This document shows, one piece after another, positions 1 through 64,000 of a DNA stretch of 64,000 bases (position 1 is its first letter; each line of letters begins with the position of its first letter). Made by a program: the position numbers and the translations under genes. The notes under the pieces are model-generated. The model did not search any database and was not told where the DNA came from. It saw nothing but the letters and a program-made list of their open reading frames with translations. The DNA is from Chondrosia reniformis (taxonomy: Eukaryota > Porifera > Demospongiae > Chondrillida > Chondrillidae): the NCBI GenBank assembly GCA_947172415.1, contig OX359190.1, positions 5,208,001-5,272,000 on the forward strand. The letters are read 5' to 3'.

Positions 1-90
1 GGCTGATCTCTGCCATTTTGTCACTTGATTGCGAACTTTTCTGTACCTTTATAGTCAGTATATAGGTGGGTCTGCAGGAACTTCCGATGC
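1..90. other. Non-satellite edge sequence
   Basis: This short stretch precedes the first satellite monomers. It contains no open frame or motif that I recognise. It is probably the edge of another island cut by the window boundary. Confidence 0.3.
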
Positions 91-2015
91 AGTTATATGT
101 ACTAGTTGTATGTACTAGTTGGTGTACTAATTCTATGTACTAGTTGTATGTACTAGTTGTATGTATTAGTAAATAAACTAGTTGTATGAACTAGTTGTAT
201 GAACTAGTTGTATCTACTAGTTGTATGTAATAGTAACAATCTGTATGTACTAGTTGTAGTTACTAGTTGTATATACTAGTTGTATGTACTAGTGCTATGT
301 ACTGATTGTGTGTACTAGTTCTTTGTACTAGTCGTATATACTAGTTGTATGTTCTAGTTGTATGTACTAGTTGTATGAACTAGTAACACTCTGCATTTAC
401 TGGTTGTAGTTACTAGTTGTATATACTAGTTGTATGTACTAGTTGCATCTACTAGTAACCAGTTGTATGTACTAGTTGTAGGTACTAGTTGTGTGTACTA
501 GTTCTATGTACTAGTCGTATATACTAGTTGTATGTACTAGTTGAATGTACTAGTTGTGTGTTCTAGTTGTATGTACTAGTCGTATATACTAGTTGTATGT
601 ACTAGTTTTATGTACCAGTTGTGCGTAATTGTTGTATGTATTAGTTATATTTACCAGTAGTAGTTACTAGCTGTATGTACTAGTTGTATGTACTAGTAAC
701 TAGTTTTATGTATTAGTAACTAGTTGTATGTACTAGTAACTAGTTGTATGTACTAGATATATATACTAGTTGTATGTACTAGATGTATGTACTAGTGGTG
801 TGTACAACTTGTATGTACAAGTAACTAAATGTATGTACTAGTTGTAGTTACTAGTTGTATGTACTAGTTGTATGTACTAATTGTATGAACAAGTAACTGG
901 ATGTATGATCTAGTTGTATGTACTAGTTGTATGTACTAATTGTATGTACAAGTAACTGGATGTATGATCTACTTTTATGTACTAGTTGTATGTCATAGTT
1001 ATATTTACCAATTGTAGTTACTAGTTGTATGTACTAGTTGTATGTACTAATTGTTTGTACTAGTAACTAGATGTATGTACTAGTTGTATGTACTAGGTGT
1101 TTGTACTTGTTTTATGTACTAAATACTAGTTGTATATACCAATTGTATGTACTAATTATAAGTTCTAGTTGTATGGACTAGTTCTTTGTACTAGCTGTAT
1201 GGTATTTATATGTACTAGTTATAAGTGTATGTGCTAGTTTTATGTAGTAGTTGTGTGTTGTGTGTTATATATACTGGTTGTATGTTGTAACAACCAGTTG
1301 TATGTATAACTTGTATGTATTAGTTGTATGTACTAGTTATATGTACTAGTTGTATATATGTACTAGTGACTGATCGTACGAACTAGTTGTATGTACTAGT
1401 TGTATGTAGTAGTTGTATGTACCATATGTATACAGTGGTTTTATGTACTAATTGTATATATTTGTATGTAATAGTTGTGTGTACTAGTTATGTACTTGTT
1501 GTATGTACTAGTTTTATGTTCTAGTGTTATGGAATCGTTCAGTGTACTAGTTCTAAGTACTAGTTGGATGTACTAGTTTTATGTACTAGTTGTATGTACT
1601 AGTTGTTCGTAATATTTGTAGAAACTATGTGTATGTGCTAGTTATATGTGGTAGTTGTGTATACTGGTTGCATGAACTAGTCGTATGTAATAGTTGCATG
1701 TACTAGTTGTATGTACTAGGTGCATTTACTAGTTTATGTACTAGGTGGGTCTAATTGTTGTTTGTACTAGTTATAATTACAAGTTGTCGTTAGATGTTGT
1801 ATGTACTAATCGTATGAACTAGTTGTATGTTGTGGTAAATAGTTGTATGTAGTAGTTGTATGTTCTAGTTATATAAACTAGTTGTATGTACTAGTAACTA
1901 GCTGTATGCACAAGTTGTTTGTGCTAGTGTTTTGAATTAGTACTGGTAATATTTAATAGTTGCTTGTATCTACAAGTATAAATTACATTTACTCTTTGTA
2001 GGTACTAGTTCTATG
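91..2015 (+). repeat. 13-bp minisatellite, plus polarity (block 1)
   Basis: This is a degenerate tandem array of GTATGTACTAGTT-like monomers, with scattered one- to several-base indels and occasional TAAC insertions. The monomer holds ACTAGT, itself a palindrome. The outer part (from about 440) is the reverse complement of satellite at 18.4-19.9 kb, so this block forms the outer left arm of the giant palindrome. It has no coding content. Confidence 0.95.
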
Positions 2016-3829
2016 AAAAATCTAAGATACCATTTTCCTACATGCTATATGCCTATTCTGTAAAAAGAGCCTAAAGGGGAACTAAACCTAAAGAGAGCTT
2101 TAGATGAAGATACAGTAGTCTTTTCTTCCTTCTTTTCCCTTCTTTCATCTTCTTCTCCACTGGGTCAGACAGCCGTTTCTGGGAATTCCACCCTTCATCA
2201 GTGATCCTTGGAGTCTTTGTCTTTTTCTTTATCTTGATCTTCTGTGAATCCTTGGCTCACTATGCTAAATCTAGAGGCCTTATATACACTATTTTGGCGC
2301 CAAAAGTTAAATAAGGTGTTAACTAAGACACATGATGAAATTTAATTTTATGAAAGGAATATAGGTCCAATTAACTTTTATGAATTAATTATAAATCTAT
2401 TAGTAATCTTGCTTGTACAGGTAAAACAGACTCAGCATAACTATAGACACAAGTAGGACATATTACGTAAGTCTACCCTTAGGTCTTCTAGTAGTAACAT
2501 TTCTTTGGAGGTGGGGTAACACAATATGGGGTAACACAAGACAGTCCTTAAGCATACTAGCTACTTTTTGCTTATACTTGATTCTAACTAGAGGCTGCCG
2601 GGATAGGAAGGTTTTAAAGGTTGACTTTAGCTTAAAGTATTTGTAACCCTGCTTAATAAGCCTACTGCATAACTGCAAACTTTTAGCCTGCAAACTTTTA
2701 GCCTGCAAACTGGAGAAGTCACTACATATTCTAGAATACCTAATTAGTTGTGAAATAAAGACACCTTAGGCTGGGGTATTAGGAATATTACTATCTAAAT
2801 GGGGGAAATTTACTATATCAAAGTTAAAGTCCTCTCGCTTATCATATACTTTAGTGATAAATTGATTGTTAGTAATGGTTATATCTAAGTCTAAAAAAAA
2901 GGGGGATTTTTAGGGCTGGTATTTGTCTTTTTAAGAATAAGTTCTTTGGGGTAAATATCACTAATTGACAGTTCAAAATCCTTGTTGTTAATACATAAAA
3001 GGTCATCAATATACCTATAAGTATTGGAAAATTTAATAGCTAGGGTGATGTTATCCTTAAGTAGTCATTTCATAAACTCATACTCATAGGCAAACAGAAA
3101 AAGATTAGCAACTACAGGGGCACAGTCAGTACCCATAGGGATACCTACACATTGCTTAAATACAGAACCGTCTACACATACATAAATGTTGTCAATAAGG
3201 TAATTAAAGAGCTCTACTAAATGAACAGCTGTGACTGCTTTATTGGAGACATTGTTAGACCAAAAGGCTTTATCCTGATAGACTTCTATATATTGGGACT
3301 TTCTACAGGTATAGGCACTATGAATTAGGTTAGTAATCTTATCTTTTAGTAGATTATGGGGGATCGCTGTATATAATGTAGAAAAATCAAAACTAGCTAG
3401 CTGGGCTTTTCTAGTGGGTATAGACCTAAGACTATCTAAGACTTCTAGTGGGTTTTCTACTATCCAAAAGGCATTAACACCAGTATTCCTATATATACCT
3501 AGGCAGTATTCTCTAAAATGTTTGAGAATTAGTCTGAGCGCCGAATTTAGAAATCTAGAAAGGGGTTTGGTAGTACATTTGTGAGAGGCGGCTATGAATC
3601 TGTAGCTCTAAGGGTTCTTATGTAGCTTAGGCATCCAGTAAAAAGAGGGAAGGTTACACCAGTCTGGTTTAGGTTCTAAGTTCTCTAGTTTTAAGAAATC
3701 TATGTGTTTCCTAATTAACTGTTGGGGTTCTACTGTACATTTAGCATAAGTGGAGGTACTGCCTAGTTCTTCATTAATAATTTGTCTATAGTAGCACTTA
3801 CATATAAAAATTGTCCTAGATACAACAAG
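2016..3829 (-). mobile_element. Penelope-like retroelement, copy 1 (degenerate)
   Basis: The element lies on the minus strand. Its 3' end is at 2016, where satellite ...TATG meets AAAAATCT, the same junction as copies 2, 3 and 4. It contains a 3' UTR with a hammerhead-like motif, then a broken reverse transcriptase frame. The right arm of the palindrome lacks it, so it inserted after, or was lost from, one arm. The far side is bordered by about 88 bp (3830-3917) that repeats 4270-4357, which suggests flanking filler copied during insertion. No GIY-YIG domain follows the RT. Confidence 0.85.
2163..2207 (-). ncRNA. Hammerhead-ribozyme-like motif, Penelope copy 1
   Basis: Read on the minus strand: GGATCA, then core CTGATGA, a stem II with GGG/CCC around a TGGAATT loop, core GAAAC, a four-base loop GGCT, then GTC and TGACC. 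A15.1-U16.1 and C15.2-G16.2 give the very short stem III known from Penelope-associated hammerheads. TGACC pairs with GG(A)TCA as stem I with one bulge. An A-A mismatch sits where stem II usually starts with G-C, so activity is uncertain. Confidence 0.6.
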
Positions 3830-3844
3830 TTGTCCTAGATACAC
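2463..3844 (-). pseudogene. Penelope-like reverse transcriptase, broken
   Basis: The minus-strand protein begins near 3844 and contains FYWMPKLHKNP (RT fingers), later FSTLYTAIPHNLL (motif A region), GIPMGTDCAPVVANLFLFAYE, YRYIDDLLCINN (motif C, catalytic DD) and QLIRYSRIC-type thumb residues. In-frame stops interrupt it (TAG directly after LHKNP; TGA after EYEFMK, where copy 5 reads GGA), and an A-run near 2890-2900 shifts the frame. The tail ends in RRPKGRLT with no C-terminal GIY-YIG endonuclease. The breaks make this copy inactive. Family assignment is firm; placement in the permuted (N-terminal endonuclease) Naiad-type clade is inference. Confidence 0.85.
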
Positions 3845-5935
3845 GTTGTATGTGCTAGTTGCTAGTTGTATACACTATTTGTATGTATTAGTTATATGTT
3901 CTAGTAGTATGTACTACTTGTATTTGTATGTACTAGTTGTATGTATATAATAGTTTTATGTACTAGTTTAATGTACTAGTTGTATGTACTAGTTGTAAGT
4001 AATACTTGAATGTACTTGTTGTATATACTAGTTTTATGTACTAGTCGCATGTACTAGTTGTGTGTACTCGTTGTATGCACTAGTTGTATGTTCTTGTGTT
4101 ATGGAATCGTTCTATGTGCTAGTTGTATGTGCTAGTTGTAGTACAAGTTGTATGCGCTAGTTGTATGTACTAGTTGTATGAACTAGTTGTATGTACTAGT
4201 TGTAGGTACTATTTATATGTACTAGTTATTTGTGTATACCCTAGTTGTATGTTCTAGTCTTATGGAATCGTTCTGTTTGTCCTAGATACACGTTGTATGT
4301 GCTAGTTGCTAGTTGTATACACTATTTGTATGTATTAGTTATATGTTCTAGTAGTATGTACTAATTGTATGGCCTCCTTTAATGTACTAGTTGAATGTAT
4401 ATATTAGTTAAGAACTAGTTGTATGGACTAGTTGTATGTACTAGCTGTATTTACTTCTAGTTGTATGTAATAGTTGCATGCACTAGTTGTATGTACCAAG
4501 TTGTATGTACTTGTTATATGTACATGTTGAATGAATTAGTTGAATTTACTTTGTGTGTATACTAATTGCATGCACTAATTGTCTTTACTAGTTGCATGAA
4601 CTCTTTCTATGTACTAGTTATATGTGTATTTTTAGTTATACGTATATATCCTAGTTATATGTACCACTTGGATGTACTAGTTATATGTACTAATTGTAAC
4701 TACTAGTTGTATGTACAAGTTTTATGTACCAGTTGTATGTACTAGTTGTATGGACTAGTTGCATGTACTAGTTGAATGCACTAGTTTTATGTACTAATTG
4801 TATGGACTCTTTCTAGGTACTAGTTATATGTGTATTTTTAGTTATACGTATATATCCTAGTTATATGTACCACTTGGATGTACTAGTTATATGTACTAAT
4901 TGTAAGCACTAGTTGTATGTACAAGTTTTATGTACTAGTTGTATGAACTAGTAGTATGTAGTAGCTGTATATATTAGTTGTATATTTCAACAAGTTCAAC
5001 TAGTAGAATTTACTACTTATATGTACTAGTTGTATGTACTAGTTGTATGTACTAGTTGTATGTACTAGTTGTATTTACTAGTTCTATGCACTAGTTGTAG
5101 GTACTAGTAACTAACTGTATGTACTAAATGTATATACTAGTTGGATGTACTAGCTTTATGTAGTTATATATAATACTTGTATGTAAGACTTGTGTGTAAT
5201 TGTTGTATGTACTAGTAATATCTACTAGTTGTAGTTACTAGTTGTATGTACGAATTGTATGTACTAGTTGTATGTACTAGTTTCATGTACTAGATACTAC
5301 TTTTATATACTAGTTCTATGTACTAGTTATATGTACTAGTTATGTGTACTAGTTTTATGTGCTAGTTGAATGTACTTAGTTTTATGTACTAGTTGTATGA
5401 ACTTGTAACCATATGTATGTACTAGTTGTAGGTACTACTTGTATGTACTAGTTGTCTGTAATAGTTGTTTGGACTAGTTATATTTATCAGTTGTAGTTAC
5501 TAGTTGAATGTACTAGTTATAAGTACTCGTTACTTGTTGTATGTTCTAGTTGTATGTATTAGTACTAGTTATATTTACTAGTTGGAGTTTCTAGTTGTAT
5601 GATTTCAATTGTAAGTAGTAGTTGCATGTTGTAATTGTATGTACTAATTGTATGTACTAGTTATATGCTAGTTGTATGTTCCAGTTGTATTTACTAATTG
5701 TATGGACTAGTAGTATATTATAGTTTTATGTATATTTATATGTATTAGTTATATGCGTCTGTGCTGATTATATGTACTAGTTGTATGTATTAGGACTAGT
5801 TATATTTACTAGTTGGAGTTTCTAGTTGTATGTTTTCAATTGTAAGTAGTAGTTGCATGTTGTAATTGTATGTACCAATTGTATGTACTAGTTATATGCT
5901 ACTTGTATGTTCCAGTTGTATTTACTAATTGTATG
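3830..5935 (+). repeat. 13-bp minisatellite, plus polarity (block 2)
   Basis: This is a continuation of the GTATGTACTAGTT array in the left arm. It matches 16225-18410 in reverse complement. It contains internal duplications: 3830-3917 against 4270-4357; a segment near 4600-4690 repeated near 4808-4900; and 5560-5690 repeated at 5790-5930. No gene is visible. Confidence 0.95.
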
Positions 5936-6420
5936 GAAGAGGAGACAGAGAAGAGGTTTTAGAAATATATCCCATAATTTTGCCTAATATCTCCCTCAGT
6001 TTTTGCTTAATATATCCAATTATTAAAAATATTGCCAATTATATCCCATAACATAACCCATAGTTTTACCCAATATACCCCTTAGTTTTGTCAAATATAT
6101 CCCATAGATTTTGACAAATATATCCTATAGTATATGCCATTATTTTTCCCTTATATATCTCATAATTTTGCCTAATATTTCCATTAGTTTTTGCTTAATA
6201 TATCCAATTGACCAGTATATCCCATAATGTTTGTCAAATATATCCCACAATATAACCTATAGTCTTAGCCCAATATATCCCATAGTTTTTGCAAATATTT
6301 CCCTTAATTTTTGCCAAATATATCCCATTATTTTGCCTAATATATTCCTCAGTTTTTACTTAATATATCCCAATATACCCCTTTGTTTTTGACACATATC
6401 CCATACACTGTGAAAATTGG
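5936..6420. repeat. AT-rich minisatellite (ATATCCCATA family), left arm
   Basis: The sequence is an irregular tandem array, period roughly 25-30 bp, of units such as ATATCCCATAATTTTGCC with CAGTTTTTG and AATATATC variants. Its exact mirror is at 15736-16220 in the right arm. It has no coding potential and is distinct from the 13-bp satellite. Confidence 0.85.
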
Positions 6421-6724
6421 TGGTTTGTATGATCCACCAAAAGTGGTGGTTTTGTCTTGTCCCTAATATAACACCACCAGTGGTATATAACAGACACCAA
6501 GCTGACATTAAAAGGGTGATAATGGGTATTGTTCAATTGGTTTATTTTGGACTGTAGATTAATGCTCAAATAGCAAGTCACATTATCTATTAATAATTAA
6601 ATTCATAGTTACCTATCAAATTAGATTCACTATTCCTTTAAAAAAACTTTAAAAAATGAATGTACATTGTTTGATATATACAATACAATAGAAATAGTAG
6701 TCAATAAGTAAAATAAATAAATAA
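6421..6724. other. Unique spacer with short hairpins, left arm
   Basis: The sequence includes inverted motifs around TTGGTGG / CCACCAA and ACCACCAGTGGT, which could form hairpins, and then AT-rich sequence. Its mirror lies at 15432-15735. A small minus frame exists here but resembles nothing I know and is probably chance. Confidence 0.4.
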
Positions 6725-7831
6725 CAAGTAGTTCGAGTTTAAAAAACTCGAGGGGCACCAGGCGCCCCTAAGTAAACTCGAACTACTTGGCTGGTTCTTA
6801 TAGATATCCGGTTAACCGATTTCCGATCGACTCTTGTTGTCTGTCAATTTTTCAAGGCCATATCTCGTAGAAAACGTTTTTGCGCAAGCTTTACGTTACA
6901 TAGTATTAGCAAGAGTGGTTTTTAAGTCCATTTCGTTCGTTCAATGTTCTACGCTAAGGAAGAGAAAGCTAATTTTAAGCTAGAAAACGAAAGCTAGCGC
7001 ACGTCCGCCATTTTTTGACAGATATATACAGTACAAGTTACAATATACTAAGGTAATCTAATATAAATAATATAATTAATTAAATGATTCATATGGCTCC
7101 AAGAAAGGCCCTAGAAACAAAATGGGCATATCATCATAACGTTTAGGGTATAAAACTCATTTTAAATTAAGGGATTTTTAATTTAGGCCTCCGTTTGTTA
7201 GAAAACAGAAGACAAAGTCTGCATATAAAAGGCCATAGGACTATAGAAAACCTATGGGAAATTTATATGCAAACAATGTGTTATATTGATAAAAACTTTC
7301 AGTTTGTCAGATAACTGTGAAAACAACATATATCATGGTACATGTGTATAAGAAACGTCTGACCAAGTTTTGCTTAATTAAATGAGCAAAATAATGAAGA
7401 TATAATGAAGAATTCAAAGTTACGATTGCGCAAGCTGGTGATGTATTGTGATGTTTTTCTAATGCGTCACCAACACCTTCGTATGTCGCTCCGTACACAC
7501 ATTTTGTGAATCATGTGACGTTGCGTAAACGTCACCGACTTGTTGCTAAAGAAGATCATCCTTCGAGAACGGCTATGACAAGTCGACGCTCTCCTACGAG
7601 AAGGAGCTACCGAACAGGCGAGTTGTAGCGAAGGTTAGATAAAGCGTTTTTGTATACGTTCCCGTCAAGTTTGAGGCAGAGTTGTTCCTATATTGATGCG
7701 AAAGACTGGATTCGTTTGGTCGACCGTATTACTTTGGTAATTTAAGCTCTGTCTTCTCTTCTTACGTTATCTGTTAATATTTTTACTTGTCCATGTGTAG
7801 GAATTAGGAGTGTTTGTTGCGATCATTACGA

Positions 7832-7992
7832 GAATAAACCTTTGTTGAGTGTCAGCAACATGAATTTACTAATTTCCTATTTATACTGAATTGTATTCCC
7901 ACTCCTCATATATTGCTGATGCATGAAGACCTCTGGGTCGAAACGTCCAGAATTAGTAAATTCATATTGCTGACTTTCAACTAGGCTTTATT
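7832..7992 (+). ncRNA. Degenerate hammerhead-like core in a long hairpin
   Basis: A core GACC-TCTG-GGTC-GAAACGTC is preceded by CTGATGCATGAA, which looks like CTGATGAA with a 4-base insertion. It is enclosed by long inverted arms: 7832-7873 is largely the reverse complement of 7951-7992, sharing AATTAGTAAATTCA and TTGCTGAC. GACC/GGTC forms stem II, and GAAACGTC is typical of hammerheads with minimal stem III. The interrupted CTGANGA core makes cleavage unlikely unless the insertion is tolerated. Confidence 0.35.
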
Positions 7993-8574
7993 CTTATCCA
8001 TGTTAGTACGTTTTCCATGTGTACTACATACAGTAACGAAATTGCTTATAGCGAATGTCTATAAGTATAGTGAAATACTTTGTTAGCTAATTACACTCAA
8101 GTACACTACACAGTGCAAGTTACTAGCAAATATATAAAATATTAAATTACAATCAAGTACTACACAGTACAAGTTACAAATTTAAGAGATCCAAGTGACT
8201 ATGTAATATTAAAATTACAATCAAGTGCTAGCTACACAGGGCAAGTTACAAATTTAAAGAGATCCAAGTGACCCCTAGGATAATCAGTATTTTAGACAGT
8301 ACAAGACTTTAGTCACACTAGTACTGTTGCAGGCTTTGAAATCCTCAACTACTGCATTGAGAGTAGTAGTTGATACAGATCATCCTATTGCAAGGTAGAA
8401 CACATGGCCTACCAATTACCTTTTCACACCTTAGTATAGACTGAAGATGATGCATCTGCATGCCATATATCAACAAAGGCTCCAGTATTAAAGGGGTCTC
8501 AGCTAATAACCACAGCAGATTTGATTTGCCTTGTGAGGGAGCTAAGAACACCGACAGTTGGTTGCATGCATTGG

Positions 8575-8639
8575 CATAATCAACAGGGTTAGAGACCATT
8601 TTGTAAGTTACAAAATGGTCTCTAACCCTGTTGATTATG
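8575..8639. repeat. Perfect 32-bp-arm palindrome
   Basis: The sequence reads the same on both strands around a single central base at 8607 (TTGTAAGTTACAA at the core, CAACAGGG/CCCTGTTG outside). It forms the inner closing point of the foldback arms of the 7029-8782 insertion. Confidence 0.85.
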
Positions 8640-8898
8640 TAACTTGCACTGTGTAGCTAGTACTTGATTGTAATTTTAATATTACATAGTCACTTGGATC
8701 TCTTAAATTTGTAACTTGTACTGTGTGGTACTTGATTGTAATTTAATATTTTATATACTTGCTAGTAACTTGCACTGTGTAGTATATATATATATATACA
8801 AGACTACGAACAGGAAGCCATACGTTAACATAATTTCTGAAAACAATATAGGGGCACCTATGGCGCCCCAAAAATAAAATATATAATAAAAATAAAGA

Positions 8899-9642
8899 AA
8901 AAAAAAAATTTTCTACAAAAATAGTGAATATGTAGGGATGGCACAAAAAGCACAGAAACAAGAAAGGGATGTTACACAGTGAAGCATTAGCTATATGCAT
9001 GAATCATACAACACCCTTGCTTGTAGGATTCATGTATATAGCTAATGCTTCACTGTGTAACATCCCTTTCTTGTTTCTGTGCTTTTTGTGCCATCCCTAC
9101 ATCTTCACTATTTTTGTAGAAAATTTTTATTTTTCTCTAGTTTCTGTACTTTTATGGAGCATAAGCTAGGAATTCGATTGTATCATTTAAACCCATTTTG
9201 GTTTCGCAATCTTCGACTGAATATGACGTCATTAAAATGGCGAATTTATCGAGGCCTTGACTCTGGGGCCATGAAAACCGTCATACTCAATAATAGCGTT
9301 ATCGCTCTCGCTTCTACAAAAGAATACAGCTCGGAAAATTTGCAATAGTTTCGTTTAACAATTAGTCCAAAAGCTTGTATAGCTTTTTAGTTATGGCTGA
9401 CGAAGAATAAGAAGAATATGAAGAAGACGAAAATGGGAATTTTTAAAGTTTATTATTTCGCCAGCGGGACATATTCGCTTGCTTTTAAGGTCTATTTAGA
9501 GTATGTATATTGTATATTTAGCTATACATAGCCTTGTTTTGTCGATTTTCGGCCTATTTCGGGATTTCGCTCCTATACCAATGTATGGGGAAAACGAAAA
9601 AACCGTATCATCCCTACATAGGGAGTACTACCGTACTCCCTG
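8899..9642 (+). mobile_element. Foldback element, copy A (744 bp)
   Basis: The element opens with a hairpin of roughly 100-bp arms (TTTTCTACAAAAATAGTGAA ... mirrored) enclosing a short loop. It then has about 500 bp of unique sequence and closes with the small hairpin AGGGAGTAC/GTACTCCCT followed by CTG. The right arm of the palindrome keeps the empty site (reverse complement around 15000-15030). TGTAGGGATG occurs in inverted orientation near both ends. The minus and plus reading frames through the hairpin are simply the stem read as protein. No transposase is encoded. Confidence 0.8.
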
Positions 9643-9710
9643 ATAATACGATAAATATAATATGTGTAACAAAAATATATGTATAAAAATTTTTTAAGGC
9701 AATTTAATTC

Positions 9711-10885
9711 AGCAACACTCTTGAAAATGTATTCCCTTGTTTCTGAGGGTGTTTACCCAAAAAAAACGAACTCAAAAAATGAAAAGACCTGCTCCAATCC
9801 AGTTGGATATGCAATGTTGAAAACCTAATGGGCAGCTGTCAGCAGCAATGCCACATTATGCGAAGCAACCACAAACAGTGGAATTTTATCCACTGATAAA
9901 AATAGTTGCTCACCTCTGCAAGTATGCCGGGTGTACTATTTGAGGGCAACTTGGCTGCCTCCTCCAGTGAAAGGTTCTCCTATATAAAAATAAAGAATTA
10001 ATTAAATAACTAAAACTACTTTTTGGATGTATCTTACCCATTAATAACATATTATATCATAAAAAAGAAAAAACTTGGATGGATCTTAAAATAAAAATGT
10101 ATGCATGCATAACAGGATAAAAAAGTGTGCATATATATGCATGCATAACAGGATCAAAAAATCTATATAATTACAAATGCGTATTACATCATGGATATGT
10201 ACTTACTGGAACCAGTAAACAGAGGTCTTCAATGTGGTTCCTCTGCTTGGTCTTCCTCATTAAAAGTAAGACCTGGCTTTTAAGGGCCTTGATATCATCT
10301 ATATTAATAACGTGCAATAGGATTTCAATAAATAAATACTTACACCAATTGATAAATAGTGAATGTATATACCATTGTCATCTAAAGATGGCAGCTCTTT
10401 TGTGATCTTCCTTTCTCGAACTGCCAGCTTAAGGATCTTTTCTCTCCACAATAGCCAAGCTGCCCCAAACATTTTTCGGTCACAAATTAATGAAAATTCA
10501 TGAATAACCTTTAAAAAGAAGACAAGCATATAAGTATATGTAGTAGTAATGAAAGCTATAAAACTTACATAATCACTTTCACCCAGGTAGGGGTACTTTT
10601 CAAGAAGAAGTAGAACATCAGTAGGATTATTTCTAATCTCATATTGCCTCCTTTTCCAGGTGAGTTCCATTACTTTTTTAATGACACTAGAATCAGTGTT
10701 TGTCTTGGCATGCAAGCTTTTCAACATGGCTTGATTTCTTTCATAAGGTTATCTTAGATAGATTTAGATCACTTGAAAGCAATTTGACTGGTCTCCTATT
10801 ATACTCTATGAAACGTGACCGTATTGCTTCAGCAACACCTGACTGTGCAATTAAGAGAGATGCATTGCCAATTCAATTACGTAAG
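9711..10885 (-). pseudogene. Spliced TE-associated gene, left-arm copy, broken
   Basis: This is the exact mirror of the right-arm copy; see 13776-14950 for domains. Exon equivalents on the minus strand are about 10750-10885, 10569-10748, 10373-10508, 10207-10298 and 9711-9979. It shares both frame breaks with the other arm, so the gene was already broken when the inversion duplicated it, or gene conversion spread the breaks. The only difference I noticed is SVDK here against SADK there. Confidence 0.5.
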
Positions 10886-11444
10886 GAATTATATATATAG
10901 CTAGTATTTTAATAAAGAGTTTGCAATATCAGTTCCCTTCATGACATCATCTTCTTGAATGTATACATATATTTATATGGTTAGGCATAATTGTGCCATT
11001 TATATATCATTTGCACAGGCGCCATATGACTGATCTGCATGTTTTTACGTTTTTTATAAACACTTTTAAGAGCAAATTTCGTTCTAACAGAAACGATTTG
11101 CTACCTTAAACTGGTATACATCAAAGCGCTTATTTATATATCAGCGAAATCTAAAATATGAGCGAGATTGAACAACCAATGTCGAAGATATAACGTGTTA
11201 AAAAAAGGGCCGATTTTAAAACTCTCAGACACTATGCGCTTAGTCTAGGAAAAAGCTAGAACTACGTTCTATACTTCATTGAAAAGGTTACAATGTATGC
11301 TTACAAAATTAAGAAGTCCGTTTCGATTCGCCCATCCGTTGAGAAGAAAACTGTGAAAATACACTTTTATAGATTAGTAAGTGCTATTTAATCTTTCATA
11401 TCTTGGGAAATAAAGCTCAGATGCCAACAGACTTCTTAATTTTT

Positions 11445-12230
11445 AGGGATAAGCTGCCTTATAGCAATCAACACGTAACAAGCGCTAATTAATAAAGAAT
11501 TTTCGTTTTCAATCGTTAGAGTGAATGCGTTATTTAGTGTTATCGTTTACACACCGGAAGAAATCAATTCTATTTAAATCTATTTTTGTATTATTTATTT
11601 GTTTATTAATTTATTTAAAATCGTCCATTGTTAAATTGGTTATAGGATATAGACTTAAAACAGCAGGCATCCTTTGGCTTAATTGATTTACGTATTGTAT
11701 ATAATCGTCTCGCTTCGTATCCTTGTCTTATAATCGACTCACTTCGTATCTTATTAATGTTTTATTTAATTGTCTCACTTTGTACTTATTGTATTATACA
11801 ATTAATGTCTAATATAAGTGAAAACGGGTTTTCAGGGCTCTTTGCATAGTAGCTATAACATGATTCACTTCTCTAGCTATTGTGGACTACTTATTTTTAC
11901 GTACCTTTTGTTAACAAATAGTTCGTATGCAGCAACTCTTGCAAAGCGGCAGTTGAACTTCAGAGCAATCTGATTATCGACTGATATCCCTCTTGGCTTT
12001 TTTGGGGGGCATGTTGTAGCCGAAATTTCAAAATTTGGCGATACTTAGTGTGAATAACACCTTACGGCAATCCTCGATCACTTGCGTCAACGTATAGTAT
12101 CAATCAATCAATCAATCACAACAGCGTTTCTCCTATGCAGGAGGTAGCCAGAATACATATTGTTATAATACCTACTGGACCTGTTGCTTTAAAATAAAGA
12201 TATACGAACTTAGATATATGCATGCACAGT
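11445..12230. other. Palindrome spacer, left part; possible exon on minus strand
   Basis: This is unique AT-rich sequence with no counterpart in the right arm. On the minus strand 12020-11905 reads KKPRGISVDNQIALKFN... and ends in ...ELFVNKR directly at a GTACGT donor, so it could be an upstream exon of the left-arm gene. No start or acceptor is secured. A short (AATC)n run lies at about 12098-12118. The remainder shows nothing recognisable. Confidence 0.3.
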
Positions 12231-12248
12231 TCTGTATAAGTTTTATCA

Positions 12249-12977
12249 TTAATTCAAGTCATCTTCCCATCTTTTCCGCGGTCTCCCTCTTGGTCTCTTT
12301 CCTGGCAGCTCCTCTATATACACCGTCTTCACCAGTCTCTCTTCTGGCATCTCTTCAATCTTCTTCATCCATTGCTTCTTCTTTCTGTTTACATTGTCAT
12401 AGGCTTTCTCCAGATCCACACATACCATGATCATACTTTTGTTCTTTGCAATAACTTTCTCACTTAACATTCTGACAGTAAACAGTTGATCCGTACAGCT
12501 TCTCCTCTTCCGAAAGGCCCCTTGTTCTTCCAAAATCTTCTCTTCCGTAATATCTCTCATCCTCTTGTCCAGTATCTTAGCATACACCTTCCCCGGTATA
12601 CTTAGCAGACTGATCCCTCGGTAGTTCTTACATTGCACTTTGCTGCCTTTCTTATGTACTGGCACCACTAGCGCTTTCCTCCAATCATCAGGCACCATGC
12701 TGTTCATCCATGCTCTGTTCATAATTCTATGCAACCATTCCACTACTACTTCACCCCCAGCCTTCAGCATCTCACCACTTATATCACACACCCCTGGCGT
12801 TTTCCTATTCTTTAGCCTAGCAATGCTTCTTCGTATTTCTTCTAAAGTAATCTCTTCTACAGTCTCCTCTACGGTCTCCTCCACCTGAACCTCCTCCCCT
12901 GTTACTTCCTTACTCACCCTTTGCTGTGGTACATCATTGGCCTGAAACAATGAGGCAAAGTACTCTTTCCATCTCAC
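12249..12977 (-). pseudogene. LINE reverse transcriptase, internally deleted
   Basis: The minus-strand frame of 242 residues starts MRWKEYFASLF and carries the typical LINE RT N-terminal blocks: ITLEEIRRSIARLKNRKTPG, EMLKAGG, VPDDWRKALVVPVHKKG, CKNYRGISLLSIPGKVYAKIL and QGAFRKRRSCTDQLFTVR. Motif A is VCVDLEKAYDNV. The frame then jumps within NRKKKQW to a C-terminal tail (ELPGKRPRGRPRKRWEDDL) that belongs at the very end of such ORFs, so motifs B, C (xADD), thumb and connection are lost. It is an RTE/Jockey-like lineage by look, exact clade not resolved. It sits alone in the palindrome spacer and cannot be active. Confidence 0.85.
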
Positions 12978-13216
12978 TTATAGTATACATGTATATAATA
13001 TCCCAGTTACACAACTTAGGATTTGTGCAATATTTACATCCGGCTATACAAGTTTACCGTTTGTGTTCAAATGTGTAAATCATCCCATGAATGTACTTAT
13101 TTGAAAATGAATATGATTTAAATGTTGAGAAATGGGAAAATTGTCTATGCGCTTAAGTTAGAAGATCCTCATAGTCATGTAGTCAGCTTCAATGGAATCA
13201 GTGAGTGTCATTTAGT
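12978..13216. other. Spacer, right part, nothing recognised
   Basis: This is unique AT-rich sequence between the LINE fragment and the inner end of the right palindrome arm. No frame, hairpin or repeat stands out. Confidence 0.4.
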
Positions 13217-13775
13217 AAAATTTAAGAAGTCTGTTGGCATCTGAGCTTTATTTCCCAAGATATGAAAGATTAAATAGCACTTACTAATCTATAAAAGTGT
13301 ATTTTCACAGTTTTCTTCTCAACGGATGGGGGAATCGAAACGGACTTCTTAATTTTGTAAGCATACATTGTAACCTTTTCAATGAAGTATAGAACGTAGT
13401 TCTAGCTTTTTCCTAGACTAAGCGCATAGTGTCTCAGAGTGTTAAAATCGGCCCTTTTTTTAACACGTTATATCTTCGACATTGGTTGTTCAATCTCGCT
13501 CATATTTTAGATTTCGCTGATATATAAATAAGCGCTTTGATGTATACCAGTTTAAGGTAGCAAATCGTTTCTGTTAGAACGAAATTTGCTCTTAAAAGTG
13601 TTTATAAAAAACGTAAAAACATGCAGATCAGTCATATGGCGCCTGTGCAAATGATATATAAATGGCACAATTATGCCTAACCATATAAATATATGTATAC
13701 ATTCAAGAAGATGATGTCATGAAGGGAACTGATATTGCAAACTCTTTATTAAAATACTAGCTATATATATAATTC

Positions 13776-14950
13776 CTTACGTAATTGAATTGGCAATGCA
13801 TCTCTCTTAATTGCACAGTCAGGTGTTGCTGAAGCAATACGGTCACGTTTCATAGAGTATAATAGGAGACCAGTCAAATTGCTTTCAAGTGATCTAAATC
13901 TATCTAAGATAACCTTATGAAAGAAATCAAGCCATGTTGAAAAGCTTGCATGCCAAGACAAACACTGATTCTAGTGTCATTAAAAAAGTAATGGAACTCA
14001 CCTGGAAAAGGAGGCAATATGAGATTAGAAATAATCCTACTGATGTTCTACTTCTTCTTGAAAAGTACCCCTACCTGGGTGAAAGTGATTATGTAAGTTT
14101 TATAGCTTTCATTACTACTACATATACTTATATGCTTGTCTTCTTTTTAAAGGTTATTCATGAATTTTCATTAATTTGTGACCGAAAAATGTTTGGGGCA
14201 GCTTGGCTATTGTGGAGAGAAAAGATCCTTAAGCTGGCAGTTCGAGAAAGGAAGATCACAAAAGAGCTGCCATCTTTAGATGACAATGGTATATACATTC
14301 ACTATTTATCAATTGGTGTAAGTATTTATTTATTGAAATCCTATTGCACGTTATTAATATAGATGATATCAAGGCCCTTAAAAGCCAGGTCTTACTTTTA
14401 ATGAGGAAGACCAAGCAGAGGAACCACATTGAAGACCTCTGTTTACTGGTTCCAGTAAGTACATATCCATGATGTAATACGCATTTGTAATTATATAGAT
14501 TTTTTGATCCTGTTATGCATGCATATATATGCACACTTTTTTATCCTGTTATGCATGCATACATTTTTATTTTAAGATCCATCCAAGTTTTTTCTTTTTT
14601 ATGATATAATATGTTATTAATGGGTAAGATACATCCAAAAAGTAGTTTTGGTTATTTAATTAATTCTTTATTTTTATATAGGAGAACCTTTCACTGGAGG
14701 AGGCAGCCAAGTTGCCCTCAAATAGTACACCCTGCATACTTGCAGAGGTGAGCAACTATTTTTATCAGCGGATAAAATTCCACTGTTTGTGGTTGCTTCG
14801 CATAATGTGGCATTGCTGCTGACAGCTGCCCATTATGTTTTCAACATTGCATATCCAACTGGATTGGAGCAGGTCTTTTCATTTTTTGAGTTCGTTTTTT
14901 GGGTAAACACCCTCAGAAACAAGGGAATACATTTTCAAGAGTGTTGCTGA
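13776..14950 (+). pseudogene. Spliced TE-associated gene, right-arm copy, broken
   Basis: Exons inferred from frame and splice signals: about 13784-13912 (GVAEAIRSRFIEYNRRPVKLL), about 13914-14092, 14153-14288, 14363-14454 and 14682-14950. The middle exons read KRRQYEIRNNPTDVLLLLEK then YPYLGESDY, spliced to VIHEFSLICDRKMFG, then DDIKALKSQVLLLMRK. The last holds TPCILAE and, one base out of frame, GEQLFLSADKIPLFVVASHN with AAHYVFNIAYP. Phases agree (0; 0; 1; 0). The pattern (RR..I...P....L..YP.L, then VFN..YP near the end) resembles uncharacterised proteins common in invertebrate and fish genomes and thought to be repeat-associated; this is recall, not a search. Frame breaks lie near 13912-13930 and 14745. 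Confidence 0.5.
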
Positions 14951-15042
14951 ATTAAATTGCCTTAAAAAATTTTTATACATATATTTTTGTTACACATATT
15001 ATATTTATCTTATTATTTATTTTTATTATATATTTTATTTTT

Positions 15043-15431
15043 GGGGCGCCATAGGTGCCCCTATATTGTTTTCAGAAATTATGTTAACGTATGGCTTCCT
15101 GTTCGTAGTCTTGTATACATATATATATATATATCTGTCAAAAAATGGCGGACTTGCACTAGGTTTCGTTTTCTAGCTTAAAATTAGCTTTCTCTTCCTT
15201 AGCGTAGAACATTGTACGAACAAAATGGACTTAAAAACCACCCTTGCTAATACTATGTAACGTAAAGCTTGCGCAAAAACGTTTTCTACGAGATATGGCC
15301 TTGAAAAATTGACGGCCAACAAGAGTCGATCGGAAATCGGTTAACCGGATATCTATAAGAACCAGCCAAGTAGTTCGAGTTTACTTAGGGGCGCCTGGTG
15401 CCCCTCGAGTTTTTTAAACTCGAACTACTTG
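15043..15431 (-). mobile_element. Hairpin-ended MITE, right arm, uninterrupted
   Basis: This is the reverse-complement copy of 6725-8870 without the inserted block. It has a GC-rich palindrome at 15043-15061, a TA microsatellite at about 15115-15135 (the empty site of the 1.75-kb insertion), the conserved core, and the CAAGTAGTTCGAG hairpin at 15367-15431. At about 389 bp it gives the true size of the short family member. Confidence 0.7.
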
Positions 15432-15735
15432 TTATTTATTTATTTTACTTATTGACTACTATTTCTATTGTATTGTATATATCAAACAATGTACAATCAG
15501 TTTTTAAAGTTTTTTTAAAGGAATAGTGAATCTAATTTGATAGGTAACTATGAATTTAATTATTAATAGATAATGTGACTTGCTAATTGAGCATTAATCT
15601 ACAGTCCAAAATAAACCAATTGAACAATACCCATTATCACCCTTTTAATGTCAGCTTGGTGTCTGTTATATACCACTGGTGGTGTTATATTAGGGACAAG
15701 ACAAAACCACCACTTTTGGTGGATCATACAAACCA
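15432..15735. other. Unique spacer with short hairpins, right arm
   Basis: This mirrors 6421-6724. It is AT-rich with the CCACCAA/TTGGTGG inverted motifs. No gene is supported. Confidence 0.4.
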
Positions 15736-16220
15736 CCAATTTTCACAGTGTATGGGATATGTGTCAAAAACAAAGGGGTATATTGGGATATATTAAGTAA
15801 AAACTGAGGAATATATTAGGCAAAATAATGGGATATATTTGGCAAAAATTAAGGGAAATATTTGCAAAAACTATGGGATATATTGGGCTAAGACTATAGG
15901 TTATATTGTGGGATATATTTGACAAACATTATGGGATATACTGGTCAATTGGATATATTAAGCAAAAACCAATGGAAATATTAGGCAAAATTATGAGATA
16001 TATAAGGGAAAAATAATGGCATATACTATAGGATATATTTGTCAAAATCTATGGGATATATTTGACAAAACTAAGGGGTATATTGGGTAAAACTATGGGT
16101 TATGTTATGGGATATAATTGGCAATATTTTTAATAATTGGATATATTAAGCAAAAACTGAGGGAGATATTAGGCAAAATTATGGGATATATTTCTAAAAC
16201 CTCTTCTCTGTCTCCTCTTC
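15736..16220. repeat. AT-rich minisatellite (TATGGGATAT family), right arm
   Basis: This is the mirror image of 5936-6420: irregular units of TATGGGATATATT with CAAAAACT variants. Coordinate sums stay at 22156 through this region, so the two arms have the same length here. Confidence 0.85.
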
Positions 16221-16224
16221 CATA

Positions 16225-19200
16225 CAATTAGTAAATACAACTGGAACATACAAGTAGCATATAACTAGTACATACAATTGGTACATACAATTACAACATG
16301 CAACTACTACTTACAATTGAAAACATACAACTAGAAACTCCAACTAGTAAATATAACTAGTCCTAATACATACAACTAGTACATATAATCAGCACAGACG
16401 CATATAACTAATACATATAAATATACATAAAACTATAATATACTACTAGTCCATACAATTAGTAAATACAACTGGAACATACAACTAGCATATAACTAGT
16501 ACATACAATTAGTACATACAATTACAACATGCAACTACTACTTACAATTGAAATCATACAACTAGAAACTCCAACTAGTAAATATTACTTGTACTAATAC
16601 ATACAACTAGAACATACAACAATAACGAGTACTTATAACTAGTACATTCAACTAGTAACTACAACTGATAAATATAACTAGTACAAACAACTATTACAGA
16701 CAACTAGTACATACAAGTAGTACCTACAACTAGTACATACATATGGTTACAAGTTCACACAACTAGTACATAAAACTAAGTACATTCAACTAGCACATAA
16801 AACTAGTACACATAACTAGTACATACAACTAGTACATACAACTAGTACCTACAACTATTACCAACATATATTTACTAGTACATACAATTAGTACATACAA
16901 CTAGTAACTACAACTAGTAAATATAACTAGTACATACCATAATTACACACAGTTAGTACATACAACTATTACATATAACTAGTACATAGAACTAGTATAT
17001 AAAACTAGTATCTAGTACATGAAACTAGTACATACAACTAGTACATACAATTATTACATACAACTAGTAACTACAACTAGTAGATATTACTAGTACATAC
17101 AACAATTACACACAAGTCTTACATACAAGTATTATATATAACTACATAAAGCTAGTACATCCAACTAATATATACATTTAGTACATACAGTTAGTTACTA
17201 GTACCTACAACTAGTGCATAGAACTAGTAAATACAACTAGTACATACAACTAGTACATATAAGTAGTAAATTCTACTAGTTGAACTTGTTGAAATATACA
17301 ACTAATATATACAGCTACTACATACTACTAGTTCATACAACTAGTACATAAAACTTGTACATACAACTAGTGCTTACAATTAGTACATATAACTAGTACA
17401 TCCAAGTGGTACCTATAACTAGGATATATACGTATAACTAAAAATACACATATAACTAGTACCTAGAAAGAGTCCATACAATTAGTACATAAAACTAGTG
17501 CATTCAACTAGTACATGCAACTAGTCCATACAACTAGTACATACAACTGGTACATAAAACTTGTACAACCAACTAGTACTTACAATTAGTACATATAACT
17601 AGTACATCCAAGTGGTACATATAACTAGGATATATACGTATAACTAAAAATACACATATAACTAGTACATAGAAAGAGTTCATACAACTAGTAAAGACAA
17701 TTAGCGCATGCAATTAGTATACACACCAAGTAAATCCAACTAATTCATTCAACATGTACATATAACAAGTACATACAACTTGGTACATACAACTAGTGCA
17801 TGTAACTATTACATACAACTAGAAGTAAATACAGCTAGTACATACAACTAGTCCATACAACTAGTTCTTAACTAATATATACATTCAACTAGTACATTAA
17901 AGGAGGCCATACAATTAGTACATACTACTAGAACATATAACTAATACATACAAATAGTGTATACAACTAGCAACTAGCACATACAACGTGTATCTAGGAC
18001 AAACAGAACGATTCCATAAGACTAGAACATACAACTAGGGTATACACAAATAACTAGTACATATAAATAGTACCTACAACTAGTACATACAACTAGTTCA
18101 TACAACTAGTACATACAACTAGCGCATACAACTTGTACTACAACTAGCACATACAACTAGCACATAGAACGATTCCATAACACAAGAACATACAACTAGT
18201 GCATACAACGAGTACACACAACTAGTACATGCGACTAGTACATAAAACTAGTATATACAACAAGTACATTCAAGTATTACTTACAACTAGTACATACAAC
18301 TAGTACATTAAACTAGTACTACAACTAGTACATAGAACTATTACATAAAACTAGTATATACATACAACTAGTACATACAAATAAAACTAGTACATAGAAC
18401 TAGTACCTACAAAGAGTAAATGTAATTTATACTTGTAGATACAAGTAGCACAAGCAACTATTAAATATTACCAGTACTAATACAAAACACTAGCACAAAC
18501 AACTTGTGCATACAGCTAGTTTCTAGTACATACAACTAGTTTATATAACTAGAACATAAAACTACTACATACAACTATCTACCACAACATACAACTAGTT
18601 CATACGATTAGTACAAACAACATCTAACGACAACTTGTAATTATAACTAGTACAAACAACAATTAGACCCACCTAGTACATAAACTAGTAAATGCACCTA
18701 GTACATACAACTAGTACATGCAACTATTACATACGACTAGTTCATGCAACCAGTATACACAACTACCACATATAACTAGCACATACACATAGTTTCTACA
18801 AATATTACGAACAACTAGTACATACAACTAGTACATAAAACTAGTACATCCAACTAGTACTTAGAACTAGTACACTGAACGATTCCATAACACTAGAACA
18901 TAAAACTAGTACATACAACAAGTACATAACTAGTACACACAACTATTACATACAAATATATACAATTAGTACATAAAACCACTGTATACATCTGGTACAT
19001 AGTACATACAACTACCACATACAACCAGTACATACAACTAGTTCGTACGATCAGTTACTAGTACATATATACAACTAGTACATATAACTAGTACATACAA
19101 CTAATACATACAAGTAATACATACAACTGGTTGTTACAACACACAACCAGTATATATAACACACAACACACAATTACTACATAAAACTAGCACATACACT

Positions 19201-20053
19201 TATAACTAGTACATATAAATACTATACACAACTAGTACAAACAACTAGTCCATACAACTAGAACTTATAATTAGTACATACAATTGGTATATACTACTAG
19301 TACATACACCTAGTACGTACAACTAGTACATACATCTAGGTACTAGTACAAACAATTAGTACATACAACTAGTACATACAACTAGTAACTACAATTTTTA
19401 AATATAACTAGGACACACAACTAGTACATAAAACTAGATCATACATCCAGTTACTTGTACATACAATTAGTACATACAACTAGTACATACAACTAGATCA
19501 TACATCCAGTTACTTGTTCATACAATTAGTACATACAACTAGTACATACAACTAGTAACTACAACTAGTATATACATTTAGTTACTTGTACATACAAGTT
19601 GTACACACCACTAGTACATACATCTAGTACATACAACTAGTATATATATCTAGTACATACAGCTAGTTACTAGTACATACAACTAGTTACTAATACATAA
19701 AACTAGTTACTAGTACATACAGCTAGTACATACAGGTAGTAACTACTACTGGTAAATATAACTAATACATACAACAATTACGCACAACAGTACATAAATT
19801 TAGTACATACAACTAGTATATACGACTAGTACATACAACTAGAACACACAACTAGTACATTCAACTAGTACATACAACTAGTATATACGACTAGTACATA
19901 GAACTAGTACACACAACTAGTTACTAGTAGATGCAACTAGTACATAAAACTACTATATACATACAACTAGTACATACAAATACACCTAGTACATAGAACT
20001 AGTACCTACAAGGAGTAAATGTAATTTATACTTGTAGATACAAGTAGCACAAG
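16225..20053 (-). repeat. 13-bp minisatellite, minus polarity (outer right arm)
   Basis: Here the array reads AACTAGTACATAC, the reverse complement of the left-hand blocks. It pairs with 440-5935. A segment around 18340-18455 (ending CAAGTAGCACAAGCAACTATT) recurs at 19945-20053, exactly where polarity flips back to plus. The palindrome ends at about 19940. Confidence 0.95.
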
Positions 20054-21709
20054 CAACTATTATATGTACTAGTTTTACGTATTAGTTGTATGTACTAGTT
20101 GTATGTACAAGTTATATGTACTAGTTGTATTTATTAGTTGTATGTACTAGTTGAATGTACTAGTTGTTTGTACTAGTTCTATGTACTAGTTGCATGTACA
20201 AGTGTTATGCACTATTTATATGTACTAGTTGTAAGTACTAGTTGTAGGTTCTAGTACTCGTTGTAACAGGTACTAGGTAGGTTCTATAGTTGTATGTACT
20301 AGTTCAATGTACCAGTTGGATGTTCTAGTTTTTTTCTAGTTGCATGCACTATTTATATGTACTAGTTACCTTTGTATGAATTAGTTTTATGTAGCAGTTG
20401 CGATTACTAGATATATGTACTAGTTGTGTGTACTAGTTGTATGTAGTGGTTGTATGTAGTAGTTGTATGTACTAGTTCAATGTGCAAGTTGTACTAGTTG
20501 TAAGTACTAGTTGTAGGTTCTAGTACTCGTTGTAACAGGTACTAGGTAGGTTCTATAGTTGTATGTACTAGTTCAATGTACCAGTTGGATGTTCTAGTTT
20601 TTTTCTAGTTGCATACACTATTTATATGTACTAGTTACCTTTGTATGAATTAGTTTTATGTAGCAGTTAAGATTACTAGATATATGTACTAGTTGTGTGT
20701 ACTAGTTGTATGAACTATTTATATGTATGCGTTGTATGTACTGGTTGTAAGTACTAGCTGTATATACTAGTTGTAAGTACTAGGTGTAGGTTCTAGTAGT
20801 AGTTATACTAGGTACTAGGTTGGTACTATTTGTATATACTAGTTGTATGGACTAGTTGTATGTACTAATTAATTGTTGTACTTGTTGTATGCACTCATAC
20901 TTGTTGTATGTACTAGTTGTAAGTACTAGTTTTATGTACTCAATACTTGTTGTGTGAACTAGTTGTATGTTCTAGTTTATGTTCTAGTTGTATATACTAT
21001 TTATATGTACTTGTTACCTGTGTATAGACTAGTTTCATATAGTAGTTGTGTGTACTAGTTATATGTGTGTGTAAAAAGTATATGTACTAGTTGTATGTAC
21101 AAGGTGTATGTAATAGTTATAGGTTCTAGTACTAGTTATTGTGGTTAACAGGTGGGTACAAGTTGTATGTACTATCTGTTTGTACTATTTGTATGTATTA
21201 ATTGTATGTACTAGTTGATTTTACTTGTTGTATATACTAGTACAAGTTATATTTACTAGTTGTAGGTACAAGTTGTATGTAGTAGTTGCATGTGGTGGTT
21301 GTATGTACAAATTGCATATACTGGTTGTATGTAATAGTTGCATGTACTAGTTATGTACCAATTGTATGAACTAGTTGTTTGTATATATAACTTGTATGTA
21401 CTAGCTGTGTACTAGTTGTATATACTAGTTTTATGTGGTATTTTTATGTTCATCTTTTAAACTAGCTGTATGAACTAATGTCTTGTTGTTCATACTAGTT
21501 GTATGTATGAGTTTTATGTACTCTTTCTATGTACTAGTTGCATGTACTAGTTTCTTGTTGTATGTACTAGTCGTATGCACTGGTTGTGTGTGCTAGTTGT
21601 ATATATTACTTCTTTGTCCTAGTTGTATGTACTAGGTGTATGTACTATTAATATATACTAGTTATATGTGTATGGTCTAGTTGTATGTACTAGTTGTATG
21701 TACCAGTAG
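20054..21709 (+). repeat. 13-bp minisatellite, plus polarity (block 3)
   Basis: This is GTATGTACTAGTT-type satellite. Most of it is the first copy of a long direct duplication whose second copy lies at about 25915-27344. A 230-bp piece is also locally duplicated (about 20220-20450 against 20490-20720). Nothing else is visible. Confidence 0.95.
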
Positions 21710-22290
21710 TGCACACGACTGGAACATACAACTTGAACCTACAACAAGGAAATATTGCTAGTACCTACAACTAGCAAACATAACTAGTACTAGTACTTAA
21801 ATCTAGTACACACAACTAGTATATACAACAATTGCATGCAACTAGTACATAAGACTAATACATACAACTAGTGTATACAATTAGAACCTACAACTAGTAG
21901 ATACAATTAGTACACACAACCTAAAACTATAGCTAGTACTAGTACATACAAATAGTACATACAAATAGTACATGCAGTTAGTACATACAATTAGTACAAA
22001 CAACTAGGATATACATACAACTAGTACATACAACTAGGTCATACAACTAGAACTACAAATATAATTTAAAACTAGTCCAAAAATGAGAACATAAAACAAG
22101 TACATTCAACTACTAGTACATAGAACGAGGACATACAACAAGTACATACAGCTAATACATAAAACTAGTACATAGAACTAGTACGTACAACTAGTACATA
22201 CAGCTAGATACTAGTACAATCAACTAGTACATACAAAGAGTAACTACAACTTATAAACACTACTTGTACATATAACAAGTACGTACACAT
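20070..22290 (+). repeat. Long direct duplication in satellite, copy 1
   Basis: This is nearly identical to about 25915-27970, including the polarity switch, rare variants such as GTTTTTTTCTAGTTGC, and the run TAGAACTACAAATAT. Copy 1 is longer by the extra local 230-bp repeat. It shows segmental duplication after the satellite had diverged. Confidence 0.8.
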
Positions 22291-22745
22291 ATAATTACTA
22301 CATATAAATATTACATACAAATAGTGTATACAACTAGTTCATACAACTAGTACATACAATTAGTACATACACTAGTACATACAACAATTACCCACAACTA
22401 GTTCTTACACCTAGTACATACAACTAGTATCAATTACATACAACTAGTGCCTACCTAGTACTTAGAATAACCAATACTAGAACCTACAACTAGTAAATAT
22501 AACTAGTACATACAACAATTACACACAACCAATACAATCAACTAGTACATACAAATAGTACAAACAACTAGTACATACAACTAGAACCCACCTAGTACCA
22601 GGTACAACTAGCACTAGAACCAACAACAATTGCATACAACTAGTACATAATACAATTATACATAACTAGTACATACAACTAGTACATACTATAGGATATA
22701 CATACAACTAGTACTATACTAGAATCTAGTATATCTAGTACTAGT
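21710..22745 (-). repeat. 13-bp minisatellite, minus polarity (block 4)
   Basis: Polarity switches at CAGTAGTGCACACGACTGG (about 21708) and back near TATACTAGAATCTAGTATA (about 22730-22745). Both switch points are small palindromes. The first about 600 bp are duplicated at 27350-27970. Confidence 0.9.
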
Positions 22746-24177
22746 ACTATATAGTTCTATGTACGCGATACTAGTTTGTGTACTAGTTGTTTGTACAAGT
22801 TATATTTAGTAGTTGTTTGTACTAGTTACATGTACTATTTGTATTTACTAGTTGTATGTTCTAATTGTTTGTACTAGTTATATAATAAGTATATGTACTA
22901 GTTGTATGTACTAGTTGTATGTACTAGTAACTAGTTGTATGTACAAGTTATATGTACTAGTTGTGTTTATTATTTGTATGTGCTAGTTGTATGTTTCAGT
23001 TGTATGTTCTAATTGTGTATACTAGTTATATGTACTATATAGTTGTATGTACTTGATACTAGTTTGTGTACTAGTTGTGTGTACAAGTTATATTTAGTAG
23101 TTGTTTGTACTAGTTACATGTACTATTTGTATTTGTTCTAATTGTTTGTACTAGTTATATAATAAGTATATGTACTAGTTGTATGTACTAGGTGTATGTA
23201 ATAGTTATAGGTTCTAGTACTAGTTATAGCGGTTAGTAGGTGGGTACAAGTTGTATGTACTAGTTGTTTGTACTATTTGTATGTACTAATTGTATATACT
23301 TGTTGATTTTACAAGTTGTGTGTACTAGTACTAGTTATATTTATTAGTTGTAGGTACAAGTTGTATGTAATAGTTGTATGTAATAGTTTAATGTAATTGT
23401 TATATGTACTAGTTGTATGTACTAGTTGTATGTACTAGTTGTATGTATATATTACTTGTCTGTACTAGCTGTGTACTAGTTAAATATACTAGTTTTATGT
23501 GGTAGTTTTATGTTTACGTTCTATGAACAAGCTGTATGTACTTATGTCTTGTAGTTCGTACTAGTTGTATATATGAGTTTTATGTATTCTTTTTATGTAC
23601 TAGTTTAGTTGCATACACTAGTATCTAGTTGTATGTACTAGTTGTATGCACTGGTTGTGTGTACTAGTTATGTATACTACTTGTATGTCCTAGTTGTATG
23701 TACTAGGTGTATGTACTATTTATATATACTAGTTATATGTTTATGGACTAGTTATATGTACTAGTTGTATATACTAGTTGTAGCTTCTAGTTCTAGTTAT
23801 ACTATGTACTAGGTAGATCCTAGTTGCATGTACTATATACAAGTTCATGTACTAATTGCAGTTATATGTGTATGTAATAAGTATATGTACTAGTGGTATG
23901 TACTAGGTTTATGTACTAGTTTTATGTACTAGTCGTATGGACTAGTATTAGTGATATTTAATAGTTGTAGGTACAAGTTGTATGTACTAGTTGTATGTAA
24001 TAGTTGTATCTACTAGTTATGTACCAATTGTATGTACTAGTTGTATGTATATATAACTTGTATGTACTAGCTGTGTACTAGTTGTATATACTAGTTTTAT
24101 GTGGTAGTTTTATGTTCACCTTCTATGAACTAGCTGTATTTACTAGTGTCTTGTTGTTCGTACTAGTTGTATGTATG
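22746..24177 (+). repeat. 13-bp minisatellite, plus polarity (block 5)
   Basis: The satellite continues with internal higher-order duplication (for example 22780-22900 resembles 23070-23190). It ends with ...GTATG directly against the Penelope 3' end. Confidence 0.9.
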
Positions 24178-24820
24178 AAAAATCTAAGATACCATTTTCC
24201 TACATGCTTTGCCTATTCTGTAAAGAGCCTATAGGAAAACTAAACCTGAAGAGAGCTTTGGATGAAGAAACAGGAGTCTTTTCTTCCTTCTTTTCCCTTC
24301 TTTCATCTTCTTCTCCACTGGGTCAGACAGCCGTTTCTGGGAATTCCACCCTTCATCAGTGATCCTGGGAGTCTCTTTATCTTGATCTTCTGTGAATCCT
24401 TGGCACTCTGTGCTAAATCTAGGGGCCTTATATACACTATTTTGGCGCCAAAAGTTAAATAAGGTGTTAATTAAGACAAATGATGAAATTTAATTTTATG
24501 AAAGTAATGTAAGTCAAATTAAATTTTATGAAATAAATCAATTAGTAATCTTGCTTGTACAGGTAAAACAGATTCAGCCAACCATGGACAGAAGTATATA
24601 GGACATATTACTTAAATCTACCTTTAGGTCTTATAGTAGTAACATTCCTTTGGAGGTGGGGTAACACAATATGGGGTAACACAAGACAGTCCTTAAGAAT
24701 ACTAGCTACTTTTTGTTTATACTTGATTCTAACTAGAGGCTGCCGGGATAGGAAGGTTTTAAAGGTTGATTTTAGCTTAAAGTATTTGTAACCCTGCTTA
24801 ATAAGCAGGGTTACAAATAC
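24178..24820 (-). mobile_element. Penelope-like element, copy 2 (3' fragment with snapback end)
   Basis: The minus-strand 3' end is at 24178 (AAAAATCT after TATG). It retains the 3' UTR, the hammerhead-like motif and about 200 bp of the RT C-terminus. Truncation is at 24801, after which the last 19 bases are repeated in reverse complement (24782-24820 is a perfect palindrome, arms 19, one-base centre). Plus-strand short frames here are only the UTR read backwards. Confidence 0.85.
24321..24365 (-). ncRNA. Hammerhead-ribozyme-like motif, Penelope copy 2
   Basis: The core is identical to copy 1 (CTGATGA ... GAAACGGCTGTC, with TGACC pairing to GGATCA). Nothing in the core is mutated relative to copies 1, 3 and 5. 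Confidence 0.6.
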
Positions 24821-27344
24821 GAGTTTTATGTACCCTTTCTATGTACTAGTTGCATGTACTAGTTTCTAGTTGTATCTAATAGTTGTATGCACTGGTTGTG
24901 TGGACTAGTTGTATAAATTACTTGTTTGTCCTAGTTGTATGTACTAGGTGTATGTACTATTTATATACTAGTTATATGTGTATGTACTAGTTATATGTAC
25001 TAGTTGTATATACTAGTTGTGGGTTCTAGTTCTAGTTATACTAGGTACTAGGTAGATCCTAGTTGCATGTACTAGATACAAGTTGATGAACTATTTGTAT
25101 GTACTAGTTATATGTGTATGTATTAAGAATATGTACTAGTTGTCGGAACTAGTTATATTGTACTAGTTTTATGAACTTGTTCTATGAACTAGTGGTGTGT
25201 ACTAGTTGTATTTGCTAGTTGTATATACTACTAGTAATATATAACAGTTGTGTGTTCTAGTTATATGTACTAGTTGTATGAAGTAGGTGGATGTACTAGT
25301 TTTATGAACTCGTATGTACCCATTGCTAGTTTTATGTACTAGTTGTATGTACTAGTTGTATGTATTAGTTGTATGTACTATTTATATGTACTAGTTGTAT
25401 ATACTAGTTGTATGTATTAGTTGTATGTACTAGCTGTGTGAACTAGTTCTGTGTACTAGTTATATGAACTAGCTGTTTGAAGTAGGTGTATGTACTAGTT
25501 TTATGTCTCGTATGTACTCATTGCTAGTTTTATGTACTAGTTGTATGTACTAGTTGTATGTATTAGTTGTATGTACTAGTTATATGTCCTAGTTGTGTGA
25601 ACTAGTTCTGTGTACTAGTTCTATGTACTAGTTGTATGAAGTAGTTGTATGTATTAGTTGTGTGTACTAGTTATATGTATTAGTTGTGTGAACCAGTTCT
25701 ATGTACTAGTGGTGTGTAATTGTTTATGTACTAACTATATTTACTAGTTGTATGTACTAGTAACTAGTTGTATGTACAAGTTAAATGTACTAGTTGTATT
25801 TATTAGTTGTATGTGCTAGTTGTATGTTACAGTTGTATGTACTAGTTGTATGAACTAGTTGTATGTACTCGATACTAGTTGTGTGTACTAGTTGTGCGTA
25901 CTAGTTATATGTACTAGTTTTACGTATTAGTTGTGTGTACTAGTTGTATGTACAAGTTATATGTACTAGTTGTATTTATTAGTTGTATGTACTAGTTGAA
26001 TGTACTAGTTGTTTGTACTAGTTCTATGTACTAGTTGCATGTACAAGTGTTATGCACTATTTATATGTACTAGTTGTAAGTACTAGTTGTAGGTTCTAGT
26101 ACTCGTTGTAACAGGTACTAGGTAGGTTCTATAGTTGTATGTACTAGTTCAATGTACCAGTTGGATGTTCTAGTTTTTTTCTAGTTGCATACACTATTTA
26201 TATGTACTAGTTACCTTTGTATGAATTAGTTTTATGTAGCAGTTGCGATTACTAGATATATGTACTAGTTGTGTGTACTAGTTGTATGTAGTAGTTGTAT
26301 GTAGTAGTTGTATGTACTAGTTCAATGTGCAAGTTGTAGGCACTATTTATATGTATGCGTTGTATGTACTGGTTGTAAGTACTAGCTGTATATACTAGTT
26401 GTAAGTACTAGGTGTAGGTTCTAGTAGTAGTTATACTAGGTACTAGGTTGGTACTATTTGTATATACTAGTTGTATGGACTAGTTGTATGTACTAATTAA
26501 TTGTTGTACTTGTTGTATGCACTCATACTTGTTGTATGTACTAGTTGTAAGTACTAGTTTTATGTACTCAATACTTGTTGTGTGAACTAGTTGTATGTTC
26601 TAGTTTATGTTCTAGTTGTATATACTATTTATATGTACTTGTTACCTGTGTATAGACTAGTTTCATATAGTAGTTGTGTGTACTAGTTATATGTGTGTGT
26701 AAAAAGTATATGTACTAGTTGTATGTACAAGGTGTATGTAATAGTTATAGGTTCTAGTACTAGTTATTGTGGTTAACAGGTGGGTACAAGTTGTATGTAC
26801 TACCTGTTTGTACTATTTGTATGTATTAATTGTATGTACTAGTTGATTTTACTTGTTGTATATACTAGTACAAGTTATATTTACTAGTTGTAGGTACAAG
26901 TTGTATGTAGTAGTTGCATGTGGTGGTTGTATGTACAAATTGCATATACTGGTTGTATGTAATAGTTGCATGTACTAGTTATGTACCAATTGTATGAACT
27001 AGTTGTTTGTATATATAACTTGTATGTACTAGCTGTGTACTAGTTGCATATACTAGTTTTATGTGGTAGTTTTATGTTCATCTTTTTAACTAGCTGTATG
27101 AACTAATGTCTTGTTGTTCATACTAGTTGTATGTATGAGTTTTATGTACTCTTTCTATGTACTAGTTGCATGTACTAGTTTCTTGTTGTATGTACTAGTC
27201 CTATGCACTGGTTGTGTGTACTAGTTGTATATATTACTTCTTTGTCCTAGTTGTATGTACTAGGTGTATGTACTATTAATATATACTAGTTATATGTGTA
27301 TGGTCTAGTTGTATGTACTAGTTGTATGTACCAGTAGTGCACAC
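24821..27344 (+). repeat. 13-bp minisatellite, plus polarity (block 6)
   Basis: This is satellite, including a tandem variant around 25270-25640 in which a unit with TCGTATGTACTCATTGCTAG repeats, and the first part of duplication copy 2 from about 25915. Confidence 0.95.
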
Positions 27345-27970
27345 GACTGGAACATACAACTTGAACCTACAACAAGGAAATATTGCTAGTACCTACAACT
27401 AGCAAACATAACTAGTACTAGTACTTAAATCTAGTACACACAACTAGTATATACAACAATTGCATGCAACTAGTACATAAGACTAATACATACAACTAGT
27501 GTATACAATTAGAACCTACAACTAGTAGATACAATTAGTACACACAACCTAAAACTATAGCTAGTACTAGTACATACAAATAGTACATACAAATAGTACA
27601 TGCAGTTAGTACATACAATTAGTACAAACAACTAGGATATACATACAACTAGTACATACAACTAGGTCATACAACTAGAACTACAAATATTATTTAAAAC
27701 TAGTCCAAAAATGAGAACATAAAACAAGTACATTCAACTACTAGTACATAGAACGAGGACATACAACAAGTACATACAGCTAATACATAAAACTAGTACA
27801 TAGAACTAGTACGTACAACTAGTACATACAGCTAGATACTAGTACAATCAACTAGTACATACAAAGAGTAACTACAACTTATATACACTACTTGTACATA
27901 TAACAAGTACGTACACATATAACTACTACATATAAATATTACATACAAATAGTATATACAACTAGTTCAT
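25915..27970 (+). repeat. Long direct duplication in satellite, copy 2
   Basis: This is the partner of 20070-22290, colinear through the polarity switch at about 27345. Confidence 0.8.
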
Positions 27971-30900
27971 ACAACTAGTACACACAGCTAGGACATACAA
28001 CTAGTTAATACACTTTGTACAAACAGTATTACATACAACTATTACACACAACTAGTTAATACACCTAGTATATACAATAATTACACACAACTAATACATA
28101 CAAATAGTACATACAACTTGTATCTAGTCCATGCAACTAGGATCTACATAGTACCTAGTATAACTAGGACTAGAACCTACAACCAGTACATACAACTAGT
28201 ACATATAACTAGTTCATACAGCTAGTATATACACCTAGTACACGCAACTACTACATATAAGTAGTACATACACCACATTTAAATAGTATATACAACTAGA
28301 ACATAAACTAGAACCTACAACTAGTACATACAACTAGGAGCTACCTAGTACGTGGTACAACTAGTATTAGAAGCGACAACTAGTGTCTACACCTTGTAAA
28401 ACAACTATTATCGAGTACACACAACTAGTACAAACAACTAATACATGCAACTATATAGTATATACAACTAGGACATACAACCAGGACATACTACTAGTAT
28501 ATACAACAAATACACACATCTAGTATATAAAACTAGTACACACAACTTCTAGCCAGAACATACAACCAGGATCTACCTAGGACCTAGTATAACTAGTACA
28601 AGAACTAACAACTAGAGCATAGAACTAGTACATACAACTAATACATACAAATAGTGCCTACAACTAGTAAATATGACTATTACATACAACTAATAAAAAC
28701 AATTAGAACCTAAAACTGGTATGTATATAAAATACATACAATTAGTACATATAACTAGAACATACAACTAGTTACTGGTACAACAACTAGTACATACAAC
28801 TAGTAACTACAAATAGTAAATATAGTTAGTACATACAACAATTAGACACAACTAGAACATATAGCTAGTACATACACATATAACAAGTGTATATAAATGG
28901 TAAGTACACCTAGTAAATACAACTAGGATATACAAGAATTTTAAACAACTAGTACACACAACCAGTACATACAACTAGTGCATAGAACTAGAAACTAGTA
29001 TATACATACAACTAGTACATAGCTAGTACATACAAATAATATATAAATACAACTAGTACATACATTGGGTACATAACTAGTACATGCAACTAGTTCTTAC
29101 AACTAGTACATAAAATTCATACATGCAACTTCTACATCCAACTACTACCTACAATAATACCAACAACTATTAAATATAACTAATACTAGTATATACAACT
29201 AGTAGAGAAAACTAGTATATACACCTAGTGCATAAAATTAGTACATACAACTAGTACATACAATTAGTACATACAATTAGTACATAGAAGGAGTACATAA
29301 AGGTAGTACATACAACTAGTGTATACAACTGGTACATAACTAGTACATACAACTAGTACATACAACCAGTACCTACAACTAGAGATATTACCTGTACTAG
29401 TACTTACAATTAGTACAATCAAGTAGTACCTACAATTAGTTCATACAAATTGTACAAACAGCTAGTACATACAACTAGTACATATAACTAGTACATACAG
29501 CTAGTACATTTACTTATTATATACACATATAACTAGCACATACAAATAGTTCATCAACTTGTATCTAGTACATTCAACTAGGACAAACGAGTAATATATA
29601 CAACTAGTCCACACAACCAGTGCATACAACTAGTACATACAACTAGAAACTAGTACATGCAACAAGTACATAATAAGAGTACATAAAATGCATACATACA
29701 ACTAGTACCAACAACAAGACACTAGTACATACAGCCAGTTCATATAACATGAATTTAAAACTACCACATAAAACTAGTATATACAACTATTACACAGTTA
29801 GTACATACAAGAAATTTATACATACAACTAGTACAATCAACTAGTCCATAAAACTAGTTCATACAACTAGTACATACATTTCGTATCTTCAACGAGTAAA
29901 TCTAACTAGAACTATTTCATACAACTAGTACATACAACTAAAACATAAAACTAGACCCACAATTAGTACATACAACTAGTACAGACAACTAGTACAGATT
30001 ACTAGTTCATACAAGTAGTACATACAACCAGACCATACAACTAGTACATACAACTAGTAAATAGTACATAAAACTAGTACATATAACTAGTACATACAAG
30101 TAGTACCTACAACTTGTTAATATTACCAGTAATAGTACCTACAACTAGTTCCTACAACTAGTTCATACAACTAGTACGTCAAAAGTGCATAAAACTAGTT
30201 AAGACAACTAGTACAAACAACTACAACATAACTACTACATACAACTAGTGTGTACAACTAGAACATACAATTGGTACATACAACTATTACATTAAACCTG
30301 TACATACAACTTTTACCTACAACTAGTAAATAAACCTAGTACTAGTACATACAACTAGTACATGTAACTACTTCATACAACTAGTATATATTACTACTAT
30401 ATACAACTAGTACAATCAAAATAGTCCATAAAACTAGTTCATACAACTAGTACGTACATTTAGTATCTACAACGAGTAAATATAACTAGCAACGTGTACA
30501 CACGATAACTTACAACTAGTACATAAAACTACTTCATACCATTAGTACATATAACTTATTACTTACATCTAGTACATACAACTAGTATCTACAACTAGTA
30601 CATAAAACAAGACCTAACATTAGTACATACAACTAGTACACACAAGTAGTACATATTACTAGTTCATACAACTAGTACATACAACGGAACCATACAACTA
30701 GTACATACAACCAGACCATACAACTAGTAAATAGAACTAGCAAATTGTACATACAACTAGTACCTATAACTAGTACACACAGCTAGTACATATAACCAGT
30801 ACATATAACTAGTACATACACCTAGTACATACAACTAGTAAATAGTACATACAACTTGTACATATAACTAGTACATACAAGTAGTACCTACAACTATATA

Positions 30901-33900
30901 ATATTACCTGTAATAGTACCAACAACTATCTAATATTACCTATAATAGTATCTACAACTAGTTCATACAACTAGTACATAAACGTGCATAAAACTAGTTA
31001 AGACAACTAGCACAAACAACTACTACATAATTGGTACATACAACTAGGACATACAACTAGTATATACAATCAGTACAAACAACTATTACATAAACCTGTA
31101 CATACAACTTTTACCTACAACTGGTAAATAAACCTAGTACTAGTACATACAACTAGTCCATACACCTAGTAAATATAACTAGTTCCTGCAACTAACAAAT
31201 ATAACCAGTACATACAACTAGTACATTCAGCTAGTCCATAAAACTAGTTAATACAACTAGAACGTACGTTTAGGATCTTCAACGTGTTAATGAAACTATT
31301 ACTAGTACATACAACTAGTAAATTACTTACAATCAGTTCATACAACTAGTTCATGCAAATAGTACATACACCTAGTACATACGGTCTGAACATACAACTA
31401 ATTTTGAGTACATACATGTAGAACATACAAGTCATACAAACAACTAGTAACGAGTACATAAAAACTATTCCATTCAACCAATACATACAACTAGCACATT
31501 CTAATAGTAGATACAACTAGTACATACATATAGTACTGACAAATATTAAATATTATATTCAACTGATACATAAAACTAGAACATAAAACTAGTACATAAA
31601 CTAGTACAATTCTAGTACATACATCTATAGTAAATACAACTAGTACATACAACTAGTACATTCACCTAGTACATACAACTAGTCCAATAACTAGTACATA
31701 TAATACATACAACAAGTACATATAACTAGAAAATACAACTAGTGCACACAACTAGTACCTACCGAGTACTTAGTATAACTAGTACTAGAAAGTACTAAAT
31801 AAAACATAGTACATTCAAGTACTATATATAATTTGTACAAACAACAAGTACACAAACTAGTATCGCGTACAAATAACTAGTACATACAACTAGTACAAAC
31901 AATTAGAACATACAACTAGTAAATACAAATAGTACATGTAACTAGTACAAACAACTACTAAATATAACTTGTAAAAACAACTAGTACACAAACTAGTATC
32001 GAGTACATACAACTAGTACATATAACTAGTACAAACAATTAGAACATACAACTAGTACATACAACTGTACCATACAACTAGTACATACAACTAATACGTA
32101 CCACTAGTACATATAACTAGTAAGGACAACTAGTACACACAACTAGTATCGAGTACATACAAAACTAGTATCGAGTACATACAAAACTAGTACATACAAC
32201 TAGTACAAACAATTAGAACATACAACTAGTACATACAATTGAAACATACAACTAGCACATACAACTAATAAATACAACTAGTACATATAACTTGTACATG
32301 CAACTAGTTACTAGTACATACAACTAGTACATACAACTAGTCACTGCAACTAGTAAATATAGCTTGTACATAAACAATTACACACAACTAGTTCATAGAA
32401 GTATTAGATACAACTAGTACACACAGCTTGTTCACAGAACGTGTACATAAATCTACCACATAAAACTTGTACATAAAACTGGTACGTAAAACTAGTACAT
32501 ACACCTAATACTTACAATTAGTACATACAACTAGTACACACAACTACACCTAGTACATACAACTAGTCCATACAATTAGTACATAGAACGAGTACATACA
32601 ACTAGTACATAAAACTAGGACCTACCTATTACATAGTTCAACTAGTACTAGAACCTACAATTAGTGCATACAACTAGTACATACAACTAGTAAATATAAC
32701 TAATACTAGTCCATACAACTAGTACATACAAATAGTACCTAGAAGTAATAAATACAACCAGTACTAGCACATACAACTAGTACATACACCTAGAACATAC
32801 AACTGGTACATACACCTAGTCCATACAACTAGTACACACAAGTAGCAAATACAATTAGTTCTATAACTAGTACATAGAACTAGTACATATATATAGCCAT
32901 TACAAACAATTAGTTCATAGTACTTGTAAATATAACTGGTACACATCTAGTACATATACCTAGTACATACATCTAGTACATTCAATTAGAACAAATACAT
33001 AGAACATACACACATAACTAGAACATATAAATAGTACATATAACTACTACATTCAACTAGAACATAAAACTAGCACAAACAATTAGTACTTTCAACTAGT
33101 AACTAACAAAAACAACTAGTACATAACTAGTACACACATCTAGTACATACAACGAGTACACACAATTAGTACATACAAATATTACATTCAGCTAGTAAAT
33201 TCAACTAGTACCTACAACTAGTACATACAACTATTACCTACAACTAGTAAATATAACCAATACTAGTACATATAACTAGTACATACAACTAGTACATACA
33301 ACTAGCTACGAGTGCATACAACCAGTACATACAACAAGCTACAAATACATACAACTTGTACCTAAAACTAGTATATACAACTACTTCATAAAACAAGTCC
33401 ATAAACAGGTAACTAGTACATATAAACGGTATACACAACTAGAACATACAATTAGTATATTGAACTATTATATACAACTAGAACCTATTTAGTGTCTAGT
33501 ACAACTAGTACTAGAACCCACAACTAGTACTTACAACTAGTACATACAACAACTATCGAGTACATAAAACTAGTACTTACAACTAGTACTTACAACAAGT
33601 ATCGAGTGCATACAACTAGTACATACAACTAGTCCATACAACTAGTACATACAACTAGTACCTACCTAGTATTTAGTATAACTGATACTAGAGTGTACAA
33701 CTAGTAATTACAACTAGTACATACAGCTAGTACATACAACTAGCACCTACCTAGTATCTAGTATAACTGATACTAGAGTGTACAACTAGTAATTACAACT
33801 AGTACATACAGCTAGTACTTACAACTAGTACATACAACTAGTACATATAAGCGGTTCATACAACTACTAAATATAACTCGTACAAACAACTAGTACACAA

Positions 33901-34530
33901 ATTTGTATCAAGTACATATAACTAGTACATATAACTAGTACAAACAATTAGAACATACAACTAGTACATACAATTGGAACATAAAACTAGTACATATAAC
34001 TAGTACGCACAACTCGTACACACAACTAGTATAGAGTACATACAACTAGTCCATACAAGTAGTACATACCACTAGTTATTACAACTAGTACATACTTTTA
34101 GTACGTATAAATAGTGCATACAACTAGTACATGCAACTAGTACATGAAGCTAGTACATACAACTGGAACATACAACTAGCACTTACAACTAAAAAATACA
34201 ACTAGTACATATAACTTGTACATACAACTAGATACTAGTACATACAACTAGTACATACAACTAGTCCATACAACTAGTCCATACAACTAGTACATACTAC
34301 TAAGACCTACCTATTACATAGTTCAACTATACTAGAACCTACAATTAGTACATAAAACTAGTACATACAACTAGTACATACAACTAATAGATTCAACTGG
34401 GACATAAACTAGTACGTATAACTAGTGCATACAATTAGTGCATATAACTAGTAAATATTACTAGTACTAGTCCATACAACTAGTACACACAAGTAGCACA
34501 TACAATTAGTTCTATAATTAGTATATAGAA
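27345..34530 (-). repeat. 13-bp minisatellite, minus polarity (block 7)
   Basis: This is a long AACTAGTACATAC array without inserted genes. Short frames rich in Tyr, Cys, Thr and Ser in this range are satellite translated. From about 32880 the sequence is part of a larger tandem repeat (see 35281-37308). Confidence 0.95.
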
Positions 34531-35277
34531 ATATTAAAAATTTTCTACAAAAATAGTGAAGATGTAGGGATGGCATAAAAAGTAGAGAAACAAGAAAGGG
34601 ATGTTACACAGTGAAGCATTAGCTGTGCATGAATCATACAACACCCTTGCTTGTAGGATTCATGTATAGCTAATGCTTCACTGTGTAACATCCCTTTCTT
34701 GTTTCTCTACTTTTTATGCCATCCCTACATCTTCACTATTTTTGTAGAAAATTTTTAATATTTCTAGTTTCTGTACTTTTTATGGAGCATGGGCTAGGAA
34801 TTAGATTCATATAATTAAAATTATTTTGGTTTCGCAATCTTCGACTGATTATGACGTCATTAAAATGGCGACTTTATTGAGGCCTTGACTCTAGGGTCAT
34901 GAAAACCGCCATGCTCAATAATAGCGTTATCGCTCTCGCTTCTACAAAAGAATACAGCTCGGAAAATTTGCAGTAGTTTCGTGTAACAATTAGTCCAAAA
35001 GCTTATATAGTTTTTTAGTTATGGCTGACGAAGAATAAGAAGAAGAAGAATATGAAGAAGACGAAAATGGGAATTTTTAAAGTTTATTATTTCGCCAGCG
35101 GGACATATTCGCTTGCTTTTAAGGTCTATTTAGAGTATTTATATTGTATATTTAGCTATACATAGCCTTGTTTTGTCGATTTTCGGCCTATTTCGGGATT
35201 TCGCTCCTATACCAATGTATGGGGAAAACGAAAAAAACCGTGTCATCCCTACATAGGGAGTACTACCGTACTCCCTG
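34531..35277 (+). mobile_element. Foldback element, copy B (747 bp), with target duplication
   Basis: A near-perfect hairpin at 34531-34765 has arms of about 100 bp. Unique sequence follows, and the CAGGGAGTAC-type hairpin closes it. Flanks are ATAGAA on both sides (34525-34530 and 35278-35283), and the empty site with a single ATAGAA is preserved at 36877-36882 in the neighbouring satellite repeat unit. This defines both ends and a 6-bp target duplication. No convincing protein is encoded: the acidic MADEE frame is stopped by TAA after five codons here and in copy A. Confidence 0.85.
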
Positions 35278-37311
35278 ATAGAAGTAGTACATAAAACGGG
35301 TACATATAACTAGAACATACAACTTGTACATATAACAGGTACGTAGCCATTACATACAATTAGTTCATAAAACTTGTAAATATAACTGGTACACATCTAG
35401 TACATATACCTAGTATATACAACTAGTACATTCAATTAGTACATTTAAATAGAACATACACATATAACTAGAACATATACATAGATCATAAAACTAGTAC
35501 ATTCAACTAGAACATAAAACTAGCACAAACAATTAGTACTTTCAACTAGTAACTAACAAAAACAACTAGTACATAACTAGTACACACATCTAGTACATAC
35601 AACGAGTACACACAATTAGTACATACAAATATTACCTTCAGCTAGTAAATTCAACTAGTACCTACAACTAGTACGTACAACTATTACCTACAACTAGTAA
35701 ATATAACCAATACTAGTACATATAACTAGTACATACAACTAGTACATACAACTAGCTACGAGTGCATACAACCAGTACACACAACAAGCTACAAATACAT
35801 ACAACTTGTACCTAAAACTAGTATATACAACTACTTCGTAAAACAAGTCCATAAACAGGTAACTAGTACATATAAATGGTATACACAACTAGAACATAAA
35901 CTAGAACATACAATTAGTATATTGAACTATTATATACAACTAGAACCTATTTAGTGTCTAGTACAACTAGTACTAGAACCCACAACTAGTACTTACAACT
36001 AGTACATACAACAACTATCGAGTACATAAAACTAGTACTTACAACTAGTACTTACAACAAGTATCGAGTGCATACAACTAGTACATACAACTAGTACCTA
36101 CCTAGTATCTAGTATAACTGATACTAGAGTGTACAACTAGTAATTACAACTAGTACATACAGCTAGTACTTACAACTAGTACATACAACTAGTACATATA
36201 AGCGGTTCATACAACTACTAAATATAACTCGTACAAACAACTAGTACACAAATTTTGTATCGAGTACATATAACTAGTACATATAACTAGTACAAACAAT
36301 TAGAACATACAACTAGTACATACAATTGGAACATAAAACTAGTACATATAACTAGTACGCACAACTCGTACACACAACTAGTATAGAGTACATACAACTA
36401 GTCCATACAAGTAGTACATACCACTAGTTATTACAACTAGTACATACTTTTAGTACGTATAAATAGTGCATACAACTAGTACATGCAACTAGTACATAAA
36501 GCTAGTACATACAACTGGAACATACAACTAGCACTTACAACTAAAAAATACAACTAGTACATATAACTTGTACATACAACTAGACACTAGTACATACAAC
36601 TAGTACATACAACTAGTCCATACAACTAGTCCATACAACTAGTACATACTACTAAGACCTACCTATTACATAGTTCAACTATACTAGAACCTACAATTAG
36701 TACATAAAACTAGTACATACAACTAGTACATACAACTAATAGATTCAACTGGGACATAAACTAGTACGTATAACTAGTGCATACAATTAGTGCATATAAC
36801 TAGTAAATATTACTAGTACTAGTCCATACAACTAGTACACACAAGTAGCACATACAATTAGTTCTATAATTAGTATATAGAAGTAGTACATAAAACGGGT
36901 ACATATAACTAGAACATACAACTTGTACATATAACAGGTACGTAGCCATTACATACAATTAGTTCATAAAACTTGTAAATATAACTGGTACACATCTAGT
37001 ACATATACCTAGTATATACAACTAGTACATTCAATTAGTACATTTAAATAGAACATACACATATAACTAGAACATATACATAGATCATAAAACTAGTACA
37101 TTCAACTAGAACATAAAACTAGCACAAACAACTAGTACTTACAACTAGTAACTAGTAAAAACAACTAGTACATAACTAGTACTTAAGACTAGTTTTTACA
37201 ACAAGTACGCACAATTAGTACATACAAATATTACATTCAGCTAGTAAATTCAACTAGTACCTACAACTAGTACGTACAACTATTACCTACAACTAGTAAA
37301 TAAAACCAGTA
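35278..37311 (-). repeat. 13-bp minisatellite, minus polarity, with 1.6-kb higher-order repeat
   Basis: A unit of about 1.6 kb (35281-36880) is followed by a partial next unit (36881-37308), both starting GAAGTAGTACATAAAACGGG. A related earlier unit spans about 32880-34530. The last unit is interrupted by the transposon at 37312. Confidence 0.85.
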
Positions 37312-37344
37312 CTATAGTGCATTTCACCAAAAATGACAAATTTT
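37312..37344 (+). repeat. Left terminal inverted repeat of the transposon
   Basis: 33 bp, matching 41242-41274 in reverse complement with three mismatches (positions 16, 19 and 28). The first 15 bases are identical. Confidence 0.9.
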
Positions 37345-37746
37345 ATACCAAGTCGCTTTAGATGTATTTTAGATTAAACTGAAACGATTTTGGTATCATA
37401 TTAGAGAATAATCATAACGGCATTGGTATCTTCTTTCGGATTTCGAAAATGTTGGAGATACGCCGAGTTACAGCTCTTTGAAAGGGACCACCTGTTTCAG
37501 CCAATGAAATTGCAGTATTCGGTCATTTTTGCATAACTAATGAGGTCACGAAGGAGTTACGTCGTATGTTACACGCGTGTTACCTTAATCACAAGATGGT
37601 GGTTGCTAAGAGAAAAAGCAAATGCGTATACATATTAGGCTTTTTTACAATAACTAAGCATTTTTCCTTGGCAAAGCTTCTTTCGAGAGTGCAGCTATAA
37701 AAGCAGATGCGTTTTAAAATCGTAAAAGCTTATTTTCAGTACGGGT

Positions 37747-40297
37747 ATGTCAGAAATCGACCAAAATACGGCCGAAATCGGTAATCGCAAAGATAATAGC
37801 ATGGAATTAGACCAAGCATGTTCTAGTAGGCCGAAAAGGACTTCTACCACTAAAAGATTGGAATACTGTTTCGATTCGAGCCACAGCAAAAGGAAGAAGC
37901 TTGGCAAATTCAGCAAAAAACAAGGTTGACTACTGGCTTTGAAGAGGTGGAAAACTTCACAACCCAGCCTTATAGAAAATTCTGAAGAAGGTACAATAAA
38001 CCTTATCTCTACATCTATCAATCATCATCCTTTTTAGAGGTGCTAGAGTTACAAATATAAAATTAATGGTTTTGTAGAAAACGATTCTGATCTAACACTC
38101 GGCTTGACCGAAGATCCACTGGTAGCTAATACTGGCGATGAATCACTCCTCTTACCTACTTTAGAAGATGCATCAAGTTCAGATTCATCATCATCTGAAC
38201 AAGAGGTGACAACTGCACAATGCAATGATGCACTTAATGTTAAATTATTACATTACATTACAAGTTCTTTTAAAAATAACAGAATATAAGCATTAAACTC
38301 TCCACACATCTTGCAATTCTGCTCCAGGGAAGTGACACTGAAAGTGATGGAGAGTTTACATATAGGCAGGCACAGTCGTTAGCACAAAATTGGGTAACAT
38401 CCTTACCATTGATAGACAAAAAGCAACTAGGTGTCCAAGTTTATGATCATCTTCATCATAGTTATTCAATGAGCAGAAGTGAGTCCACAAGAAGCACAGC
38501 CGAAGCTCTAGGAATCAGCAGCAGCTCCATTTCCAGGTGGCATAGGGAATACTACTATGAAAAGGGTCAGATATCAGATGATAAACGAGGAAAACATGCT
38601 AGGTAACCAATAACCATATTCATCACTGCAGGACTGGCAATTATACTTATGCAATCACATTAATATGAATACAAAATCTACATATATACATATTATGTAA
38701 TCAGCTTCAAATATGGAATATCAACAGTATAGCCACACAACATTGACAATATTGAAACATACAGACCATTCATTTTTTCCCTTGGCAATGTACCATATAA
38801 CTACAGGCCATCGATATTACACCAGGAAGATATAACTCGAAAGTCCATCAAGTGGCTAAGAGAAAAGGTTCACGACCCTAAATATTCCTTGACAAGTTCC
38901 AAGTTTCAGATTTGGTTTAACGACTACATCACAAGTCTTACTTTACCAGAGGGCTTTTCAAAGAAAATAAGTGAATCTTCTGCATACCGTTATATGAAGA
39001 ACTTAGGATTTAGTAGAAGACCGTATCGTCAAGGCTATGCCGATGGCCATGATCGGCCAGATGTAGTGGAATACAGAAAGAGTTTTCTGAAGAAGATCAA
39101 AGCCCTTGAATCATCTCACTTGCCTCCACCATTATGTGAAGATGGCATACCATCTTGGAATTCAGGTATGAGTTGCATGCAAAACACCAGAACAATACTG
39201 TATGCAGAATTCATCAGAACTTACCTATTTCCAGGTGTTCCTTCAAAATCTCGCCACCTAGTCCTGATTTATCACGATGAAACAGTGTTTAATGCAAATG
39301 ATGCACAGAGTTCTGTATGGGTGGATGCAACGGGTTCTGGAGCCATACGACCTAAGGGGAAAGGAAAAGGACTGATGGTCAGCGATTTCATTGAGGAGCA
39401 TGGAGGTTATCTAGGCTTGTCTGATGATGAATTGAAAGAAGCAAGAAAAAATTTCCCTAGTTTTCCAAGGGAAGCAAGGGAAATCTTAGAATTTCAAAGA
39501 GATGGGTATTGGGATGGTGAAAAGTTTTTAAGAAATGTCCGAAAAGCTGTATGCATTGCCGAGTTCAAATATCCAGCCACCTTCTATGAGCTAGCATGGA
39601 TATTTGATCATAGCAGCGGACATCTTGCATATGCAGAAGATGCACTGGTGGCCAATAGGATGAATAAGAAGCCTGGTGGGAAACAACCCAAGATGCACCC
39701 TGGGAAACTGCCAGATGGAACTCCCCAGCTAATGGTTTTCCAGGATGGTACCCCTAAAGGGCTTGAAATTGTCCTAAGGGAACGCGGTGTTAGGACAGAT
39801 CATTTAAATAGGTATGAAATGGTAAAGAGGCTCCAGGAGTATCCAGATTTCAAGTTTGAAAAGAGTAGTGTTCAGACTTATTTGGAGGCAAAAAATCACA
39901 GATGTCTTTTCAATCCCAAGGTATATATGAAATTTAGTGACATTTTTCTTAGAAGAGGCTATCATATAAGTATACACCTATATAGATATGCGTATACTAA
40001 TGGATGAGTTTAACTTATCTGTGTATGTAGTTCCATCCTGAGCTCAATCCGATTGAGCGCTGCTGGGCCAAAGCAAAACAATTTGCCAGAGCCCACTGTG
40101 ACTACACCTTGACAGGACTTAAAGATACTGTGCCAGCTGCTTTGGACTCTGTCTCTTTGGACCTCATTAGAAAATACTTCCGGAAGTGTCACAACTACAA
40201 CCGTGCCTACATTGAGGGAGAGAAAAGTGGAAGAGATGCTGATATTAAGGTGAAACAGTACAAGTCCCACAGGAAGGCCCCTAGCAGTGAAGCTTAA
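37747..40297 (+). CDS. DDE transposase, six exons, about 630 aa
   Basis: It cuts and pastes its own element by DDE chemistry in the nucleus. Exons: 37747-37924, 38078-38205, 38328-38602, 38807-39165, 39235-39920 and 40031-40297; phases 1, 0, 2, 1, 0 agree and the total of 1893 nt is a whole number of codons with no stop. Order: basic and acidic/Ser-rich N-terminus (KRTSTTKR, SSSDSSSSEQE), a helix-turn-helix (STAEALGISSSSISRWHREY), a second DNA-binding-like region (SAYRYMKNLGFSRRPYRQGY), then catalysis: first Asp in LIYHDETVFNAND, second in IFDHSSGH, Glu in HPELNPIERCW. The 69-bp fourth intron is also open in frame, so it could be retained. The second Asp and the Glu are about 112 residues apart, far above the 34 usual in Tc1 elements. 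Similar proteins recur in invertebrate genomes, from memory only. Confidence 0.85.
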
Positions 40298-40322
40298 TCT
40301 ATTTTTCATCAAAGTTATCATA

Positions 40323-40343
40323 AATAAAGGATAAATCAATAAA
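40323..40343 (+). terminator. Polyadenylation signals of the transposase gene
   Basis: Two AATAAA hexamers (40323-40328 and 40338-40343) lie 25-45 bases after the stop codon, the usual place for eukaryotic 3' end formation. Confidence 0.5.
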
Positions 40344-41241
40344 AATTAATAACATACATTAATACCACAAAGTTTACATAACACCTAGCTTGATACTCAA
40401 ATTTCCTTTAATATTATTATTAGTGTCACTTTCTAAGAAAAGACTAAACCGTGAATCTTAACTTCTAACATTACTAGAAAACTTGTAGAAAGCTCTCCTA
40501 GGGAATTATGAAATAACACGGCTTTCTTATGTAGACAGAAGGGCAACATCACCTCTCACTTTATTGACATGGAAAAGCGGCATTCCAAATTTAAGGTGTG
40601 ATATCTCCATTTCTGAACAAAATTTCTAGAAAAGCGATGCGGTAAGGTTTAGCATGATCCTTTAAAAATAGTCTAACAAAGATCTAAGACCAGGAACAAG
40701 AGCACTGTCTCACAAAATTACCAAACGTGCTACATAAAGTTCACCGCCGTAAATAAAACAAGGTTGCATATTTCTCATCTTAGAAGAGAAAGTAAAAATT
40801 TAAATACGACAAGTTTTAGGATATCACTATAACAAAAGAAATATCTAATGGCCGTCATGATCGGCTAAGTCAAAAGCCCAAGAAATTCCCTTATGGTGAA
40901 GACACGATAAAACCAACTTTCAGTATTTTTTATTAATCCGAGGAGAAGTCAACTAATTCTCGGTTTAAATACTTAGACAATATACTTATTCAACTATATG
41001 TGGCGTTTAGTAAACGTACCTTCTTCCACTAAGAGTTAAAGAACGAAGTTTTATCTCCTTGTCAAATTTTTCCTCTTCAGGTCTTGGGCAACTGCTGTTA
41101 CCGTTAGCAACCAATCACGCATTTTTTATGGCCGTTTCCTAGGTTGCGGATTAATGTTAATTTGGCTACCATGGTTCAAAATGACACTACTTTCAAATTA
41201 ATTGGTTTTGTCAGCCTATTTCGAAGTACACTACAAGCTTA

Positions 41242-41274
41242 AAAATATGTCATTTATGCTGAAATGCACTATAG
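41242..41274 (-). repeat. Right terminal inverted repeat of the transposon
   Basis: This is the partner of 37312-37344. It ends GAAATGCACTATAG against the TA duplication. Confidence 0.9.
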
Positions 41275-41571
41275 TACATATAACTAGTACATACAACTAG
41301 TACATACAATTAGCTACGAGTACATTCAACCAGTACACACAACTAACTACGAGTACATACAATTTGTAACTAAAACTAGTATATCCAACTACTTCATAAA
41401 ACTAGTATATACATAGAACGATTACTTACAACTAGTAAATACATCTACTACATACAACTAGTACATAAAACTAGTCCTACAAATAGTACATACACCGAGT
41501 GCATACTACTAGTACACAAAACTAGTTCATATAACTAGAACATACAACTAGTACATACAACTAGTACATAA
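41275..41571 (-). repeat. 13-bp minisatellite, minus polarity (short block)
   Basis: This is the satellite continuing after the transposon, ending ...CTAGTACATAA at the hairpin-ended element. It has no gene. Confidence 0.9.
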
Positions 41572-41639
41572 CAAGTAGTTCGAGTTTAAAAAACTTGTGG
41601 GGGCACCTGGCGCCCCTATGCAAACTCGAACTACTTGGC

Positions 41640-42027
41640 GTATTTCATAGATGTCACCTTTACTCATGCCATTTAGCAGCACCCTAATAGCTAGAGTGAT
41701 CCCAGGATGCACCACGCGGAGGTAGGCATGAATGCATCCCACAGGGAGGTGTTTGCTTTCGAGGGGCAAGTGGATGCCTGTAAGCATGTTACCAGCCCTG
41801 GATGTAATAGAGGATGTACAGATGGCTGTGGTAACCAGTGTGACATGTTTAGTGCATGTCTTGGAAGTGCCTGCATTAAAGGAAACTGTAAAATTAGAAT
41901 CAATGTACTGTAACCAAACAGAGTTAATTGGACCAAGTGAGTATAAAGTACTCACTAATATAGTGTGCAAAAGTTGCACAAACATGAAGACATTATGTCT
42001 AAGTTTGTAGAATGCTAATACATTCAT
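41640..42027 (-). CDS. Possible exon of unknown gene in the hairpin-ended element
   Basis: Base composition is markedly less AT-rich than around it, and frames are open on both strands. The minus strand has a strong acceptor (TTTCCTTTAATGCAG) at about 41895, followed by GTSKTCTKHVTLVTTAIC and MSKGDIYEIRQ to the hairpin. A plus-strand alternative at 41707-41913 is Cys-rich (11 Cys in 68 residues). I recognise neither. One of them is probably a true exon; the strand is undecided. Confidence 0.25.
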
Positions 42028-42985
42028 GAACAGTTCTTACTTAGTCTGTTATAAGTATTAGCTCTTACACCTATTATCCTGCTAAATTGTGCAGGAGAGT
42101 GTCAGCTACTACACACATACTTTACAAAGGCATGTATCAGTCACATGAAAATGTGTAAAAGACATGCATATGCATGTGCAAATATATACAATATAATTAC
42201 ACATATACTATATAAACACAAATATATATAAACACACATATAATATACAATACACATATATAATTATACAATTATACATATAGCGATTAAATAAATAATT
42301 ATACCAACGCATTAACTATGTGTATACCTATCTATTATGTAAAATTTAAATTCATACCGAAATATCTCTTCTTTTTTGTTGTACAATCGTCTATTAATTA
42401 TTAAAACGGTAAAATGTTAAATTCATATTTGTGTACGTAATCCAAAACAAATAGTTTCAATTATTCATTATATTATAATGGGGAGATTTGTTACATACAA
42501 TTTTGTAAATTACTTGTTCTGTTGACCTTGTAATACTAATGTATGTATATATAGTCATCACTGGATCATCATTATGCTACTTGTAATAGAAACTAAACAA
42601 AAAGTTTATTTTGTTAAATGTCAATTAAAGTTAAGTGAGATTCTTAAAAATCTACCATCTATTTGGTATACATCCACACTGCACATAGGCTCTTTACACG
42701 GTGATAATAGGGGCTTTGGTGCTCCTTTTTTTACAGGTGAATGGATGGCAAGAATAGTAAGTGCATGAAATATACTGTTTGCTATATGTGTAAAAGTGCA
42801 CATGGTACAGTGCAAGTTACTATCAATACCTCCACTATGTACATAGGCCATCACACAACTAATGATAGTTGTGGCACTGCTGTGCTGGCAGAATAATCGA
42901 AATGTAAGTAACAGCAATGTTAATAATAGTAAAAATGTGGAATGTCCAGCTGTTCTTCAACGTAATCAATGTTTCTGCTTTGCAG
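42028..42985. other. AT-rich region with possible small exons
   Basis: A TATATACACA-rich tract runs from about 42170 to 42300. At 42737-42756 a pyrimidine tract and AG precede a 20-nt piece (EWMARI) ending at GTAAGT, and 42869-42903 ends at another GTAAGT. Their phases do not join cleanly, so I do not build a gene from them. Confidence 0.25.
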
Positions 42986-43361
42986 CTGAAAGAAGTCCAG
43001 GTACGGCATATGGAAGAGGTACGGCATATGGAGGAGGTACAGCATATGACATTGTATTCCTGTTGATTAATGTTTTTCGTTATTCTTTCATGTAGCTAAA
43101 TGAGAAACAAAAAAATGAAGAAAAAGTGGTAAGTCTATATAATGATACAAAGTCTGTATTATATTCATGTTGATACAATATATTTAGAGGGAGATGTTGC
43201 GGAAGGAAAGAAGAATGAGGAAAAAAGAGAAGGCTAAAGTGGAAGCAGCCAAAGTAGAAGCCCCTGCTCCACCAACAGCATTGATACCACAGCCTGTACC
43301 ACCACCCTCACCAGGCAGGCTGTTGCTACATCTTCTTACACGTAACTATAACTACCGTTAG
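42986..43361 (+). CDS. Three terminal exons of an unrecognised gene (charged helix, Pro-rich tail)
   Basis: Exon A starts at 42986 after TTTCTGCTTTGCAG and reads LKEVQVRHMEEVRHMEEVQ, built on an 18-bp tandem repeat (VRHMEE). Three GTACGG/GTACAG donors fall in the same phase. Exon B (43096-43128, 33 nt) reads LNEKQKNEEKV and ends at GTAAGT. Exon C (43188-43361) reads REMLRKERRMRKKEKAKVEA, then a Pro-rich stretch (PAPPTALIPQPVPPPSP), and stops at TAG. All junctions are phase 0. The charged heptad-like sequence suggests a coiled coil. It lies inside the hairpin-ended element and may be part of its coding capacity. The 5' exons are not resolved and the function is unknown. Confidence 0.4.
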
Positions 43362-44984
43362 AAAGACTATTAGACCATTGCAATACACTAACTTATATTT
43401 CATACAAGTATTAATAATATATTAAAGAAACAGAAACGGCTTTTTTCAAAGCCACAACTTAACAAAAGATAAAAGATTTTCAAAAATACTTCTTTTATAT
43501 GTATATGTAATTTGATGATGTCCCTACAAATTTGTTGTTCAATTTCAACATTCACCCCAGCCCATGCGCAATCCATCTTATTGTCATGCTCAAATGCATG
43601 GCATCCATCAGTACATTTTTGACAAATTTTTGGTAATGAGGGTGCATGAAGGACTATAGAAAAGTCTAGGTATCCCTCTTTGCTTGTTGCTTAGTGTTCA
43701 AAGTAAAATCAACTCAATTCAATGAGATCTACACTGCACAAACCTTGCCATGAAAATACATTACATATAGTCAATCCATCCTGTTATAATGCTAAGAATA
43801 TAGACTTTGAAAGCTACAAATTACATAGCAAAGCCTAGAAATCTCTCAATGCTTTTAGTTGCCCAATAAACCTATTCACTGAAATCAACACTAAAATCCA
43901 AGCTGGACTTTCGATAGTGTTGGTCACAATAGATAGGTAGAGAAGACAATTGTACACTTGATTACTCACCTGAACCGATTCCTATGTGCGATTCATATTT
44001 TCACTTCAATTCACCTATTGAATGTTTGTGTAGCAAATCTATAGACACTGTTTAAAATAAACAATGTTTGTTTAACGATAAGGAAATGGTACGTGACTAC
44101 ATATTATAATTGATTACACATTCGAAATGAATTTAAAATCTAAGTACACATGTGGGAAAAGTAAGGTAAAGTGGGCTCTGAAATGACAGCCTAACTTGAA
44201 AGAAAGGTTTTCTTTACCTTCTTACAGCAAGGCGAGTGCTTTTTCAAGACAAGAAAGTATGCTACCTAGGCGTCAGGGTTCGTCTTCAACTCAGGTAGAC
44301 AACATCGCTTATAAACTCTATACAATAAGTCCTTGTAAACGATTTAGGTAAAGCGTAAAGTTTATTACAGGACTGCTGGCTAACTTAGGGCACATCCAAT
44401 TCAACTCACGTAGAGAAAGTCTCTATGCAATTAGTCCTTGTCCGGCCGAATTTAATTAATTTAATTTAAATCTTAAGTACACATGTGGCAAAAGTAAGGT
44501 AAAGTGGGCTCTGAAATGACAGCCTAACTTGAAAGAAAGGTTTTCTTTACTTTCTTACAGCAAGGCGAGTGCTTTTTCAAGACAAGAAAGTATGCTACCT
44601 AGGCGTCAGGGTTCGTCTTCAACTCACGTAGACAACATCGCTTATAAACTCTATACAATAAGTCCTTGTAAACGATTTAGGTAAAGCGTAAAGTTTATTA
44701 CAGGACTGCTGGCTAACTTAGGGCATATCCAATTCAACTCACGTAGAGAACATCTCTATGCAATAAGTCCTTGTCCGGCCGAAGTAATCCCAATTTTTCT
44801 AACAACATTCACCTACAAACATTTCTTATGTTGCTTCATTTATCCTTTAAGAAAGCGATTAAAAGCCACAGTTCCAAACACAAAGGTCAAACCGACAGAT
44901 TACAGCTGGCAAACCTCTTCTAAACCAAAAGGTGCTTTCCCACTGCTAATATCTGGTTCCGATTCCGGTAGACTTTTGTATGCC
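43362..44984. repeat. Non-coding body with 333-bp tandem duplication
   Basis: No gene is recognised here. About 44136-44463 is repeated directly at 44469-44783 with few differences (shared landmarks TAAGTACACATGTGG, CTACCTAGGCGTCAGGG and GTCCTTGTCCGGCCGAA; offset 333). Within the unit, GGACTGCTGGCTAAC and CTATGCAAT(A/T)AGTCC echo an earlier part of the same unit. The rest is AT-rich. Confidence 0.7.
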
Positions 44985-46331
44985 ATCAATTTCAAGACCC
45001 TATCTCGTAGAAAACTTTTTTGCGCAAGCTTTACGTTACATAGTATGAGTAAAGGTGGTTTTTAAATCCCTTTCGATGGTTCAATGTTCGACGCTAAGGA
45101 AGAGAAAGCTACTTTTAAGCTAGAAAACGAAATCTACCCGTAGGTCGGCCATTTTTTGACAGATATATCAGGGAGTACGGTAGTACTCCCTATGTAGGGA
45201 TGACACAGTTTTTTTCGTTTTCCCCATACATTGGTATAGGAGCGAAATCCCGAAATAGGCCGAAAATCGACAAAACAAGGCTATGTATAGCTAAATATAC
45301 AATATACATACTCTAAATAGACCTTAAAAGCAAGCGAATATGTCCCGCTGGCGAAATAATAAACTTTAAAAATTCCCATTTTCGTCTTCTTCATATTCTT
45401 CTTCTTCTTATTCTTCGTCAGCCATAACTAAAAAACTATATAAGCTTTTGGACTAATTGTTACACGAAACTACTGCAAATTTTCCGAGCTGTATTCTTTT
45501 GTAGAAGCGAGAGCAATAACGCTATTATTGAGCATGGCGGTTTTCATGACCCTAGAGTCAAGGCCTCAATAAAGTCGCCATTTTAATGACGTCATAATCA
45601 GTCGAAGATTGCGAAACCAAAATAATTTTAATTATACGAATCTAATTCCTAGCCCATGCTCCATAAAAAGTACAGAAACTAGAAATATTAAAAATTTTCT
45701 ACAAAAATAGTGAAGATGTAGGGATGGCATAAAAAGTAGAGAAACAAGAAAGGGATGTTACACAGTGAAATATTAAAAATATTAAAAATTTTCTACAAAA
45801 ATAGTGAAGATGTAGGGATGGCATAAAAAGTAGAGAAACAAGAAAGGGATGTTACACAGTGAAGTATTATATAGCCATGCATAAATTATACAAGCAAGGA
45901 TGTTGCACCATATCCCTACATATGGCAGCATTTTGCATGTTGTGCCTCCACTAGAAACTGGTGTCTACTTCCCATGTACATAGGTAAACAGGTAGCCTTG
46001 GTCCTTCCATTCTTATAGCTATATAATGCAAACAAATGTTTTATTCCTTTGAACCACTTAAATTTTACACATAACGTGTAACAAAAATCTTCTTTGCTCT
46101 ACTCAAGAGAAATCGTGACTCTGTCCTAGTTCCACTATATACTTATTTGCAGCCTATATACTTGCTGGTAATTTCACTGCATGTCTTTGCGTGGAGTGAA
46201 TTTGTAATGATAATACATTAATAACCTCTCATGGCTTTTAGCTACATATACAGACCTTTTTTGCTATGTTTACATATGAAAACACCATTTGCAGTGGTTC
46301 ATTCCTGAATGGTTATATCCAAGTATACATG

Positions 46332-46518
46332 AAAAATCTTAGATACTATTTTCCTACATGCTATGCCTATTCTGTAAAAGAGCCTATAAGGAACTATAAA
46401 CCTGAGGAGAGCTTTGGATAGGAGTCTTTTCTTCCTTCTCTTCCCATCTTCTCCACTGGGTCAGACAGCCGTTTCTGGGAATTCCACCCTTCATCAGTGA
46501 TCCTGAGAGTCTTTGTCT
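46332..46518 (-). mobile_element. Penelope-like element, copy 3 (short 3' fragment)
   Basis: The 3' end again follows an ATG (CATG then AAAAATCT). It retains only the 3' UTR and the hammerhead-like motif, inside the loop of foldback copy C. It has small deletions relative to copy 1. Confidence 0.8.
46459..46503 (-). ncRNA. Hammerhead-ribozyme-like motif, Penelope copy 3
   Basis: The core is intact and identical to copies 1, 2 and 5, although the surrounding element is only about 190 bp. The motif is the best preserved part. Confidence 0.55.
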
Positions 46519-46914
46519 GTTAATCCTGCTAGGGTACTGCTGCTTCATTTGCCCCAGTCCCTATGCCAATGCTGCCATATGTAGGGATATGGTGCAACAT
46601 CCTTGCTTGTATAATTTATGCATGGCTATATAATACTTCACTGTGTAACATCCCTTTCTTGTTTCTCTACTTTTTATGCCATCCCTACATCTTCACTATT
46701 TTTGTAGAAAATTTTTAATATTTTTAATATTTCACTGTGTAACATCCCTTTCTTGTTTCTCTACTTTTTATGCCATCCCTACATCTTCACTATTTTTGTA
46801 GAAAATTTTTAATATTTCTAGTATATATATATATATACAAGACTACGAACAGGAAGCCATACGTTAACATAATTTCTGAAAACAATATAAGGGCGCCTGT
46901 GGCACCCCAAAAAT

Positions 46915-48571
46915 ATTACATACAACTAGCACATAGGTACTAGTTCCATGTACTAGTTGTATGTACTAGTTGTATGTAGTCATATGAACTAGTTGTATGT
47001 GATGATTGTGTGTAATTGTATGTTCTAGTTATATTTACTAGTTGTAGTTACTAGTTGTATGTACTAGTAACTAGTTTTATGTACTAATTCTATGTACTAG
47101 TTCTATGTACTAGTTTAATGTACTAGTTGTATGTAGAAGTTGTATGTACTAGTTGTAAGTATTAGTAACTATCTGTATGTACTAGTTGTATGTACTAGCT
47201 GCATGTACTAGTTGTATGTACTAGTTATATGTTCTAGTTGTATGTAGTAGATGTATGCACTAGTAACTGTCTGTATGAACTAATTGTTTGTTCTAGTTAT
47301 ATGTACTAGTTGTATATATGTTCTAGTTTTAGGTACTAGATACTAGTTGTATATACTAGTTGTATGTACTAGTTATATATACTAATTGTATTTACTGATT
47401 GTGTGTAATTGTTGTATGTACTACTTACATTTACTCGTAACTAGTCGTAAGTACTAGTTATATGTACCAGTTGTATGTACTAGTTGTATGTAGTTATATG
47501 TACTATTTGTATGTACTAGTTGTGTGTAATTGAGTGTATTAGTTATATTTACTAGTTGTAGTTACTAGTTTTATGTACTGGTTATATGTACTAGTTGTAT
47601 GTACTATTAAATAGATGTATGTACTAGTTGTATGTACTAGTTGCATTTACTAGTTGTATGTACTAGTTGTATGCACTAGTTGTATGTACTATTAAATAGA
47701 TGTATGTACTAGTTGTATGTACTAGTTGCATTTACTAGTTGTATGTACTAGTTGTATGCACTAGTTGTATATACTAATTGTATGTACTAGCTGAATGTAC
47801 TAGTTGTATGTACTGGTTGAACGAACTCCTTACTAGTTGTATGTTATAGCTGTAAGTACTAGGACCACTTTACTAGTTGGAGGTTCTAGCTGTATGTACT
47901 CAAGTCTACGTAGTAGTTGCATGTTCTAATTGTATGTACTTAATATGTGGACTAGTAATATGTATATAGTTATATATATGTACTAGTTATATATACTGGT
48001 TTTATATACTAGTTGTATGTACTAGTTGTATGTACTTGTATTTACTAGTAGTATGTACTAGTTCTTTGCACTAGTAAATAGTTGATATACAAGTTATATG
48101 TACTAGCTGTATGCACTAGTCTTCTGTACTAGCTGTATGTACTAATTGTATTTTCTAGTTGTATGTACTAGTAAGTTGTTGTATGTACTAATTATATGTA
48201 CTAGTTGTATGTACTAGTTGTATGTACCAGGTGTATGTACTAGTAAAAATCTGAATTTACTAGTTGTATGTACTAGTTGTATGTAGTTATATGTACTAGT
48301 TGTATGTAGTAGTTGTGTGTAATTGTTGTACGTACTAGTTATATTTATTAGTTGTAGTGACTAGTTGTACGTACTAGTTGTAAGTACAAGTAACTAGGTG
48401 TATGTACTAGTTGTATGCACTAGTTCTATGTACTGGTTTTATGTACTAGTTGCATGACGAAGTTGTATGTACAAGTTATATGTACAAGTATACTAGTTAT
48501 CTGTACTAGTTTTATGTACTAGTTGTATTTACTAGTTGTATGTACTACTAGTTGTATGTTCTAATTGTATG
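46915..48571 (+). repeat. 13-bp minisatellite, plus polarity (block 8)
   Basis: Polarity has switched to plus by about 46930, after a short minus-polarity remnant at 46915-46935. It includes a local direct duplication (47590-47680 against 47690-47770). No gene is visible. Confidence 0.95.
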
Positions 48572-49107
48572 AAAAATCTAAGATACCATTTTCCTATATG
48601 CTATGCCTATTCTGTAAAAGAGCCTATAGGGGAACTAAACCTGAAGAGAGCTTCGGATGAAGATACAGGAGTCTTTTCTTCCTTCTTTTCCCTTCTTTCA
48701 TCTTCTTCTCTACTGGGTAAGACAGCCGTTTCTGGGAATTGCATCTTTTATCAGTGATCCTGAGAGTCTTTATCTTTTCTTTATCTTGATCTTCTGTGAA
48801 TCTTTGGCTCTCTATGCTAAATCTAGGGGCCTTATATACACTAATTTGGCGCCAAAAGTTAAATAAGGTGTTAATTAAGACACATGATTGAAATTTAATT
48901 TTATGAAAGGAATGTAAGTCAAATTAAATTTTATGAATTTAATCTATTAGTAATCTTGCTTGTACAGGTAAAACAGATTCAGCATAGACACAAGTAGGAC
49001 ATATTACATAATTCTATCCTTAGGTTTTATAGTAGTAACATTCCTTTGGAGGTGGGGTAACACAATATGGGGTAACACAAAACAGTCCTTAAGCATACTG
49101 GCTACTA
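48572..49107 (-). mobile_element. Penelope-like element, copy 4 (3' fragment)
   Basis: The 3' end follows TATG as in the other copies. It is truncated at 49107 inside the RT C-terminal coding region, where satellite resumes. It keeps the TTGGCGCCAAAAG motif shared by all longer copies. Confidence 0.85.
48716..48760 (-). ncRNA. Hammerhead-like motif, Penelope copy 4, decayed
   Basis: Here the core reads CTGATAA instead of CTGATGA, stem II has lost its GGG side, and stem I reads TTACC. This copy should not self-cleave. Confidence 0.55.
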
Positions 49108-50455
49108 TATAGTTGTATGTACCAGCTGTATGTACTAATTATATGTTCTACTTGTATGTACTAGGTGTATGGACTAATAACAATCTGTATTTACGAGTTG
49201 TATGTACTAGTTGTATGTACTTATTACTAGTCATATGTAGTTATATGTACTAGTTATTTGTGCTAGTTGTGTGAAATTGTTGTACGTACTAGTTATATTT
49301 ACCAGTGATAGTTACAAATTGTATGTACTAGTTTTATGTACTGGGTGTATGTAGTTATATGTACTTGTTGTATGTACTGGTTGTGTGTAATGTTTGTACA
49401 TACTAGTTATATTTACTAGTTTTAGTTACCAGTTTTATGTACTAGTTATCTGTACTAGTTGTATGTCCTAGCTGTATGTACTAGTTTTATGTACTAATTA
49501 TATGTACTTGTTGTTTGTACTAGTAAGTAGTTGCATTTACTAGTTATATGTACCAGTTCTATGTACTAGTAGAATGTACTAGTTGTATGTACTAATTGTG
49601 TGTACTAGTTGTGTGTGCTAGTTGTATGTGCTAGTTGTATGTACTAGGTGTATGTACTAGTTGTATGTAGTAGTTGTATGCACTAGCTGTGCGTAATTGT
49701 TGAACGTACTAGTTATATTTACTTGTTGTAGTTACTAGCTGTAAGTACTGGTTTTATGTACTAGTTGTATGCACTAGTAACTAGTTGTATGTACTAGGTG
49801 TATGTATTAGTTCTATGTATTAGTTGTATGTACTAGTTGTATGTACTTATTGTGTGTAATTGCTGTACATACTAGTTATATTTTATAGTTGTGTACTAAT
49901 TGTAGATACTAATTGTATGTAATGGCATGTAGTTTTATGTACTAGTTGTAAGTTCTAGTTGTATGTACTAGGTGTATGTACTAGTAACAATCTGTATTTA
50001 CTAGTTGTATTTACTAGTTGTATGTACTAGTTTTATGTACTAGTTTTATTTAGTAGTTGTGTGTAATTGTTGTACGTACTAGTTATATTTACTAGTTGTA
50101 GTTACTCGCTGTATGTATTAGTTTTATGTAATAGTTGTATGTAGTTATATAGAGTAGTTGTATGTAGTAGTTGTGCGTAATTGTTGTACGTACTGGCCAT
50201 ATTTACTAGTTGTAGTTACTAGTTGTACTTGTAATGTACTTGTTGTATGTACTAGTTGTGTGTACTTGTTGTATGTAGTAGTTGTGTGTACTAGCTGTGT
50301 GTACTAATTGTAGGTACTAATTGTATGTAATGGCATGTAGTTTTATGTACTAGTTGTATGTTCTAGTTGTATGTACTAGGTGTATGTACTAGTAACAATC
50401 TGTATTTACTAGTTGTATTAACTAGTTTTATGTACTAGTTTTCTGTAGTAGTTGT
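49108..50455 (+). repeat. 13-bp minisatellite, plus polarity (block 9)
   Basis: This is satellite with repeated GTGTGTAATTGTTGTACGTAC variants. A unit of about 420 bp (49900-50040 against 50310-50440) is duplicated. It ends at the LINE 5' end. Confidence 0.95.
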
Positions 50456-50619
50456 GGGAATTGGAGGCTGTGGTTCCGAGCTGACAAGAGGATGGGTATT
50501 GTCCAGTTCACCCCCCCGACGAAGCAGGGTGCTTAGCCCCTCATGTGGCATCCTGTAGCTAAATCAGCCTCCCTGTCAGCATGGGCTAACCCCCCGCCTG
50601 GCAGCTTCACTGGGTCACG

Positions 50620-51423
50620 TTGCACCATGAGAATGACAATTTTCAAGACAGGCTGTGGCCTAGGTGCACCAGTGGTGAAGAAAACCCTGGGTCAACCAGA
50701 ATAGGTGATTCCACTGGTGCCTCCCAGGTAGATGTACCTGAATGTAATAAGCCTTCTTCGGTCCCCGTGACGGGCCAACCAGCCCTCTGGGCCGAGGAAA
50801 TGGTTAGGGCTCTAATTGATTGCTTTGAGCGATCTGAACCCAAAAGATGTGGCTATCAAAAGCGTTTAGAGCGGGAATGGCTGAGCAAATACCCACATTT
50901 GCCTCAGACCGGTCGAACCCTTGCCTTCCAAGCCAAAAGGAGCTTGGTAGGGGACGGAGTACTGCAAGTAACGGGTAGCCGAGATTTAGATTTGGTTAAT
51001 GATGCACCGCAAGGTGCCTCTAGAAGGAGAAGGATCCAAGGGGTGATCTGGAACCTTCAGAGGGATAATATCCTCATGGAGCTCTACCGAGAAAGTAAGC
51101 CCATGGAAAAGGGGTATGCCGAGGGGTTGTACCAGGCTTGGAATGCTAAAATGCCAGACCATAAAACCACAAAGGTAGCGCTAACTATGAGAATTAGTAG
51201 AATCCGAAGAGGTCAAGGTCTCTCGAGACTAAAGCTTGTGGAACCTGATTCTTGTGGTTTAGCCACCCTAACTGAGACTGTGGAGGAAGGTGTGGGAGCC
51301 CAGGGGCAGGGGGAGCTTCACCAAGTTCAGGCTGTGACTGAACAAAATGGTGAGCTGCAGTCCCTGTTGAAACTTCTGCCCATGATCATCCTAGTCCCAG
51401 GACAAGTGGAAATGATCAACTGA
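50620..51423 (+). CDS. LINE ORF1, DNA-binding-like protein (267 codons)
   Basis: The frame is open from a TAA upstream of 50620 to the stop at 51421-51423. There is no ATG near the 5' end, so translation may use a non-AUG codon or start at the in-frame ATG of MVRALIDCFE (about 50800). Two similar segments, WAEEMVRALIDCFERSEP...YQKRLEREW and WNLQRDNILMELYRES...YAEGLYQAW, each with spaced Trp and helical pattern, resemble Myb/SANT-like modules. R2-type elements carry Myb domains upstream of the RT, so a role in target DNA binding is likely (inference). Stop and next start overlap as TGATG. Confidence 0.65.
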   Translation: MHHENDNFQDRLWPRCTSGEENPGSTRIGDSTGASQVDVPECNKPSSVPVTGQPALWAEEMVRALIDCFERSEPKRCGYQKRLEREWLSKYPHLPQTGRTLAFQAKRSLVGDGVLQVTGSRDLDLVNDAPQGASRRRRIQGVIWNLQRDNILMELYRESKPMEKGYAEGLYQAWNAKMPDHKTTKVALTMRISRIRRGQGLSRLKLVEPDSCGLATLTETVEEGVGAQGQGELHQVQAVTEQNGELQSLLKLLPMIILVPGQVEMIN

Positions 51424-53501
51424 TGCAACTTTTAGGCAAAGCAAAAGATGCCTGTCTCCGAAAGAAACCTGGAGATCTCTCTGATAGAAAACCCTGTGGG
51501 GCAGTGCGGTTCAACCATGTTGATACAGCACTGCTTCAGGAGGCCAATGATTGGGTGGAGAAAGAGTGGCAGGAAGGCCCTAGGTCGGCCTGGCACCTGA
51601 ACTGCCTGATCTACTCTGTTGCTATGGCTGTGAGGGGAAAAACAACCTACGAATCGCAGCCATGCAACCAGGGAAGGAAATCAGATAATCAGAAGGGAAG
51701 TAAGAGACAGGAAGGTCACATAAGTGACAGGAAGGCCAAAGGCCTTAGGTTTAGAAGACTGCTTGCCCGGTTGGATGTGGAAATAGCGCGTCAACAGAAT
51801 AATAATCCTATGACCAAACGCCAGAAAGTACTCCGAAGAAAGTTTAGGATGGAGTTCCATTCATTAAACCTGAATGTGCTGATCAGAGCTCGGGAACAGA
51901 CACTGGGGAAACTCACGGTCTGGACCCTACAAGAGCGAAGATCGGCTGAACGCAGGAAATTCCAGGAACAAAACCACCTTTGGAATACACAGAGGAAGTT
52001 CCGGATGAATGGCAATGTTCCAAACTCCAATGAAGCTCACTCAATTGAGGTAGTAAGAGACTTTTGGAAAAAGATTGTAGGTACTGTTGGTAAGGTCAAC
52101 AAAGACGACCCAGGGGTGAAAGAATGGCTGAAGGAAACCAAAAAGAGGGTGGGTAGAACCTCCTCTGAAGGTCCCGATAGCATTGATGAGACCAAACTGA
52201 AGAAAGCCTTGAAAAAGGCAAAAAGCTGGTCAGCCCCTGGGCCGGATGGCATCCACACTTTTTGGTGGAAAGCACTCCCCTCTGCACAGTCTGCCTTGGC
52301 AGATGTACTACAGAGGGTGGTGAGTGGAGATCTGTCAGTCCCAGACTGGCTTACAAGGGGTCGCACTCTACTCATCCCCAAAAAGGGTGACCCGAAAAGT
52401 GCGGCCAACTACCGACCTATTGCGTGTCTCAACACAATGTACAAGGCTGTCACAGCATACATTGCATCAGAATTACTCACTTACACCTACACTAATGATC
52501 TTTTACCTATGGCTCAACGAGCCATGAGAAAAGGGAGGTGGGGCTGTGTGGACTGTCTACTGTTGGATCAATCAATCGGTCTAGATGCCAAAATTATGGG
52601 CAAGCCACTTAGTGTGGCATGGATCGATTATGAGAAGGCATATGACAGAGTCCCTCACAAGTGGATGATGAAGGTGCTAAACATCATCAAGTGCCGAGGT
52701 TGGATCCGGAGGTCTATAGAGCTCTTCTCCAAACACTGGGCTACTGTGCTTGAGTTGAGGACTGCGGGGAAGGTGGTTAGGAGCACCCCTGTTAAATATA
52801 ACAGGGGACTCTTCCAAGGAGACTCCCTATCGCCACTCTTCTTTTGTCTGGCCATAGCTCCCATATCCCAAGTTCTTAACAGAACCAAGGGATATACCCT
52901 CTGGCATAATGGGGAAAGGAACACCATGTCACACTTGCTGTACATGGATGACCTTAAGATATATGCTGGAGGGCCTGATAAACTCAGGGAAGCCATGGAA
53001 TGTGTGGAGAAAACCTCAAATGCCATTGGCATGAGGTTTGGAGTGAGAAAGTGTGGAACAGCTAACATGCAAAAGGGGAAAGTTCTGGCTGGCCCAGACA
53101 ACCCTGAACGCAGTGAAGAATCCATAAGGAGCCTTGAAAGAGGTACTACCTATAAGTACCTAGGGCTAGAACAACTGTTTGAGGGAGATGACAGCAAGGT
53201 CAAAGCTTGCTTGATCAATGAATTGAGGAGGAGACTCCACAAAGTGTGGGGCTCTCACCTCAATGGTAAGAATGCTGCAGAAGTCTCTAACATGTTGTGT
53301 GCCTCTTTATTGAGATACTCTTACCCAGTTTTGAAGTGGACACAAAGTGAGCTTCCAAAACTAGACCGAATGGTGAGAAAGATCATGAGAAAGTACCAGT
53401 GTCATCACTATAACTCTGCCATTGAGAAGGTAAACTTGCCTCGCTCTCAAGGTGGTAGAGGGCTCTGTAGTTTTCCTTTGGATCACGACAGGGCTGTTTG
53501 A
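51423..53501 (+). CDS. LINE ORF2 reverse transcriptase part (692 codons to first frame break)
   Basis: It copies element RNA at the target site. The start is the ATG overlapping the ORF1 stop. Residues about 1-200 are basic linker; about 267 onward holds WSAPGPDGIHTFWWKALP and LLIPKKGDPKSAANYRPI (fingers); about 398 AWIDYEKAYDRVPH (motif A Asp); about 465 GLFQGDSLSPLFF (motif B); about 506 HLLYMDDLKIYA (motif C Asp-Asp); then thumb. All RT catalytic residues are present. YMDDLK is typical of the R2/R4/NeSL group. The frame ends DHDRAV then TGA, where homologous reading continues in another frame, so the stop is from a small indel rather than the natural end. Confidence 0.85.
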   Translation: MQLLGKAKDACLRKKPGDLSDRKPCGAVRFNHVDTALLQEANDWVEKEWQEGPRSAWHLNCLIYSVAMAVRGKTTYESQPCNQGRKSDNQKGSKRQEGHISDRKAKGLRFRRLLARLDVEIARQQNNNPMTKRQKVLRRKFRMEFHSLNLNVLIRAREQTLGKLTVWTLQERRSAERRKFQEQNHLWNTQRKFRMNGNVPNSNEAHSIEVVRDFWKKIVGTVGKVNKDDPGVKEWLKETKKRVGRTSSEGPDSIDETKLKKALKKAKSWSAPGPDGIHTFWWKALPSAQSALADVLQRVVSGDLSVPDWLTRGRTLLIPKKGDPKSAANYRPIACLNTMYKAVTAYIASELLTYTYTNDLLPMAQRAMRKGRWGCVDCLLLDQSIGLDAKIMGKPLSVAWIDYEKAYDRVPHKWMMKVLNIIKCRGWIRRSIELFSKHWATVLELRTAGKVVRSTPVKYNRGLFQGDSLSPLFFCLAIAPISQVLNRTKGYTLWHNGERNTMSHLLYMDDLKIYAGGPDKLREAMECVEKTSNAIGMRFGVRKCGTANMQKGKVLAGPDNPERSEESIRSLERGTTYKYLGLEQLFEGDDSKVKACLINELRRRLHKVWGSHLNGKNAAEVSNMLCASLLRYSYPVLKWTQSELPKLDRMVRKIMRKYQCHHYNSAIEKVNLPRSQGGRGLCSFPLDHDRAV

Positions 53502-54317
53502 ATCTGGCAAGATACCTCCATACTGCCAATCATCCACTCACAGCTGTTGTGGTTTAACACCAAAAGTGGCTGGAGTGCTCAAAGCAGAGGAGGACTGTCT
53601 TGAAAGAAGCCAGATTGATACTGGGAAGCCATGGAATCGAACTAGCACCGGAAATGGGGCTAAGGACAGATCCCTCACAAAATAGTGTAAGAGAATGGAG
53701 GAGAGTGGCACGTGAGCTCCAGGAGGCTCAGACTGAAAGGTTAAAAAGTAACCTAGCCAAAAAGTCTCACCAGGGCTCATACCACAGACAGGTCACAAAT
53801 AGGGAGTCTTATGTGTGGCTTTCTGAGGGGAGACTCAGACCTCAAACTGAGGCTCTGATTCTTGCATGATATGCTGCACACTAGGTGGTACCGAAATAGG
53901 ATTCTGAGGAATTCTAGCCTCCTAATGTGCAGAGAATGTGGCAAGGCTATGGAAACAGTCAAACACAGACTAAACATGTGTGAGCCCAAGGGCTTTTCTC
54001 TCTACAAAGAGAGGCATGACCGGGCAATACTGATAGTATTGTGGAGATTGTTGAAAGAATATGGATTCAAGCAGGAAGAGCCCTGGTACAAACTAGAAGC
54101 AAAACCAGTCTATGAGAATAGGTCTGTCAAAATCTTGTGGGATCCTAGCATCCCTAGAGATGAAGAAATGACAGAAAGAAGGCCAGACTTAGTGGTTGAG
54201 GATCGGCTATGTAAGTCCATCTACATTATTGAGATGTCAGTTCCTACTGACAGCAATATTAATGGAAGATATGGCAAGAGAAGTTCCAAAAGTACCAGAA
54301 GCTGGCGGCTGATATGA
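53502..54317 (+). pseudogene. LINE ORF2 C-terminus: zinc knuckle and restriction-like endonuclease, frameshifted
   Basis: Reading continues through other frames: 53600-53869 (KEARLILGSHGIELAPEMGL to RPQTEALILA) and 53862-54317. The latter holds CRECGKAMETVKHRLNMC (CxxC...HxxxxC knuckle) and RRPDLVVEDR...IYIIEMSVP, the PD...(D/E) nuclease core that nicks the target in R2-type elements. Breaks lie near 53500, in 53570-53600 and at about 53865. The final stop at 54315-54317 may also follow a shift, because a plausible extension exists in the next frame. Catalytic residues are kept, so decay is recent. Confidence 0.75.
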
Positions 54318-54798
54318 GGAAACAATTAAGGGCTACCGAATTAAGGTAGTCTTGATGATAATTGGTGCTTTGGGGATAGTGGACACACTCTGGGAAGACC
54401 TTAAGGGAATTCCAAAGCTGTCAAAAGATGTAGTAGAAGTGATGAGAGTGATGCAGAGAACTGTTTTCTGCTCGGCTGTAAGGATATTGAGGTGACATCT
54501 ATCTGTTGAGGGATTGGGGCCTGGACGATAAGTAGTCCTGTCCCATTCCTTGCCTGTCGACCTCTGGAAAGTAGTGGTGGATTTGTGTATGGAGGTACTC
54601 CCTCCTATTATGACGGTCAACTTTGGCCCGACGTGCACCTGTCTGCTGCTGCTGGAAGGAGGCAAAGCCGAGGCTTCTGGCTTAAAACCCAAAGAAAGGA
54701 AAACATAACTGACTGAGGGTTGTCCAAGCGAGATACTCCTTGCCCTAGTAAACTAAGGCAAGAAGTAACAAGGTTCTCCATTAAGGCTTTTGTTTCTA
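54318..54798 (+). other. LINE 3' UTR
   Basis: This is non-coding. Its last about 220 bp (from GTGTATGGAGGTACTCCCTC) are shared with copy 2, which supports a role in recognition by the reverse transcriptase. It contains CTTGCC..TAGT..ACTAAGGCAAG, a stem-loop at about 54740-54765. Confidence 0.6.
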
Positions 54799-57700
54799 AG
54801 TATATATATCTTAGTTTTTTGTACTAATTGTATGTACTATGTGTATATACTATTTGTATGTACTAGTACTAGCTATAGTTTTAAGTTGTGTGTACTAGTT
54901 GTATCTACTAGTTGTAGGTGCTAATTGTATACACTAGTTGTATGTATTAGTCTTATGTACTAGTTGTATGTACAAGTTGCATGCAGTAGTTGTATGTACT
55001 AGTTGTGTGTACTAGATTTAAGTACTAGAACTAGTTAGTTGTAGGTACTAGTTATATTTTCTTGTTGTAGGTTTAAGTTGTATGTTCCAGTTGTGTGCAC
55101 TAGTTGTTGCTTCTAGTTATATGTATATATTCTTTCTATGTACCAGTTGTATGTACCAGTTACTAGTTGTATATACTAGATATATGTACTAGTAACAATC
55201 TGTATTTACTAGTTGTATGTACTAGTTGTATGTACTAGTTGTGTGTAGAAGTTGTATATACTAGTTGTTTGTACTAGTAAATATCTGTATATACTAGTTG
55301 TATGTACTAGTTGTTTGTAGTTATATGTACTAGTTGTATGTGCTAGTTGTGAGTAATTGTTGTACGTACAAGCTATATTTACTAGTTGTAGTTACTAGTT
55401 GTATGTACTAGTTGTATGTACTTGTTGTGTGTACTAGTTCTATGTACAGGTTACTAGTTGAATGTACTAGTTTTATGTTCTCATTCTATGAACTAGTTCT
55501 ATATAACATTTGTAGTTGTAGTTTTATGAACTAGTTGTATGTACTAGTTGTATGTATTTCCTAGTTGTTTTTACTAATTGTATGTACTAGTACTAGCTAT
55601 AGTTTTAAGTTGTGTGTACTAGTTGTATCTACTAGTTGTAAGTGCTAATTGTATACACAAGTTGTATGTATTAGTCTTATGTACTAGTTGTATGTACTAG
55701 TTGTATGTACTAGTTGCATATAAAAGTTGTATGTACTAGTTCTAGGGACTACTTGTATGTACTCATTACTAGTTGTATGTTCTAGTTGTAAGGACTAGTT
55801 TTATGTACTAGTTGAATGTGCTAGTTGTAGAAAATAGTCATATGTACTAGTTATATGTACTAGTTGTATGTACTAGGTATATATACTAGTTATATATATA
55901 TAATAGTTATATACTACTTGTATGTACTAGCTAAAATACTAGTTGTATGTACTAGTTGTATGTACTAGTTGTAGGAACTGATTATATGTAATTTACTAGT
56001 TGTATGTACCATTACTAGTTATATTTACAAGTTGAAGATCCTAAATGTACGTGCTAGTTGTATGAACTAGATTTATGGATTAGCTGAATGTACTAGTTGT
56101 ATGTACTAGTTATATTTATTAGTTGTATTAACTAGTTATATTTATTAGTTGTATTAACTAGTTATATTTATTAGTTGTATTAACTAGTTATATTTACTAG
56201 GTGTATTCACTAGTTGTATGTACTAGGTTTATTTACCAGTTGTAGGTACAAGTTGTATGTACAGGTTTATGTAATAGTTGTATGTGCTGATTGAATGTGC
56301 TAGTTGTATTAACTAGCTTTATGCACTTTTTATGTACTAGTTGTATGAACTAGTTGTATGAACTAGTTGTAGGTACTACTACTAGATAATATTGAATAGT
56401 TGTAAGTACTAGTTATATGTACTAGTTGTATGTACAAGGTATATATACTAGTTATGTACTACTTCTATGTACTAGTTTAAATACTAGTTATATGTGCTGG
56501 TTTTATGTGCTATTTGTATGTACTATTTGCATGTACTAGTTATATTTACTAGCTGTATGTACCAGTACTTTGACTACCGGGGTATTAGTCTACTAATTGT
56601 TCCAGGGAAGGTGTACGCTACTGTATTTGATAAGAGGATACGAGCCATCACTGAAGAAAGTGTACTAGAAGAAAAGTAGTTGTATGTACTAGTACTAGGT
56701 TTATTTACTAGTTGTAGGTACAAGTGGTATTTAAAGGTTTAATGTAAAAGTTGTATGTACTAATTGTTTGTTCTAGTTGTATGTACTAGTTGTATGTACT
56801 AGTTATGTTGTAGTTGTTCGTGCTAGTTGTATTAACTAGTTGTATGCACTCTTTATAACTAGTTGTATGAACTAGTTGAATCAAATAGTTGTAGGTACTC
56901 TTACTGGTAATATTAACTAGTTGTAGGTACTACTTGTATGTACTAGTTATATGTACTAGTTGTATGTACTATTTACTAGTTGTATGTACAAGTTGTATGG
57001 TCTGGTTGTATGAACTAGTTGTATGAACTAGTAATATGTACTAGTTGTCTGTAATAGTTATATGTCCTAGTTGTATAAAGTAGTTGTATGTACTAGTTGT
57101 ATGAACTCGTATGTACTCATTTCTAGTTTTATGTACTAGTTGTATGTACTAGTTTTATGAACTAGTACTAGTTATATTTACTCGTTGTAGATACTAAATG
57201 TACGTACTAGCTGTATGAACTAGTTTTATGGACCAGTTGAATGTACAAGTTATGTAGTATTTGTTTGTGTTAGTTGTTTTATCTAGTTGTATGCACTATT
57301 TATATACTAGTAGTTGTATGAACTAGTTGTCGGTACTATAGCTGGTAATATTAACTAGTTGTAGGCACTTCTTGTATGTACTAGTTGTATGTACTATTTG
57401 TATGTACTAGGTTTGTACTAGTAGTTTGTGCTAGTTGTATGTACTAGTTGTATCAACTAGTCATGTACTAGTTGTATGAACTAGTTGTATGAGCTAGTCA
57501 CTATTGTTAAGTTCTAGTTGTATGTTCTAAATACATGTACTAGCTATATGTACTAGTTCTATGTACTAGTTGTGTGTATTAGTTCTATGAACTAATTTTC
57601 TGTTCTAGTTGAATGTACTAGTTGTATCGACTAGTTCTATGTACTCGTTGTGTGAACTAGTTATGTGTGCTAGTTATATGTACTATTTGTATGTACTAGT

Positions 57701-59221
57701 TGTATTTACTAGTTGTAGCACTAGTTTTAAGTACTAGTTTTAAGTACTAGTTGTATGTACTAGATGTATGTACTAATTGTAAGTAAGAGTTCTATGTACT
57801 AGTTGTATGAAGTAGTTGTATGTACTTGTTGTATGTACTATTTGTATGTACTCGTTACTAGTTGTATGTACTCATTAGTAGTTGTATGTACTAGTTGAAC
57901 GTACTAGTTGTATGTACTAGTCGTATCGACTAGTTCTATGTACTCGTTGTGTGAACTAGTTGTGTGTACTAGTTATATGTACTATTTGTACGCACTAGTT
58001 GTATTTACTAGTTGTAGCACTAGTTTTAAGTACTAGTTGTATGTACTAGATGTATGTACTAATTGTAAGGAAGAGTTCTATGTACTAGTTGTATGAAGTA
58101 GTTGTATGTACTTGTTGTATGTACTATTTGTATGTACTCGTTACTAATTTTATATACTAGTTGAACGTACTAGTTGTATATTCTAGTTGTATATCCTAGT
58201 TGTAATCACTAGTAACTAGTTGTATGGTCTAGTTGTATGTACTAGTTGTGTTTACTTGTTGTATATACTGGTTATAACTATAATACTTATATGTCCTAGT
58301 TGTATATACTAGATGTATGTACTATTTATATATACTAGTTATATGTGTATGTACTAGTTATATGTACTAGTTATATGCAGTACTTGCATGTACTAGTTGT
58401 ATGTACTAATATTATATACTAGGTGTATGTACTAGTTTTATGTACAAGTTGTACGTACTAGTATTAGGTATACTTAATAGTTGTATGTAGTAGTTGCATG
58501 TAGTAGTTGTATGTACGAATTGTAAATACTAGTTGTATGTAATAGTTGCATGTACCAGTTATGTACTAATTGTATGTACTAGTTGTACATATATATTACT
58601 TGTATGTACTAGCTGTGTACTAGTTGCATATCCTAGTTTCTTGCTAGTTGTGTGCACTTGTTGTGTGTACTAGTTGCAAATATTACTTGTATGTCCTAGT
58701 TGTATATAATAGGTGTATGTACTATTTATATATACTTGTTATATGTGTATGTAATAGTTATATGTACTTAGTTATATACAGTACTTGTGTGTACTAATTG
58801 TATGTACTAGTTTTATGTACAAGTTGTACGTACTAGTATTAGGTATACTTAATAGTTGTATGTAATAGTTGCATATAGTAGTTGTATGTACGAATTGTAT
58901 ATATTAGTTGTATGTAATAGTTGCATGTACTAGTTATGTACCAATTGTATGTACTAGTTGTACGTATATATTACTTGTATGTACTAGCTGTGTACTAGTT
59001 GCATATACTAGTTTTATGTGGTAGTTTTATGAACTAGCTGTATGTACTAGTGTCTTGTTGTTCATACTAGTTGTATGTATGAGTGTTATATACTCTTTCT
59101 GTGTATTAGTTGCATGTCCTAGTTTCTAGTTGTATGTACTAGTTGAATGCACTGGTTGTGTGTATTAGTTGTATATATTACTTGTATGTCCTAGTTGTGT
59201 GTACTAGGTGTATATACTATT
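54799..59221 (+). repeat. 13-bp minisatellite, plus polarity (block 10)
   Basis: This is the array with internal higher-order duplications: 54850-54960 against 55585-55690, 57640-57850 against 57930-58145, and 58380-58640 against 58770-59000. It contains one small coding relic at 56570-56678. Otherwise nothing is visible. Confidence 0.95.
56570..56678 (+). pseudogene. 109-bp LINE reverse transcriptase relic
   Basis: It reads DYRGISLLIVPGKVYATVFD and then IRAITEESVLEEK, matching the NYRGISLLS..GKVYA segment of the LINE at 12249-12977 but on the plus strand and diverged. It is a splinter of one RT motif embedded directly in satellite. No other part of the element is nearby. Confidence 0.75.
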
Positions 59222-59375
59222 AGACAGGCTGTGGCCTAGGTGCACAAGTGGTGAAGAAAACCCTGGGTCAACCAGAATAGGTGATTCCACTGGTGCCTCC
59301 CAGGTGGATGCACCTGAATGTAATAGCCTTTCTTCGGTCCCCATGACAAACCAACCAGACCTCTAGACCGAGGAC

Positions 59376-59906
59376 ATGGTTAGGGCACTAATTGATTGCT
59401 ATGAGCGATCTGAACCCAAAAGAGGTGGCTATCAGAAGCGTTTAGAGCGGGAATGGCTGAGCAAATACCCACATTTGCCTCAGACCGGTCGAACCCTTGC
59501 CTTCCAAGCCAAAAGGAGCTTGGTAGGAGACGGAGTACTGCAAGTAATGGGTAGCCGAGATTTAGATTTGGTTAATGATGCACCGCAAGGTGCCTCTAGA
59601 AGGAGAAGGATCCAAGGGGTGATCTGGAACCTTCAGAGGGATAATATCCTCATGGAGCTCTACCGAGAAAGTAAGCCCATGGAAAAGGGGTATGCCGAGC
59701 AGTTGTACCAGGCTTGGAATGCTAAAATGCCAGACCATAAAACCACAAAGGTAGCGCTAACTACAAGAGTTAGTAGAATCCAAAGAAGTCAAGGTCTCTC
59801 GAGACTAAACCTTGTGGAACCTGACTCTCCTGGTTTAGCCACCCTAACTGAGACTGTGGAGGAAGGTGTGAGAGCCCAGGGACAGGAAGAGCCACTCCAA
59901 GTTTAG
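59376..59906 (+). pseudogene. LINE ORF1, copy 2
   Basis: This is the same two Myb/SANT-like segments as in copy 1, at about 95 percent similarity by eye. A TAG (CAAGTTTAGGCC against CAAGTTCAGGCT) ends it early. The region before MVRAL is frame-broken or lost. Confidence 0.75.
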
Positions 59907-60002
59907 GCCAGGACTGGACAAAATGATGAGCTGTTTACAGGCCCTCTTGAAACTCCCTCACATTATCATCCCAGTCCCAGGACAAGTGGAAATGATCATC
60001 TG

Positions 60003-60302
60003 ATGCAACTTTTAGGCAAAGCAAAAGATGCCTGTCTCCGAAAGAAACATGGAGATTTCTCTGATAGAAAACCCTGTGGGGCGTTGCGGTTCAACCATGT
60101 TGATACGGCACTGCTTCAGGAGGCCAATGATTGGGTGGAGAAAGAGTGGCGGGAAGGCCCTAGGTCGGCCTGGCACCTGAACTGCCTGGTCTACTCTGTT
60201 GCTATGGCTGTGAGGGAAAAACAACCAACGAATCGCAGCCATGCAACTAGAGAAGGAAATCAGACAATCAAAAGAGTAGTAAGAGACAGGGAGGTCGCAT
60301 AA
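60003..60302 (+). pseudogene. LINE ORF2 N-terminal stub, copy 2
   Basis: It starts at the same TGATG position as in copy 1 and reads the first about 75 residues of ORF2 (MQLLGKAKDACLRKK...WVEKEW), then goes out of frame after AVREK and stops. No RT motifs remain because of the internal deletion. Confidence 0.75.
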
Positions 60303-60546
60303 GTGACATGAAGGCCAAAGGCCTTAGGTTTTGTGTATGGAGGTACTCCCTCCTATTATGACGGTCAACTTTGGCCCGACGTGCACCTGTCTGCTGCTGC
60401 CGGAAGGAGGCAAAGCCAAGGCTTCTGGCTAAAAACCGAAGAAGGGAAAACATAACGGACTGAGGGTTGTCCAAGCCAGACACTCCTTGCCTTAGTTAAC
60501 TAAGGCAGGAAATAACAAAGTTCTCCATTAAGGCTTTTGTTTCTAA

Positions 60547-60721
60547 AGTATACTAGGTGTATGTACTATTCATATATACTAGTTAGATGTGTATGTACTA
60601 GTTATATGTACTAGTTATATGCAGTACTCATGTGTACTAGTTGTATGTATTAATTTTATGCACTAGGAGTATGTACTAGTTTTATGTAGTAGTTGTATGT
60701 ACTAGTATTAGGTATACTTAA
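60547..60721 (+). repeat. 13-bp minisatellite, plus polarity (short block)
   Basis: This is satellite between the LINE derivative and the Penelope copy, resembling 58290-58460. Nothing else is visible. Confidence 0.9.
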
Positions 60722-60763
60722 TTTTCTTCCTTCTTTTCCCTTCTTTCATCTTCTTCTCCACTG

Positions 60764-60808
60764 GGTCAGACAGCCGTTTCTGGGAATTCCACCCTTCATC
60801 AGTGATCC
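60764..60808 (-). ncRNA. Hammerhead-ribozyme-like motif, Penelope copy 5
   Basis: The core is identical to copies 1-3. The element ends only about 45 bases beyond the predicted cleavage position. Confidence 0.6.
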
Positions 60809-61063
60809 TGGGAGTCTTTGTCTTTTTCTTTATCTTGATCTTCTGTGAATCCTTGGCTCACTATGCTAAATCTAGGGGCCTTATATACACTATTTTGGCG
60901 CCAAAAGTTAAATAAGGTGTTAACTAAGACACATGATGAAATTTAATTTTATGAAAGGAATGTAGGTCCAATTAACTTTTATGAATTAATTATAAATCTA
61001 TTAGTAATCTTGCTTGTACAGGTAAAACAGACTCAGCATAACTATAGACACAAGTAGGACATA

Positions 61064-62003
61064 TTACGTAAGTCTACCCTTAGGTCTTCTAGTAGTAACA
61101 TTTCTTTGGAGGTGGGGTAACACAATATGGGGTAACACAAGACAGTCCTTAAGCATACTAGCTACTTTTTGCTTATACTTGATTCTAACTAGAGGCTGCC
61201 GGGATAGGAAGGTTTTAAAGGTTGATTTTAGCTTAAAGTATTTGTAACCCTGCTTAATAAGCCTACTGCATAACTGCAAACTTTTAGCCGGAAAACTGGA
61301 GAAGTCACTACATATTCTAGAATACCTAATTAGTTGTGAAATAAAGACACCATAGGCTGGGGTATTAGGAATATTACTATCTAAATGGGGGAAGTTTACT
61401 ATATCAAAGTTAAAGTCCTCTCGCTTATCATATACTTTAGTGATAAATTGATTGTTAGTAATGGTTATATCTAAGTCTAAAAAGGGGGATTTTTTAGGGC
61501 TGGTATTTGTCTTTTTAGGAATAGGTTCTTTGGGGTAAATATCACTAATTGACAGTTCAAAATCCTTGTTGTTAATACATAAAAGGTCATCAATATACCT
61601 ATAAGTATTGGAAAATTTAATAGCTAGGGTGATGTTATCCTTAAGTAGTCCTTTCATAAACTCATACTCATAGGCAAACAAAAAAAGATTAGCAACTACA
61701 GGGGCACAGTCAGTACCCATAGGGATACCTACACATTGCTTAAATACAGAACCGTCTACACATACATAAATGTTGTCAATAAGGTAATTAAAGAGCTCTA
61801 CTAAATGAACAGCTGTGACTGCTTTATTGGAGACATTGTTAGACCAAAAGGCTTTATCCTGACAGACTTCTATATATTGGGACTTTCTACAGGTATAGGC
61901 ACTATGAATTAGGTTAGTAATCTTATCTTTTAGTAGATTATGGGGGATCGCTGTATATAATGTAGAAAAATCAAAACTAGCTAGCTGGGCTTTTCTAGTG
62001 GGT
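61064..62003 (-). pseudogene. Penelope-like reverse transcriptase, 5'-truncated but open
   Basis: The minus-strand frame is open for about 313 codons from the junction at 62003; the first Met (61720) is internal. It shows QLASFDFSTLYTAIP (motif A Asp), GIPMGTDCAPVVANLFLFAYE, YRYIDDLLCINN (motif C Asp-Asp), SPFLDLDITI, VYDKREDFNFDIVNFP and AYGVFISQLIRYSRIC, ending RRPKGRLT. RT fingers and everything upstream are missing. The stop follows the thumb by about 70 residues, with no GIY-YIG nuclease. Known Penelope elements carry GIY-YIG at the C-terminus, or at the N-terminus in the Naiad/Chlamys clade, or lack it; this copy cannot tell the last two apart. Confidence 0.85.
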
Positions 62004-62004
62004 A

Positions 62005-64000
62005 CTAGTTGTACTTATTATTTGTATGTACTAGATGTGTGTTCCAGTTGTATGTACTTGTTATATTTAGTAGTTGTATGTACTAGTTGAATGTCTAGTT
62101 GTTTGTACTTGTTGTATGTACTAGTTGTATGCACTATTTATATGTACTTCTTTAAGTACTAGTTGTATGTTCTAGTACGCGTTGTACTAGGTACTAGTTA
62201 GGTTCTAGTTGGATGTACTAGTTCAATGTACCAGTTGTATGTTCTAGTTAATGTTCTAGGTGCATACACTATTTATATGTAGTAATTACCTGTGTATGAA
62301 TTAGTTTTTTGTTGCAGTTGTGTTTACTAGTTATATGTACTAGTTGTGTATACTAGTTGAATCTGCTAGTTGTATGTACTAGTTGTATGTACTAGTTGTA
62401 AGTACTAGTTGAACATTCGAGTACTAGTTTTACTAGGTACTAGGTGGGTACTAGTTGTATGTACTAGTTGTATGGACTAGTTGTATGTACTAATTGTTTG
62501 TACTGGTTGTATGTACTAGTTGTATGTACTCGATACTCATTGTATTTACTAGTTGTAAGTTCTAGTTGTAGGTTCTAGTACTAGTTGTAAGTACTAGTTT
62601 AATGTACTAGTTGTATGTTCTAGTTTATGTTCTAGTTGTATATACTATTTATATGTACTAGTTACCTGTGTATGGACTAGTTTTATGTAGTAGTTGTGTG
62701 TACTAGTTATATGTGTATGTAATAAGTATATGTATTAGTTGTATATACTAGCTGTATTGAAGAGTTATAGGTTCTAGTACTAGTTATAGTGGTTACTAGG
62801 TGGGTACAAGTTGTATGTACTAGCTGTTTGTTCTATTTGTATGTACTGATTGTATGTACTAGTTGATTTACTAGTTGTATGTACTAGAACAAGTTATATT
62901 TATAATTGTAGGTACAAGTTGTATGTAGTAGTTGTGTGTAATAGTTTATGTACTAGTTATATGTCCTAGTTGTCTATACTTGGTTTATGTACTCGTTCTA
63001 TGTACTAGTTGTATGTACTAGTTATATCTAGTACTTGTGTGTACTAGTACTATGTACAAATTTTATGGACTAAGGTGTATGGACTAGTTTTATGTACTAG
63101 TATTAGTTATATATAATAGTTGTAGGTACAAGTTGTATGTCGTAGTTGCATGTAGTAGTTGTATAAACAAATTGTTTGTACTAGTTGCATGGACTAGTTA
63201 TGTACCAATTGTATGTACTAGTTGAATGTATATATTACTTGCATGTACTAGATTAGTACTAGTTGTATAATTGCTAGTTTTATGTTCACATTCTATGAGC
63301 TAGCTGTATGTACTAATGTCTTATTGTTCGTACTAGTTGTATGCATGAGTCTTATGTACTCTTTCTATGTACTAGTTGCAAGTACTAGTTTCTAGTTGTA
63401 TGTACTAGTTGTATGCACCGGTTGTGTGTACTAGTTGTATATATTACTTTTGTGTCCTAGTTGTATGTACTGGGTGTATGTACTATTTATATATACTAGT
63501 TATATGTGAATGTAGTAGTTATATGTTCACGTTGTGTCTAATTATTGTATGTCCTAACTCTATTTACTATTTGTAGTAACTAGTTGTATGTACTAGTTTT
63601 ACGTACTAATTGTATGTATTAGGTGTATGTACGAGTTATATGTACTAGTTGTATGTTCTAGTTGGGTGTAATAACTGTATGTACTAGTTATAATTTCTAG
63701 TTGTAGGTACTAGTTGCATGTATTAGTTGTATGTATTAATTCTATGCTCTAGTTGTAAGTTCTATTAGTAGTTATACAAGGTACTAGGTAGATCCTAGTT
63801 ATATTTACTGGATATAAGTTGTATGTAGTAGTTTTACATACAAGATGGGTGTAATTTGTGTACGTACTAGTTGTATGTACTAGTTGTATATACTATTTAT
63901 ATGTACTATTTATATGTGTATGTACTAGTTATCTTTAGTAGTTGTGTGAACTAGGCGTATATACTAGTTGTTTGTACTAGTTATATGTACTAGTTGTATG
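62005..64000 (+). repeat. 13-bp minisatellite, plus polarity (block 11)
   Basis: This is satellite to the window edge. It resembles 20200-21650 and 26060-27300 in order of variants (for example TACTAGGTGGGTACTAG, then GTTACCTGTGTATGGAC), so it is a third, more diverged relative of that duplication. No gene is visible. Confidence 0.95.

Follow-up and report, generated by a model that had tools for sequence, protein, structure and literature searches.

In the sponge Chondrosia reniformis, the satellite-rich central part of chromosome 2 contains a near-palindrome that probably originated as a genuine inverted duplication, by fold-back or template switch. The window, that is, the whole stretch of 64,000 nucleotides that was analysed, corresponds to C2:5208001-5272000 (chromosome 2, 5.21-5.27 Mb) of the assembly odChoReni1.1, which comprises 117,379,552 bases in 15 contigs and, as described in the genome paper, was obtained from HiFi reads with hifiasm and Hi-C scaffolding, the alternate haplotype being kept separate. 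The near-palindrome is real. It consists of a left arm (430..11445, minus strand, outer edge within ~50 bp) and a right arm (13216..19944, plus strand, outer edge within ~25 bp) on the two sides of an unduplicated spacer of 1770 bp (11446..13215), in good agreement with a first-pass annotation of the same DNA that had placed the structure at 440..19940, with arms of ~6.7 kb and a spacer of 1.77 kb. The event is of a known kind and unusually well resolved: the breakpoint, the pre-event site in paralogues and the later insertions are all readable for one sponge inverted duplication.

Results

Comparison of the window with itself yielded one collinear inverted chain, with blocks at 355-2015/20059-18393 (93.6% identical including gaps), 3888-7028/18384-15128 (91.8% including gaps) and 9643-11445/15016-13216 (99.4%). 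Clean pairing of the arms stops at ~483/19921, followed by a 26-bp length difference and then ~30 more paired bases, up to ~430/19944. Alignment of one arm with the reverse complement of the other, which the first-pass annotation had proposed, gave 78 substitutions in 6511 aligned positions (1.2%, gaps excluded), distributed, from the satellite at the outer end inward, as 38/1535, 18/1990, 1/426, 11/656, 1/103 and, in the inner block, 9/1801. With gaps included, the satellite portions are less similar (92-94% identity), since the arms have gained or lost repeat units. The pairing of the arms is not a matter of chance because ordinary inverted matches between satellite stretches are 70-75% identical, and two ~900-bp pieces of the arms score 804 and 821.5 compared with a maximum of 448.5 among 26 null pairs.

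The outer parts of both arms are built of a satellite with the 13-bp unit ACTAGTACATACA; on the right, the array occupies the arm and the sequence just past it (16221..20011, plus strand), and on the left, it extends beyond the outer edge of the arm to position 91 (91..5935, minus strand). Next to it lies a minisatellite with units of 22-23 bp (right, 15791..16219, plus strand; left, 5940..6372, minus strand) and, further inward, a high-copy MITE-like element (15042..15425, plus strand) that is present in both arms, the left equivalent being split by an insertion. Satellite, minisatellite and MITE had all been recognized in the first-pass annotation, but the gene that it reported along with them is incomplete: it is a truncated piece of a low-copy gene, presumed introns included (right copy, 13648..15016, plus strand; left copy, 9643..11013, minus strand). 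No intact gene was recognized in the arms, and a profile scan of two open reading frames of the right gene copy gave no Pfam match.

Paralogues of the gene fragment were found at four other loci, two on C4 and one each on C8 and C2. The gene in the window is a fragment because ~160 bp that separate the two matched pieces in the C8 and C2 copies, as well as the sequence upstream of the insertion site of the transposon described below, are absent from it. The MITE-like element is missing at three of these loci (both on C4 and the one on C8), and the C2 locus stops before it; the C4 and C8 copies pass from the gene sequence directly into the sequence found from 15426 onward. Because these copies are uninterrupted, 15042-15425 represents an insertion that predates the duplication.

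At the centre, a single copy of a transposon with terminal inverted repeats, denoted E (11443..13647, plus strand), takes in the spacer and the adjoining 432 bp of the right arm. A LINE fragment is embedded in this copy, and the spacer, made of the body of E and the LINE fragment, extends without interruption into the right arm and not into the left. The innermost sequence of the right arm is thus the final 432 bp of E, and that of the left arm is an inverted copy of the same 432 bp (11014..11445, minus strand). The LINE fragment (12101..12978, minus strand; RVT_1; open reading frame 12249-12977, minus strand) is flanked at 12093 and 12979 by what looks like an 8-bp target duplication, TATAGTAT, and carries a tail of the (TGAT)n type; it may have arrived before or after the inverted duplication. 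That the spacer is a transposon body shared with the right arm, and that the whole structure sits in a mid-chromosome satellite block, are features that the first-pass annotation did not mention.

Members of the E family occur at many places in the genome and have imperfect terminal inverted repeats starting with CACTGG and CACAGG. We retrieved matches at 18 distinct places, 11 of which could be aligned to the first bases of E. All 11 carry, at the 5' end, 22-23 bp that the window copy lacks, and a 2-bp target duplication is seen at 10 of them; because three of the 11 have one flank in common, these correspond to nine independent insertions, eight with a duplication. The gene sequence at the C8 and C2 loci (two of the four paralogous loci) is free of E and reads GGTTT followed directly by CAAATGATATA at the position of the 3' boundary of E, and both C4 loci stop short of this site. 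Hence sequence beyond the break was lost at the junction: E lacks its first 22-23 bp, and the part of the gene upstream of the insertion site, which the C8 and C2 paralogues retain, is gone.

At the inversion junction (11442..11446), the inverted E of the left arm meets E just inside its 5' end. The join region reads CTTCTTAATTTTTAGGGATAAG, and the two partners overlap by 3 bp, TTA, as read by eye; this overlap is weak evidence, given that overlaps of at least 3 bp occur in 6.5% of 50,000 random joins of window sequence. The one mismatch adjacent to the join, at right-arm position 13221, arose afterwards and in the right arm, because the left-arm base is the one found in 12 of the 12 other E copies aligned. 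The break in the window coincides with the internal boundary of the 5' terminal repeat of E, a position that perhaps reflects chance. With the 5' end of E missing here and present in all 11 alignable copies, and with the unbroken site seen at two paralogous loci, the sequence indicates that E was broken at the centre of the palindrome and joined there to inverted E sequence, and that the structure is neither a folded read nor the inverted ends of a transposon.

The arms share an identical run of 1209 bp that spans presumed introns and part of E. Under a uniform substitution rate, such a run was obtained in 0 of 20,000 simulations over the arms, and its probability within the inner block alone is ~0.0005. 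The same stretch is 92-98% identical to the paralogues and other E copies and thus is not slow-evolving, which makes later gene conversion between the arms the likely explanation. Coding selection as the source of the run was rejected: the run contains presumed introns and part of E, and differs by 2-8% from the paralogues and other E copies. The low divergence of the arms and the identical run lend support to both parts of the earlier suggestion that the palindrome is of very recent origin or subject to gene conversion.

The right arm has no counterparts of three segments of the left arm, at 2016-3887, 7029-8789 and 8893-9642, the same number of left-only insertions as reported in the first-pass annotation. 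The first (minus strand), which interrupts the satellite array, is a reverse-transcriptase fragment with a weak match to RVT_1 (E-value 0.0016, under the Pfam cut-off), which, going by a motif, may be Penelope-like; part of it (2121-3423) resembles 60722-62008 at 97.5%. The second, which splits the left MITE-like element, is a high-copy element with inverted ends CAGTACAAGTTAC and GTAACTTGCACTG, and the third is an element also found at 34513-35280 and, in part, at 45166-45769. All three are most likely younger than the duplication.

The two outer ends differ in appearance. On the right, the arm is followed by a piece (19945..20062, plus strand) that matches the arm interior, 19923-20062 being identical to 18324-18463 at 94.3% of 140 positions, then by a flip of the satellite strand and by the start of a segment (20056..22428, minus strand) that is a direct duplicate of 25734-28056 (90.9% identity, rising to 99.1% over 439 bp against 25900-26338). 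On the left, the array continues with no visible scar of this kind. Under fold-back, the unbroken passage from the spacer into the right arm would mark that arm as the original; yet the scars at the right outer end, with none visible on the left, suit a left-arm original. We regard a right-arm original by fold-back and a left-arm original by serial template switches as about equally probable. Among the nine substitutions of the inner block that were polarized with the paralogues, seven look derived in the right arm (one with the outgroups split) and two in the left arm, and therefore, these counts do not decide the polarity.

By k-mer density, the 13-bp satellite occupies ~55% of the window. 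Across the genome, an exact 39-mer of this satellite has 332 forward and 324 reverse matches, compared with 0 for the reversed control, and a 65-mer has 41 matches (the full list), which make up 23 arrays. All but one of these arrays (22 of 23) are located at 0.31-0.52 of the chromosome length, on 12 of the 14 chromosomes, the lone outlier being at C3:7.00 Mb. Among the matches listed, the 39-mers on C2 lie at 4.81-6.11 Mb, and the satellite is mid-chromosomal on 13 of the 14 chromosomes, with C14 outside the listing and C3 carrying the outlier; the placement on C2 comes from shorter repeats, with at least ~100 places listed and the lists reaching into C3, C11 or C9. Given this genome-wide distribution, the satellite block is a candidate centromere or pericentromere.

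The strand of the satellite flips repeatedly: seven of the nine flips listed in 84 kb of C2 (the palindrome included) and two of the six listed in 30 kb of C3 are main flips, and the remaining listed flips are runs of 4-12 k-mer hits. Two of the C2 flips fall in duplicate segments. With 28-base seeds, the palindrome is the sole inverted pair longer than 1 kb at 85% identity or more in the 84 kb of C2, and the same seeds gave no inverted pair of at least 300 bp at 85% in the 30 kb of the C3 block. However, C3:7.00-7.03 Mb is a poor control because it holds the outlying array. The mirror similarity at the eight other flips ranges from 29 to 445.5 and does not exceed that of the null pairs (mean 274, maximum 448.5), a small set of 26 pairs of the same flip type. 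The idea that all strand flips are decayed palindromes is thus unsupported, and the case for inverted duplication as a driver of strand flipping comes from a single flip because the other eight are at the null level. Two of these eight have very low scores, 112.5 and 29, which presumably reflect a lack of satellite within 900 bp.

Discussion

What can be seen directly is how the palindrome is laid out, that E is broken in it while paralogues keep the site intact, how far the arms have diverged and that three insertions are confined to the left arm; a plausible order of events can be built upon these observations. In the ancestral state, a gene fragment that had received the MITE-like element and E would have adjoined the 13-bp satellite. 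A break or a stalled fork inside E, just inside the 5' terminal inverted repeat, would then have produced an end that joined inverted E sequence via the TTA overlap, whereupon ~6.7 kb would have been copied in the opposite sense, from the gene fragment through the MITE and the minisatellite into the satellite. There, where the repeats provide homology everywhere, the new end may have been rejoined. Two routes are conceivable: either the resected end folded back, in which case the right arm would be the original, or the template was switched during replication, which would make the left arm the original one. The three left-arm insertions would have followed. No selected function is expected for the palindrome.

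Among the competing explanations, the one that survives best is an assembly artefact, in which the assembler would have joined head to head either two haplotypes or a molecule that was folded back or chimeric. The 1.2% difference between the arms and their differing insertions are compatible with alleles. However, a folded read predicts near-identical arms, as opposed to the 78 differences and three insertions observed here; the window contains no N, so that there is no gapped scaffold join; and at the junction a known transposon is interrupted at one specific base. The arms, moreover, have separate mutations, which can be polarized with paralogues, and separate insertions. These features appear to answer the concern about a chimera to a large extent, and we consider an artefact unlikely. 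Non-allelic homologous recombination between inverted satellite arrays, rather than microhomology joining, could also yield an inverted segmental duplication. Both outer ends indeed lie in the 13-bp satellite, and strand flips are frequent nearby, but the central junction is located in E, outside the satellite, with only 3 bp in common, which makes this route very improbable.

Fission-yeast centromeres contain central cores flanked by inverted repeats, and the location of the palindrome within a mid-chromosome satellite block brings to mind a part of a functional centromere core. Yet, among the matches listed, the inner-arm unit and 15438-15790 are found whole only at the palindrome locus, no inverted pair of at least 300 bp at 85% turned up in 30 kb of the C3 block and the structure is young; such a role also seems very improbable. 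We reject, as having hardly any probability left, the possibility that the whole is a single transposon similar to the foldback elements of flies, whose long inverted repeats are built of short tandem repeats: the arms do hold tandem arrays, but the full 1801-bp inner arm (best 40 of 134 candidates) and 15128-15790 (best 40 of 1222) are each matched whole only at the two arms, the component pieces occur apart from one another (the final 432 bp of E at numerous places and the gene part at four others, among the best 40 of 134), and elements with ends of their own lie inside the unit, E being broken at the centre.

Inverted duplication by fold-back or template switch can be compared with several known systems. 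The palindromes of mammalian Y chromosomes undergo gene conversion and show very high arm identity. The sponge palindrome resembles them in the very high identity of the arms and the long identical run; however, it is much smaller, with 98.8% identity over aligned positions, no intact gene was recognized in it, and conversion is only suggested.

A closer parallel is provided by human inverted duplications, for which, as reported by Hermetz et al. 2014 (PMC3907307), fold-back junctions contained an unduplicated spacer in all 21 of the sequenced cases (766-70,466 bp) and microhomology of 2-8 bp in 13 of the 21; in the fold-back model presented there, the spacer is part of the original copy. The sponge case shares with these the inverted copies and an unduplicated spacer within the human size range (PMC3907307); a few bp are also common to both partners at its junction, although an overlap of 3 bp is weak evidence. 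In contrast, it is interstitial, with ~6.7-kb arms in satellite, and its new end was apparently re-captured in satellite, whereas the human cases described are large, some being adjacent to terminal deletions (PMC3907307).

The satellite setting is reminiscent of the macro-dyads of the beetle Tribolium, with satellite-rich regions, strand flips every few kb and a potential for long hairpins (PMC13081366); according to the authors of that report, macro-dyads of satellite arrays are documented exclusively in this genus (PMC13081366). In Chondrosia, too, the satellite is concentrated in one region of the chromosomes and consists of subarrays of opposite strand. However, the sponge monomer is 13 bp compared to ~110 bp for the beetle element, and the inversion sites are described as conserved in Tribolium (PMC13081366), whereas the eight other sponge flips lack mirror similarity over background; furthermore, the sponge palindrome can be traced to a single event centred on a gene fragment and a transposon. 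For satellite arrays that flip strand, the palindrome suggests an origin that can be tested.

The genomic context points to a candidate centromeric satellite in a non-bilaterian animal. The main text of the genome paper contains no occurrence of the string 'centromer', and our searches of open-licence papers showed no report of a sponge centromeric satellite; the passages of PMC10232365 on Hi-C-based centromere estimates for unicellular relatives name no such satellite. The combined proposition that the 13-bp blocks are sponge centromeres or pericentromeres organized as strand-flipping macro-dyads, that microhomology-mediated inverted duplication flips the strand and that the palindrome is a recent flip under conversion is a tentative one, and we would not expect all of its parts to hold together. 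Within the limits of the satellite blocks, which we set from the listed satellite matches and which span 12.5% of chromosomes C1-C11, lie 12 of the 27 E copies on these chromosomes (from the best 40 matches); the excess is only modest, given that, among the best 40 matches of the MITE used as a control, 8 of 28 are located inside the same limits.

A 610-bp part of insertion 2 (8000-8609), the high-copy element found only in the left arm of the palindrome, recurs at many places in the genome in copies of 98-99% identity, several of which have a partial inverted copy about 60 bp away; this pattern suggests a young foldback-like family. In the window copy of the transposon E, the cut (11443) falls right where the 5' terminal inverted repeat ends on its inner side, a position that could be due to chance or could point to a failed transposition.

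Outside the palindrome, a plus-strand reading frame of 692 amino acids with RVT_1 (51423-53501) has as solved relatives a Reverse transcriptase-like protein (E = 3.4e-22) and an R2 retrotransposon protein (7.7e-19). The segment 50646-51752 is duplicated within the window at 59222-60331, with 93% identity. Also on the plus strand, positions 43433-43479 match the Rfam Histone 3' stem-loop at 35.4 bits, compared to a gathering threshold of 34 bits; judged by eye, the open frames listed nearby do not appear histone-like. An inverted pair (45678-45932 and 46568-46822) consists of 255-bp copies that are 100% identical and lie 635 bp apart.

On chromosome 3, the sampled stretch 7000001-7030000 contains the sole outlying array of the 13-bp satellite found by the 65-mer probe, and this array adjoins several kilobase-scale direct repeats spaced by about 12-14 kb.
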